The position numbers and the translations under genes are program-made. A DNA stretch of 49,935 nt. Origin: Planctomycetaceae bacterium. GTDB taxonomy: Bacteria > Planctomycetota > Planctomycetia > Pirellulales > Pirellulaceae. The notes below the pieces were generated by a model. It worked only from the letters and a program-made list of their open reading frames with translations, was not told the origin of the DNA and searched no databases. Numbering within the stretch: position 1 is the stretch's first letter; every line of letters starts with the position of its first letter. Shown piece after piece: positions 1-49,935 of this stretch. The DNA is taken from contig RECD01000166.1 in the NCBI GenBank assembly GCA_007694185.1, positions 1 to 49,935 on the forward strand, given 5' to 3'.

Positions 1-606
1 TGACCAGTTTATGATAAAGCTTTAGGGCTTGATTCAGCTTCAACTTCACCTCTTTCGCTTCCTTCTTGATTTGGGAAATGAAGGCGCTGTTGGCACTGGC
101 GCCCTGCCGAATGATCTTGTCCAGAGCCTCAACTCGAGATTGCTGGGTTTCCAACGCGAACTTCAAGTCGGAATCCCAGGCTTGCTGAGTCGACTTGATC
201 GCGGCGGCCACGTCGATCAATTGGTTCTTGATTCCGGCGGCTACGGCCTTATAGGCATCCGAATTGACCCCACCCAGTTTGAGCTTCGTGTCAATTGGCG
301 CCATGCTCTTGCGAGGTTCGCTAAGCGCCCACTTTTCGTGCTCGTTAAACAACCGCTCGCCTTCCTTGACGAACTGCTTCAAATTTTTCTTGATCAGGTC
401 AATTTCATAGTCGCAGGAAATTTTGGGTGTGGGGGACAAATGATCCCCGCTCTTGATCCCATCTTGCATTTTTTCATCGTTGCCTTTTCGAGACTCAGGC
501 TTTGCTTCTTGATCGCAACGAAGTCCGCTTCATACGCCTGTGATTTCTTCACCCATTCCTGTCCGATCTTGATCGCTTGCTTGATCTGGTTGTCAAACTG
601 TCCCAT
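1..606 (-). CDS. Partial coiled-coil-type hypothetical protein with a one-base frameshift
   Basis: No family is recognised. Reading begins at ATG 606 (MGQFDNQIKQAIKIGQEWVKK) and in that frame stops at 394. From about position 475 downward the next frame over carries on in the same style, Lys/Glu/Ala-rich and helical (DYEIDLIKKNLKQF, then KSTQQAWDSDLKFALETQQS, ISQIKKEAKEVKLKLNQALK), and runs open off the left edge. The switch falls in a six-A run (470-475 on the coding strand). One extra A would fuse the frames as ...TMKK-MQDGIKSGD... An annotation pipeline would probably report only the downstream part from ATG 469. The product looks cytoplasmic, without signal peptide or membrane segments. 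Alternatives are a true inactivating deletion, an assembly error in the homopolymer, or slippage. That both halves are coding is seen in the sequence; that they were once one gene is inference. Confidence 0.65.
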
Positions 607-1159
607 CGAAGTCTTGCCCTATCGATGGTTGGTGAGGAAGTGGTTTAACGATTCGCGTGATCGCTTACCGGTGCCATGCAGGGTTGGTGGTGACGGTAGT
701 CGACCGGGGCGTACGCCGCCCCACTGCTTCCGCTCCCCGGTCTCGTCCGGTCATTCCCCGGTCGTCCCATATCCCGACTGTTCGGATGCGATCGAACGGA
801 GGATAGCATCGCGACGAGGCATATGCCAGGAAAATTTGACCGTCGACGAAGAATGAGGTTCCTTCGGTTGAAGCGTGCTTGATGCGGCACATCGAGTCGT
901 CGGGCAGCTTCAGAAGCTCTCAATCTCGGATGCCAGGATGCTGCCGTATCAGGTTTTTGATTTCGTTGGCCATCCGGTAGTCCACGGTGCGAACGTGGCT
1001 GGCGGCGTAGCCGAGACCGATCTGGACGGATTGTGCCATCCATGCGCGGTGGCTGACGCAGGCTCGGGTGGGGCAAATGAGCCCGCTGGGGATGCTGTCT
1101 TCGCTTAGGCGGCCAAACCGATGGATTGTCGCCGGAAGCGGCGAGCTTCGCGGGGGAAA
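607..1159. other. 553-bp stretch without a convincing gene
   Basis: Short open frames exist on both strands but none has a recognisable domain. On the minus strand a protein-like stretch (SHVRTVDYRMANEIKNLIRQ, then after a stop ASTEGTSFFVDGQIFLAYAS) is broken by a TGA near 920, so it may be gene debris. A hairpin with stem GGGGCG/CGCCCC lies at 706-722 in a sequence that resembles planctomycete dispersed repeats. Confidence 0.4.
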
Positions 1160-2101
1160 TCACCCCCGTGTCTTTGCTGGCTCATCCTTGGCCGATGCGG
1201 CGTCCTCTCCGGCCTGCTCGGGAAATGGCTTGGGAGTCGGCGGCGAGTCGGTCACGGCCTCGGAATGCTCATTGTTTGGTTGTCCGCCACCCGATTGACC
1301 GTTGTCAGCCTTTCGCATCGGCATCCGCAGCATCCGGATCAGCGGCGTCGTGTCGCGCGACTGGCGCATCTCAGCCAGCCCCAATTCCAAAGTCGCGTGG
1401 TCACCGCGAGGCTGATCGCGGTAAGTTCCGAAGATCCGGTCCCACCAGGGCAGGTTGAAGCCGTAGTTCGAATTGGTCTCGTCCCGCAGCACCGAATGAT
1501 GGACGCGGTGCATGTCGGGGGTGACGACGAACAGCCTCAAGATCCGGTCGATGACCAGCGGCATTCGTACGTTGCTGTGGTTGAACACCGCGGTCGCGTT
1601 CAACACGATCTCGAACAGAATCACGTCGCTGGGGCGAGCCCCCAACAGGATCGCGGCGACGCACTTGATCCCCATCGAAATCAGGATTTCGACCGTGTGA
1701 AACCGCAACCCGCTGGTGGCGTCCAGATCGAGGTCGGCATGGTGAACCTGGTGGAACCGCCAAAACATCGGGATGCGGTGCGACGCGACGTGCTGGCCGT
1801 AGATCACCAAGTCGAGGACCAGCAGGATCAAGATTGTCTCCAACCACCCCGGTAGGCTGAGCAGCGGCATCAACCCGAACCCTTGGCCTCGCGCCCAGCC
1901 CGCCGCCGCGGCCGCGGACAAGACCGGGATCAACCGCACGACGAGCGTGTTGAATACGTTCAGGCCGAGATTGTTCGCCGCCCGGCCCCCCCGGCCGACG
2001 GTCAGTGTGCGGCGGGGCGCGAGGCTTTCCCACAAGCTCATCACGACCAACACGCCGACGAAAACCGCCAGCCTCAGAAACGCTTCGCTACGCCAATCCA
2101 T
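1160..2101 (-). CDS. Fatty acid hydroxylase / sterol desaturase family membrane protein
   Basis: A 313-residue integral membrane di-iron enzyme of the ERG3/fatty-acid-hydroxylase superfamily, which hydroxylates or desaturates lipid substrates using O2. Four or five hydrophobic segments are visible (for example AFLRLAVFVGVLVVMSLW at the N-terminus and ETILILLVLDLVIY near residue 90). The histidine ligands follow in family order: HVASH about residue 103, HQVHH about 117, a single FNHSN His in the middle, and HRVHH about 198, followed by NSNYGFNLPWWDRIFGTY, the usual closing motif. About 60 residues beyond the core are Pro/Glu/Ala-rich and probably disordered. It precedes nothing in an obvious operon; the next gene ends 97 bp upstream on the same strand. 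The substrate cannot be read from sequence. Confidence 0.9.
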   Translation of the reverse strand: MDWRSEAFLRLAVFVGVLVVMSLWESLAPRRTLTVGRGGRAANNLGLNVFNTLVVRLIPVLSAAAAAGWARGQGFGLMPLLSLPGWLETILILLVLDLVIYGQHVASHRIPMFWRFHQVHHADLDLDATSGLRFHTVEILISMGIKCVAAILLGARPSDVILFEIVLNATAVFNHSNVRMPLVIDRILRLFVVTPDMHRVHHSVLRDETNSNYGFNLPWWDRIFGTYRDQPRGDHATLELGLAEMRQSRDTTPLIRMLRMPMRKADNGQSGGGQPNNEHSEAVTDSPPTPKPFPEQAGEDAASAKDEPAKTRG

Positions 2102-2198
2102 GTTAAGCCCTTTCGGGGCACTCCCACTTCTGGTTCAACCCGGAATCGACACTACCGGAAGTCATTATTAACCACCGGCCGTTGAAATCTCCGTCGGC

Positions 2199-5100
2199 TC
2201 AGGACGCGTTCGCCTGGGCCGCGCGGGCGAGCAACATCACATCACTATCCGCCGCACCCATCGGATCGGCCCCGATCGTCCCGACCAGTTCTTCCAAGTA
2301 CTCAGTGGAACTGACTCGCTTCAAGTAATCTTTGGCGTACTGCAACCGCTTTTCAAGCTGCAACTCCTCGACGACGTCGAGGTGATGCGGATCGGCCATG
2401 TAATCTTCGATCCGACGTTTCGCCTGCTGCCACAACTCGACATCGCGATATTGCTTGGTCTGCAACCGCTGTTGATACCACTCGCTGGCCAACATTGCGT
2501 CCCGCGTGAACAGCGCCCGGACGGCCGGGCTGCCGGCGTCGTGACCTTCGAAGTCGCCATGTGCCATGATGCTCAAGAGCGCCTTCAGCGGCGGGCAGGC
2601 CAACTCGTACGTGCCGTCGTCGAAGTACCGCTGCGCGACCCGCTGCTGGGCTTCGGCGATGTGCAGGATTCCATCCGCATAGGAATCGAAATCCTGCAAT
2701 TCCGGCTGGAGGATCTCGTCGGTGAACACCTTGCTGGGGTTATCAAAAACTCGCGCCAAGTAGGTCCGGACGAATTTAGACGTAGCCCGGTAACCGAGCC
2801 GGCTGGCGGGAATCACCGTGCCGTTGTGGGTGAAATCCTCCAGCTTTTCCAACATCCCGTTGGCGATCAATGCCGCCGGGTCGCGTTCCTCCGGCCCCAA
2901 CCGACAGAAGATCTCGGGGATCAACAAACTGATGTCGTGCCCGACTTCGAACCGCGGGCCGATGTGTCCCGCCGGGGTGCTGAAACCGCCCAACCCCGTC
3001 AGGATCATCGAGACGATCGTGGCGTTCAGGTCGGCCGTCGTCGGCAGCATGTTGAACGGCCCCTTGGTCAGCGCCCCTTCGCTGCCGGCTCCCGTCGTGC
3101 TGGGACTCTTCCCCGTCAACGAGCTGACGTAGTCCATCAGCAGTTCAGGCAGTTCCTGATAATGCAGCGGGTTGTAGACGGCCAACGACCGGATCCCTGC
3201 GGCAGCATCGGGCGGGTTGTTGCGGCGGCCACCCAGGACCGCCCCCACGGGGACGTGTACCGGGTGATCGTCGGGGATCGCCCGAAACAGTTGCATGCCG
3301 CGGTAGGCGACATAGGTATCTCGCGCGTGGACCATGTCCGGACGATCCTGCAAGTAACGCGGGTTCTTGCTGGGGACGTTGTCCGGGGGCATTCGCCGCG
3401 GGTGCGCGCTGCTGACGACGTAGGTCGACTTCGCCTTGACACTCGCCTCCAGCATCTCCCGCATCGGGTCGGTAAACTTTTCGAAGTCGATCACGTCCTC
3501 CACGATCTGCTCGGCCTCGACCAGCCGGATCGGTTCGAAGTTGCTGACGAAATTGCCCGGCCGCGCCAAGTCGATCTCGGTCTGCTTGTCGAGCCCGCGG
3601 TGGATCGCGTCGTCCGGCCGCTGGAACAGGCGGTACTCACAATTCTCGACGAACTTATAACTGTGCGCTTCGCTGACCGAAGGACCGAGCGGCCCCAGAC
3701 GCCTGGCCGGCACCACCACGCTGGCGCTGATGTCATCTTCTCGCTGGACCTTCGAGGCGGCGATGAAGTCCTGACGCAGCTTGAACGTCCGCCAACGGTG
3801 TTCGTCCAGCCCGACCCGCAGGTAGGTGCCGACCAACGCCCGGTCGCCGAATTTCAATTCGTGCCCCGGCGACCCGTTGACGATGTCGACGCCGAAGTAC
3901 CTTCTCCAATGCTCGTGGATCTTCGGCTCGGTGAACCGCTTGATGATCAACGCCATCGCGTAGACGCGGTCGGGAATCGTTTCCAGCCAAGCGTTGTACT
4001 CGTCGCTGTAGTCGGGCGATTCGGTCAACAACTGGATGACGCTGCCCAAACTCCGATCCTCGGCGAGCACCGCACGGCTCGGCTTTTCCTTATAGTCCGG
4101 CCGATTCTTGTAATCGGCGTTCCACCGGTCCTGATAGTTCCGCGTGAAGATCTCGTCGAGCTTTTCGAAGTCCTCATCGATGTCCGCGACGAAGATCGGA
4201 CCATACAGCATGTAGTCCTTCAGACTCTTGCTGATCTCGCTCTTGCCGCCGCCGGAGACCGTGCAGGGCTTGTGGCAGAAAACGCCTTCACCGACCGTCC
4301 CGACCAGTCGCCATGACGGCGCGTTGGGGTGGCGTTCCAGTCGGATCTTATAGCCGCTCGGGGCGATGTAAACGTTCTGCGGCTTCAGCGGAATGCGGTG
4401 TTCCTCCCCGTCGCGGTGCCACAGGATGCTTCGCTGGGACAACACCGCTTTGGCGTCTTCGGGGATGTAGAACACGGTCGGCCAGGTTTTATCGACGCCG
4501 TATCCTTCCGGGCGGACGTCGATGAAGGACGAGTAATCGCGCGCCACATCGGCGAACGTGCGATCATTGTAGCGGCGGCTGTTGACCTGAAAGCCGTCGC
4601 CCAACGAATACGACGCGAACGCCAATGCCCCGCCGGCATGCTCTTCCTCGACCCCACCCATCAGGTTCGCGGCGTAGCTGAGCTGCGTCTTGACTTCCTT
4701 CTTGCAGTAGCCGTAGTAATTGTCGGCGATCAGGGTCACGACGACACCGCTGGTGTCGCGGCAGGTCAATTTGAATGCCGTCCCGTCGTTGTACTTTTCA
4801 TGCGGGTCGCGGTAACACATCGAATCGCGCCGCTGTTGCTCGGTCGCCTTGTCCCAATGGGGCAGCCCGAGTTCTCGCTTGGTCAAGTGCACCAAGTGCG
4901 GGGCCAGGATCACACAACCCGTGTGGCCGCTCCAATGATAGACGTCCAATCCCGCGTCGTTTTCGGCGATCAACGGGTCGCCGGCGTTGCCGAAAATCGA
5001 TTCGACGAAGTCGAGGTTGCTGACCAACGACGCCGGAGCGAAAAATCGCACCTCCATCGTCCGCTCTTCGCAGTACCCCGGAACCGCGGGCCGCACGATC

Positions 5101-5744
5101 GGACGCAGCAACAACGACACCCACGTCGTCGACGGCTGCGTCGATTCGCTGGTGTAGGGCAACAGCAGCATCTCGTCCGGCGGGTTCATCGCGTGCCGGA
5201 ACAGCTCCGCGTAAACATGCTTGGGGACCGTCCGCTTGTCGCCCGGGATCGGAAGTCCCCCTTCGACGATATGAAACGTCCCCGCCGTCGTCCGCCGGTC
5301 GCTGGCCGGGTTGTTCAACACGCCGTTGTAACAGCGATGCGAACTGATCAGGCTGTTCTGGAACTTGTCACCCCGGATCGGCAGACTCAATTTCCGCGCC
5401 ATGCCGTGGCGGTCCAGGACGAGCGACCTGGTAGGCAACCGCAGCGGCGAGTCGCCGACGACGTCCTCGAAATACCGCCCCAAAAAACCCTCGATCCGCT
5501 GGTCGACCGGCGGCAGTGTCCCGGCCAACAACCGCGTCTTCTCACGCAGACTTTCCAGCATCCCTCGCGAAAAGGCCGTCATCGCCGAATCGCTGGCGTC
5601 ATCCAGCGGCGGCATCAACCCCGCCGCGGCCAATTGCAGGTCGAGATAGTGCTTCAGGTTCACCAGTTCCGCAGTGTCGTTCGCCCGCTCGCGGTCCCAG
5701 CCCAACGTCAGTTGCAGCTTTTCCGGTGTCGTTTGCTTGATCAT
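2199..5744 (-). CDS. Large 1,181-residue protein, probable diphosphate-type phosphoenolpyruvate carboxykinase
   Basis: A very long soluble protein without signal peptide or membrane segments. Its size (about 132 kDa) and general character match the PPi-type PEP carboxykinases described from Propionibacterium and Entamoeba, which interconvert oxaloacetate plus PPi with PEP, CO2 and phosphate. I recognise this by family feel and length rather than by aligned catalytic residues. A glycine-rich phosphate-binding-like motif, TVSGGGKSEISKS, lies near residue 490-505. Other dense, conserved-looking blocks are DVYHWSGHTGCVILAPH near 300 and GGFSTPAGHIGPRFEVGHD near 940. I chose the ATG at 5744 (MIKQTTPEKLQLTLGW) because the 61 codons upstream are Arg/Gly-rich and not protein-like. 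The gene stands alone, divergent from the DUF1549 gene. If the call is right it would give PPi-linked anaplerosis or gluconeogenesis; otherwise it is a conserved large protein of unknown function. Confidence 0.6.
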   Translation of the reverse strand: MIKQTTPEKLQLTLGWDRERANDTAELVNLKHYLDLQLAAAGLMPPLDDASDSAMTAFSRGMLESLREKTRLLAGTLPPVDQRIEGFLGRYFEDVVGDSPLRLPTRSLVLDRHGMARKLSLPIRGDKFQNSLISSHRCYNGVLNNPASDRRTTAGTFHIVEGGLPIPGDKRTVPKHVYAELFRHAMNPPDEMLLLPYTSESTQPSTTWVSLLLRPIVRPAVPGYCEERTMEVRFFAPASLVSNLDFVESIFGNAGDPLIAENDAGLDVYHWSGHTGCVILAPHLVHLTKRELGLPHWDKATEQQRRDSMCYRDPHEKYNDGTAFKLTCRDTSGVVVTLIADNYYGYCKKEVKTQLSYAANLMGGVEEEHAGGALAFASYSLGDGFQVNSRRYNDRTFADVARDYSSFIDVRPEGYGVDKTWPTVFYIPEDAKAVLSQRSILWHRDGEEHRIPLKPQNVYIAPSGYKIRLERHPNAPSWRLVGTVGEGVFCHKPCTVSGGGKSEISKSLKDYMLYGPIFVADIDEDFEKLDEIFTRNYQDRWNADYKNRPDYKEKPSRAVLAEDRSLGSVIQLLTESPDYSDEYNAWLETIPDRVYAMALIIKRFTEPKIHEHWRRYFGVDIVNGSPGHELKFGDRALVGTYLRVGLDEHRWRTFKLRQDFIAASKVQREDDISASVVVPARRLGPLGPSVSEAHSYKFVENCEYRLFQRPDDAIHRGLDKQTEIDLARPGNFVSNFEPIRLVEAEQIVEDVIDFEKFTDPMREMLEASVKAKSTYVVSSAHPRRMPPDNVPSKNPRYLQDRPDMVHARDTYVAYRGMQLFRAIPDDHPVHVPVGAVLGGRRNNPPDAAAGIRSLAVYNPLHYQELPELLMDYVSSLTGKSPSTTGAGSEGALTKGPFNMLPTTADLNATIVSMILTGLGGFSTPAGHIGPRFEVGHDISLLIPEIFCRLGPEERDPAALIANGMLEKLEDFTHNGTVIPASRLGYRATSKFVRTYLARVFDNPSKVFTDEILQPELQDFDSYADGILHIAEAQQRVAQRYFDDGTYELACPPLKALLSIMAHGDFEGHDAGSPAVRALFTRDAMLASEWYQQRLQTKQYRDVELWQQAKRRIEDYMADPHHLDVVEELQLEKRLQYAKDYLKRVSSTEYLEELVGTIGADPMGAADSDVMLLARAAQANAS

Positions 5745-6250
5745 CAACTTGCCCCATGCTTCGAAAAGTCGGATGGATCGCCGACCGAGCGACCCCTCGC
5801 AGGATAACAGATGCCGCTCACAGAAAAATCGACGAACGGGCCGCTTTTCACGCCCCCGATAAGGGCCGCAAAGCTTCTCCGCATACCCATATTGAACGCT
5901 GCCTCGCGATCGTTCGCCCCCCGCCAACCGGTCTCAGCCGCGAAGGGGCAGCCAAGCGGGTTTGGCGGGAGCTCAAGGTGAACTCAGTTCGCCTTGCGCG
6001 GAAACTCGCCGTTCCCGAAAGGTCGTCGAAAACGCGCGCTGCTCGGTCGGACGATCGGTTTTTTGGTAGAATGGGGCGTGATCGAGTTCCATCGAACTCC
6101 GCTCACCGTTCCCGAGCGTCGCTCTCCGGTTCGCTCCCCCACCTCCAGGTCCCGCCCGGTATGTTGTCGCATCTCAACCTCTCTAACCCCACGCGGCGGT
6201 CGGTCCGACAGATCGCCCCACAACCCGCTGCCGTCGTCGACTTCCGATTC
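5745..6250. other. Divergent intergenic region between the PEPCK-like gene and the DUF1549/DUF1553 gene
   Basis: About 500 bp between two divergent starts, so promoters for both should lie here. A T-rich patch with TAGAAT near 6058-6070 could be a -10 element for the rightward gene, but no convincing -35 partner is visible. An in-frame ATG at 6161 could extend the rightward gene by 30 codons. Nothing else stands out. Confidence 0.3.
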
Positions 6251-9200
6251 ATGCCCGCGGCGAGATTCGTGGTCGCCGCCCGGTTCGGAATCGTTGCCGT
6301 GACCGCGATCGGTTGCCTCTTGGGATCGCTACCGGCGGCGTCCGCTGCCGAGATCGATTTCAATCGTGACATCAAACCGCTGCTGTCGAATCAGTGTTTT
6401 TTCTGTCACGGACCCGACGAAGCCGAACGCCAAGGGGGCCTCGACGGCTTGCGGCTCGATACCCAAGAGGGGGCCCATGCCGACCAAGGTGGCCACGCGG
6501 CGATCGTGCCCGGCGACGCGGCGGCGAGCGAATTGATCCGGCGAATCACGTCGGATGACGACGGCGAAGTGATGCCGCCGCCAGGCACCGGCCGTCGGCT
6601 GACGCCTGCCGAGGTCGAACTGATGAGCCGCTGGATCGATGAGGGCGGCGACTACGCGACGCACTGGAGTTACGTGCCGCCGACCCGCCCCGATCCGCCA
6701 CCGGTCGCCCAAACCGATTGGCCACGCAACCCGATCGACCAGTTCATTTTGGCGAGGTTGGAATCCGAAGGCCTCCGCCCTCAACCGCCGGCCGATCCCC
6801 ACGCCTTGGTCCGCCGCCTGGCGCTCGACCTAACGGGACTGCCGCCGACCCCGGCCGAAACGCTCGATTTCGTGGCCGAGTACGAAGCCGATCCGTCCGT
6901 TTATGAAAAGTGGGTCGATCATTTCCTCAGCCGACCAGGCTACGGCGAACATTGGGCACGACTCTGGCTCGATCTGGCCCGCTACGCCGATTCGGCAGGC
7001 TACGCCGACGACCCGGCCCGCACGATCTGGCTTTATCGCGACTACGTGATCGATTCGATCCAACGGAACAAGCCGTTCGATCAATTCACGATCGAACAAA
7101 TCGCCGGCGACCTGTTGCCCGACCCGACCGATGAACAACGGATCGCGACCGCCTTTCACCGCAACACGCTGACGAACAACGAAGGCGGCACGGACGACGA
7201 AGAGTTCCGCAACGCGGCGATCGTCGATCGCGTCAACACGACGCTCGCCGTCTGGATGGGGACGACGATAGCCTGCGCCCAGTGCCATTCGCACAAGTAC
7301 GACCCGATCACCCATGAAGAATACTTCCGCGTCTTCGCGATCCTGAACAACACCGAAGACGCCGACCGCCGCGACGAGGCGCCGCTCCATTCGGTCTACA
7401 CCGACGATCAACGCCAAACCCGCGACGCCCTGACCGCCGAATTGGCTGCCTTGCGAGATACCCTGACCACCCCCACCCCCGAACTGCTCGCCGCACGGGA
7501 CGCGTGGGCCGCCGACTTCCCGCTCGATCTGGCCTGGCGATTCCCGGCGTCGCTCGAGGTCGTTTCCGAAGCCGCCAGCAAGGTGACGATCACGACCGAA
7601 GACGACGCCATCCCGGTCGTTTCGGTCGCCGGCGGCCCCGCCAAGGACACGTACAACGTCTCTTGGACGGCCGGAACTGCGAACGAACCGCTCCGAGCCA
7701 TCCGCTTGGAAACGCTCGCCGACCCGTCGCTCCCTGGCGGCGGACCCGGGCATGCCGGAGGCAATTTCGTGATCAACCAGGTGCGGGCCAGTTGGTCGCC
7801 GCCTGCCGAATCGCCGGTCGTCGGCCGCTTCGTCCGGATCGAAATCCCCGGCAAACGAAAGATGCTGTCGCTGGCAGAAGTCGAAATCTTCTCGTCCGGC
7901 ACCAACAACATCGCCGGCCAAGGGGCGGCTTCACAAAGCTCGACCGGCTACAACGGACCACCCGAATTGGCGATCGACGGCTACACCGACGGCCGCTACG
8001 AAACCGCCCGCTCGACAACGCACACCGAAATCTCCGACGACCCGTGGTGGGAAGTCGATCTGAAGTCTGCCGAACCGATCGAGCGGCTCGTGATCTGGAA
8101 TCGCACCGACGAAGGGACCGTCGAACGGCTGAAGGATTTTCGCGTCGCGATTTTGGGTGAGGACCGCCAGACGCTGTGGGAACAAACGGTCGCCGAACCG
8201 CCCCGGCCGAGCGTCGAGCTGGTTCCCAGCGGCCCCCGTCCGCTCCGCATCGTCCGGGCATTCGCCGCTCACCACCAAAGCGGCTTCGAACCGGCCGGTC
8301 TGCTCGATCCCGCCCCCGCGACCGGCTGGGCCGTCGGCGGCGCAACGGGTCAATCTCACGCCCTCGTCTTGATGACCGACGGCCCGGTGGCGATCCCCGT
8401 CGGCAGCCGCATCAACCTGACGATCGACCAACAATCGCCGCACGCTTCCCACACCTTGGGCCGATTTCGGATCTCGACCAGCAGCGACCCGCGGACCGAA
8501 ACTTGGGCGATGACCCCGCCCGCCGTGATCGCCGCACTCGAAATCGCCGCGGACAACCGAGACGACGCCGCTCAAAAGACGGTCACCGATTTCTACCTCG
8601 GCATGGCGCCGGCGCTGCAACCCCAGCGGCAACGCGTGAAGGAATTGGACGACCAACTGGCGAAGCTCCAGCCGATCACGGTTCCGGTGATGCGTGAGTT
8701 GCCCACGGACAAACGTCGCCAAACCCACATCCAGCTCCGCGGCAACTTCATGGTCAAAGGCGACGAGGTCCAGCCGGGAACCCCTGCCGCCTTCCATCCT
8801 TTGCCAGCCGACGTCCCGGCCGACCGATTGGCGCTCGCCAATTGGCTCGTCGATCCCGCCAACCCGCTGACCGCCCGCGTGATCGCCAACCGCTATTGGG
8901 AAAAACTCCTCGGCACCGGCATCGTCGCGACCAGCGAAGAGTTCGGCTCGCAGGGCGAATTGCCTTCCCACCCCGAGCTGCTCGATTGGTTGGCGACCGA
9001 GTTGGTTCGGCGTGATTGGGACACGCAGGCTTTGATCAAGCTGATCGTGATGTCCGCCGCCTACCGCCAAGCGTCCCAGATCACGCCGGAGGTGCTGCAA
9101 GCCGACCCTGACAATCGGCTCGTCTCCCGCGGACCACGCTTTCGGCTGACCGCCGAGACGATCCGCGATCAAGCGCTCGCCGTCGCGGGGCTGCTGAGCG

Positions 9201-9763
9201 ACAAGCGGTTCGGGCCACCCGTCAACCCGCCGCAACCCTCGATCGGGCTTTCTGCCGCTTTCGGCAGCGGCATCGATTGGAAGACGAGCGAAGGGGAAGA
9301 TCGCTACCGCCGCGGGCTCTACACCACCTGGCGTCGCTCCAATCCCTACCCCTCGATGGCGACCTTCGACGCCCCCAACCGCGAGGTTTGCACGCTCCGC
9401 CGCGGCCGCAGCAACACGCCTCTGCAAGCGCTCGTGACGCTCAACGACCCGGTCTTCGTCGAAGCCGCCCAAGGATTGGCACGACGGATGGTCACCGAAG
9501 GGGGTGACGAACCGGCCGACCGGATCGCTCACGGCTTCCTGCTCTGCTTGTCACGAACGCCGCAACCGGCCGAAGCCGAGCGGCTGCTCGAATTGTGGGA
9601 AGCGACGCTCGAAGCCTTGGCGGGACGCGAAGCCGAAGCGATGCGGCTCGCCACCGAACCGCTCGGGCCCCTTCCCACCGGAGCCGATCCGATCGAGTTG
9701 GCCGCCTGGACGGCGCTCGCCAACGTGCTGCTGAACCTCGACGAAACCCTGATGCGACGCTAG
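6251..9763 (+). CDS. Secreted cytochrome-type DUF1549/DUF1553 protein with inserted discoidin-like domain
   Basis: A 1,170-residue exported protein of the planctomycete-specific PSCyt1-PSCyt2(DUF1549)-PSD1(DUF1553) class. The signal peptide runs to about ASA32. A heme motif CFFCH (49-53) starts the cytochrome-like domain, with VMPPPG following. DUF1549 begins at NPIDQFILARLESEG near 160 and includes a second CxxCH, CAQCH (342-346). Between about 500 and 640 lies a jelly-roll-like insert (GRFVRIEIPGKRKMLSLAEVEI, then DPWWEVDLKSAEPIERLVIW), which resembles an F5/8 type C carbohydrate-binding domain. DUF1553 begins near 865 (ANPLTARVIANRYWEKLLGTG) and ends with RGRSNTPLQALVTLNDPVFVEAA. I chose ATG 6251 because it gives a clean signal peptide; ATG 6161 is the alternative. 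The DUF1501 gene follows after 9 bp, the usual co-transcribed pair. The enzymatic role of these families is not established; a periplasmic role in complex carbohydrate breakdown is inference. Confidence 0.92.
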   Translation: MPAARFVVAARFGIVAVTAIGCLLGSLPAASAAEIDFNRDIKPLLSNQCFFCHGPDEAERQGGLDGLRLDTQEGAHADQGGHAAIVPGDAAASELIRRITSDDDGEVMPPPGTGRRLTPAEVELMSRWIDEGGDYATHWSYVPPTRPDPPPVAQTDWPRNPIDQFILARLESEGLRPQPPADPHALVRRLALDLTGLPPTPAETLDFVAEYEADPSVYEKWVDHFLSRPGYGEHWARLWLDLARYADSAGYADDPARTIWLYRDYVIDSIQRNKPFDQFTIEQIAGDLLPDPTDEQRIATAFHRNTLTNNEGGTDDEEFRNAAIVDRVNTTLAVWMGTTIACAQCHSHKYDPITHEEYFRVFAILNNTEDADRRDEAPLHSVYTDDQRQTRDALTAELAALRDTLTTPTPELLAARDAWAADFPLDLAWRFPASLEVVSEAASKVTITTEDDAIPVVSVAGGPAKDTYNVSWTAGTANEPLRAIRLETLADPSLPGGGPGHAGGNFVINQVRASWSPPAESPVVGRFVRIEIPGKRKMLSLAEVEIFSSGTNNIAGQGAASQSSTGYNGPPELAIDGYTDGRYETARSTTHTEISDDPWWEVDLKSAEPIERLVIWNRTDEGTVERLKDFRVAILGEDRQTLWEQTVAEPPRPSVELVPSGPRPLRIVRAFAAHHQSGFEPAGLLDPAPATGWAVGGATGQSHALVLMTDGPVAIPVGSRINLTIDQQSPHASHTLGRFRISTSSDPRTETWAMTPPAVIAALEIAADNRDDAAQKTVTDFYLGMAPALQPQRQRVKELDDQLAKLQPITVPVMRELPTDKRRQTHIQLRGNFMVKGDEVQPGTPAAFHPLPADVPADRLALANWLVDPANPLTARVIANRYWEKLLGTGIVATSEEFGSQGELPSHPELLDWLATELVRRDWDTQALIKLIVMSAAYRQASQITPEVLQADPDNRLVSRGPRFRLTAETIRDQALAVAGLLSDKRFGPPVNPPQPSIGLSAAFGSGIDWKTSEGEDRYRRGLYTTWRRSNPYPSMATFDAPNREVCTLRRGRSNTPLQALVTLNDPVFVEAAQGLARRMVTEGGDEPADRIAHGFLLCLSRTPQPAEAERLLELWEATLEALAGREAEAMRLATEPLGPLPTGADPIELAAWTALANVLLNLDETLMRR

Positions 9764-9772
9764 GCCACCGAT

Positions 9773-11233
9773 ATGAATCCTCTGATCGAACGAATGGAAT
9801 TGCAGACCCGTCGTCACTTCCTGAACCGCTCCGGAGTCGGGCTGGGAAGCATCGCGCTGGCGTCGCTGCTCAACCGTGACTCGTCGCCCGCCGCTGCGGC
9901 TGCCCCGACGGTCGAAAACCCGTTGGCCACCCGGCCGCCCCACTTCGCCGGCAAAGCCAAACGGGTGATCTACCTGCACCTAACCGGCTCACCGCCGCAC
10001 CTCGACCTGTACGACTACAAACCGGAACTCGTCCGCCTCGACGGCCAGGATTGCCCCGAATCGTTCCTCAAAGGGAAACGCTTCGCCTTCACCACCGGCA
10101 CGCCCAAGTTGCTCGGCACCCGGCGTGAATTCAAGCAATGCGGCGAAGGGGGCGTGTGGCTCTCCGACGCCATCCCCCACCTGCACGACGTCGCCGACGA
10201 AATGTGCGTCATCCGTTCGATGACGACCGACCAATTCAACCACGCCCCTGCGGAGTTGCTGTTGTTGACCGGGTCGCCCCAATCCGGTCGCCCCTCGATG
10301 GGGTCGTGGGTGACCTACGGGTTGGGCAGCGAAAACGACAATCTGCCAGGATTTGTGGTCCTGATCAGCAGCGGCGTGCAACCCAACGGCGGCAAGAACT
10401 CGTTCGGCAGCGGCTTCATGCCATCGGTCTACCAAGGGGTGCAGTGCCGTTCCCAAGGCGACCCCGTCCTGTTCGCCTCCGACCCGCCCGGCATGGATCG
10501 TGCGTTGCGTCGTCAAACGCTCGACGCGATCCGCGACCTGAACGCGATACAAGTCGAACAACTCGGTCACCCCGAAACGCTCACGCGGATCGCCCAGTAC
10601 GAACTCGCCTTCCGCATGCAGACCTCGGTCCCCGAAGTGATGGACATCACCCGCGAATCGGCCGACACGATCGATCGGTACGGGGCGAAACCGGGCCAAG
10701 CCTCCTTCGCCAACAACTGTCTGCTCGCCCGGCGGCTCGTCGAACAGGGCGTGCGATTCGTCCAACTCTTCGATTGGGGCTGGGATTTCCACGGCACCGG
10801 GCCCGGCGAAGACATCCGCGACGGGCTGACGAAGAAATGCGCCACGATGGACCGCCCGATCGCCGCCTTGATCCGAGACCTTAAAAACCGTGGGCTGCTC
10901 GATGAGACGCTGATCATCTGTGGCGGCGAATTCGGCCGGACCCCGTTCCGAGAAGGCCGCACCGCCAAAGGCGACATCCTGGGCCGCGATCACTACCCCG
11001 ATTGTTACTCGATGTGGATGGCCGGGGGCGGCATCAAAGGCGGGCACACCCACGGCGAATCGGACGAACTCGGTTTTTCGATCGCCCGCGACAAGGTCCA
11101 CATTCACGACCTGCAAGCCACCATCCTGCACACGCTAGGTCTCGACCACACCCGCTTGACCGTCCGTTTCCAAGGCCGGGATTACCGTCTAACCGACGTC
11201 CACGGCAACGTGGTGCGAGACCTACTCACCTGA
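9773..11233 (+). CDS. DUF1501 family exported protein
   Basis: A 486-residue protein of the DUF1501 family, which has an alkaline-phosphatase/sulfatase-like fold and is almost always encoded next to DUF1549/DUF1553 proteins in planctomycetes. The N-terminus carries a twin-arginine-type signal (TRRHFLNRSG, residues 12-21, then a hydrophobic stretch and Ala-rich cleavage region). Family landmarks are visible: HLTGSPPHLDLYDYKP, SMTTDQFNHAPAELLLLTGS, RRLVEQGVRFVQLFDWGWD, and FGRTPFREG followed by GRDHYPDCYSMWMAGGGIKGG. It starts 9 bp after the DUF1549/DUF1553 stop, so the two are surely co-transcribed. Function is unproven; exported sulfatase-like or scaffold roles in polysaccharide use are inference. 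Confidence 0.95.
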   Translation: MNPLIERMELQTRRHFLNRSGVGLGSIALASLLNRDSSPAAAAAPTVENPLATRPPHFAGKAKRVIYLHLTGSPPHLDLYDYKPELVRLDGQDCPESFLKGKRFAFTTGTPKLLGTRREFKQCGEGGVWLSDAIPHLHDVADEMCVIRSMTTDQFNHAPAELLLLTGSPQSGRPSMGSWVTYGLGSENDNLPGFVVLISSGVQPNGGKNSFGSGFMPSVYQGVQCRSQGDPVLFASDPPGMDRALRRQTLDAIRDLNAIQVEQLGHPETLTRIAQYELAFRMQTSVPEVMDITRESADTIDRYGAKPGQASFANNCLLARRLVEQGVRFVQLFDWGWDFHGTGPGEDIRDGLTKKCATMDRPIAALIRDLKNRGLLDETLIICGGEFGRTPFREGRTAKGDILGRDHYPDCYSMWMAGGGIKGGHTHGESDELGFSIARDKVHIHDLQATILHTLGLDHTRLTVRFQGRDYRLTDVHGNVVRDLLT

Positions 11234-11420
11234 TGATCGAATGCCCAATGCGTGGCAGGATTCTGCGTAGTCGCTCCGGCGTTAAATCCTGGCGGGGCGA
11301 TCAACCGCATCGGATCGAGAGTGTGGGTAAAGACAAGCCCGTTGGGCTGGGCTAGGTAAACGACGGGGCCGTTGGCCCGCAGGAGCGGCAGACACCCTGC
11401 CGGGGTCGGTGCGGGTCGCG

Positions 11421-11473
11421 GAAAATGGGTGGCACTTTTCGCAGGTGCGGAAAAGAAAATGGGTGGCACTTTC
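11421..11473. repeat. Direct repeat pair GAAAATGGGTGGCACTTT
   Basis: The 18-base unit GAAAATGGGTGGCACTTT occurs at 11421-11438 and again at 11455-11472, 34 bp apart start to start, in the gap between two convergent genes. It has no coding potential and looks like part of a dispersed repeat family. Confidence 0.75.
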
Positions 11474-11483
11474 CGTAGGTGGG

Positions 11484-11523
11484 CTCTCCCGCCGGAGCGG
11501 GAAGCGCAAACCTGCGTTGATGA
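11484..11523. repeat. Hairpin-containing dispersed repeat, copy 1
   Basis: The stretch contains the hairpin TCCCGC-CGGA-GCGGGA (11487-11502) followed by a CAAACCTGCGTTGA-type segment. A diverged copy is at 24584-24622. It sits between convergent genes and could act as a weak terminator, but there is no T tract. Confidence 0.5.
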
Positions 11524-11563
11524 TGGACCGTGCGATCCTACAGTCGCCCACGCACACTGCGGG

Positions 11564-12442
11564 CTACGGCGTTTTCGCGGCGGGTTGGGCGTATAGGACC
11601 TGCCGTTTGGGGCGGTCGATTCCGATCAGCCCGCCGGTGACTGGGTCGACGGCGATCCCTTGCCCGGTGAAGGGGGCGGGGACGGTGCCGAGGTGTTCCA
11701 GAATCGCGCCGTCACTTGGGACTCGCAGCCGATAGAGCTTGCGGTCGTCGTGACCGGTCGCCAGCAACTCGTCACCGAGAATGATGCCGCCCGAGAGGCT
11801 GAATCGACCCAGGTCCTTGAGCACCGCGGCGGGATAGTGCCAATGGGCGGTTTCGCGCCAATCTTCGTCAAAACGGACCAGCACCGTGCGGTGGTTGTCG
11901 TCGTCGTAGTGGGCGAAGTTGCACCACCAATCGCCATCGTGGATGAAGGCCCACGTCAGGCTGCCGTAAGGCGATTCGCCGAAATCGTGGAACGTCGTCA
12001 GCTCCATCGATTCCAGATCGAGCAGCTTGATTTCGCTCCGTTCGGGTTTCTGCGGGTAATTCGAATGGGCGCAGTAGAGTTTGCCGGCGTGGAACCAGCC
12101 GCTGTTGAGGTGCTTCGCCGCGCCGTGGCTGATCGCCAACCGCTCACCCGACTCGCGGTCGTAACGGGCGACGGTGGTGTTGTTGATCGCGTAGACATAC
12201 CGGTCGTCCGCCGCGGCCGCCTGGAACGCTTCGGCCGCTTCCAGAACTCCCGTCTGTACCCACGCGCGCATGTCGCCCTTCCCCTGGTCAACCACGACGC
12301 CCTGCGACCGGTCGCGGGACTTCGTGTTCGGTTCGTCGGCAGCGGATGTGCCGGGCAGCAGCGACAGTCCCAACAGAATGCCCAGCGACGTGGAAAAACG
12401 AGTTCCCGGCCAACGGGTTTGGCATGTGAAGGCGAGACTCAT
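11564..12442 (-). CDS. Secreted beta-propeller-like protein of unknown function
   Basis: A 292-residue exported protein: signal peptide with hydrophobic core SLGILLGLSLLPGTSA near residues 18-34, then repeated short beta-strand motifs typical of propellers (YVYAINNTTVARYDRESGER, KLYCAHSNYPQ, RSEIKLLDLESMEL, DGDWWCNFAHYDDDNHRTVLV). I do not recognise a catalytic motif; related planctomycete proteins are sometimes labelled cycloisomerase or endonuclease, without support visible here. Its start overlaps the stop of the preceding PQQ-propeller gene by 4 bp (ATGA), so translation is probably coupled and the two proteins likely work together in the periplasm. Confidence 0.85.
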   Translation of the reverse strand: MSLAFTCQTRWPGTRFSTSLGILLGLSLLPGTSAADEPNTKSRDRSQGVVVDQGKGDMRAWVQTGVLEAAEAFQAAAADDRYVYAINNTTVARYDRESGERLAISHGAAKHLNSGWFHAGKLYCAHSNYPQKPERSEIKLLDLESMELTTFHDFGESPYGSLTWAFIHDGDWWCNFAHYDDDNHRTVLVRFDEDWRETAHWHYPAAVLKDLGRFSLSGGIILGDELLATGHDDRKLYRLRVPSDGAILEHLGTVPAPFTGQGIAVDPVTGGLIGIDRPKRQVLYAQPAAKTP

Positions 12443-13803
12443 TTACTCCCCCCGTTCGGCTCTTCGATCCGGTAGAGCGCCTTGTCGGTACGCAGGAACA
12501 GGGCGTTCCCGGCGACGGCGGGCGAGGCGAGCATGGCTTCTTCCAAGTCATTTGCCGCCAATTTTTCGAACTTCCGGCCGGTCCGCAGCACCGTCGTGAT
12601 CCCCTCTTCACTGGGGAAGTAGATCCGATCGCCCGCCAGGATCGGCGAAGCAGAGAAATTGCCACCCAGCCGGTTTCGCCAGATGACTTCGCCTGATTCG
12701 CCGTCGATGCCCAGCGCGATCCCGTCATCACTGACGAGGTAGACGAGCCCCTCGTGGGCGATCAGCGACGGCGTTTTGGGGATTCCGCGATCGATTTCCC
12801 AATCGACGTGCGACTCGGTCACCTCGCCGCTGCCGTCGGTCCGGATCGCCAACAGTTTGGTCGGGCCGAAGCCGGTCGCGATCAGCACCCGCGAATGGCT
12901 GATCACCGGCTTGGGGACGACCGAATAGCCGTCGAAGCGAACCCACCAGCGGATCGCGCCGGTTTGCGGCTCGAGCGCCAAGACGCAATCGCTGCCGGGC
13001 GCGATCACCAGCGGGCCGTCGGCCGAATCGATCACGGTCGGCGTCGCGAAAGAAAACTTTTTGGTAGCCTCGACCGGTCGCGGCGTCCGCCACTTTTCTT
13101 CCCCGGTCGCGGCATCGAGCGCCACCACGTAGGGATCGCTGGCGCCGTCGCAGGTGAAGATCAACGCGTCGCCGACGAGCACCGGTGAACCGCCGTTGCC
13201 ATGGACCGGCGGGTAGGTGTGTTCGCGATTGACCCAGATGAGCTCGCCGCGACGATCGACACAGGCGGTCCCCTGGTGGCCGAAATGGACGTACAGTCGG
13301 TCGCCGACCAGCAGCGGCGTGGGGCTGGCGTGGCTGTTCTTCTTGTGGATCTTGGGAGCCTCCTCGCCGTCTTGGCGGATCAGCTCGGTGACCCGCAGCG
13401 TTTCGCCTGATTCGGCATCGATCAGGATCAGCGACAAGTCGTAATCGCCGTCGGGATCGTCATCGCGGGGAATGGCGGCTGACAGATAGATCACGCCGTC
13501 GCCGATCACGGGGGACGACCAGCCCTGGCCCGGCAATTCGGTCCGCCAGCGGACGTTGGTTTTTTGGTCCCACTGAAGCGGCAGGCGGGCGTCACCGGCG
13601 ATCCCGTCCTGCGTCGGTCCGCGAAAGGCCGGCCAGGGATCGGCGGCACACGTGAGAGCCGCGGCGGTCAAACACAACGCGAAGCCGAGACATCCGAGCG
13701 CGGTTAGTCGCCCAAGATGCCGTGCGGCGGGTCTGGGGCGAGTTCGCGTCGCGGAGGAAACGGACGCTCGAGACGAAGCGGTGGGTCGGGTCATGAAGGA
13801 CAT
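12439..13803 (-). CDS. Secreted PQQ-binding-like beta-propeller (BamB-like) repeat protein
   Basis: A 454-residue exported propeller protein. An Arg/Ala-rich N-terminal stretch precedes the hydrophobic segment LTALGCLGFALCLTAAALTCA, then WPAFRGPTQDGI, the standard opening of planctomycete PQQ-propeller proteins. Repeats have the usual form of a binding strand followed by a DAxxGE-W turn: LIDAESGETLRV, ALDAATGEEKWRT, ALEPQTGAIRWWV, GIDGESGEVIWRN. Start at 13803 or at the Met three codons later; neither has a clear ribosome site. It overlaps the downstream propeller gene by 4 bp. The fold is commonly used as a scaffold or quinoprotein dehydrogenase; no calcium/PQQ active-site residues could be assigned, so a structural role is the safer reading. 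Confidence 0.93.
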   Translation of the reverse strand: MSFMTRPTASSRASVSSATRTRPRPAARHLGRLTALGCLGFALCLTAAALTCAADPWPAFRGPTQDGIAGDARLPLQWDQKTNVRWRTELPGQGWSSPVIGDGVIYLSAAIPRDDDPDGDYDLSLILIDAESGETLRVTELIRQDGEEAPKIHKKNSHASPTPLLVGDRLYVHFGHQGTACVDRRGELIWVNREHTYPPVHGNGGSPVLVGDALIFTCDGASDPYVVALDAATGEEKWRTPRPVEATKKFSFATPTVIDSADGPLVIAPGSDCVLALEPQTGAIRWWVRFDGYSVVPKPVISHSRVLIATGFGPTKLLAIRTDGSGEVTESHVDWEIDRGIPKTPSLIAHEGLVYLVSDDGIALGIDGESGEVIWRNRLGGNFSASPILAGDRIYFPSEEGITTVLRTGRKFEKLAANDLEEAMLASPAVAGNALFLRTDKALYRIEEPNGGSK

Positions 13804-14017
13804 CCGTCAAAGCGGGGCGGAAGGCGGGAGGGTGCGTTTGCCTTGCGATCGATGCGGTTACACACGTGCGGTCGATTGTAAACCAACCGACCGCGCCGAC
13901 CCAGCCGACCGCTCGCCGGCACCGGTCCTGGTTTCTCGTCGATCCGGTTTCTCGTCGATCGCGTTCCCGCGTCGATCCGATATTCCCTGGCGTTCGCGAT
14001 GCGTGGTCGGAATCAGA

Positions 14018-15325
14018 CTATTGTGGCAAGCGGAGTACCGATTCGCCCTGTTCGAAGACGACTTGGGCGCGGCCGACCAGCAACGGGTCGACTTGGCCGA
14101 TGTGATCGGGCGTTTTGTCGTCGTAGGCGAGCCGGTGCAGGACGTAGCGCATCGCGTTCAGCCGCCCCCGTTTTTTGCAGTCCGATTTGACGACCGTCCA
14201 TGGGGCGTCAGCGGTGTCGGTGTAAAAGAACGTCGCCTCCTTGGCTCGGGTGTAGTCGTCCCACTTGTCCAACGAAGCCAAATCGATCGGTGACAACTTC
14301 CACTGCTTCAGCGGGTGGCGTTCCCGTTCGCGGAAGCGACGAGCCTGTTCCTTGCGGCTGACGGAGAACCAGAACTTGATCAAGTGGATGCCGGAGCGGC
14401 AGAGGTTCCGTTCGAACTCAGGGGCTTGACGCATGAACTCGTGGTATTCGTCCGGCGAGCAGAATCCCATCACGTGCTCGACGCCGGCGCGGTTGTACCA
14501 CGAGCGGTCGAACAGGACGATTTCACCTCGGGTCGGCAGGTGTTCGACGTAGCGCTGGAAGTACCATTGGCCGCGTTCCAGTTCGGTCGGTTTGGCCAAT
14601 GCCACGACGCGTGCGCCGCGAGGATTCAGGTGTTCCATGAAACGTTTGATCGTGCCCCCTTTGCCGGCGGCGTCGCGGCCTTCGAACAGGATCAACACCT
14701 TCTGGCCGGTCTCTTTGACCCAGGCCTGTAATTTCAGCAGCTCGACTTGCAAACCGTACTTTTGCTTTTCGTACGATTTGCGGGAGAGCAGGTATTTGTA
14801 GGGGTAGCCGCCGGAGCGCCAATCGGGAGCCAACGTCGCGTCGGCTTCCGGTTTCTCGGCCGGCAAATCTGCCGATCGATCGGCCGGAAATTTCGCGGCC
14901 AGTGCCTGCCGCAGCATCGCGACATCGTCGGGTGAGGTACCGTCGAGGATCGCGTTCAGGACTCGGGTCAGCGTTTCCTGATCGGGCGGGTCGATCCTGC
15001 GGATGATGTCGGTGATCGCCGTCACTTTCGATTCACGAGCCGCGTCGATCGCCTCGCCGATCGTGTGCCGCCGGATCCCTGCTTCCGTGATCGTCGGCGA
15101 AACGTCCCCTTCGGCAACCCGCCGTTGCCGACCATTGACGCTCGTGGGTTCGATCAGCGAATCGGATTTCACTCGCGTCGGCGTCGAGCCCTTCGATTTG
15201 GTGGGCTTCGCGGCTTGCGCCTTGGGTGGTTTCGAGGGCGCACGCGCCGGAGCGTCGCGTTTGGGTAGAGCGACTTCGGTGGGCTCCGCTTTCGCACGGC
15301 TCGTAGCACTTTTTTTGGGGCTCAT
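14018..15325 (-). CDS. ppk2: Polyphosphate kinase 2 with basic N-terminal extension
   Basis: A 435-residue PPK2-family enzyme that moves phosphate between polyphosphate and nucleotides in the cytoplasm. The catalytic core (about 170-420) shows YLLSRKSYEKQKYGLQVELLKLQ, the Walker A LILFEGRDAAGKGGTIKR (211-228), the Walker B EIVLFDRSWYNRAGVE (268-283), and the lid region KFWFSVSRKEQARRFRERE and DWDDY-type WDDYTRAKEATFFYTDT. About 65 residues at the N-terminus are Lys/Ala/Pro-rich, like the tails of histone H1-like proteins, and are not part of the fold. I chose ATG 15325 (MSPKKSATSR) over upstream in-frame starts because that basic tail starts there and the 46 codons before it look non-coding. 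Whether it favours ADP or GDP, or synthesis or use of polyphosphate, cannot be told from what I can see. Confidence 0.94.
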   Translation of the reverse strand: MSPKKSATSRAKAEPTEVALPKRDAPARAPSKPPKAQAAKPTKSKGSTPTRVKSDSLIEPTSVNGRQRRVAEGDVSPTITEAGIRRHTIGEAIDAARESKVTAITDIIRRIDPPDQETLTRVLNAILDGTSPDDVAMLRQALAAKFPADRSADLPAEKPEADATLAPDWRSGGYPYKYLLSRKSYEKQKYGLQVELLKLQAWVKETGQKVLILFEGRDAAGKGGTIKRFMEHLNPRGARVVALAKPTELERGQWYFQRYVEHLPTRGEIVLFDRSWYNRAGVEHVMGFCSPDEYHEFMRQAPEFERNLCRSGIHLIKFWFSVSRKEQARRFRERERHPLKQWKLSPIDLASLDKWDDYTRAKEATFFYTDTADAPWTVVKSDCKKRGRLNAMRYVLHRLAYDDKTPDHIGQVDPLLVGRAQVVFEQGESVLRLPQ

Positions 15326-15692
15326 GATGTTGACCGTGAGGACGAGAAACCGAGGGGACGCGAAGCATCCGGCGGCGTGGCGAAACGACTGCCGACGAGC
15401 CATGCGGCGGATCATGCAGTTTACACCCGACGCATGGCGATTGCCGAATCCTGATCCGACCATGACAGCGTTCGGCAGCGTTGTTCAGCCGCCGCCTTGC
15501 CGCCGTGGGAGTTACGGTTGGCAGAGAGATGCACAGGAAGAATGTGTGTACCGAGTGAAAAGGTGATCACTTACCCGTCATTCATCAAAAGTTCATCGGT
15601 CGATCGGGGTAAACTGAATCGGGATGCGTTACGCTATGTAAAGTCGAGCGATACCTCCCATCCCGCCCCGTTCCGCCCACCCCAAGTTGACG
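15326..15692. other. Divergent intergenic region upstream of ppk2 and the propeller-methyltransferase gene
   Basis: A 367-bp stretch between divergent starts. It must hold both promoters, but I see no consensus -35/-10 pair, operator palindrome or RNA structure that I can defend. Local AT content rises around 15570-15650. Confidence 0.3.
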
Positions 15693-18600
15693 ATGAAAGC
15701 TCACCCCGCTGGCCGACGGATCGCGGCCTGGACGCTGCTATCCCTGTTGGCCGTTGCCGCCCTGCCGGCGCTTAGCACCTTGCCGGCTCATGCGGCCGAT
15801 TGGCCATCATTCCGCAACGGCCCGGCACGGCACGGTTCGACATCGGCGACGGTCGATGGGGAATTGCATCGGTCTTGGACTTATCGGGCACCTGCCGCGC
15901 CGCGTCAGGCGTGGTCGAGTGCCGAGGGGCGGGTGATCGAAACGAAGCTGATTCGCAACCGCGCCAAGTACGACGACGCGATCCATCCGGTCGTCGTCGG
16001 CGATCGGGTGTACGTCGGTTCGTCGGTCGATCACCACCTGCATTGCCACGACCTAGAAAGTGGCCGCAAGCTTTGGAGTTTCGCGTCAGGCGGGCCGATC
16101 CGGTTGGCGCCGGCGGTCGATTCGGGACGGGTCTACTTCGGCAGCGACGACGGCTACGCCTACTGCGTCGAGGCGGCTGACGGGAAGCTGGTTTGGAAGT
16201 TTCGTGCCGGTCCGGCGGACGAGTGGTTGTTGGCCCGAGGCGAAATGATTTCACGCTGGCCGATCCGAACCGGTGTGCTGGTCGATGACGGCGTCGCCTT
16301 CTTCGGCGGCGGCATCTTCCCACACGAAGACGTCTTTCTGCATGCGGTCAACGCCACGGACGGGACGAAGATTTGGAGCCAGGACAACATCAGCGTTCAG
16401 GACGCCGGCCGCAACGACTTGTCGCCGCAAGGCTACCTGTTGGCGGACGACAAGCACTTGTATGTCCCGTCTGGCCGTTCGTTGCCGGCGGCGTTCGATC
16501 GCCACACGGGCGAATTCATTTACAAGCGGACCTTCCCTTGGCGGACGACGGCCGGCGGCGTGATCGGTGGCATCCAAGCTCTGTTGGCCGACGATCAACT
16601 CTATGCCAGCGGTCCGCATCACTGGTTGGCACTCGACCACCAGCAGGGCGATGTCGGGTTCGGTTGGTTCGAAGGCCGGCAACTGATCGTCCAGGACGAC
16701 GCCGCCTTTGCCGCCACGGGTGCGCAGCTGGCGCGATATGATCGCCTCGACTACGCGGTCAACAGCCGCCAACGTCATAAGTTGGAACTGGAAATCAGCG
16801 ACCTCGGTCGTCAGCGTCCCGCCAAGCCGGCGGACAAGGCGAAAGTCGAAGCGCGGTTGGAAGCGGCCAAGCAGGAACTCGAATCGATCAGGTTGGTGGG
16901 TGTCCGGTGGCATCAGCCGACCGAGGACGATGCGGCGGTTTTGGCGACCGGCAATTTGGTTTTCCTCGGCGGCGAAAACCGCGTGACCGCATACGACATC
17001 GCAGACGGACGCCAGGTTTGGCAAGCCGAAGTCGATGGTCAGGCTCGCGGGTTGGTCTTTGCAGGCGGCAAGCTGTTGGTCAGCACCACGAGCGGGACGA
17101 TCGAGTGCTTCACGACCGGCAAGGCTCCCGCCGAAACGGCTCCGGAAGCCGATGTGGCTGCCAACGCGTCACCGTTCCCCGAAGACGAATGGACGCCGAT
17201 CTATGCCGCGGCTGCCGAACAGATCTTGGCAGAATCGGGCGTTCGTCAAGGATTTTGCTTGGTCGTCGGTAGCGAACGAGGGCGATTGGCTTGGGAATTG
17301 GCCCGCCGCAGCGACTTGCAAGTCTACGGGATCGAATCGGACCCGGCGAAGGTCGCCGAAGCCCGCGAGGCGTTGTCTTGGGCAGGCTGGTATGGCCACC
17401 GGGTGGCGATCCACCAAGCCGAACCGAGCGAGTCTTTCTATTCGAACTACTTCGCCAACCTGATCGTCTCGGACACGTTGATGCTGACGGGCGAATTGCC
17501 GTCCGGCAGCGAAGCGGTCGCGCGGCATTTGAAACCGCTCGGCGGCGTGATGATGTTCGGTGCCCCCGCCAACGCGCCGTCCGAGGTGTTGGAATCGGTC
17601 GCTCGGCCTGACGGTACCGACCAGCTCGTCGCGGCCGCCGAATTGGGCGAACAGGTGACCAAAACGGCTACTCCGACATGGACGTCACTTGCCCGCGGGC
17701 CGTTGCCCGGTGCCGGCGATTGGACTCACCAATACGGCAACGCGGCGAACACGGCGGTCAGCACCGACACCCGCATCAAAGGTGGCCTCGGGGTGCTGTG
17801 GTACGGCGACCCGGGACCGGACCAAATGGTCAATCGACATGACGGCGCCGTCGGACCGCTGGCCGTGCAAGGCAAGCTGATCGTGCAAGGCGAATGGTCG
17901 ATTTTGGCCTATGACGCCTACAACGGGTTGTTCCTGTGGAAACACGAAAACCCCGAAGCGATCCGAACGGGGGTTTTTCAAAACCAAAACCCCGCCAATA
18001 TCGCCGCTTCGGAAACGGGCATCTTCCACTTCCTCGGCGACCAATGCATCCAGCTCGATCTGGAAACCGGCGAAACGGTTCGCACCCATCGATTGCCCAA
18101 GAGCTTGGATGACGGCAAGTACCAATGGGGTTACTTGGCGATCCAAGACGGCATCCTGTTCGGCGCTGCGACCGTCCGCACGGAACTCGACGCCCGCCAA
18201 CGGCGCCGCGGCAAGCAGACCGAGGACGCGACCGATCACCTGTTCGCCATCGACATCGCGACGGGAGAACACCTTTGGCAATACGAAGGCCGGAACATCT
18301 CGCACCACACGATCGCGATCGGACCGAGCGAACTGTTTTTCATCGACAGCTCGATCTCGAGCGAAAAGCGTGACGAGATCCTGCGTCAGGACAAGACGGC
18401 GCTGGCCAATTTGACCGGCGCGGAACGCGAATTGGCCGAAGACCGGCTGAAGAAGGCCGACTTGCGACAAGCGATCGCCTTGAATTCGCGGACCGGGGAA
18501 CGGTTGTGGGCCGAAGCGGTCGACGTGACCGATTGCAGCGACATCGGCATCGGCGGCGGGCGGCTGACCCTGATCTATCAGGACGGCGTGCTGTTGCTCG

Positions 18601-19697
18601 GCGGTGCGAACGCCAACGGACACTATTGGAAGCAATTCATCGACGGCGAATTCAGTCGTCGGCGATTGGTCGCGCTTCAAGCCAACGACGGCTACAAATT
18701 GTGGGCTCGCGACGCGAACTACAAAATCCGCCCGATCATCTTGGGCAACAAGGTCTTAGCCGAACCGTGGATCTATGACCTGCACACCGGAACGCAGTTG
18801 ACTCAGTCGCACCCGGTCACCGGCCAAGAGGTTCCTTGGAGCCTGATGCGGACCGGACACCACTGCGGCATGTTCACCGGTTGTGACTCGGGCATGCTGC
18901 TGTTCCGCTCAGGCGACACCGCCTTCTATGACCTGGAATCGGAAAGCGGCACACGGCACTTCGCCGGCCACCGACTCGGTTGTTGGATCAACGCGATCCC
19001 CGCTGGCGGGTTGGTAATGATCCCCGAAGCGAGCGCCGGATGTGTCTGCCTCTACTCGATCGCTTCGACGATCGTGATGGAACCGCGAGAACCTCGTCGA
19101 GAATGGTCGATCCACAGCGCCACCGGCTCGGTCTTGCCCGTCAAGGAATTGCTCGTCAACCTCGGTGCTCCCGGCGACCGACGCGATGCCGAAGGCGACT
19201 TGTGGTTCGCCTTCCCGCGTCCCAAGCCGTACAAGGAAACTTCGATCGAAATCGATCTGAAGGTCACGCCGAACTTCGTCAGCGAAGCTCGATATTGGAA
19301 CCTGCGTGACACCGTGTCGCTGGGCGAAACGGACACGCCCTGGCTGCTGACCTCCGGCGCCGGCCCGATGAATCGGCTGATCGTCCCCTTGCGAGGGACT
19401 GACGATGGGCCTGCGAACTACGAGGTGAAACTCCATTTCCGCTACGAAGCCGGCGCGACGCTGGCCACGCAGGTTGACGAACTGCTGAAGTTCGGCGGGG
19501 AGGTTGCGAGCCAGGAGTTGACGGTCGTCGAACCGGATGCGGCAGCGGTGGCGACCGAAGGGGGAGCCGCCAGTGGATCGCCGCGGCAAGTGATCGTCAC
19601 GGCACGGGTCAACGTGCCGGGTGATCTCGACATCGAGCTGGTCGTCGGCGAGCAAACGCCAAGGCTGTGTGCCTTCGCCATTCGCCAAGTCGAATGA
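15693..19697 (+). CDS. Secreted PQQ-propeller protein with embedded methyltransferase-like domain
   Basis: A 1,334-residue exported protein. After a signal peptide (hydrophobic core WTLLSLLAVAALPAL, cleavage near AHA) comes WPSFRNGPARHG and a first PQQ-type propeller (about 30-470; LESGRKLWSF, AADGKLVWKF, IADGRQVWQA). A coiled-coil-like insert (KLELEISDLGRQRPAKPADK) interrupts it. Residues about 490-640 form a Rossmann-like domain with a SAM-methyltransferase motif I (FCLVVGSERGRLAWELARR) and acidic loop (LQVYGIESDPAKVAEAREAL). A second propeller follows (about 655-1110; NGLFLWKHENPEA, IATGEHLWQYEG, SRTGERLWAEA), then a beta-rich C-terminus. Start ATG 15693 is preferred to the TTG two codons earlier. 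It is a single-gene unit ending in a hairpin at 19737. A methyltransferase fold outside the cytoplasm would lack an obvious SAM supply, so the domain may be a non-catalytic relic; that is inference. Confidence 0.9.
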   Translation: MKAHPAGRRIAAWTLLSLLAVAALPALSTLPAHAADWPSFRNGPARHGSTSATVDGELHRSWTYRAPAAPRQAWSSAEGRVIETKLIRNRAKYDDAIHPVVVGDRVYVGSSVDHHLHCHDLESGRKLWSFASGGPIRLAPAVDSGRVYFGSDDGYAYCVEAADGKLVWKFRAGPADEWLLARGEMISRWPIRTGVLVDDGVAFFGGGIFPHEDVFLHAVNATDGTKIWSQDNISVQDAGRNDLSPQGYLLADDKHLYVPSGRSLPAAFDRHTGEFIYKRTFPWRTTAGGVIGGIQALLADDQLYASGPHHWLALDHQQGDVGFGWFEGRQLIVQDDAAFAATGAQLARYDRLDYAVNSRQRHKLELEISDLGRQRPAKPADKAKVEARLEAAKQELESIRLVGVRWHQPTEDDAAVLATGNLVFLGGENRVTAYDIADGRQVWQAEVDGQARGLVFAGGKLLVSTTSGTIECFTTGKAPAETAPEADVAANASPFPEDEWTPIYAAAAEQILAESGVRQGFCLVVGSERGRLAWELARRSDLQVYGIESDPAKVAEAREALSWAGWYGHRVAIHQAEPSESFYSNYFANLIVSDTLMLTGELPSGSEAVARHLKPLGGVMMFGAPANAPSEVLESVARPDGTDQLVAAAELGEQVTKTATPTWTSLARGPLPGAGDWTHQYGNAANTAVSTDTRIKGGLGVLWYGDPGPDQMVNRHDGAVGPLAVQGKLIVQGEWSILAYDAYNGLFLWKHENPEAIRTGVFQNQNPANIAASETGIFHFLGDQCIQLDLETGETVRTHRLPKSLDDGKYQWGYLAIQDGILFGAATVRTELDARQRRRGKQTEDATDHLFAIDIATGEHLWQYEGRNISHHTIAIGPSELFFIDSSISSEKRDEILRQDKTALANLTGAERELAEDRLKKADLRQAIALNSRTGERLWAEAVDVTDCSDIGIGGGRLTLIYQDGVLLLGGANANGHYWKQFIDGEFSRRRLVALQANDGYKLWARDANYKIRPIILGNKVLAEPWIYDLHTGTQLTQSHPVTGQEVPWSLMRTGHHCGMFTGCDSGMLLFRSGDTAFYDLESESGTRHFAGHRLGCWINAIPAGGLVMIPEASAGCVCLYSIASTIVMEPREPRREWSIHSATGSVLPVKELLVNLGAPGDRRDAEGDLWFAFPRPKPYKETSIEIDLKVTPNFVSEARYWNLRDTVSLGETDTPWLLTSGAGPMNRLIVPLRGTDDGPANYEVKLHFRYEAGATLATQVDELLKFGGEVASQELTVVEPDAAAVATEGGAASGSPRQVIVTARVNVPGDLDIELVVGEQTPRLCAFAIRQVE

Positions 19698-19736
19698 CGC
19701 AGGCAAGCCGAAAGGCTTCAGGGCGATGATCTGCAA

Positions 19737-19760
19737 GTCCCCGAGTTGCGACTCGGGGAC
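19737..19760. terminator. Perfect 10-bp stem hairpin between convergent genes
   Basis: GTCCCCGAGT-TGCG-ACTCGGGGAC is a perfect 10-bp stem with a 4-base loop, 40 bp past the propeller-methyltransferase stop and before the convergent PEP-CTERM gene end. No T tract follows, so it may terminate, protect 3' ends, or be a palindromic repeat. Confidence 0.5.
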
Positions 19761-19842
19761 ACGTCAGCTTGCACAACGGTACCAGCCTTGGAAAAGTGGC
19801 CGGCTTTAGACACGGTGCCGCTCTAAGGCAACGTTGCCAGGC

Positions 19843-20595
19843 TCAGGCCGCGGGCGTGGCGGACCGTCGGCGACGCCGCCACATGACGGCGCTGGTCAGC
19901 GTCGCACCGAGCCACAAGACCGAAGCGGTCGCCGGTTCGGGGATCACGGTCGAACCACTCGTCAACTGCACGTCATCGAGCAGCAGCGCGGAGGGACTGA
20001 CGACGCCATCGACATCGATCACGCCGAAACCGAGCCGATAGGTCCCGGTCGCCTGGATGGTGTACTCGTAGTATTGGTAACCGGTTTCCTGAGCGTACGG
20101 GCTGAGCGATGAGGCCAGGTTCGGGTCGAGGACGCTCGAAATCAGCACCGGTCCCGACTCGCTGACCAAACTGAAGAAGGCGAAGTCGACGTCAGGAGGC
20201 GGCGTGGGCCCGAAGTCTTCGTTGGTCAAAAAGTTCCAGCGGAAACTCAAGACGTCGCCGGCGGTGGCGGAAATGTTTTGTGCGATCGCCGAACCGGACG
20301 ACAGGGGGGAGAATCCGAGTCCCGACAGCGGAGTCAACTGGAGTTGCAGGAAATTCTCCAGGTCCGGCACGGAATAGGCGACGTTGTCGTGCGATTGGAG
20401 CAGCGCGTGACGGATCCCCTCGGGAGGCACGCCGAAATCCTGGCCGACGGGTAGGATTTGGACGCTACCGAAAAAATCCCATCCGATCGGGCTGTCCGAT
20501 TCGAAACCGCCGTTCACGATCGCCGCGCTGGCGGGTGAAATACTCGCTACGGCCAAGCTGGCGATTCCGATCCATCTTACGATCGATTTCATCAT
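19843..20595 (-). CDS. PEP-CTERM anchored exported protein
   Basis: A 250-residue exported protein. The N-terminus is a signal peptide (IVRWIGIASLAVASISPASA), followed at once by IVNGGFESDSPIGWDFFG, the opening of a carbohydrate-binding-like beta-sandwich common in these proteins. The C-terminus is a textbook PEP-CTERM sorting signal: VIPEPATASVLWLGA, a hydrophobic helix and a cluster RRRRR, expected to be processed by an exosortase. No exosortase gene is in this window. The body has no catalytic motif. Start MMKS at 20595; the second Met at 20592 is equally possible, and a GGAAGAGA-like purine stretch lies about 20 bases upstream. Likely a matrix or surface protein. Confidence 0.92.
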   Translation of the reverse strand: MMKSIVRWIGIASLAVASISPASAAIVNGGFESDSPIGWDFFGSVQILPVGQDFGVPPEGIRHALLQSHDNVAYSVPDLENFLQLQLTPLSGLGFSPLSSGSAIAQNISATAGDVLSFRWNFLTNEDFGPTPPPDVDFAFFSLVSESGPVLISSVLDPNLASSLSPYAQETGYQYYEYTIQATGTYRLGFGVIDVDGVVSPSALLLDDVQLTSGSTVIPEPATASVLWLGATLTSAVMWRRRRRSATPAA

Positions 20596-21021
20596 GAACT
20601 CATTTCAATTCTCTTCCGTTGAAATCGCGTCATTGCGACCCGGTGCTCGCGCGACACCTAACGTTGGCCACATCGAGAATACCGTGCTGGGTTTTCCCTC
20701 AGCGATCTCAAAAGTAACGACTTATTCGACACGTACAACCGAAACCGAGTGAATTTTGAACCTTTAGTGGTCAATCAGGACCAATACTGAATTGCAAAAC
20801 ACCCCAAATACCCCAATCCCCCATTTCGGATTGTGAGGATCGTGCCGACGGCGACGGATTCACCGGTTTTGGGCATGCCTGATGGGAATGCTAGCAAAGA
20901 AAACTGAGTGAACTTAAACGGCTGGGTAACACGAGACGATAAGGGATGATGGGCGGCGGTCATCGTCTCCCGGTTGGTCAGGGAATGACCGGTTGAGTGC
21001 AGTTCATCCCTTGCCCAGTCT
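20596..21021. other. 426-bp divergent intergenic region
   Basis: Lies between the divergent PEP-CTERM gene and the RNase HI-like gene. It is noticeably more AT-rich than its surroundings around 20700-20830. An imperfect inverted pair around TCATCGTCTCCCGG and GGTCAGGGAATGACCGG (20961-20995) includes GGTCA/TGACC. No gene is supported. Confidence 0.35.
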
Positions 21022-21939
21022 GTGGAGACACCTGTGAACCCACCACGCGAACCCGTGGTCCCATCCCGCGAATCGAGCGGGTTGTGGGGCGACTGCGTCC
21101 CCGGAAGTCCGGCAACGCCGCTGACCGATGCCGGCGCCCGATTCTCGCGATCCGATAGCGGCCGTCGACCGCAACCCTGGGACGCCAGGTACCTGCTGGT
21201 CTGCCATGCCCGTAGCTTGAGTCTGATCAACGGCGTGTGGTGTTTCACGCTCGAATCGTTGACAGGCGACTCGCTGATCGAAGCGGAAGACGAGGACGAG
21301 GGCGATCTGAACCGGTTGTCGCTACTGGCCGCCGTCCGTGGGTTGGAAGCGATCGACGGTCAGTCGATCGTGTCGCTGATCAGCAACAATCGGTACCTGA
21401 TCCGGTCGCTCGATTCGTCGCTGCCGCGTTGGCGGGAAAACGATTTCCTCTGGGAAGACTTCGGACGCAAAGTCGCCGTGCAGAACGCCGACCTGTGGCG
21501 GCGGATCGACCGGACGCTCGGCATTCACGAAGTCACGGCGACGCTCGTGCAGACGACGCGGGTCTCGTCCCACCGCGAATCGCCGCTGGGAAGGCTGCCG
21601 GATAACGGACGAAGCCAGCCATTCGCCGGCCCTTTTGCCGACCCGGCGGCGGACCACGGAAACTTCCGCGTCGACCCCGCGCATCCCCAGCCACACGTCC
21701 ACTCGCAAGGCCACGCTCACCCGCAGATGCCTGGTCAGCCCGGCGGGCATGGCCAGCTTTCCGGCTCGCACTTCGGCGGTTTCGACCATCGCCGGCCGGC
21801 AGATGGCGACCCGTTCGGTTCACCCATCACGCCGCCGACCGATCGGTTACGGCGGTGGTTGGTCGGCGACGAAACGCCGCAGCCCCCCCGGCCACCCCGA
21901 CGCGGCCGGTACAGCGCCGCTGACCTGGCACTCGACTGA
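21022..21939 (+). CDS. Catalytically dead RNase HI-like protein with His/Pro/Gly-rich tail
   Basis: A 305-residue protein whose middle (about 55-180) follows the RNase HI fold: strand RYLLVCHARS (57-66), helix LNRLSLLAAVRGLEAI (96-111), strand IVSLISNNRYLIRSL (116-130), the handle region LPRWRENDFLWEDFGRKVAVQNADLWRRIDRTL (134-166) and strand HEVTATLVQ. Against E. coli RNase HI, the catalytic Asp10 position is His62/Ala63, Glu48 is Ser100, Asp70 is Asn122, and the segment that would carry Asp134 is replaced by a long low-complexity tail rich in His, Pro and Gly (about 190-280). It should bind rather than cleave, if it still binds nucleic acid. Start is GTG 21022 or GTG 21034; both lack a strong ribosome site. 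glgB begins 162 bp downstream on the same strand. The fold call rests on hand alignment. Confidence 0.75.
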   Translation: METPVNPPREPVVPSRESSGLWGDCVPGSPATPLTDAGARFSRSDSGRRPQPWDARYLLVCHARSLSLINGVWCFTLESLTGDSLIEAEDEDEGDLNRLSLLAAVRGLEAIDGQSIVSLISNNRYLIRSLDSSLPRWRENDFLWEDFGRKVAVQNADLWRRIDRTLGIHEVTATLVQTTRVSSHRESPLGRLPDNGRSQPFAGPFADPAADHGNFRVDPAHPQPHVHSQGHAHPQMPGQPGGHGQLSGSHFGGFDHRRPADGDPFGSPITPPTDRLRRWLVGDETPQPPRPPRRGRYSAADLALD

Positions 21940-22101
21940 TTCGCCCACTGCCGAAGCGCCATCGAACGAGGCCGCAGTCGTTCCGACCAGTCATTTGCAG
22001 GGGCAAGTTCACGCATGACCTTTGCTTCTTGATCGCCCTCGCGGCCCGTTCCCGTTCAACCGATTTCACCACTCAAAGTCACACGAACCTCGCACGCAAC
22101 C

Positions 22102-24396
22102 ATGCAAAGTCAACTTTCCCTGCTGGGCATCGGCAGCTTGATCGAAGGCACCCATTCCAACCCGGAACAGTTGCTGGGGCCTCACCCAGTCGACTATCGC
22201 GGCGAGTCGGCGGTGGCGGTCCGCAGCTTCCTGCCGGACGCGGCGTCGGCGTGGGTCGTCGATCCCGGTCGTGGACTCCGCCTGCCGATGCGGAAGATCC
22301 ACCCGGCCGGATTGTTCGAAGGTTTGGTGCCGATGTCGGGATGGCAATTCGACGCGCACGGCAGGTTGCGGGTTGCGGGCTCTGGCGAGGACCGGCAAAA
22401 TGCGGCAATTCGATCGGCTCAGGGACCGCTCCGATCGGCCTACAAGATTGAGGTATCCGACTCCAAGGGCAACAAATCCGTGAAGCAAGACCCCTACGCC
22501 GCCCCGTCGATCCTGAGCGACTTCGACCGGTACCTGATCGGCGAGGGACGGCATCTGGAGTTGTACGCCCGGCTGGGCGCCCAGCCCCGTTCGGTCGACG
22601 GCCGTGACGGCGTGAACTTCGCCGTTTGGGCCCCCAACGCCCGCGCCGTCCAGGTAGTCGGCGACTTCAACGGCTGGGACGGCCGCCGTCACGCGGCCCG
22701 CGTGCATGCCCATCTGGGCGTCTGGGAACTGTTCATCCCCGAAGCGGCAGTCGGCGACAAGTACAAGTTCCGCGTGCTGTCCCAACACGGCGAATGGATG
22801 GACAAGTGCGACCCGTTCGCGTTTGCCGCCGAATTGCCGCCGTTGACCGCGTCGATCGTCACCGATCTGGGCGCGCACTCCTGGACGGACGCCGATTGGA
22901 TGGCCCGCCGGGCGTCGCAAGACCCGCTGCGCCAACCGATGAACGTCTTCGAAGTCCACTTGGGAAGCTGGCAGAAGGGGCCCGGGCGACCTCACGGTTG
23001 GCTCGATTACCGTGAATTGGCTCATCGCCTAGCCGAATATTGCCGGCGGATGAACTTCACCCACATCGAGTTGTTGCCGGTCAGCGAACACCCCTACACC
23101 GGTTCGTGGGGTTACCAAACGGTCGGCTACTTCGCCCCGACAAGCCGCCACGGGTCGCCGGAAGATTTCATGTACTTCGTCGATTACCTGCACCGGCGGG
23201 GAATCGGCGTGCTGATCGATTGGGTGCCGGCGCACTTCCCCAAAGACAGCCACGGGCTGCGTCGTTTCGACGGCTCGGCGCTCTACGAACACGACGACCC
23301 GCGGATGGGAGAACATCCCGATTGGGGAACGTTGATCTTCAACTACGGCCGCAACGAAGTCCGAAACTTCCTGGTCGCCAACGCCCTCTTCTGGCTCGAC
23401 AAGTACCACATCGACGGGCTGCGAGTCGACGCGGTCGCATCGATGCTGTATCTCGATTACAGCCGCGAACACGACCAGTGGATTCCGAACCGTTACGGCG
23501 GCCGAGAAAACCTCGAAGCGATGGATTTTCTCCGCGAATTCAACACGGCCGTACACGCCAATTATCCCGGGGCCATCACGGTCGCCGAGGAATCGACCGC
23601 TTGGCCCGGCGTCTCCCGTCCCGTCCATGACGGCGGCTTGGGCTTCACGCTGAAGTGGAACATGGGCTGGATGAACGACACGCTGCGGTACATGCGGCAC
23701 GAACCGATCCACCGCCAATTCCATCACGGCGAACTGACCTTCAGCCTGATTTATGCCTTCACCGAAAACTTTGTCCTGCCGCTGTCGCACGACGAAGTCG
23801 TTCACGGCAAAGGGGCGCTGCTGTCGCAAATGCCCGGCGACATGTGGCAGAAATTCGCCAACCTGCGGCTGCTCTACTCCTACATGTGGACTCACCCCGG
23901 CAAGAAATTGCTGTTCATGGGTGACGAGCTGGGGATGTGGAACGAATGGCACCACGACGTCGGCCCGCAATGGGAATTGCTCGATTTCGACACCCATCGC
24001 GGCGTGCAAAATCTGGTCTCCGACTTGAACAAACTGGTGATCGAAAACCCGGCGCTGCATGCCGAGGACTTTTCGGGGGAAGGGTTCGAGTGGATCGATT
24101 GCATGAACGCCCAGGACAGCGTCTTGGCGTACATCCGCAAAGCCCCCGGCGCCGCACCACTGATGATCTGCTGCAACTTCACCCCAGTCGTCCGTCACGG
24201 TTACCGCGTCGGCGTCCCGCAAGCGGGTTTCTGGAAAGAACTGTTCAATAGCGACAGCACCACCTACGGCGGTTCGAACGTCGGCAACTACCCGGGACGC
24301 CGCACGACCGGCCATGGTCACCACGGGCGTCCCGACAGCATCCTGATCGACCTGCCGCCGCTAGCCGTCAACCTGTTCCGCTTAGAAGCCGAATGA
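22102..24396 (+). CDS. glgB: 1,4-alpha-glucan (glycogen) branching enzyme
   Basis: A 764-residue GH13 branching enzyme, which cuts alpha-1,4 glucan chains and rejoins them by alpha-1,6 links during glycogen synthesis. Domain order is the full bacterial form: an N1 domain (about 1-120), a CBM48 module with GVNFAVWAPNARAVQVVGDFNGWD (about 170-195), the (beta/alpha)8 domain, and an all-beta C-terminal domain. Catalytic residues are in place: nucleophile Asp443 in DGLRVDAVASMLY, acid/base Glu496 in VAEESTAWPG, and transition-state Asp564 in LSHDEVVHGK; their spacing of 53 and 68 residues equals that in E. coli GlgB. Other GH13 signs are ELLPVSEHPYTGSWGYQ and FMGDELGMWNEW. No other glycogen genes are adjacent. 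A hairpin at 24412 probably ends the transcript. Confidence 0.98.
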   Translation: MQSQLSLLGIGSLIEGTHSNPEQLLGPHPVDYRGESAVAVRSFLPDAASAWVVDPGRGLRLPMRKIHPAGLFEGLVPMSGWQFDAHGRLRVAGSGEDRQNAAIRSAQGPLRSAYKIEVSDSKGNKSVKQDPYAAPSILSDFDRYLIGEGRHLELYARLGAQPRSVDGRDGVNFAVWAPNARAVQVVGDFNGWDGRRHAARVHAHLGVWELFIPEAAVGDKYKFRVLSQHGEWMDKCDPFAFAAELPPLTASIVTDLGAHSWTDADWMARRASQDPLRQPMNVFEVHLGSWQKGPGRPHGWLDYRELAHRLAEYCRRMNFTHIELLPVSEHPYTGSWGYQTVGYFAPTSRHGSPEDFMYFVDYLHRRGIGVLIDWVPAHFPKDSHGLRRFDGSALYEHDDPRMGEHPDWGTLIFNYGRNEVRNFLVANALFWLDKYHIDGLRVDAVASMLYLDYSREHDQWIPNRYGGRENLEAMDFLREFNTAVHANYPGAITVAEESTAWPGVSRPVHDGGLGFTLKWNMGWMNDTLRYMRHEPIHRQFHHGELTFSLIYAFTENFVLPLSHDEVVHGKGALLSQMPGDMWQKFANLRLLYSYMWTHPGKKLLFMGDELGMWNEWHHDVGPQWELLDFDTHRGVQNLVSDLNKLVIENPALHAEDFSGEGFEWIDCMNAQDSVLAYIRKAPGAAPLMICCNFTPVVRHGYRVGVPQAGFWKELFNSDSTTYGGSNVGNYPGRRTTGHGHHGRPDSILIDLPPLAVNLFRLEAE

Positions 24397-24411
24397 CGTC
24401 CGCCACGGGTC

Positions 24412-24433
24412 GATCCTAAGCCAACCTAGGATC
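24412..24433 (+). terminator. Hairpin after glgB
   Basis: GATCCTA-(8 b loop)-TAGGATC, a perfect 7-bp stem 16 bp after the glgB stop codon. It lacks a T tract, so confidence as an intrinsic terminator is moderate. Confidence 0.45.
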
Positions 24434-24471
24434 GCAACTGTGCTCGGCGCCGCCCGCGAACGCCTCCTTTC

Positions 24472-24546
24472 CTAGCCCGAAGGGCGACACATACTTGCCG
24501 GTGGCGTAAGCCACCGGAACCTGACAAAAACCTCACAAAGCCCGGA
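24472..24546 (+). repeat. REP-like palindromic repeat, copy 1
   Basis: Begins CTAGCCCGAAGGGCGACACA, contains the perfect palindrome CCGGTGGCGTAAGCCACCGG (24498-24517, 8-bp stem, GTAA loop) and ends CACAAAGCCCGGA. A second copy in inverted orientation is at 29647-29720. This type of element is known as a dispersed repeat in planctomycete genomes; its mover is not visible here. Confidence 0.85.
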
Positions 24547-24583
24547 GCCGAGCCTTTACTATCGCGTTTGCTCGCGTCTCAGG

Positions 24584-24622
24584 CCTCTCCCACCGAAGCG
24601 GAAACCCCAAACCCGCGTCAAG
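24584..24622. repeat. Diverged copy of the 11484 repeat
   Basis: CTCTCCCACCGAAGCGGAAA followed by CCAAACCCGCGTCAA matches the 11484-11523 repeat at most positions, though the hairpin here is broken by substitutions. It lies inside the non-coding stretch between glgB and the sialidase gene. Confidence 0.5.
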
Positions 24623-24670
24623 GTTTGATCGTCCGGCCCATATTTGCCTAAATCCCCCGCCTACAAAAAA

Positions 24671-24700
24671 AATCTGCGTAAATCTGCGTAAATCTGCGGA
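24671..24700. repeat. 10-bp tandem triplet AATCTGCGTA
   Basis: AATCTGCGTA occurs twice, then AATCTGCGGA, head to tail in an AT-rich patch preceded by a run of A. No coding role. Confidence 0.8.
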
Positions 24701-24851
24701 CAGACCAGGGGGAATGAAGCCCGAGAATCTGCTAGTAAAGTTCTTTGTCTTGCATCGTGAGTCTCCTTGGTGGAGAATTTTGCCGAATCCAGGAAATTGC
24801 CGGAAGGACCAAAATAACTGTCTGTCTTTTTCCAATCCGTTGGGTACGGCC

Positions 24852-24887
24852 ACCGTCTGGCGACGGTAGCTACGCTCGCCAGAGCGT
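24852..24887. repeat. Double-hairpin REP-like repeat
   Basis: Two adjacent small hairpins, ACCGTC-TGGC-GACGGT (24852-24867) and ACGCTC-GCCA-GAGCGT (24872-24887), a typical paired-palindrome layout. It ends 32 bp before the convergent end of the sialidase gene. No open frame from 24397 to 24918 looks real; the stretch is repeat-derived. Confidence 0.65.
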
Positions 24888-24918
24888 GGATGTGGCGACA
24901 GATATTTCCCGCGCGATG

Positions 24919-27900
24919 TTAACGCTCTTCGGCGTCGGGCGTATAGAGCCAGGTGATTGGAAATCTTGTGATGTGCGATTCGGCTAGGCCGTTGTTTTCT
25001 CTGCGGTCTCCTGCGCAGTGCCCTAGCACCACTTGATCGTCGATGAAATGGATGGCGATGTAGCAATAGTGGCGGTGCGGGTCGTCCCAGATGTTTTGGA
25101 TGTTTTCCCAACTCTTGCCGTCATCTTTGGAAATGGCGGCTGTCAGCGGGGTGCGTTTTCCTCGGATCTCGGCGGGCGCGTTAGCGTGGTTGTTCCAGAC
25201 CAACAGAAGATCGCCGGTGGATGGGATCCGCTTGATCGATGCGGGGGACAAGGGCGAGATGATGTCCGATTGGCGCAGGTCAGTCCAGGTATCGCAGCCG
25301 TCTTCGGAGAACGCCAATAATTGGCTGCCGGCGTCCGACCGCACGAACATCATGGCGCGGCCCCCTGAGAGTTCCACGACGCCCGGTTCCTGAACGGTCC
25401 ACCGTCGGCCGTCGGCGGCGTGTGCCCGCAGGCGAGTTTTTCCACGCCGCCAGGTCTGCCCGTCGTCGTCGGAAAGATAGGTCATCACCTCGCCCTGCCA
25501 ATCCGGCGCGGCGAATTCGGGGCCGTTGTGGAGACAGACGGGCAACACCAACCGACCGCTCGACAATTGGATCGCACGATCGTTGTTCAACACGTAATAC
25601 CCGACCTCGTCCGTGATGCAGTTGATCGGAGGGCTCCAGGTCTTGCCTTCATCACTTGACAACCGAAGTTGCGGGCGGCAATCGGTCAAGGAATCTTTCA
25701 GCAGGTAAAACAGGGCGATCTTGCCATTGCGGAGCCGCAGCAGCGACACGGACATGACGTTCAGCCCCGCCGTGTTCTCGATGACCTCGGCATCGTCGTC
25801 GGACCAGGTTTGCCCGCCGTCGTCAGAGAAACGGGCCTTGAGACTGGCCGACGCGTGATCGCCCGCGCCGTCGGTGAAGTGGGTGTAGACAAACATCAGC
25901 CGTCCGTCGGCGAGGGTGACGAAAGCGCCTTCGCTGTTCCGCGGGTTGTTTTCACCGGGCGCCAGGATCAATGCCTGGACCGGCGCGGCCGGAATGCCGG
26001 CAGGTTCGAAGTCCTGGCCAACCGAGGGTCGCGCCGCCTGATCATTGGGCTCGCCCGACGAGTAAAGGTGGCTGATCGGCAATGAACGAAACCGCGAGGA
26101 AATGCGGGCTGAATCCGCGTCGTGAATGTAATAACTGAGTAGGGCACGACCTTGATCGAACGTCAGGCTGATATAAGAAAATCCGAGGTTCGGGTCGGTT
26201 TCTAAGTCACGCCGATAACGCCACGTTTGGCCCTCGTCCGAGCTGATCGCAACGGTCAGTGGTGTCCGTTTGCCGCCATGCCCCGCACCCGGTTGATAGT
26301 TATCGTTCCAGATCAACATCAGGTCTCCCGTGGATGGGATTCGCCGCAGCGTCGCGGGCGCTTCGGGTGCTCGGACGCCGAACGATTCGGGTTCGCTCCA
26401 GGTATCGCCGCCGTCTTCGGAAAGGGAGGAGCCGATATGCCCGAGCTGGTTGCGGAACAGCATCAGCACTCGACCGTCAGTCAATTCCAACACTTCCGGT
26501 TCCATCGCCCCGCGTTGGGGATAATCGACTTCGCCTGTCCCGGGACGCCAGGTTTGGCCTTCGTCGTCGGACAGAAAGCAACGGCAGACGAAATGGTTCG
26601 TGACGGCGACGTCGTCGGTGGAGGCGACCGGTGCCAGCCACCTGCCGGTGGAAAGCCGCGTGATCCGATCGTTGTTCACGACGTGGTAACCGGGGGTGGT
26701 GGTGACGCGAATCGGGTCGCCAAACTGCTCGCCTTCGTCGTCAGAAAGTTTCAGGAAAAGCTGCAAGTCGCGAGGCGAGTTCTTGACCATGTAGAACATC
26801 GCCAGCGGCCTGACGGTGTCGGTGACGCGGCCCATTCGCCGCAGAGTAACCGACATCACATTCTGTTCGCCGACGTTCTCTTGCAATCGGCGTGAAGGCC
26901 CCCAAGTTCGGCCGCCGTCGGGCGAAACGCGGCCCACGATGGATGCTTGGGAGGCGTCCGAACCGCCCATGCTGAACTCGGTCGTCGCGTAGAGCAGCGA
27001 GCCGTTCGTCAAGGCGATCACGGACCCTTCGCTGTAACGGGGGTTGGCGTCGGTGGCGGGATAGACGTCGACAGCGAACTCGTTTTGGGCGTCAGCCGGG
27101 GGTTGGGGGGCGGCCATTTGCAGCAATGACTGGGCCGCGCGAATCGCCGCATCGGGATGGGGATCGTCCAACAGGGCGATCAGATTCGGCTTGGCTGCGG
27201 CGAGTCGTGCGGCACCTGAAAAATCGGCGGCGTAAGTCCGGACGGCGGGATCGGCATGCCGCAAGCTTTCGATCAACACTTCGGCGGCCTCGGCGTCACC
27301 CAACAGGGCGGCCGCGTTGTCGAAGTAATGCCGCTGCTCGACCGAATCGAGCTTCGTCCGCCAAGCGTTGATCGCCGGCAGGTCGCTGGGGTCGCCCAAT
27401 TGCCCGGCCACCCAGGCTGACACGCGGGCCAATTCGAAATCGTCGCCGCGCAGGCGAGCCCGCAACCAATCGTGAGCGTCGCGATTTCCCCAGCGTGCCA
27501 AGGCAGCCGAAGCCATGACGGTTTTCGAAGTGAGGGCTTGCGGGTCGAAGGCGGCTCGTAAGGCTTCGCCGTCGCCGACCTCGTACACTTTGAACAACGA
27601 TTCGCAAGCGTGGACGTGGCCGTGCGGGTCTTCGCCTGACAGGATCTTGAGCAACACCGCCGCATAGTCACGTTTGCCGGCGCGGACGAGTTCTCGAGCG
27701 ACGCCGCAACGTTGTTGGTCGTCCTCGACGCGGTCGAGCAACGGTTCCAGAAATTCGATCACCTCGGCCTGTTTTCCGGCCAACGTCAACGCCTCGGCCG
27801 CGTGCATCGCGGGCCAAAAATCGGTGCCCCGCAAACCGGCCCGCAGGCGCTGGAGGCAGCGCTGGGTGGTTTCGGCGTCGAGCGTGATCAGCGGCGCCGG

Positions 27901-28113
27901 CGGCAGCTCGGCAGGCGAAACGACCGCCGGTTGAGGCGGCTGGGCGATGGCGGTCGCGGGCGTTGTTAGCCAAGCGAACAGTCCGCACAGCAGGAATCCG
28001 AGCGACCGCGGGACGGTAAACAGCGGAAAAAAAGTGTCGGGAGCGGTTCGGAATGCGGACGAGTCCTCTGGAAAAGGTAGCTCAGACCCTTTTTTCGATG
28101 CGTTGATGATCAT
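24919..28113 (-). CDS. Exported HEAT-repeat protein with two tandem sialidase (BNR) domains
   Basis: A 1,064-residue protein. A long N-terminus leads to the hydrophobic segment LGFLLCGLFAWLTTPATAIA (about 39-58), probably an export signal or anchor. Residues about 75-340 are helical HEAT-like repeats (ALARWGNRDAHDWLRARLRG, SAWVAGQLGDPSDLPAINAW, LRHADPAVRTYAADFSGAAR). Then come two homologous sialidase-like propellers (about 350-700 and 720-1060). Both open with NPRxSEG and carry Asp boxes: SPDGGRTW, SDDEGQTW, SEDGGDTW, SSDEGQTW in the first; SDDGGQTW, SSDEGKTW, SDDDGQTW, SKDDGKSW in the second. Each ends with IPSTGDLxLxWNxN and GKRTPLT. Start ATG 28113 is preferred to TTG 28125. The family includes exo-sialidases and other glycan hydrolases; substrate unknown. 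It lies 55 bp downstream of the PLP enzyme gene and may share its transcript. Confidence 0.9.
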   Translation of the reverse strand: MIINASKKGSELPFPEDSSAFRTAPDTFFPLFTVPRSLGFLLCGLFAWLTTPATAIAQPPQPAVVSPAELPPAPLITLDAETTQRCLQRLRAGLRGTDFWPAMHAAEALTLAGKQAEVIEFLEPLLDRVEDDQQRCGVARELVRAGKRDYAAVLLKILSGEDPHGHVHACESLFKVYEVGDGEALRAAFDPQALTSKTVMASAALARWGNRDAHDWLRARLRGDDFELARVSAWVAGQLGDPSDLPAINAWRTKLDSVEQRHYFDNAAALLGDAEAAEVLIESLRHADPAVRTYAADFSGAARLAAAKPNLIALLDDPHPDAAIRAAQSLLQMAAPQPPADAQNEFAVDVYPATDANPRYSEGSVIALTNGSLLYATTEFSMGGSDASQASIVGRVSPDGGRTWGPSRRLQENVGEQNVMSVTLRRMGRVTDTVRPLAMFYMVKNSPRDLQLFLKLSDDEGEQFGDPIRVTTTPGYHVVNNDRITRLSTGRWLAPVASTDDVAVTNHFVCRCFLSDDEGQTWRPGTGEVDYPQRGAMEPEVLELTDGRVLMLFRNQLGHIGSSLSEDGGDTWSEPESFGVRAPEAPATLRRIPSTGDLMLIWNDNYQPGAGHGGKRTPLTVAISSDEGQTWRYRRDLETDPNLGFSYISLTFDQGRALLSYYIHDADSARISSRFRSLPISHLYSSGEPNDQAARPSVGQDFEPAGIPAAPVQALILAPGENNPRNSEGAFVTLADGRLMFVYTHFTDGAGDHASASLKARFSDDGGQTWSDDDAEVIENTAGLNVMSVSLLRLRNGKIALFYLLKDSLTDCRPQLRLSSDEGKTWSPPINCITDEVGYYVLNNDRAIQLSSGRLVLPVCLHNGPEFAAPDWQGEVMTYLSDDDGQTWRRGKTRLRAHAADGRRWTVQEPGVVELSGGRAMMFVRSDAGSQLLAFSEDGCDTWTDLRQSDIISPLSPASIKRIPSTGDLLLVWNNHANAPAEIRGKRTPLTAAISKDDGKSWENIQNIWDDPHRHYCYIAIHFIDDQVVLGHCAGDRRENNGLAESHITRFPITWLYTPDAEER

Positions 28114-28168
28114 GATGCGCTGCAACTCTTGCGTTCTTGGGTCGAAATGCCGGTTGAAGTCGCTGAGT

Positions 28169-29260
28169 TTAGCTGATACCGCCGTGGTTGGCTTGAAACG
28201 CGTCGAGCGTCAGCAGCGGGCAGGCCTGATCGGCGACCATCCGATCGAGCGACGTTTGATCTTTGAAACCGGAGCCGGTGATCAGGCAAACGACCGGCGC
28301 GTCGCGGTTCAGGCGACCCTCTTGGGCGGCTTGCAAGGCTCCTGCCAAACCGACCGCGGCGGCCGGTTCGCAAAAGATCCCTTCTTTCTGTGCGAGCAGT
28401 TGTTGTAATTCGTAGACCCGTTCATCGGTCACCAAAAAGCCGGTTCCGCCACTGGCGCGGCAGGCACTGAGCAGCTCGTTGCCGTCGATCACGTTGGCCA
28501 CCTGCAAGCCGCTGATCGCGGTCGTCGATCGGCAGGGGCGGGCGGTCAGATCGCCGTCGCGGAGCGGCCCGGCGATCGTGTCGTTCCCTTGAGGTTGGAC
28601 GCAGTGGATTTGGGGCGGATGAGACAATGTCCGGTCGCGGATGGCGGACTCGAAACCGCGTGCCACGGCGAGTCCCAAGCCGCCGCCGCCGGCGCAGACG
28701 AAAACGTGTTCGATCCGCCGGCCGATCGCCACCGCTTGTTCGACCAATTCGTGACTGATCGCTTCGACACCCGCCATGCCGATCGGGCAATAGCGGTAGG
28801 CGGTGATTTGCAGCGCCGCGCCCGGACGATCCCCCAAGCGTTTCAAGAACGCCATGGTCCGCTCGGTGATGTCGGGGTCGTTGCCGAAGCCGTCGATGCG
28901 AGTCAATCGGGCGCCGTAGGCCTGCATCTGCTTCAGCTTGCTATCGGGGGCGAGCATGACGACGGCGATTTCACAATCCAAACCGGCCGCGGCGCAGTAG
29001 GCCGCCAGGGCGGCACCGGCGTTACCGCTGGAAGAGGCGATCACACGAGTTTGGCCGTTACGCAGCATCGCGTTGATCGCCGCCGCGGCAAAGCGGTCTT
29101 TGTAAGATCCCGTCGGGTTGACGCTTTCCAGCTTGAAATGCAACTGATCCAACCCCGCTTGGGGGCCGATGAAGCGAGACCGAATCAGCGGCGTGTGGCC
29201 TTCGCCCAAGGAAAATGGCAGGTCGGTGCGGTCGACGGAAGCGGAGGGCTGATGGCTCAT
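28169..29260 (-). CDS. Threonine synthase-like PLP-dependent enzyme
   Basis: A 363-residue fold-type II PLP enzyme of the threonine synthase / threonine dehydratase group. The Schiff-base lysine is Lys54 in SVNPTGSYKDRF. The substrate/phosphate loop is IASSSGNAGAALAAY (about 73-87), the glycine-rich PLP-phosphate loop is VCAGGGGLGLAV, and ITGSGFKD is the C-terminal Ser/Thr-type motif. The opening LPFSLGEGHTPLIRSRF is typical of threonine synthase. Length is that of the short bacterial class. Start ATG 29260 (MSHQPSASVD) is chosen because the 104 codons upstream in this frame run antisense to repeat debris and are not protein-like. The reaction cannot be fixed: O-phosphohomoserine to threonine is likeliest, but relatives make other amino acids. 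Its isolation from threonine pathway genes keeps the question open. Confidence 0.88.
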   Translation of the reverse strand: MSHQPSASVDRTDLPFSLGEGHTPLIRSRFIGPQAGLDQLHFKLESVNPTGSYKDRFAAAAINAMLRNGQTRVIASSSGNAGAALAAYCAAAGLDCEIAVVMLAPDSKLKQMQAYGARLTRIDGFGNDPDITERTMAFLKRLGDRPGAALQITAYRYCPIGMAGVEAISHELVEQAVAIGRRIEHVFVCAGGGGLGLAVARGFESAIRDRTLSHPPQIHCVQPQGNDTIAGPLRDGDLTARPCRSTTAISGLQVANVIDGNELLSACRASGGTGFLVTDERVYELQQLLAQKEGIFCEPAAAVGLAGALQAAQEGRLNRDAPVVCLITGSGFKDQTSLDRMVADQACPLLTLDAFQANHGGIS

Positions 29261-29365
29261 GAAGACGGTTTCGCCAAGACTGGGTGAAGGGAAAGCCGGT
29301 GATTGAAGTCGATGTTGTCGGCGTGGAACGCATTTTATATGAAATACGCCCAGTGGGCCAAATGA

Positions 29366-29490
29366 CATGACATGGATCAGGAACTGGAACAGCGCGGGCT
29401 GAAGTTTGTGCGTTACGCGAATGACTTCGTCATCTTCGTGCGTAGCGAACGGAGTGCCCAGCGGGTATTCGCGTCGGTCCGGTGGTGCCC
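29366..29490 (+). pseudogene. Remnant of group II intron reverse transcriptase
   Basis: A fragment of about 40 codons reads DQELEQRGLKFVRYANDF and VIFVRSERSAQRVFASV, the active-site block of LtrA-type group II intron reverse transcriptases (normally RYADDF, here YAND with one catalytic Asp replaced by Asn). ATG 29372 opens a 49-residue frame ending at 29521, but the last ten codons come from the adjoining repeat. No other RT, maturase or intron RNA domain is visible nearby. It marks a dead insertion. Confidence 0.8.
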
Positions 29491-29491
29491 T

Positions 29492-29594
29492 AAGCAGCTC
29501 AACAGGATCGTTTCGGTGTAACCTGGCAAGTCGGCCAACGGCGGTGTCGATTTGCGCGTTCGATTTGTACAAAATGAAGTCAACCGAAGTGCTT
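29492..29594 (+). repeat. 103-bp MITE-like element, copy A
   Basis: Starts AAGCAGCTCAACAGG and ends ACCGAAGTGCTT. It aligns without gaps to the element at 38199-38316 once a 15-bp tandem duplication there is removed; by hand count about 81 of 103 positions agree. It abuts, and seems to cut off, the reverse transcriptase remnant. Its terminal inverted repeats are more decayed than those of copy B. No coding potential. Confidence 0.75.
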
Positions 29595-29646
29595 AAGCTG
29601 TGTGGATGCCAAGCTTTATCGGCGCCGCTGAAATGATGTGTCGCCC

Positions 29647-29720
29647 TCCGGGCTTTGTGATTTCATTTTCCTGGTTCCGGTGGCTTACGCCACCGGCAAG
29701 TATGTGTCGCCCCGGGCTAG
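29647..29720 (-). repeat. REP-like palindromic repeat, copy 2 (inverted)
   Basis: Reverse-complement copy of the element at 24472-24546, with the perfect palindrome CCGGTGGCTTACGCCACCGG at 29677-29696 and the CTAGCCCGG terminus at its right end. Together the two copies form a long inverted pair around the sialidase and PLP-enzyme genes. Confidence 0.85.
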
Positions 29721-29878
29721 AAGATTACAGATAGGGAAGGCGTTGGTGGCTGTGTAGGTTTGGAAGGTTTGAAAGAGTCGAAAAGTGACTGCCGGGTTGT
29801 TTCGCCGTTATTGGTGTGGGGTTTTCCTCATTATTGATCGGCCAGAAATCTTTATGCCGAAGGCATTGTAGATATTAG

Positions 29879-29987
29879 CCCCGGGTCGCGCGGCGCACCC
29901 GGGGACTAGGCGAAAGGAAAAGGCTTTCGACCCCAGCGGGGTAGGGAGAGTTCGTAACCGGCGGTGTTCGCTGCGCTCGACCGCCGG
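29879..29987. repeat. Two palindromic repeats in non-coding DNA
   Basis: CCCCGGGT-(10 b)-ACCCGGGG (29879-29904) and CCGGCGGT-(14 b)-ACCGCCGG (29958-29987) are perfect 8-bp stems. The surrounding 29721-30069 holds only short frames that track these repeats, so I do not call a gene there. Confidence 0.6.
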
Positions 29988-30069
29988 CTTGTAGCTGTAA
30001 TCCCTTCGGGACAGGGATGGCAGGTGGGTGTTCGTTTGCCCGGTCCTCATACCCGCCGAGGTGGGGCGG

Positions 30070-32889
30070 TTATGGCAGGATGTCGATTGTCAGCGGGGGG
30101 CTGGTGATGCCGCTGTCGATGGCGCCGGTGAGGAAGAATTGTCGTTGCCCCGGTTGGCTGACTTTGTCGGCGGTGATGAAGAATTGTCGCTCGCTTTCTC
30201 CTGTCCGGATCAGGAGGCCGTTGAGCCCGATGTTGTCGACGTAGGTTCCGAACGGCAGGTTGCGGCCGGCTTGCTCATTCCCTAGCGGGATCTGGTCCGC
30301 AAATCCTTCCTGCCGATCGGCTTTCACGATCAACGAGATCGTTTCGCCTCGGCGGATGGGGATGACGGCATGGGGTTCGAGCGGCTTGGCGTCCGCGTCG
30401 CTGCCGTCCGGGTAGATGGCGAGTGTCGCTTTGCCGGGCTCGCCGACTTTCAGTTTGCCGGCCGATCCGGCGGGGTGCTCGACGCGGTGATCATGAATCG
30501 TCGCGTGGGCGATGATTTGTGGTTCGAACTCGCCGTCCCACTTGGGTGCGTCGGCGGGTAGGAAGAGTTGGCCGGTTGCGAAGCGCTGACCCGCTTGCAC
30601 CGTGACCGGGAAGTTTCCGATGACGCCGGGAGGTAAATCGATGATGTCGAAGGTGACTTCGCCGTCGAAGCCGTCGGCGCGATCGACCAGCAGTCGCATT
30701 TCTCGCCCAGTCCCGGGCAACATCGCAGCGGTGATCGGCGTGACGCTGGGGTTGAAGTCGGGTTTGGCCGGTCGGACGAGCAACCGATAGGCGTAGGCGT
30801 CGCCCCCTTCGCCTCGCGTGTCGCTGACCCGGATCAGGTAGCTACCGGATTGTGGGGCTTGGAAGAGCAGGTAGCTGTCCTTGCCTCGGGTTTGGGTCGG
30901 TTCGTCGTCGTTCAGGTAGGGGATTTCGAAGACGGGTAAGCCGTTCGCCAGCGGCGGTTCGCTCGGCCCCAGCGGCCGGACGATGTAGGCGGGCTCGCCG
31001 AGCGCGTGCGTCGTCCCGGTGGTGCCGAAGTAGGTCCAGCGGTTGCCCATCCCGGGGAAGACGTCGAAGCCCGAATCGGCGCCGCGGGGATAAAGCCACA
31101 AGCGGGTGACTTCGCCTGAGGCGTAGAAGTATTCGCCGACGTTCATTTCTTCCCAGGCGAAAACTCGGAAGTCGCCCGTCTGGCGGCTGTCCTTGCCGCG
31201 GAAGGTGAAGTAGGAATCTCGCAAGGCTTGCAGCCGGACTCGGGTGATCGGATCGGCTTGTTCGTCACGGATTTCGATCACCGAATCGAGACTGCTGCTG
31301 AGTCCCTTGGTGTCGGTTTCGACGACCCACATCTCGCCCGCTTCGGCGTCGAAGGAGTACCAATCGGCTTCACCGGCAGCGGCGATCTTGCCAGTCACTT
31401 TCGCGCCGCGGGGCAGCCGGATCGGGGCGTCGGCGGCGGATGTGCTTGCGAGGCCTTGGGATTGTCGCAAGGCGGTTTCGTCGGCGTCCGTCAGCGATTC
31501 GAGCTCGAAGTAAACCGGCTTTTGGTCGCCGCCTGCGTCGGGCGGTTGATCGGCCGTTCGGGCGATCGGTGGGAGCGAGCGGGCGACCAATTCGCCGTGG
31601 ATGGTCGACAGGATCGCCTGTTCGTCGCCATGGGTGATGTCCAGGTCGGTCGCGACCGCGGGGAGCGGTTCGAGCACGGCGACTTGGGACCAGGTGTCGG
31701 TCGATAGGACTTTGACATTTCCCGATTCGGCAACGACGACGACGCGGGTGCCGTCGGCGGTGAGTGCGAGGTGGGTGAGCGGCGATTCGTCGATGAACCG
31801 GGAGGCGACGAGCGGGTTGATCCGTGGGCCGGAGGTGGAGAGGAGTCGCCAGACTCGCAGGCGGTTGTCGGCGCTGCCGGCCAGTACGAAGCGGCCGTCG
31901 TCGGTCACCGCGACCGCGTGAACTTCCCCTTCCGATTGGCTCATCGTGTCGAGCCGTCCGCCGGTTTCGACGTCCCAAACCTTGACGGTTTCGTCCGCGC
32001 TGCCGCTGACCAGTAGCTTACCGTCGGGAGAAAAGGCGATCGCGAACACGGCGCCGTTGTGGCCGGTAAATTCGCGGATCGCCTCACCGGACGCGGCGTC
32101 CCACAAGCGGATGGTGTGATCGTAGCCGGCGGTTGCGACTCGCGAGCCGTCGGGAGAAAAGATGGCGGACTGGATGACGTCCTTGTGCCCGTTCATTTCG
32201 GTGATCAGCTCACTGTCGCTCAGGCGATAAATCCCGGCTCGGCCTTCCAGGCCGGTGACACCCGAAGCGACCAGCAGCAGGTCGCCGTTGGGGCTCAGTC
32301 GCAGCGAATTCACTTTGCCCGGCTGCGGGGGGAGTTGGCCGAGCGGGGAGCCGTCGGGGGATTGCCAGGAGACTTCTTGGTAGCGGGCGACGATTCGGGT
32401 GCCGTCGTCCGTGACGCGGATCGCGGTGATCGGCATCACGGCGGTGGGCGACATGGGGATCATCGGGACGCGGAGTTCCCGCGGCTTGGGATCGTCACCC
32501 GAAGGCCCCGTCGCGCCTTGATCGATCCAGGCGGCGAGGGTCGCCAATTCCTCTTCGCTCGGCCCAGCCGCCCCGTCCGGAGGCATGACCGGTTCCAGAT
32601 CGCCGGACGACATCAGCCACAGGCGGCTGCTGCGGGATTCGCCTGGGGTTAGGACCGAGCCGAGGTCGCCTCCTTCCATCAGCGCGTCGAACGAGTCCAT
32701 CACCAGGCCGCCGTGGGGGTCATCGGCAGCGTGGCAGGCGAAGCAATAGGTTTCGAAAATCGGCAGGATGTCGCGGTTGTAATCGACCGTATCGGCAGCT
32801 CGCGTGGTCGACGTCAGCATGCCCAGCCCGAGCAACCCGGCCAGCAAGGAGCGAAAAAAAGGTGTCAGGCGGTTCATCGATCCGTTCAT
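30070..32889 (-). CDS. Exported cytochrome c-type protein with WD40 repeats and pre-peptidase C-terminal-like domain
   Basis: A 939-residue exported protein, third gene of a compact operon. After the signal peptide (SLLAGLLGLGMLTSTTRA) comes a PSCyt1 cytochrome domain with heme motif CFACH (49-53) and VMPPDGAAGPSEEELATLAAWIDQG. Residues about 180-400 are WD40 repeats with clear units: FSPDGSRVATAGYDHTIRLWD, FSPDGKLLVSGSADETVKVWD, DDGRFVLAGSADNRLRVWRL. Near 480 begins a bacterial pre-peptidase C-terminal-like beta domain (KVTGKIAAAGEADWYSFDAEAGE). The rest is beta-rich. The TTG at 32901 directly abuts the previous stop; I prefer ATG 32889, from which the signal peptide is better placed. Such proteins accompany DUF1549/DUF1501 partners in planctomycetes; function is unproven. 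Confidence 0.92.
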   Translation of the reverse strand: MNGSMNRLTPFFRSLLAGLLGLGMLTSTTRAADTVDYNRDILPIFETYCFACHAADDPHGGLVMDSFDALMEGGDLGSVLTPGESRSSRLWLMSSGDLEPVMPPDGAAGPSEEELATLAAWIDQGATGPSGDDPKPRELRVPMIPMSPTAVMPITAIRVTDDGTRIVARYQEVSWQSPDGSPLGQLPPQPGKVNSLRLSPNGDLLLVASGVTGLEGRAGIYRLSDSELITEMNGHKDVIQSAIFSPDGSRVATAGYDHTIRLWDAASGEAIREFTGHNGAVFAIAFSPDGKLLVSGSADETVKVWDVETGGRLDTMSQSEGEVHAVAVTDDGRFVLAGSADNRLRVWRLLSTSGPRINPLVASRFIDESPLTHLALTADGTRVVVVAESGNVKVLSTDTWSQVAVLEPLPAVATDLDITHGDEQAILSTIHGELVARSLPPIARTADQPPDAGGDQKPVYFELESLTDADETALRQSQGLASTSAADAPIRLPRGAKVTGKIAAAGEADWYSFDAEAGEMWVVETDTKGLSSSLDSVIEIRDEQADPITRVRLQALRDSYFTFRGKDSRQTGDFRVFAWEEMNVGEYFYASGEVTRLWLYPRGADSGFDVFPGMGNRWTYFGTTGTTHALGEPAYIVRPLGPSEPPLANGLPVFEIPYLNDDEPTQTRGKDSYLLFQAPQSGSYLIRVSDTRGEGGDAYAYRLLVRPAKPDFNPSVTPITAAMLPGTGREMRLLVDRADGFDGEVTFDIIDLPPGVIGNFPVTVQAGQRFATGQLFLPADAPKWDGEFEPQIIAHATIHDHRVEHPAGSAGKLKVGEPGKATLAIYPDGSDADAKPLEPHAVIPIRRGETISLIVKADRQEGFADQIPLGNEQAGRNLPFGTYVDNIGLNGLLIRTGESERQFFITADKVSQPGQRQFFLTGAIDSGITSPPLTIDILP

Positions 32890-32901
32890 CGAGTGGGTCA
32901 A

Positions 32902-35514
32902 TCAATGGTTGAAGGTGAACTCGGCGCTGGCAAGAACGCTCCAGCAGGCGTCTTCCAATCCTTGACGCCTGTCATCGCCGTATTCGGCGATCACGGTCAG
33001 CAGGCTGGCAGATTCCTGATCGCTCGGCGAACGCGACAGGGCGGTCTGAAACAGGCGATCGACGATTTCGGCATCGCTCAGTCCGTCCGCGATCCAGCGG
33101 CTGAGTGAGTTGGAAGCGTCGGCCAATTTGGGATTCAGCGTTTCGCCGTTGGACAGGTGCAGCACCTGCACCATACTCGGTTCGCCGCTCCGTTCGCACT
33201 CGCAGGTGATTTCACGAGGGTTGCGGCCGAAGGTTTTGAGGAAATACGAATCGATCGCGGCATCGTAGAGCTGGATCGCGCGGGTCCCTTTCGGGTAGAA
33301 GTCGGTCGCTTGGGAGTCGGCGCCGGGGAACGCGACGGTCGTGAAGGGGCTGGCGGTATCCAGGACTTGGTCGATCGAATCGAGTAGCACTTCGGCCATC
33401 AGTCGACGCGGGTAGAAGCGGCTGTGGTATTTCGATTCGGCGATATTTTCCGGAAGCGGTTGGCTCGATCGCCCATACGTTTCGCTGTCGAGGATCGCCC
33501 GCATCCATTCCTTCAGGTCGAAATCTCGCTCGACCAGGAAATCGGCGGCGGCGGCCAGGAGCGGTTCGTTGGATGCCGGGTTACTGAGCCGCAGGTCATC
33601 GACTTCTTCTACCAAACCGCGGCCGAAGAAGTTGGCCCAGATGCGGTTGACGATCGCGCGGGCGAAGTAGGGGTTGTCGGGGCTGGTGATCCAATCTGCC
33701 GCGACCTCACGTCGATCACCGGGGGCATCGAAATCGATCGGATCGGAATCGAGCGGCGCGGGCGGTTGGGGTTTGCCACGGCCGGGCTGGATCAGTTCAC
33801 CGGTCTGGTCGTTGTAGAGCGTGCGTAGTCCGTCGCCGTTTCGCGGTTCGCCGCCCCAGCCTTTCGCGCGGACCCGCGAGAAGAGGTTCGCCATCGCGTA
33901 GTATTGGTCGTTCGTCCATTTTTCAAGCGGGTGGTTGTGGCACTTGGCGCAACCGATCGACAGTCCCAAAAAGGCCTGGCTGGCGTTTTCGGTCATCTCT
34001 TCGGGCGACTGATGGATCGCGAAGAAGTTCGTCGCACCGACTGTGTTGCTGTCGCCCGTCGCCGTCAGGACCTCGGTCACGAATTGGTCCCAGGGCCGGT
34101 TCTCCTTAACGGCCTGGCGGATCCATTCGTAGTACGCTTTGACCGCCACCGGCCGGAGTTTCGTGCCGTTGACCAGCAGCAGGTCGCTCCATTTGTGGCT
34201 CCAATAATCGACGAACGCGTCGCTGGCGAGTAGCCGATCGATCAGTCGATGGCGGGCCCCGGGTTGGTCATCCGCCACGTAGGCGGCTGTTTCTTCGGGC
34301 GTCGGCAATCGGCCGATCGTGTCGATCGTGGCTCGGCGGATGAACGTCGCGCGGTCGGCCGGTTCGCTGGGCAGCAGCCGCAGTGTTTCGAGTTGCTGCA
34401 AGTTCAGGTCGTCGATGAAGTTGCTGCGTGGCAAGGCGGCGTAGATCGCAGGGTCGATGTCGTTGTCGAAGGGGACGGTGATTCGCGACAGCAGCACGCG
34501 GGAATCGAACCAGACCAACACGGCGGCTTCGCCGGAACCGCGGATCGAAACCCGACCTTCGTCGTCGACCGCGGCGACCGCTTCATCGGTCGCGGAGAAC
34601 TTGGCCCAGCGGGTCACATCGACGACGCGACCGTCCGCGTATTCGGCTTGAACTAAGACTCGGGAGTTGGCACCTGGCGTTAGCAAAGCCTGTTCGGGCA
34701 ACACGCGGATATTCGCGAGCCGGGCGTCCTCGTCGCGCGGCCCCGGGGCACCGTCGGCGATCCAGGCGGCCAATTTTCGATAATCACGGCTATCGGCGCG
34801 GAGCCGCAGGCCGCCCCGGTGCGGTAGCACCCCGGTCGGTTTCATCAGCAGCAGGCTTCGTCCCGGATCGGCGATTTCGACGCGGCGCCCGCGAAGTTGC
34901 AAGGCGATCGCGGCGTGGTCGGCGATGGCGTCGTAGCCACGCAGAGACAGCCGAAAGCCGCCCTTGCCGGCCAAGGCGCCGTGACAGGCGCCGCTGTTGC
35001 ATCCCAGCCGCGACAGGATCGGCAAGACTTCGTTGCGAAAGTTGACGGTCGGCTCATCGTTCTGGTCGGTCACCGTCACGCGGGCACGGGCTTCGAAGCC
35101 ATCCGAGGTGACAGCGACTAGGTCCGCTTGGCCGTCGGCGACCGGGATCGCTGACATCCCCGAGACGCGGAACACGTTCGGGTCGGAAGAAGTCAACTCG
35201 AACTCTTCCGCCGCAAGTTCGGGACCGAAGATGTCGTTGACGACGGGGACGACGAGCACCGTTTGGTGGGCTGCCGGGCCGTGCAACGTGAACTCGCCGG
35301 GCAGGATCGCCAGCGGACCGGACGGGTTTGTCGGTTTGTCGACGGATTCTGCGGCGATCGCGCGATGGTTGAGCCAGGAGCCCTGAGCCATCAGCAGGCA
35401 GATCAAGCCGACGGCGCGAAGGTTGAGGGCTCGCCAACCGGCGGAAAAAGCCGGAAGTTGGCGGGGCGTAGCGTCCGCAGGGGCGGCGGCGGTGGGGGGA
35501 GCGTGGAGTGGCAT
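32902..35514 (-). CDS. Exported DUF1549/DUF1553 cytochrome-type protein with Big-2-like domains
   Basis: An 870-residue exported protein. Signal-type segment LRAVGLICLLMAQGSWLNHRAIAA (about 33-56), then a bacterial Ig-like domain (70-150), a cytochrome-like domain whose heme motif is the unusual CX4CH form CNSGACH (172-178), and a second Ig-like segment (LLTPGANSRVLVQAEYADGRVVDVTRWAKFSATD). DUF1549 follows (SNFIDDLNLQQLETL onward), containing a standard CAKCH near residue 520, then DUF1553 (NPYFARAIVNRIWANFFGRGLVEEVDD to the end). It lies 2 bp after the DUF1501 stop if ATG 35514 is used; TTG 35520 would overlap that stop. This is the second, differently built DUF1549/DUF1553 protein of the window: it has Ig-like modules where the 6251 gene has a discoidin-like insert. 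Confidence 0.93.
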   Translation of the reverse strand: MPLHAPPTAAAPADATPRQLPAFSAGWRALNLRAVGLICLLMAQGSWLNHRAIAAESVDKPTNPSGPLAILPGEFTLHGPAAHQTVLVVPVVNDIFGPELAAEEFELTSSDPNVFRVSGMSAIPVADGQADLVAVTSDGFEARARVTVTDQNDEPTVNFRNEVLPILSRLGCNSGACHGALAGKGGFRLSLRGYDAIADHAAIALQLRGRRVEIADPGRSLLLMKPTGVLPHRGGLRLRADSRDYRKLAAWIADGAPGPRDEDARLANIRVLPEQALLTPGANSRVLVQAEYADGRVVDVTRWAKFSATDEAVAAVDDEGRVSIRGSGEAAVLVWFDSRVLLSRITVPFDNDIDPAIYAALPRSNFIDDLNLQQLETLRLLPSEPADRATFIRRATIDTIGRLPTPEETAAYVADDQPGARHRLIDRLLASDAFVDYWSHKWSDLLLVNGTKLRPVAVKAYYEWIRQAVKENRPWDQFVTEVLTATGDSNTVGATNFFAIHQSPEEMTENASQAFLGLSIGCAKCHNHPLEKWTNDQYYAMANLFSRVRAKGWGGEPRNGDGLRTLYNDQTGELIQPGRGKPQPPAPLDSDPIDFDAPGDRREVAADWITSPDNPYFARAIVNRIWANFFGRGLVEEVDDLRLSNPASNEPLLAAAADFLVERDFDLKEWMRAILDSETYGRSSQPLPENIAESKYHSRFYPRRLMAEVLLDSIDQVLDTASPFTTVAFPGADSQATDFYPKGTRAIQLYDAAIDSYFLKTFGRNPREITCECERSGEPSMVQVLHLSNGETLNPKLADASNSLSRWIADGLSDAEIVDRLFQTALSRSPSDQESASLLTVIAEYGDDRRQGLEDACWSVLASAEFTFNH

Positions 35515-35516
35515 GT

Positions 35517-36896
35517 TCAACCGGTAAACAGTTCTTTGATTTCGCGGGTGCCGAAGTCGACCAACGGGAACGGCCGGCCGCCGGGGCCAGGCAATTCGAT
35601 CTGCAAATCGAGGCCGAGCGACTTGAAGATCGTCGCGATCACTTCGCCGGGTGCCGCCGGGCGGTCAGCCGGGACGGCGCCGATCGGGTCGCTCGCACCG
35701 ATCGCGCGACCGCCTTGAATGCCGCCGCCGGCGAAGGTGCAGGAGAAGCATTGGGGCCAATGGTCTCGCCCGCCCGCCGGGTTGACCTTGGGCGTCCGGC
35801 CGAATTCGGCGAGCGCCGTGACCAGGGTGTCATCCAGCATCCCGCGTTGTTCCAGATCTTCGATCAACGCGGAGTACGCCTGGTCGTACATCGGGGCGAC
35901 GATGTTCTTCATCCCTTCGATCGTCGTGAACGGTTTGCTGCCGTGGATGTCCCAGGTGATCTCGTCGAACACGGTCAGGAACGAATTCACCGTGACGAAC
36001 CGCACGCCGGCTTCAACTAGCCGCCGGGCGAGCAGGCAGCACTGGCCCAAGCGGTTCATGCCGTATCGTTCGCGGGTCGCCTCGGATTCGCGAGTCAAGT
36101 CGAAGGCTTGCCGAGCTTGGGGGCTGTTCATCAGCCGATAGGCCGCTTCGAAGTTCGTATCGAGCATCTGAGCCGACTCGGTCGCTTCGAGCGACGCGAG
36201 CTTCCCTTCAATCGCTTCGCGCATTCGGCGTCGGCGGTCGATCCGGACATCGCCCAGCGAGGAGGGTGGCAGCAGGTCGGGGACTTTGAAGTTCGCCACC
36301 GAGGGATCGGCCATCAGGGCGAACGGGTCGTAGGCTTTGCCAAGGAAGCCGCCCGATTGGCCGTTGGGCAAATTCCCGCCGCCACGCCCCATCGTTTCGG
36401 GCAACACGACGTGGGCGGGCAAGTCGGTTCGACGGCCGCGGAGGTAGTCGAGAACCGCACCGGCATGCGGGTAGTTCACGCCGCCGGTGAATTGGCGGCC
36501 GGTCTGCATCATCTGCCAACCGGCGTCATGAACGGCCGCGGCGGTGTGGTAGCAGGAGCGGACGATCGAAAACTTGTCGGCGATTTCGGCGTGTCGCGGC
36601 AGGATTTCGGACAGTTGGAAGTCGCCGCGGGTCGAGATCGCTTTGAACGGGCCACGGACTTCCGCCGGGGCTTCCGGTTTCATGTCGAAGGTATCGAGAT
36701 GACTGGGGGCTCCCAGGTTGAAAATCATGATGCAACTACGGCGGTCCTTTGCAGGGTCGACGAGTCCCTCGCGGGCCGCTGCCAGGTATTGCGGCAATCC
36801 CAGCCCGATCGCACCGAGCGTTCCGACCTGGAGAAAATCACGCCGTGAAACGCCGTTGCAATGGTGGGATTGCCCGCGTCCGATCAGGTTCAACAT
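35517..36896 (-). CDS. DUF1501 family exported protein
   Basis: A 459-residue DUF1501 protein with a twin-arginine signal (GVSRRDFLQVGTLGAIGLGLP, about 17-37). Family signatures: IMIFNLGAPSHLDTFDMKPEAP, IVRSCYHTAAAVHDAGWQMMQTG, LARRLVEAGVRFVTVNSFL, LAEFGRTPKVNPAGGRDHWPQCFSCTFAGGGIQGG. ATG 36896 is chosen over TTG 36902. It is the first gene of the operon DUF1501, DUF1549/DUF1553, cytochrome-WD40, in which gaps are 12 bp or less, so the three products almost certainly function together in the periplasm. Confidence 0.95.
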   Translation of the reverse strand: MLNLIGRGQSHHCNGVSRRDFLQVGTLGAIGLGLPQYLAAAREGLVDPAKDRRSCIMIFNLGAPSHLDTFDMKPEAPAEVRGPFKAISTRGDFQLSEILPRHAEIADKFSIVRSCYHTAAAVHDAGWQMMQTGRQFTGGVNYPHAGAVLDYLRGRRTDLPAHVVLPETMGRGGGNLPNGQSGGFLGKAYDPFALMADPSVANFKVPDLLPPSSLGDVRIDRRRRMREAIEGKLASLEATESAQMLDTNFEAAYRLMNSPQARQAFDLTRESEATRERYGMNRLGQCCLLARRLVEAGVRFVTVNSFLTVFDEITWDIHGSKPFTTIEGMKNIVAPMYDQAYSALIEDLEQRGMLDDTLVTALAEFGRTPKVNPAGGRDHWPQCFSCTFAGGGIQGGRAIGASDPIGAVPADRPAAPGEVIATIFKSLGLDLQIELPGPGGRPFPLVDFGTREIKELFTG

Positions 36897-37122
36897 GTCC
36901 AATGCCCCGTATGAGGGGCCCCAATGTGAGGGAGCCGGGCGAGAAAGGCGGGTGCTAGGGAGGGAAGGACGGACCTTCGGCTGCCATTATAGTCGATCCG
37001 TTGCCCGTCGGCCCAGCTAGGGGCCGGTCAGCCCGGTCAATGGTGGCCGGGAAAATTTCTCGTCGGGATCGGCAGCGAAGACCGAGGACCGATTGCTGCG
37101 TCCCCCGCGAAATTCGCTAAAT

Positions 37123-37770
37123 TCAGCGATCGACCTCGCCAAACGGCCCAGACGCCGAACTTTCCGTCGACTCCCGCCGTGCTTCCATCCGCTCGGCGAC
37201 CTCCTCGACCTTGTCCTGAACCACGTGAACGACGGCTTTGTACGTCATCGCCACAGCGATCAGCGATGCCCCGGTGGACACCAGATCGACGCCGACCAAA
37301 ATCCCGACCGCCCACAACCCGGATACCGGCCACTGTGCCCAAATCATCAACCCCAAGACCAACCCCAACACCCCGCTGAGGAGCATCGCGAGCCAACCGG
37401 CCGCCGGCCGGTAAGAAAATGAGGCGACGATCTTCCAAATCCCTTCGGCGACGAAAAAGACCGCCAACACCAACGTCAAAGCCGCCAACCCGTACAACGG
37501 GTGAGCCAGCACGACGAGCCCCGCCAAGCCGGTGATCACGCCCAAAATCACCCCCGAAACCTTGCCGCTGGCGATGACGCCGCCGGCCGACGCGGCTCGT
37601 AGACTCGTGATGACCTGCAAAACCCCGGTGGCCAACAGCAGCCCGCCGATGAAATAGACGACGGCCTTGCCGGCTATCGCCGGAGAAAAAATCGCGCCGA
37701 TCCCGAGCACCACTAGCGCGATGCCGGTGAACATCAACACGTTTCCCGAAGGCGTCTTTCTCTGATTCAT
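37123..37770 (-). CDS. HdeD (DUF308) family membrane protein
   Basis: A 215-residue inner-membrane protein with six predicted transmembrane segments in three pairs (FTGIALVVLGIGAIFSPAIAG, AVVYFIGGLLLATGVLQVI, VSGVILGVITGLAGLVVLAHP, LAALTLVLAVFFVAEGIW, LAMLLSGVLGLVLGLMIW, LWAVGILVGVDLVSTGASLIA), the HdeD arrangement. A charged helical tail follows (VVQDKVEEVAERMEARRES). In enterobacteria HdeD is linked to acid resistance; elsewhere the role is unknown. Start ATG 37770 begins the membrane domain sensibly; upstream codons look non-coding. It is a single-gene unit. Confidence 0.9.
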   Translation of the reverse strand: MNQRKTPSGNVLMFTGIALVVLGIGAIFSPAIAGKAVVYFIGGLLLATGVLQVITSLRAASAGGVIASGKVSGVILGVITGLAGLVVLAHPLYGLAALTLVLAVFFVAEGIWKIVASFSYRPAAGWLAMLLSGVLGLVLGLMIWAQWPVSGLWAVGILVGVDLVSTGASLIAVAMTYKAVVHVVQDKVEEVAERMEARRESTESSASGPFGEVDR

Positions 37771-38198
37771 GATGGGTCTCAATGACGAATGCTGGGTGGC
37801 TATAGTCCGGACTGGCGGTTGCCGATCAGAATGCCCAACGCCCGAGGAAACGCCTACGGACGCCTGCCGAACCGAAGTGGCCAAAACACGATCGGTAACA
37901 ACGCAGGGTATCGCGTCCGCCCCCCACTTCAAGCCTCGGATCGAAAACTCCCAAAATCACGAAGCCGCTTCCCCGCTGATCGAACGGGCGATCGAGCGTC
38001 CGGAAACGTCAGAAGCGAAAGCGTCCGACCCGGTGAACCGCAAAAACCGGCTCGGCCAAGCCGTATCGCTCCGCAGCAAAATCCGACGAGCAACCGGTGA
38101 CCTGACGACGCACCCGAGAATAGAGGCTTCTACACCTCTCATTCAGCAAGGCCTGACCGCGCTAATCGACACCGCCATTCGCCAACTTCCAAAAACAT
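37771..38198. other. 428-bp stretch without a supported gene
   Basis: A 143-codon plus-strand frame spans it, but its composition (Arg/Thr/Ser-rich, no hydrophobic core or motif) and lack of a ribosome site argue against coding. The HdeD promoter should lie near its left end. Confidence 0.3.
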
Positions 38199-38316
38199 AA
38201 GCACCTCAACAGGATTGTTTCGGTATAAATTGTTTCGGTATAATCTGGCAAGTCGTCCGACGGCGGTGTCGTTCTGCGCGTTCGAGTTATGCGGAACAAG
38301 ACCTGTTGAAGTGCTT
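38199..38316 (+). repeat. MITE-like element, copy B, with terminal inverted repeats
   Basis: Ends are AAGCACCTCAACAGG and CCTGTTGAAGTGCTT, inverted repeats matching at 14 of 15 positions. Length is 118 bp, made of the same 103-bp body as copy A plus a tandem duplication of ATTGTTTCGGTATAA (38214-38228 and 38229-38243). Just outside the right end, CCGAAACAAT is the complement of the internal ATTGTTTCGG. No coding capacity. Confidence 0.8.
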
Positions 38317-38428
38317 GCCGAAACAATTTTGTCGCCGTGCCTAACGGAGCGACGCCCTATCGGATCGTGAATTCAACAACAACTCTTGCCGCCGGCTGAT
38401 CCTAGCCGCTAATCGAACAAATAAGAAA

Positions 38429-38803
38429 ATGCGAGCCCTTGTTACCTGCCTCCTGTCATGCGCACTCATCGCCGCATGCACCCCCAATCCAGCACCCGAC
38501 GTCTCCCAAATGACGCCACGCAACCCAGACAACCAATGGACCTCCGATGCCCTCCAACGCGGGGACTCAGAGGCGGTCCGCAGAAAGATCCTTGAGAATC
38601 CTGAATACATTCACGATCGAGACTTCATTGGCGACACGCCGCTGCTGACCGCGATTGCGTTCGCCGATGTCGAGTTGGAAATGATGAAACAGGCTTTGCA
38701 AGGTGTCGACAGGGCGCAGTCTTACATCGACAGTGCCAATGAAATCGTCAGAACGGGCAATCATGCCGAGGTCATTCGTATTCTGAGCGAACTTCGCCGA
38801 TAA
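38429..38803 (+). CDS. Small ankyrin-like lipoprotein
   Basis: A 124-residue protein with a lipoprotein signal (LVTCLLSCALIAAC, modified Cys about residue 17). The body has one recognisable ankyrin-type helix-turn-helix (DALQRGDSEAVRRKILENPE, then FIGDTPLLTAIAFADVELEMM) and a final helix pair (ANEIVRTGNHAEVIRILSEL) that looks like the end of another repeat. Middle loop sequences are irregular, so the protein may be a shortened form of a longer ankyrin protein. A purine-rich AATAAGAAA lies just before ATG 38429. It is followed 1 bp after the stop by a large inverted repeat. Location should be periplasmic membrane face; partner unknown. Confidence 0.8.
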   Translation: MRALVTCLLSCALIAACTPNPAPDVSQMTPRNPDNQWTSDALQRGDSEAVRRKILENPEYIHDRDFIGDTPLLTAIAFADVELEMMKQALQGVDRAQSYIDSANEIVRTGNHAEVIRILSELRR

Positions 38804-38804
38804 A

Positions 38805-38901
38805 GATCGTGCGGCAAAAAAGTGTCCGGAACTTTTTGTGCAAAGCACCCGACGGGTGAGTTCCTCGCAAAGGGTTCCGGACACTTTTTTACCTCACGAT
38901 C
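38805..38901. repeat. Long inverted repeat with T tract, possible terminator
   Basis: A perfect 17-bp inverted pair, AAAAAAGTGTCCGGAAC (38816-38832) and GTTCCGGACACTTTTTT (38874-38890), is nested inside GATCGTG/CACGATC (38805-38811 and 38895-38901). The 41-base loop contains a small CACCC/GGGTG hairpin. With T6 at the right and A6 at the left it could terminate transcription from both sides. Non-coding sequence to 39138 holds another hairpin-prone stretch but no gene. Confidence 0.8.
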
Positions 38902-39138
38902 CTAATTCCCCGGTGCGCTGCGTGAGCCGGGACGAATGGCTGTAGTCCCTGCGGGATGATGAACCATCGATGCGTCGCCCGGTCGGCACGGTTGGCAGAG
39001 GGTGCTTCGCCACAGTACCATTTCTGTTAGGTACTTTTGGTGCACAGCACCGGTGGGCGAATCCCTCGCAGAAGTTACCCGGCAATCATTTCCCGTCCGA
39101 TCCTAGGCTGTTTCCTTTCCACCTTCAGGATGCTGTTG

Positions 39139-39633
39139 ATGAGACCGCACCTCCAGATGTTCGCACTCGGTTGGTTCGTCGTCGCCTCGTTCGTCGCCCC
39201 TTCGGCGGCGGAGGCTCAAGGCATCGCGAACCTGTTCGGCCCTTCGATCCCAGAAATCTCGACCGAAAAGCTGATCAAACGGCTCACGGACCCCGAGGCG
39301 ATGAAGAAAACGGTCGTCGTCGACGTTCGCACGCCGGCTGAAACGGCCGTGTCGGTGATCCCCGGCGCCATCACGAAAGCGGAGTACGAGGCGAACGCGG
39401 ACAAGTACCGCGGCCAGCAGGTGATCGTCTACTGCACCGTCGGGGGACGCAGCGCCGCTTACGGCAAGCAGTTGGCTGCCAAGCAAGTCGACGTGCTGAA
39501 CTACAAGGGGAGCATTTTGGCTTGGGTAGCCGCCGAACAACCGCTGGAAACGCTCGAAGGTGAGCCTACGAGGCGGGTTCACACCTACAGCAGCCGCAAT
39601 AAGGTGCCGAAAAGTTACCAAGCGGTATATTGA
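39139..39633 (+). CDS. Exported rhodanese-like domain protein
   Basis: A 164-residue protein: signal peptide (FALGWFVVASFVAPSAAEA) followed by a single rhodanese domain. The active-site loop is VIVYCTVGGRSAAYGKQL, with the catalytic Cys in a CTVGGRS loop of six residues; VVVDVRTPAETAVSVIPGAI is the typical beta-strand/DVR motif. It probably handles sulfur transfer or disulfide/persulfide chemistry in the periplasm, or acts as a phosphatase-like domain. I chose ATG 39139 because AGGA lies 8 bp upstream; ATG 39130 overlaps that site. The gene converges with the oxidoreductase gene across a strong hairpin. Confidence 0.9.
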   Translation: MRPHLQMFALGWFVVASFVAPSAAEAQGIANLFGPSIPEISTEKLIKRLTDPEAMKKTVVVDVRTPAETAVSVIPGAITKAEYEANADKYRGQQVIVYCTVGGRSAAYGKQLAAKQVDVLNYKGSILAWVAAEQPLETLEGEPTRRVHTYSSRNKVPKSYQAVY

Positions 39634-39657
39634 AACCGCTGAGGACGCCCTGACCAA

Positions 39658-39681
39658 GCCGCCGTCGACCATGACGGCGGC
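39658..39681. terminator. Bidirectional hairpin between rhodanese and oxidoreductase genes
   Basis: GCCGCCGTC-GACCAT-GACGGCGGC, a perfect 9-bp GC-rich stem, 24 bp after the rhodanese stop and between convergent genes. No clear T tract. Confidence 0.6.
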
Positions 39682-39715
39682 GCTTGTCGGTTCAGAGCGG
39701 ATCAGGTTCTCCGCG

Positions 39716-39756
39716 GATCAGGTGGCCCGTGGATCAGGTGGCCCGTGGATCAGGTG
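39716..39756. repeat. 16-bp tandem repeat reaching into the oxidoreductase stop codon
   Basis: GATCAGGTGGCCCGTG occurs at 39716-39731 and 39732-39747, followed by a partial GATCAGGTG (39748-39756). The partial unit contains the stop codon and last Thr codon of the convergent Gfo/Idh/MocA gene, so the array probably arose from duplication of that gene's end. Confidence 0.85.
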
Positions 39757-41576
39757 ATCGTCTGCTTCATGTACTCGGTCGCCCCGGCGATCGTGCTGCC
39801 GTCGGGCGTCGCGTCGCTGTCGATCTTGAACCATTCCTCGTCGAACTCCAGGTAGCCGCTCTTGCCGCTGTTGGCGTTCTTGAGTGCGACGTTGGTACCC
39901 AGCGCGATCACGGCGTCGCCCATCGCCACTTCGGGATGGCAGCGGACCTGGTTTTCCTTGGACGGGTTGCGAATGCAGTAGGCCCAGTGCTCGATTTCCT
40001 CGCGATAGCCGCGACTGACCGGCCCGGTCGAGGAAGCTTGGGCGATCGGCGAGGAGTAGTCGCCGCTGGCGGAGGTATCGAGGGTGTAACCGCCCGCCTT
40101 CTGCGTCACGCCGACCTTCGCGCTGGTGTCGCTGTTGCGATACAGCATGACGTCGATTTCGCTGTCGAGGATCAGCGTCCCCTTGGTCCCCATCACGATT
40201 TCGCCCCAGCCACCGAAGCCGTTGCCGTTGATCGTCGAGTAGGTAACGACAACCTTCTTGTTCGGGTCTTGGTCGTAGCCACGGACGCCGTCCCTCGGGT
40301 AATCCTCGACCCGATCGCGATAGCCGACGTCGAAGCTCGGGGCGTATTCGGGTCCAGGGAACTCGTACATGCAGTAGACGTGATCCTCGCACTCGCGGTC
40401 CATCGGCATGATGTGTCGGCCGCCGACGGCGTGGACCGACAACGGGTGAACCTTCTTCTTGTCGTCCCGCAGGGAGCTGAGGAAGATGCTGACGGCATCG
40501 AGTTGGTGGCTGCCGAGTTCGGCCATCAGCCCCGCCGCGGTGCGGTCGAACAGCCGCCAGCGGTGCAGTTCTTCCATCGCGGAGAACTTGCGGCCGCCAG
40601 AGGTGAAATCTTGGTAGCCGTGATTCTTGGGGTCGATCGCCTTGTCGGAATCCCACGCCTTAAACAGGGCGATTTCTTGTCGCAGCCGGGCCGCTTCCTT
40701 CGCATCGACGGCGCCGGCGAGCGCCTCCACGCGGTAGTTCAAGTCGCTCTTGATCTTGTCAAAGATCTTGCCGTCGCGCATCTTTTCGCCGCCGGGGATC
40801 GGCATCGACCAACTGTCGGCTCCCGGCAAGTTGCCGCGGTGCCACTGGGCACGGATGTGGTGGAGTTGGCCGAGCAACCCCCAGCGGATCAGGTTGACGG
40901 CGTTGTCGTACTTGATGTTGTAGTGGCGTTGGTGGCCGGTCGCCAAATGGATCGGGTTGCCCTTCGTGTCTTCCGACTCGGCCGCCATTCGCGACATCAC
41001 CTTGCACTGGGCGACGTCGTGGGCCATCAGCTTTTCGGTCAGCACGTGCAAGCCCCGCTGCATCGCTTGAGCGGCGACGGGGGCGTGCAAGAACAGCGGC
41101 AGCGCGATGATCACGCCTTCGATGTCCGGGTCGTCCAGGCAGGCCATGATGCCGCCGTTGCTGGAATCGTAGACCTTGACTTCCTTGCGGGCTTCGGCCT
41201 CCGTCGCGTAGCCGTAAACGCTCATCAAACCCGGTCGGCGTGACAGCGCCGCCGGCGTGATCCAATCGCCGTGGAAGGCGCGGTGGATGCTGAACGGACG
41301 GATGTCGCAGATCGCCTTGACCTGGACGTAATCGGGGGTGCAACCGCCGATCAGCACGTTCCCTTCGTCGCCGGTGCCGATCACCGCGACGCGGACCGGG
41401 TCGGAAACTCGGCCGTAACCGAAGTACAACGCCCCCAGACCTGCGGCACTGACCGTTCCGGCCGCGAAGAAACTGCGGAGGAAATCGCGTCGGTTGACGT
41501 CGTAATACGAGCCGATGGCGGCTTCGTAGTTTTGAGTGCCCACCTCTTTTTGTTCGGGCGACAACTTATCGACCAT
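39750..41576 (-). CDS. Tat-exported Gfo/Idh/MocA family oxidoreductase
   Basis: A 608-residue NAD(P)-dependent sugar-oxidoreductase-family protein. A twin-arginine signal lies 29 residues in (NRRDFLRSFFAAGTVSAAGLGALYFGY). The Rossmann fold begins VRVAVIGTGDEGNVLIGG (61-78), with the family EK motif at GLHVLTEKLMAHD. The C-terminal domain contains HRWRLFDRTAAGLMAELGSHQLDAV and GTKGTLILDSE, as in glycan-processing members. Length is greater than the usual 350-450 because of the signal and insertions (for example KSDLNYRVEALAGAVDAKEAARLRQE). It follows the DoxX-like gene by 7 bp, so the pair is an operon. Substrate is unknown; exported members of this family are abundant in planctomycetes. Confidence 0.94.
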   Translation of the reverse strand: MVDKLSPEQKEVGTQNYEAAIGSYYDVNRRDFLRSFFAAGTVSAAGLGALYFGYGRVSDPVRVAVIGTGDEGNVLIGGCTPDYVQVKAICDIRPFSIHRAFHGDWITPAALSRRPGLMSVYGYATEAEARKEVKVYDSSNGGIMACLDDPDIEGVIIALPLFLHAPVAAQAMQRGLHVLTEKLMAHDVAQCKVMSRMAAESEDTKGNPIHLATGHQRHYNIKYDNAVNLIRWGLLGQLHHIRAQWHRGNLPGADSWSMPIPGGEKMRDGKIFDKIKSDLNYRVEALAGAVDAKEAARLRQEIALFKAWDSDKAIDPKNHGYQDFTSGGRKFSAMEELHRWRLFDRTAAGLMAELGSHQLDAVSIFLSSLRDDKKKVHPLSVHAVGGRHIMPMDRECEDHVYCMYEFPGPEYAPSFDVGYRDRVEDYPRDGVRGYDQDPNKKVVVTYSTINGNGFGGWGEIVMGTKGTLILDSEIDVMLYRNSDTSAKVGVTQKAGGYTLDTSASGDYSSPIAQASSTGPVSRGYREEIEHWAYCIRNPSKENQVRCHPEVAMGDAVIALGTNVALKNANSGKSGYLEFDEEWFKIDSDATPDGSTIAGATEYMKQTIT

Positions 41577-41583
41577 CGTTCGT

Positions 41584-42528
41584 TCACTCCGCGGTGGGGG
41601 TCAAAGGCTTTCGTAACCAGGCATGGAAGAAAAAATCGAGTCCGGCGAAACGGCCCGCTGCGGTACCGGCGAGCACCAGGCAGGCCATGCACTCGATCAA
41701 TTGGTAGCTGCTACCCAGCCCCGTGACGGGCGGGAATTGGCTCAAGAAGACTGAACCGAGAAACGCGGCTCCGGCTAACGAGGCGATCGGCGTGAACAGG
41801 CCCAAGACCAGACAGATGCCGATCGTCATGTCAAAATACGGAATCCAGCGATTGACGACACTCGTATCCATAAATTGGTTACGTGGCACACCGAGTTTGA
41901 GTTCACCGTTGTCGGCGACCTGTGACGTCGTCGCGACGAGCGTTTGGGCCTGCTGGTAGCTGGCCCACAACGCGTCGATCTCCCTCAGCACCGGCGTGAT
42001 CTTCAATCGCCATTCCGTCCGGATCGTTTCGGCTTGCCCAGCCAAGCTCGGCACGCCCTCTCGCATCGACTCCCGCTTGAGATCCTGAATCCGCTTGCGA
42101 CCGAGTTCGTATTCCTCCAGATCTGTCGCGTTGGAGGCCAGGATGAACTCGAGCCCCTCGATCGATTTGGCGTAATTCGCCTGAGCCTGTCGCTTCTGCG
42201 CTTCGTCAAACCCGTAGTGCTTCGCCACCTTGTCTCGGTAGACCGCGAAATGCTGTTTGGTTTTGTCGACGTCCAGCCGCAGGCTACCGTCGTAATCCCA
42301 CACCATCTGCCGGAATTGCACGGCCAACGGGCCGCGGGCGTTCAGAAAGAACGGTGCCGCGTCCCAATCCCCCTGCCGCCATTTCTCGTGGCCTTCCGAA
42401 AAGAAGTGCCAACCGAGGGTCAGCCGCATCAGGATCAACATCACAACGCCGATCCCGCTCAGCAGCCGCGGGTGCGGACCCCAGCCGGTCGCCAGACGGA
42501 GGGGCGTGAGGAATACGGAAAGGGACAA
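41584..42528 (-). CDS. DoxX-like membrane protein with large helical insert
   Basis: A 314-residue DoxX/TQO-type protein of the inner membrane. The first membrane helix (RLLSGIGVVMLILMRLTLGWHFFSEGHEKW, about 20-50) carries the family motif around GWHFFSEG. Then about 150 residues of charged helix (YAKSIEGLEFILASNATDLE, ELGRKRIQDLKRES) stand where normal DoxX proteins have a short loop. The remaining helices follow: YFDMTIGICLVLGLFTPIAS, LAGAAFLGSVFLSQF, LIECMACLVLAGTAAGRF. I chose TTG 42528 because GGAG lies 10 bases upstream and all later ATGs would cut into the first helix; a start further up is possible. Seven bp separate it from the oxidoreductase gene, suggesting the two form a membrane-linked redox pair. 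Confidence 0.85.
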   Translation of the reverse strand: MSLSVFLTPLRLATGWGPHPRLLSGIGVVMLILMRLTLGWHFFSEGHEKWRQGDWDAAPFFLNARGPLAVQFRQMVWDYDGSLRLDVDKTKQHFAVYRDKVAKHYGFDEAQKRQAQANYAKSIEGLEFILASNATDLEEYELGRKRIQDLKRESMREGVPSLAGQAETIRTEWRLKITPVLREIDALWASYQQAQTLVATTSQVADNGELKLGVPRNQFMDTSVVNRWIPYFDMTIGICLVLGLFTPIASLAGAAFLGSVFLSQFPPVTGLGSSYQLIECMACLVLAGTAAGRFAGLDFFFHAWLRKPLTPTAE

Positions 42529-42925
42529 AGCGGGTCGTCTCCGGTTCGATGAAGGCAGTGATTGATCCTGAATTATGGCAGCTTTTTTACCAAACGCCAA
42601 CAGGCGCGGCCCGCGGATGACGCCTAACCCCGCCTGGCCAGCGACCTGGCCGGAGCCATTTGCAAACAGACGCCACGTCACGCTGCTTTCCCAGGCCTCC
42701 CAGATCACCGCGCGACAAGCTGTTTTCGTCACCGAATTTCCCAAAAGGGACACTTGAGCGGCGGGTAGGCCCGAGTATTCCGCACAAGCGTCACAGTTTG
42801 CCGCGTTTTGCTGAAGCGATCGATCGGGTTGTGACGAATAGACGGATGAAGCCGATTGTCCTGCTTGGGCGGACGATCCATTCGGTAATGCCCCAACCCA
42901 TCCCCCCTCTTTCGAAGCTGGGCAA
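42529..42925. other. Divergent intergenic region between DoxX-like and secretin genes
   Basis: 397 bp holding the promoters of both divergent units. Frames here belong to antisense extensions of the neighbours. I see no operator-like palindrome or small RNA. Confidence 0.3.
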
Positions 42926-45900
42926 ATGACCAAGAAATCTCGTTGTCGCAGGGCCCGAACCGCTCTGCTCGCCCTGTTGACCGCACACTTTGGTGCCACC
43001 GCGCCGTCGTCCCGGCCGAGTTTTTTCACCGATCATGCCGGGGTGGTGCGAGCCCAGGAATACACGACACCGGCGAGCGGGTTGCAGTTGTCGGCGCCGA
43101 ACCAGTTCCAGAACGGGCGGCCGGCGACGGACAATTTCGTGCCGAACGGCAACCCGGCCGGCGGTTTTGGCGTCGCCCACGCGACCGAAGAGATGCCGGT
43201 CCTGAACACGATCCAGATGCCTGCGGCGTTTGTTGCTAAGGTCAGCACCGCGTTGGAATTGCGTTATCGCGATAACTCCGATGTGCAGGTTTCGCCCGAC
43301 GCCCGCGGCGGCCGCTTGGTGATCCTCGCCCCGCCTTCGCTGCAACGGCAGCTCCAGGGCGAAGCGATGAAGATTTACGTCGCGGAAAGCCAGCCCGGTG
43401 CGAGCCAAACCGGTGTTCCCGAAGCGCTCGCTTCGGTCGTCCCCGACGCGATGACGGCCGGCGTGCGGACCGCGGGCGGCCAGATGCAGATGCGTTTGAG
43501 CTCGATCGATTGGCGGCAATTCGAGGATTCGCTCCAACGGGTCGTCGGCAAGCGGATCCCGGTCACGACCAGTCAGAACGGTCAGAAGGCGATTTTCCGG
43601 TTGGCGGGTGCGCCGCTGGACGGGACCACGGTCGAAGTCGATCGTCGCGAGAACGTCGTGACCGTCGTCGCCCCGGAACCGGCGATGCCGGGTTGGCAAA
43701 AGATGATCCGGTCACTCGATAGCGCGGCGACCAAGCCGGGTGAAGTGATCGAGATGGTGCGGGTCGAGAACGCGAAACCGGCTCCGATCCAACGCGCCTT
43801 GAGGCTGATCGATAACTTGCCGAAAGACGCCGAAGCGACTGTCACTGCGGTCGGTGGTGGCGGCGGTGGCGAACAGCTCCGGACGGCGATGTTGCAGCCA
43901 CCTCCCGCCGGGGCGCCGCAGCAGCCGCCCGCCTTCCAATTGCCGGATGGCGAGCCGGGTGCCGCCGCGGGCGAAACCGCCGGGATCATCGGCGACACGC
44001 AAATCCAGTTCGTCCCGGAGCTCGGGATCATCATCGTCCGCGGGGCCAAGCGGGACGCCCAACGGGTGCTCGACGTGATCCGCCAGATCGAAGAACAGAG
44101 CGCGGTGACGCAGCCCGAGGTCGAGATCTATCAGCTCAAGCACCTCAACGACTCCGCCGCGGCGGAACTGTTGACTCAGGTTTATGAGGAAGTGCTCGCG
44201 GCCCGCCAAGGCGAAGTCAACATCAAGCCGCTCGACCATCCCAACGCGCTGCTGCTGGTCGGCCGCCGGGAATCGGTCGCCAACGCGCTGGCGTTGATCG
44301 AGAAGCTCGACAAGCCGCTCGATTCGTCCAGCCGCCTGCGGGTCTTCCGGTTGAACCACGCCAGCGCGACCGACGCGGAAGAGACCGTGCGGAGCTTCTT
44401 CACCGACCGCCCCGGCGCCGGTGAAGACGTTCGTCCCGGCTTGGGGGTTCGCGTGCGGATCGTCGCCGATTACCGCACCAACTCGTTGGTCATCGGCGCC
44501 TCGCCGCGTGACTTGGCCGAAGTGGCGATCTTGATCCGCGACCTCGACGTGGAAAGCGTCCCGGCGCAGAACGAGATCAAGGTCTTCTCACTGCGCAACT
44601 CGCTGGCCGCCGACTTGGCCCCGGTGATCCAAAACGCGATCAACGGGGACGGGGAAGGGGGCGAGAACGCCAACGCCACCCGTCCTTCGACGTCGCTGTC
44701 GATCCTGTCGGTCGATTCCCAAGCCGGCACGATGCTCAGTTCCGGCGTCTTGTCGGGATTGGTCGTCACCGCCGACGCCAACGCCAACGCGATCATCGTC
44801 CGGGGGCCGTCCAGCAGCATGTCGTTGATCGGGGAACTGATCCGCCAGCTCGATCAAGTTCCCGGCGTCGAGACGGTGGTGAAGGTCTTCACGATCGAGA
44901 ACGGCGACGCGGTGCGATTGAACACCGCCTTGCAAGAATTGTTCTCGCAAGCCGCACAAGGCGGCGGGGGCCAAGGGGTCGGTCAGCTTTCGCCGGCGAC
45001 CGCGTCCAGCAGCTCGCTGGTCAACCTGCGGTTCACGACCGACCAACGGACCAACAGCATCATCGCGACCGGATCGGCCAGCGACCTGGAGGTCGTCGAA
45101 AGCATCCTGTTGCGGCTCGACACGAAGGGATTTGCGGAACGGGTCACCGAAGTGATCTGGTTGCGGCATCAATCGGCGCCGGAAATCGCCGCGGCGATCA
45201 CCCAGTACGTCCAAACCCGGGTCCAGACGGCCAACCAGATCCAGCAGTTCCAAACGGGCCTCGGGCCGTACGATTTGCCCGACCGCGATTTGGTCGTGGT
45301 CGCGGAAGAGGTCAGCAACAGCTTGTTGCTTAGCGTCTCGCCGCGGCTCTACCCCGATGTTCGGCAATTGATCGAAAGCCTCGACCGCCGCCCGCCGATG
45401 GTACTGATCAAGGTCGTGCTGGCCGAAGTCTCCCTCGGTGACACTTTTGAACTCGGTGGAGAACTCGGTCTGCAGGACAGCCTGCTGTTTGATCGCAGCG
45501 TGGCCAACATAGGCGCTGAAGGGGCGAATCTTTCCCCTTTGTCAAACCCTTCGAACAGCGGTTTCAACTTCAATAACGCCGGCACACCCAACAATGCGGC
45601 GATCAATCCCGGCGCGGTCGGTTCGCGAGCCCTCAGCACGTTCGGGTTGGGAACGGCGAGCTCCGCGGCCGGCTATGGCGGCTTCGTACTGAGCGCCGCG
45701 AGCGACTCGTTCAGCCTGTTGCTGCGGGCGTTGCAAGATGCCAACCGGGCGCAGATCCTCAGCCGCCCGCAGATCATGACGGTCGACAACAAGGCCGGCT
45801 TCGTGCAGGTCGGCCAATCGGTGGCACGGGTCAGCGGTTTGCAACAGGGCGGCGTCAACTTCGCTCCGGTCTTGGAAGTCGGCGACATCGACATCGGCTT

Positions 45901-46930
45901 GATCCTCGAAGTCCTGCCGCGGGTCGGTGCCGATGGGCTGATCTCGATGCAGATCCGGGCCGAGCGGTCGTCGATCGACGACGTCACGACCGGGACGCCG
46001 ATCGGGACCGATCAAAACGGGAACGCGATCGTGATCCCCAACATCAATCGGACGACGGCCGAATCGACAATCATTGCCTACAGTGGTCAGACGGTCGTTT
46101 TCGGCGGGCTGATCCAGAAGGAACGTTTCGTGCAGAGCCGCCGCGTCCCGTACCTGTCGCAGATCCCGCTGGTCGGGATGTTCTTCCGGTACGACCGCGA
46201 GACCGAGGAACGCCGCGAATTGTTGGTGGTGATGACCCCGATGTTGGTCAACGGCGACGAGGACTTGGAATACGTCAAGCAGACCGAATCGGCGCGGATG
46301 AGCTACTGCTTGGCTGACGTCGTCGAGATGCATGGCGACGTGGGGCTGAGCGGCGGCTACGGTTTGTGGGGCCCGGCGATGGGACCGACGATCTATCCCG
46401 ACGTACACCCGACCGTCGACCAGTTCCCCAAAGCCCAACCGTTCCCGGCCGAAGGCCAGTACCCGGTCAACGGCCGCGGCGAAAGGATCCTCAGCGAACG
46501 GGTGCTCGGTGAAACGCCGCTGCAAGCTCCGGGGGTAGTATCCGAAGGCGTGCCGCTACAGGGCTACCCGCAAGGCGGCGTTTACCCGCAGCAGCAAGGT
46601 TACCCGCAGGGTGGTGGCTTCCCGCCGGCGACCGCGCCCTACCCGCAGGCGCCCTACGGTTCGCCTCAGGGTGCGCCCCAAATGGTGCCCCAAACGATTC
46701 CCCGCGGCGTGCCGCAAACCGAACCGAACGGGGGCGTGCCGAACGGGGGCGCGCCGAACCAGAACGGCGGGGATCCGCAAAGCCGCGGTCCGGTGCCTGG
46801 GAACGCTCCGAGAACGGGCATGATGCCGACGCTGCAACCGCCGCAGGTTGGTCAGCAAAATGGGTTTGATCCGACCATTCGGCCCGCCGACTTCCAGTTC
46901 ATCGACAGTGACAAGCCGTCCCAGTACTGA
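42926..46930 (+). CDS. Very long secretin (type II/III secretion or pilus outer-membrane channel)
   Basis: A 1,334-residue outer-membrane secretin, roughly twice the length of GspD. After an export signal (TALLALLTAHFGATA) and a linker comes a chain of N-type ring domains: repeated beta-alpha units such as IYQLKHLNDSAAAELLTQVY, RVFRLNHASATDAEETVRSFF, IKVFSLRNSLAADLAPVIQ, VKVFTIENGDAVRLNTALQELF and EVIWLRHQSAPEIAAAI, spaced about 110 residues. The secretin domain proper spans about 830-1105: PPMVLIKVVLAEVSLGDTFELG, RAQILSRPQIMTVDNKAGFVQVG, SGQTVVFGGLIQKE, VPYLSQIPLVGMFF. A Pro/Gln/Gly tail with PQGG/YPQ repeats covers about 1190-1320. No ATPase, pseudopilin or assembly platform gene is adjacent; a lipoprotein gene follows at 46972 and could be its pilotin or partner. 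Confidence 0.95.
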   Translation: MTKKSRCRRARTALLALLTAHFGATAPSSRPSFFTDHAGVVRAQEYTTPASGLQLSAPNQFQNGRPATDNFVPNGNPAGGFGVAHATEEMPVLNTIQMPAAFVAKVSTALELRYRDNSDVQVSPDARGGRLVILAPPSLQRQLQGEAMKIYVAESQPGASQTGVPEALASVVPDAMTAGVRTAGGQMQMRLSSIDWRQFEDSLQRVVGKRIPVTTSQNGQKAIFRLAGAPLDGTTVEVDRRENVVTVVAPEPAMPGWQKMIRSLDSAATKPGEVIEMVRVENAKPAPIQRALRLIDNLPKDAEATVTAVGGGGGGEQLRTAMLQPPPAGAPQQPPAFQLPDGEPGAAAGETAGIIGDTQIQFVPELGIIIVRGAKRDAQRVLDVIRQIEEQSAVTQPEVEIYQLKHLNDSAAAELLTQVYEEVLAARQGEVNIKPLDHPNALLLVGRRESVANALALIEKLDKPLDSSSRLRVFRLNHASATDAEETVRSFFTDRPGAGEDVRPGLGVRVRIVADYRTNSLVIGASPRDLAEVAILIRDLDVESVPAQNEIKVFSLRNSLAADLAPVIQNAINGDGEGGENANATRPSTSLSILSVDSQAGTMLSSGVLSGLVVTADANANAIIVRGPSSSMSLIGELIRQLDQVPGVETVVKVFTIENGDAVRLNTALQELFSQAAQGGGGQGVGQLSPATASSSSLVNLRFTTDQRTNSIIATGSASDLEVVESILLRLDTKGFAERVTEVIWLRHQSAPEIAAAITQYVQTRVQTANQIQQFQTGLGPYDLPDRDLVVVAEEVSNSLLLSVSPRLYPDVRQLIESLDRRPPMVLIKVVLAEVSLGDTFELGGELGLQDSLLFDRSVANIGAEGANLSPLSNPSNSGFNFNNAGTPNNAAINPGAVGSRALSTFGLGTASSAAGYGGFVLSAASDSFSLLLRALQDANRAQILSRPQIMTVDNKAGFVQVGQSVARVSGLQQGGVNFAPVLEVGDIDIGLILEVLPRVGADGLISMQIRAERSSIDDVTTGTPIGTDQNGNAIVIPNINRTTAESTIIAYSGQTVVFGGLIQKERFVQSRRVPYLSQIPLVGMFFRYDRETEERRELLVVMTPMLVNGDEDLEYVKQTESARMSYCLADVVEMHGDVGLSGGYGLWGPAMGPTIYPDVHPTVDQFPKAQPFPAEGQYPVNGRGERILSERVLGETPLQAPGVVSEGVPLQGYPQGGVYPQQQGYPQGGGFPPATAPYPQAPYGSPQGAPQMVPQTIPRGVPQTEPNGGVPNGGAPNQNGGDPQSRGPVPGNAPRTGMMPTLQPPQVGQQNGFDPTIRPADFQFIDSDKPSQY

Positions 46931-46971
46931 TGCTTGAGTCCCCCCGTTTGTGTTACCAAGGAAGGTTGAAG

Positions 46972-47985
46972 ATGAAACGGATCATGGTCATCGGGCTGGT
47001 GGTGTTGATGCCGACACTGCTGACCGCCGTCGGTTGTTCCGGGGCGGGCCCGAAAGAGTCCACGGCTTGGAAAATGCCGTGGAGCAAACAGGACAAGGCC
47101 GCCAAACCCTACCCGAACCCGGTGCGGATGGTGGCGACTTGGACCCCCGACACGCTGACGCAAAGCGGCCGGACTCCGACCCGCGGTTTCGGCGGTCGAT
47201 TTTACTTTTACGACGAAAAGACCCGCAGCGTCCCGGTTTCGGGAGAACTGACCGTCCACGCCTTCGCCGAGAAGACGGACGGTTCGGTGGGGGAGGTCAA
47301 ACGGTACCAATTCACTGAGGAGCAGTTCACGCGCCACTTCAGCCAATCGGACCTGGGTGCTTCCTACAGCGTCTGGATTCCCTGGGACGCGGTCGGCGGC
47401 GATCAGATGCGGATCAGCTTGGTGCCATCGTTCAAATCGACCAGCGGGAAATTGGTGCAGGGCGACATGGCCTTGGTAGGCCTTCCTGGCCGACGGACGG
47501 CGACCGAGAACATCGCCAAACGCCCCGATCCGACCGAGCGGTTGATGGCCCAGCGGGACTCGTCCAAGAGCGGGCTGACGACGACGACGATCCCGGTCCG
47601 ACGTTCGATCGACTCGCCGTCGATCATGCGGCCTGGAATGTCCGCCGCGGCCCATCGGATCGCCGCCTCACGTCCGAGTCGCCCGTCAGCGACTGCGGCC
47701 GAGGGCGCTGCGGAGATGCCAGCGGAGTTCGCGCCGGAGTACGCGGCGGAGTACACGCCTGAATTGACGCCGGTCGCCGACCCGATGCCGATCGCATCGT
47801 CCGGATACATGCCGGGCCAGATGACCGGTCCGACGCCGATGACGGGTACGCCGTCGTCCGATACCTCATGGCAGGGAACCCCGTGGCAAGGGGAAGCCGC
47901 TGCCTGGGGAGCCGACGCGAATCGCCCTCAACGGCTCGGACAAACCGTCGCCCCGGTTTCGGCCGAGTTGCCGATCCGGCGATGA
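46972..47985 (+). CDS. Lipoprotein downstream of the secretin
   Basis: A 337-residue lipoprotein with a signal ending VGC (modified Cys22, after IMVIGLVVLMPTLLTA). Residues about 45-185 form a compact beta-rich domain (NPVRMVATWTPDTLTQ, TPTRGFGGRFYFYDEKT, SVPVSGELTVHAFAE, YSVWIPWDAVGGDQMRISLVPSF). The rest is disordered, rich in Pro, Ser, Ala and Thr. A strong ribosome site AAGGAAGG lies just before ATG 46972, one of the clearest in the window; the earlier ATG at 46930 overlaps the secretin stop and is less likely. The 41-bp gap and shared strand indicate an operon with the secretin. A pilotin-like or accessory role is inference. Confidence 0.85.
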   Translation: MKRIMVIGLVVLMPTLLTAVGCSGAGPKESTAWKMPWSKQDKAAKPYPNPVRMVATWTPDTLTQSGRTPTRGFGGRFYFYDEKTRSVPVSGELTVHAFAEKTDGSVGEVKRYQFTEEQFTRHFSQSDLGASYSVWIPWDAVGGDQMRISLVPSFKSTSGKLVQGDMALVGLPGRRTATENIAKRPDPTERLMAQRDSSKSGLTTTTIPVRRSIDSPSIMRPGMSAAAHRIAASRPSRPSATAAEGAAEMPAEFAPEYAAEYTPELTPVADPMPIASSGYMPGQMTGPTPMTGTPSSDTSWQGTPWQGEAAAWGADANRPQRLGQTVAPVSAELPIRR

Positions 47986-47997
47986 GCTGCGGGTGAA

Positions 47998-48030
47998 GCG
48001 GCCGGGCTTTTGCTCGCGAAAGCCGGCCGC
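47998..48030. terminator. Strong bidirectional hairpin between convergent genes
   Basis: GCGGCCGGGCTTT-TGCTCGCG-AAAGCCGGCCGC pairs over 12 bp with one bulged G. It lies 13 bp after the lipoprotein stop and 17 bp from the end of the convergent barrel gene, the expected place for a shared terminator. Confidence 0.75.
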
Positions 48031-48046
48031 CGCCACGGTGGCCGCA

Positions 48047-49330
48047 TCAATACCGCAGGATCAAATCGGCGGTCCAACGGCTTTTCAACAGGCCGGTTTC
48101 ACGGGTCAGCGGGATCTCGTACGCGACGCCGGCTTCGACCCGGCGGCGGGGGATCAGCTTCATGCCGATCGCTTGCGTGACGATGTCAACTCCTTCCACG
48201 CCCTCGGTCGGCAAGTTGAACAGATCGACGCCGGGGTAATCCGCTAGCGGCCCCGGAGTCGCGCCTGCACCGGAGCTGTTGTACCAGTGGTGCCAGTTCG
48301 TTTCGCCGAACAGGTAGACCGGACGACGGGTCGGCAACCGCACGTCGTAATGGTTGCTCCAGTAGCCGATCGTGTCCTGTTCTGACTGGTTGGTCGGCTG
48401 ACGCAACCCCGCGACGCTGACCCAGTGCATCCGCGAACCGATCCGCGTCCCGCCGCTGAGGAAGAAATTGAACTCGCCATCCCCGTTGCCTTGCAGCGAC
48501 CGCGGCGTTCCCACCGGGGCGGCGAAGGTGATCCCTGCGGAGAGCAGCCTGCCGGCAACCGGGTCGCGATAAAAGTTGTTTTTCAATCCGAAGCTCATGT
48601 CCGCGAAACCGCTGCCGAGTCCCCAATCGTCCTCGTCGATCTGGCTGGAAATCAGCCCGCTCTGGTTGACGATCAAGCTCCAGCGATCCGACAGGGCCAA
48701 CCGGGCCTGCAACCCGTAGAATTGCATCGAGTTATCGGTCAACGCGCCGGGGAACCGCTGGTGGAAAAACAGGAAGCGGGCTTCGGTCAGCGTCCGCGGG
48801 TCTTCGAAAAAGAGCGGGTTGGTGACGGGGCTGATGAAGTCGTCAAAGCACCGCTCGCTACGCCGCCCCCAACCCAACCCGAACGGCCCGCAATCGCGAA
48901 CGGCGGCATGGTGCTGGCCGGAGGTCGCCGACCAGGAATCCGGCTGGGGCGCGGTCGCTTGCCACGACGGGGCGTCTTCCCCGAGCGTCGACGGGTCGAG
49001 CACCACCGTTGGCGCGGACCGACCGATCGGCTCGCGACCACGAGCCAAACGTGGCACATCCCCATCGAAGCGTCCGTCACGGTCCGACAAACCTTGCCCG
49101 GTTGTGTCGTCCAGCGGCACGTAGCGATCCGATGGGCTCGGTGCCTCATCGGCCCACCATTCGCGAGGGACGGTCGCTTCGAGCGGCGCGAACGGCTCGC
49201 CACCGGCGTCCGTCCAGTTGACTTGGGCCAGAGCTCGGCCGATCGGCAACACGCCTTGCTGGGCGTGAGCGAAGCCTGAGGCGAGCAAGCTGACCGCAAC
49301 GGCAGCAGCCCGCGAGCGAATCGGAATCAT
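48047..49330 (-). CDS. Outer-membrane beta-barrel protein
   Basis: A 427-residue exported protein with signal peptide (AAAVAVSLLASGFAHA), a low-complexity Pro/Asp/Arg-rich segment to about residue 150, then alternating amphipathic strands ending in an aromatic-rich C-terminus (TADLILRY, C-terminal aromatic residue as in barrels recognised by the BAM complex). Strand pairs are visible: ARFLFFHQRFPGALTDNSMQFYGLQARLALSDRW, GFADMSFGLKNNFYRDP, LSAGITFAAPVG, GEFNFFLSGGTRIGSRMHWVS, HYDVRLPTRRPVYLFGETNW. No known porin family could be assigned. It converges on the secretin operon and is otherwise unlinked. Confidence 0.82.
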   Translation of the reverse strand: MIPIRSRAAAVAVSLLASGFAHAQQGVLPIGRALAQVNWTDAGGEPFAPLEATVPREWWADEAPSPSDRYVPLDDTTGQGLSDRDGRFDGDVPRLARGREPIGRSAPTVVLDPSTLGEDAPSWQATAPQPDSWSATSGQHHAAVRDCGPFGLGWGRRSERCFDDFISPVTNPLFFEDPRTLTEARFLFFHQRFPGALTDNSMQFYGLQARLALSDRWSLIVNQSGLISSQIDEDDWGLGSGFADMSFGLKNNFYRDPVAGRLLSAGITFAAPVGTPRSLQGNGDGEFNFFLSGGTRIGSRMHWVSVAGLRQPTNQSEQDTIGYWSNHYDVRLPTRRPVYLFGETNWHHWYNSSGAGATPGPLADYPGVDLFNLPTEGVEGVDIVTQAIGMKLIPRRRVEAGVAYEIPLTRETGLLKSRWTADLILRY

Positions 49331-49637
49331 CCCACCGGCCTCCCTGCCAGTCGATCAGATCACACGGTCCGTCGCGTGATCGCTGTCATTACCATTCCTC
49401 GCATCGGCGCCGTGAGCAGCGGGGCTGAATCGATCCCGTCTACGAGGCGGCAGGACGGCGCTGCGGGCGACCGATCAGAATGACGGGTCGGAATGGGGGC
49501 GACATCGGGGTCGGCGCGGTCGTAACCGTTCTGACGATTGCCAGGGTTGACGCACTCGCATGCTGCCTAGTCGGACCTAGTTGGACAGCGCCAGGTTTGA
49601 ACAAATTCACGGAAAATCACCTGTTTTTTGGGCACGC
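49331..49637. other. Upstream region of the barrel gene, no gene seen
   Basis: About 300 bp without a credible frame. The GATCAGATCACACGGTCC stretch near 49354 and GTCGCGTGATCGC repeat the GATCA/TGATC theme but do not form a strong stem. The barrel gene promoter should be here. Confidence 0.3.
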
Positions 49638-49713
49638 GAGCGGCAAGGCGCTAGCCGCCGGTAAATGGTTTGAAATCAGCAGTGAAGAGCCGGCGGATAG
49701 CGCCTTGCCGCTC
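49638..49713. repeat. 76-bp palindromic element
   Basis: The left arm starts GAGCGGCAAGGCGCTAGCCG (49638-49661) and the right arm is its reverse complement (49690-49713), matching at 23 of 24 positions. The 28-base loop is AT-rich. A short plus frame crosses it, but the residues simply follow the repeat. Confidence 0.8.
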
Positions 49714-49804
49714 TCCAAACTCGCGCTTTCCAGATAGACGGGCGGGGATTCGTGCTTTGGATCGTTTCAAACGAGTGCTGTGTTCCCATTGATAATTAGG
49801 GTGG

Positions 49805-49888
49805 GACCGGACGGCTCGCGCCGTTCCGCAAACAAAAATAGCGGCAGACCGGACGGCTCGCGCCGTTCCGCTAACAAAATTAGCGGCA
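49805..49888. repeat. 42-bp tandem repeat, two copies
   Basis: Unit begins GACCGGACGGCTCGCGCCGT and ends TAGCGGCA; copies at 49805-49846 and 49847-49888 differ at only a few positions in the A-rich middle. A following GCGCAAGCCCTCCGG segment resembles another REP-type end. The minus-strand open frame here encodes only a translated repeat (GTARAVRS twice) and is not a gene. Confidence 0.85.
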
Positions 49889-49935
49889 GGGCGCAAGCCC
49901 TCCGGTGTGTCAACCCGAAAATCGAATTGGAACAA

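Follow-up and report, generated by a model that had tools for sequence, protein, structure and literature searches.

A methyltransferase-like domain with a remodeled SAM site between two propellers of a predicted exported planctomycete protein

The gene at positions 15693-19697 of the window (the whole 49,935-nucleotide stretch of planctomycete contig RECD01000166.1 analyzed here) probably encodes an extracytoplasmic double-propeller protein, whose middle domain would be a former class I methyltransferase that has lost methyl transfer and acts as a structural or ligand-binding module; we assign this reading a probability of about 0.6. The protein belongs to a large, repeatedly duplicated family of envelope proteins. 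Judged from sequence and model, it would clearly exemplify the fold of a cofactor-using enzyme that has persisted outside the cytoplasm while half of its binding site was rebuilt, and with this family one can test directly if a fold of the methyltransferase type has taken on a structural or sensing role.

Domain organization and export signal

A single open reading frame on the forward strand, 1334 amino acids long when counted from the ATG at 15693 and with its stop codon ending at 19697, encodes a signal peptide, a first propeller (P1), the methyltransferase-like domain (MT), a second propeller (P2), and a C-terminal region, in that order (Table 1).

Table 1. Features of the double-propeller protein and its gene
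Feature	Positions	Strand	Residues	Evidence or remark
Signal peptide	15693..15794	+	1-34	Sequence; crude signal-peptide test of family
P1, first PQQ/BamB-type propeller	15795..17132	+	35-480	Pfam PQQ_2, E 3.9e-25 on stretch
Helical hairpin inside P1	16743..16889	+	about 351-399	Model helices 317-339, 345-365 (mature numbering)
MT, class I methyltransferase-fold domain	17172..17696	+	494-668	Profile, AlphaFold2 model, structure comparison
Degenerate motif I GFCLVVGSERGRLA	17250..17291	+	520-533	Alignment to 3dlc, counts over 157 domains
Beta2 acid loop YGIESD	17325..17342	+		E548 at ribose-binding position; D550 conserved in family
P2, second PQQ-type propeller	17682..19112	+	664-1140	PQQ_2, E 6.9e-11; model strands
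Conserved Cys of P2 (GHHCG)	18864..18866	+	C1058	1.00 of 88 aligned P2 tails
Conserved Cys of P2 (RLGCWIN)	18981..18983	+	C1097	0.99 of 88 P2 tails
CxC motif (AGCVC)	19041..19049	+	C1117, C1119	0.97 and 0.86 of 88; model pLDDT under 50 there
C-terminal region	19113..19694	+	1141-1334	No Pfam match at E <= 0.05

The signal peptide ends in PAHA and is directly followed by ADWPSF, and this DWP at the mature N-terminus is kept across the family alignment. A crude home-made signal-peptide test was passed by 58 of 62 rows, the window protein among them, and a crude home-made export test by 134 of 157 family members versus one of 30 control methyltransferases. The export signal described in the earlier note thus holds. 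A cytoplasmic start that would remove it, named there as a possible objection, does not fit the conserved N-terminus: a start past the signal peptide would cut into it, so the wrong-start explanation was rejected. An alternative start, a TTG at 15687, lies two codons upstream of the ATG. The window protein is predicted to be exported by way of a Sec signal peptide shared by most of the family.

A whole-protein Pfam scan matched PQQ_2 in six stretches (E 2.3e-32). In a structure comparison (VIA), P1 scored Z 35.3 with tetrathionate hydrolase 7cqy_A, where 331 residues spanning model residues 1-443 were aligned; for the BamB chains listed, Z was about 29-32. The earlier note had MT nested between two propellers; it does lie between two, but in series and inside neither, as P1 matches whole propellers. 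Insertion within a propeller blade was rejected, since P1 is already complete ahead of MT. P2 is identified from Pfam and model strands, the listed VIA rows covering well only model residues 19-442. It is the best-conserved part of the protein in comparison with four relatives, and the C-terminal region is the least conserved in comparison with the three relatives that cover it.

The names BamB or PQQ enzyme would mislead for this protein, because it matches the respective NCBIfam models only below their cut-offs: 65.7 of 285.2 bits for the BamB equivalog model TIGR03300, and 48.7 of 480.05 and 29.7 of 832.65 bits for the PQQ-dehydrogenase models TIGR03075 and TIGR03074. PQQ dependence may be doubtful as well, as pqqC was found in none of 20 genomes, the window's own included (none of 14 control genomes matched), versus below-cut-off matches in five of 199 genomes of the phylum. 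Uptake of PQQ is conceivable.

The methyltransferase fold

In a scan of the whole window protein alone, Methyltransf_12 was matched weakly and below the cut-off (E 0.014). At the family level the relation is clearer: Methyltransf_25 at E <= 0.01 matches 34 of 39 members, and a profile built on 39 family rows reaches the methyltransferase structure 3dlc at E 1.6e-11. The AlphaFold2 model of MT has a pLDDT of 89.4 and a Z of 16.0 to 3dlc over 160 residues. The structure prediction proposed in the earlier note therefore yielded the methyltransferase fold claimed there, the absence of which had been named as refutation, and a chance motif match was rejected on the profile and predicted fold. By its predicted Rossmannoid fold and a detectable sequence relation, MT is related to class I methyltransferases. 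The paradox pointed out earlier, a SAM fold in an exported protein, follows from this predicted fold and the export signal.

A remodeled SAM-binding site

The segments VVGSERGRLAWELA (residues 524-537) and YGIESDP (residues 545-551), described earlier as SAM motif I and acidic loop, align to motif I and the beta2 acid of class I methyltransferases in the 3dlc alignment. Both are at the expected positions, but motif I is degenerate. The window protein reads V-V-G-S-E-R-G (V-x-G-x-E-x-G) where D/E-x-G-x-G-x-G is expected of a functional methyltransferase: the acid is replaced by V524 and the middle glycine by E528, whereas the first and third glycines (G526 and G530) are retained. At the tip of beta2, E548 occupies the position of the acid that binds ribose in methyltransferases, according to the part of PMC4777477 drawn on here.

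These features were counted in 157 aligned MT domains, a non-random set of 80 loci plus hand-picked loci from match lists that also includes two proteins without propellers (L143 and L144). The 80 loci had been selected by the peptides FANLIVSD and [GD][VQ][TRN][RQ]GFCLV, which makes conservation at these sites circular in part, though neither peptide includes E528 or E548. Nine of the 157 domains retain the motif I acid, and glutamate stands at the middle glycine position, as in the window, in 82. For comparison, 28 of 30 ordinary PF13649 methyltransferases have the acid (22 by a stricter regex), although these controls, found in a search of nine genomes including the window's own, are top-ranked matches biased toward intact motifs, and their score comes from a regex whereas that of the family comes from the alignment. 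The ribose-binding acid (Glu or Asp at position 548) is kept in 140 domains. Because of the rarity of the motif I acid relative to the controls and the frequent Gly-to-Glu replacement, the likeliest reading of MT is a Rossmannoid that does not methylate and is under purifying selection, either structural or with a ligand lacking the carboxyl end of SAM. Of the ways out offered in the earlier note, the non-catalytic domain or different ligand is thus favored.

Motif loss is uneven across the family, which counts against this explanation: GxGxG and the beta2 acid are kept in 31 of the 157 domains, and six of these have the motif I acid too, and thus the full set. Also counting against a non-methylating domain, each of the three motif I glycines is missing from some true methyltransferases, and nicotianamine synthases use SAM without the motif I acid, as described in the part of PMC1282579 used here.

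According to the same source, the glycine loop of spermidine synthase contains an aspartate, Asp101, that excludes the SAM carboxyl (PMC1282579, in part). By analogy, Glu528 would occupy the room that the carboxypropyl end of SAM needs, in which case MT could not use SAM. MT would then be a fixed module beside P2 and may be purely structural and keep the faces of the two propellers aligned with each other, or its retained E548 site may bind a ribose- or diol-bearing ligand; the surfaces that bind substrates or partners in the envelope would then belong to the propellers.

A related possibility, which we regard as tentative, is that MT is a ligand sensor, in which an adenosine-type or ribose-bearing envelope compound without the carboxypropyl tail (methylthioadenosine, adenosine, decarboxylated SAM, or a nucleotide sugar, for example) shifts the relation of the propellers. 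The persistence of the beta2 acid while the methionine end is altered is in its favor, as are the conserved charged positions R558 (149 of 157), R570 (143 of 157), and D550 (140 of 157) and the precedent of spermidine synthase, whose glycine-loop acid selects decarboxylated SAM (PMC1282579, in part). However, conservation of the charged positions could be structural.

Members with an intact motif I

Five propeller members have DxGCGDG together with the beta2 acid: L022, from the window's own genome, L046, L047, L177, and L152. All pass the crude signal-peptide test, with a signal-like stretch ahead of P1. Two stand-alone methyltransferases (L143 and L191) also combine an intact motif I with a signal-like N-terminus. 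These proteins would fit an active SAM-dependent methyltransferase outside the cytoplasm, supplied with SAM by export or lysis. Nevertheless, such activity is improbable: the acid and the middle glycine are absent in the window's own clade, there is no known source of SAM, and MT is shorter past the GG turn in L022, L046, L047, and L048. It is very improbable that Planctomycetota and Verrucomicrobiota perform nucleoside-cofactor chemistry outside the cytoplasm, in which the DxGCGDG members would use envelope SAM and the others, including the window protein, a related carboxyl-less cofactor beside a conserved four-cysteine propeller face. Should the intact-motif members bind SAM, it could no longer be assumed that SAM chemistry takes place only in the cytoplasm.

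Family distribution and selection

The relatives fetched for the family are nearly all from Planctomycetota and Verrucomicrobiota. The survey of the architecture suggested in the earlier note found the combination in many of them (64 planctomycetes and 12 verrucomicrobia among the 80 kept), so a private oddity of the window's genome was rejected. Three genomes examined contain 17, 19, and at least 55 matches. The compartment option, also raised earlier, is not supported, and a planctomycete-only compartment was rejected, as 12 of the 80 relatives are Verrucomicrobiota. Moreover, the intracellular membranes of planctomycetes are invaginations of the cytoplasmic membrane, and therefore a Sec-exported protein would still lie outside the cytoplasm; MT in an exported protein can be accounted for without invoking compartments peculiar to planctomycetes. 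Heavily invaginated membranes are mentioned in PMC8567305.

MT is under purifying selection, with dN/dS of about 0.22, 0.31, and 0.15 versus three close relatives. These values are well below 1 and argue against a functionless relic tolerated as a linker, to which we give the least credence. A relic would account for the lower identity of MT than of P2 with the same number of close relatives (0.61-0.67 vs 0.83-0.84) and for the many motif I variants across the family tree, a midpoint-rooted tree of 98 rows (16 of them sampled from the 80 loci) that includes the motif columns and has many weak forks. It would leave unexplained the near-invariant G520 and P615 (each 156 of 157), the conserved R558, and the P2 stretch that follows MT in 149 of 157 members across three domain orders. 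Nine members have the permuted order MT-P2-P1.

The commonest neighbor among the 80 relatives is an exported protein without a Pfam match (17 loci), followed by ABC permease-like (11), ABC ATPase-like (10), and sulfatase (8) genes, named by reading their sequences; one representative of each frequent type, searched against the window, gave nothing at E <= 1e-3. The MT domain had no match in a plasmid collection (tblastn). Among the literature matches listed, no title dealt with this architecture, most subscription journals lying outside the search.

Comparison with known systems

The predicted MT resembles class I SAM-dependent methyltransferases (Methyltransf_25/11/12; 3dlc, MMP1179) in the Rossmannoid order of strands and helices, the KPxGG turn, and the beta2 acid. 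It differs from them in its predicted export, in having other residues for the motif I acid and for the middle glycine, and in its fusion to two propellers. Predicted methyltransferases with export signals are also known from other bacteria (COG4798). With spermidine synthase MT shares an acid at the center of the motif I glycine loop, a likeness that need not extend to aminopropyl transfer. Further parallels are the non-catalytic Rossmannoids mtTFB, Gcd10p, Kar4p, and the inactive domain of RsmC (PMC1282579, in part), which share a methyltransferase fold with lost SAM-binding residues; mtTFB also has a bulky residue in the glycine loop. These are intracellular RNA and transcription proteins, in contrast to the predicted extracytoplasmic window protein, in which the ribose-binding acid is kept.

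The fold of P1 is like that of BamB, other PQQ_2 propellers, and tetrathionate hydrolase. In Tuwongella immobilis, 28 BamB-annotated paralogues of 43 to 193 kDa are described, five of them reported in a single cell fraction (PMC8567305, in part). The part of that source used here leaves unstated which of them carry MT. Unlike BamB itself, the window protein combines two propellers and MT in one, far larger, chain.

Domain architecture and export

The predicted product of the open reading frame (ORF) carries a signal peptide and two PQQ/BamB-type propellers (P1 and P2), between which lies a methyltransferase-fold domain (MT) (see the table). The earlier note had described such a domain between two propellers of an exported protein; the ORF, the signal peptide and the fold evidence confirm this arrangement, and the dilemma that it poses, a methyltransferase-like domain in an exported protein, is the right one. 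By crude hydrophobicity and cleavage criteria, a signal peptide is present at the same place in 58 of 62 rows (this protein and 61 relatives aligned along its length); of the four rows that do not pass, one lacks sequence at this point.

Features of the window, of its protein (residues numbered from the ATG) and of related loci
Feature	Location	Strand	Description
ORF	15693-19697	+	ATG start, 1334 aa; TTG two codons upstream
Signal peptide	residues 1-34		ends directly before ADWPSF
P1	residues 35-480		mature protein
MT	residues about 494-668
P2	residues 664-1140		by alignment; overlaps MT border by a few residues
C-terminal region	after P2		without Pfam match
Helical hairpins	P1 317-365; P2 856-886		model, mature numbering
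Permuted relative L149	MT 23-164, P2 152-594, P1 626-776		example of MT-P2-P1
All MT-P2-P1 members	L146-L150, L164, L178-L180		nine in all
Recurrent neighbour	e.g. L123:567-1860	-	exported protein, ACSVPVFRYALEQW behind signal peptide, without Pfam match
L143 (genome G305)		-	257-aa ORF, stand-alone methyltransferase; intact DLGAGKG, signal-peptide-like N-terminus; Methyltransf_11 match, E 8e-18
Control L191	around 1501-1788	+	methyltransferase with canonical motif I DLGCGNG; N-terminus resembles a signal peptide
Two genes	11564-13803	-	454-aa PQQ_2 propeller and 292-aa exported protein without Pfam match; 4-base overlap, probably one operon
Two genes	5756-11233	+	PSCyt1/PSCyt2/PSD1 protein with F5/8 type C domain, then DUF1501 protein; a usual pair in planctomycetes
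Small exported protein	19843-20595	-	PEP-CTERM-like tail (VIPEPATASVLWLGATLTSAVMWRRRR), by eye
Secretin	42926-46930	+	six Secretin_N stretches, Pro/Gln/Gly-rich tail

The middle domain has a METHYLTRANSFERASE fold. A Pfam scan of the whole protein matched this region to Methyltransf_12 alone, below the cut-off (E 0.014); the excised domain matched Methyltransf_25 with E 1.8e-5 and 25.8 bits (cut-off 27), as did 34 of 39 family members (E <= 0.01), and the 39-row family profile found the class I methyltransferase structure 3dlc (MMP1179) with E 1.6e-11. The structure prediction proposed earlier was carried out with AlphaFold2 from the 62 aligned sequences, giving a pLDDT of 89.4 for MT, and 83.4 with a pTM of 0.82 for residues 35-1140. 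The top Foldseek match of the MT model was again 3dlc (E 4.5e-9), and the VIA comparison of the two gave Z 16.0 at 2.6 A over 160 residues.

P1 alone aligned with complete propellers in VIA across model residues 1-443, with Z 35.3 for the tetrathionate hydrolase propeller 7cqy_A and about 29 to 32 for BamB chains. Thus MT comes after a finished propeller, and its insertion within a propeller blade is ruled out. Four cysteines of P2, which could form either disulfides or a metal site, are kept in fractions of 1.00 (C1058), 0.99 (C1097), 0.97 (C1117) and 0.86 (C1119) of 88 aligned P2 tails; none of the seven H-type tails (His in motif I, see below) has Cys in the C1119 column, another Cys being close by, and the model is uncertain at the CxC formed by C1117 and C1119.

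Use of PQQ by this protein is unlikely. It scores far below the cut-offs of PQQ-enzyme models, and pqqC was found in none of 20 genomes, its own included; matches in five of 199 genomes of the phylum were all below the cut-off, and none of 14 control genomes matched. pqqE had no match in the protein's own genome, and three relatives fell below the cut-off.

Distribution and domain orders of the family

Relatives were drawn from a genome collection by two short peptides, and the best 80 of 165 were retained: 64 from Planctomycetota, 12 from Verrucomicrobiota, one each from Uhriibacteriota and Armatimonadota (as labelled) and two without phylum. The survey of the phylum suggested by the earlier note has been begun: the 39-row profile matched at least 47 of 244 genomes (E <= 1e-8), a lower bound since at most 15 candidates per genome were scored, and the family reaches beyond the phylum. 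The MT domain itself was matched in 23 of 60 near genomes, its own included (E <= 1e-3), with at least 55 matches in genome G028 (55 of 127 candidates scored). Six members occur in its own genome (E <= 1e-8), and one to 19 matches in each of seven genomes reached via fetched loci. A recurrent neighbour, mostly divergent, was observed in 17 of the best 80 loci; in several of them, genes resembling ABC permeases and ATPases come next.

Profiles of P1 and P2 built from the 62-row alignment were run on 157 MT-domain proteins. The order P1-MT-P2 is found in 131, P2 after MT with P1 on neither side in nine, and MT-P2-P1, a domain-level circular permutation, in another nine, so that P2 follows MT in 149. 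In four members P1 precedes MT and the same frame contains no P2: L132, with P2 in a different frame; L140, which stops at the contig end; L120, with no P2 match in the locus although it extends 5.5 kb further; and L166. Neither propeller was found in L141, L033 (a short ORF), L143 and L144.

On the tree, nine rows with His for the acid of motif I (HxGCGDG type) form one clade (SH-aLRT 99), which contains seven of the nine permuted members; L141 and L142, both broken by masked stretches, also fall here. The rows with the acid number nine as well; eight of them make up a separate clade (93), and the ninth, L143, sits alone at the end of a long branch. The tree was rooted arbitrarily and computed with the motif columns included.

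Degeneration of the methyltransferase motif

Motif I of class I methyltransferases reads D/E-x-G-x-G-x-G. Of 157 different MT domains aligned (L143 and L144, without propellers, among them), nine have its acid, which precedes the first Gly by two residues; Gly stands at the first glycine position in 140 (replaced by D in 14) and at the third in 133, and the middle position is Glu in 82 and Gly in 39. An acid, E or D, occupies the beta2 position (E548) in 140, and the complete set of acid, three Gly and beta2 acid occurs in six, including L143. Among 30 ordinary PF13649 methyltransferases from a search of nine genomes, taken from the top-ranked matches and so biased to intact motifs, a loose regex detects the motif I acid in 28, and strict D/E-x-G-x-G-x-[GAS] occurs in 22. 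A second crude signal-peptide test was passed by 134 of the 157 MT-domain proteins, 11 of the 23 failures being ORFs that start within 15 bases of a locus edge, and by one of the 30 controls; it missed L191, exported-looking by eye.

With mostly-gap columns omitted, the least variable MT positions are G520, P615, G617, R558, G565, G568, G526, L532, R570 and D550. Comparison of MT with three close relatives, those of the four compared for which dS was computable, gave dN/dS of 0.23/1.08, 0.30/0.96 and 0.31/2.06 (ratios about 0.22, 0.31 and 0.15); identity in these pairs is lower in MT (61-67%) than in P1 (71-74%) and P2 (83-84%).

The review PMC1282579 assigns contact with the carboxypropyl part of SAM to the GxGxG loop and binding of the ribose hydroxyls to the motif II acid; for spermidine synthase it describes an Asp at the middle position of this loop, beside which the SAM carboxyl has no room. 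The beta2 acid is presented in PMC4777477 as the ribose-binding hallmark of Rossmann cofactor enzymes. The MT domain studied here has E528 in the Gly loop, lacks the motif I acid and retains the beta2 acid, a pattern suggesting that it would exclude SAM and may have a structural role or bind a ligand without a carboxyl end. PMC1282579 also notes that none of the loop Gly is universal, and it gives nicotianamine synthases as a case without the motif I acid; this cautions against over-reading single losses. Most likely, MT is a non-methylating Rossmannoid in a widespread family of exported double-propeller proteins. The members with an intact motif include L022 in the same genome.

Among the titles of the matches listed in a literature search, we found no extracytoplasmic setting of a degenerate MT, no Gly-loop Glu with the ribose acid retained, and neither the copy numbers nor the permuted order of this family. 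The general kind, a degenerate methyltransferase serving as a partner module, is already known. According to PMC1282579, several methyltransferase-like proteins that lost SAM-binding residues have gained other roles.
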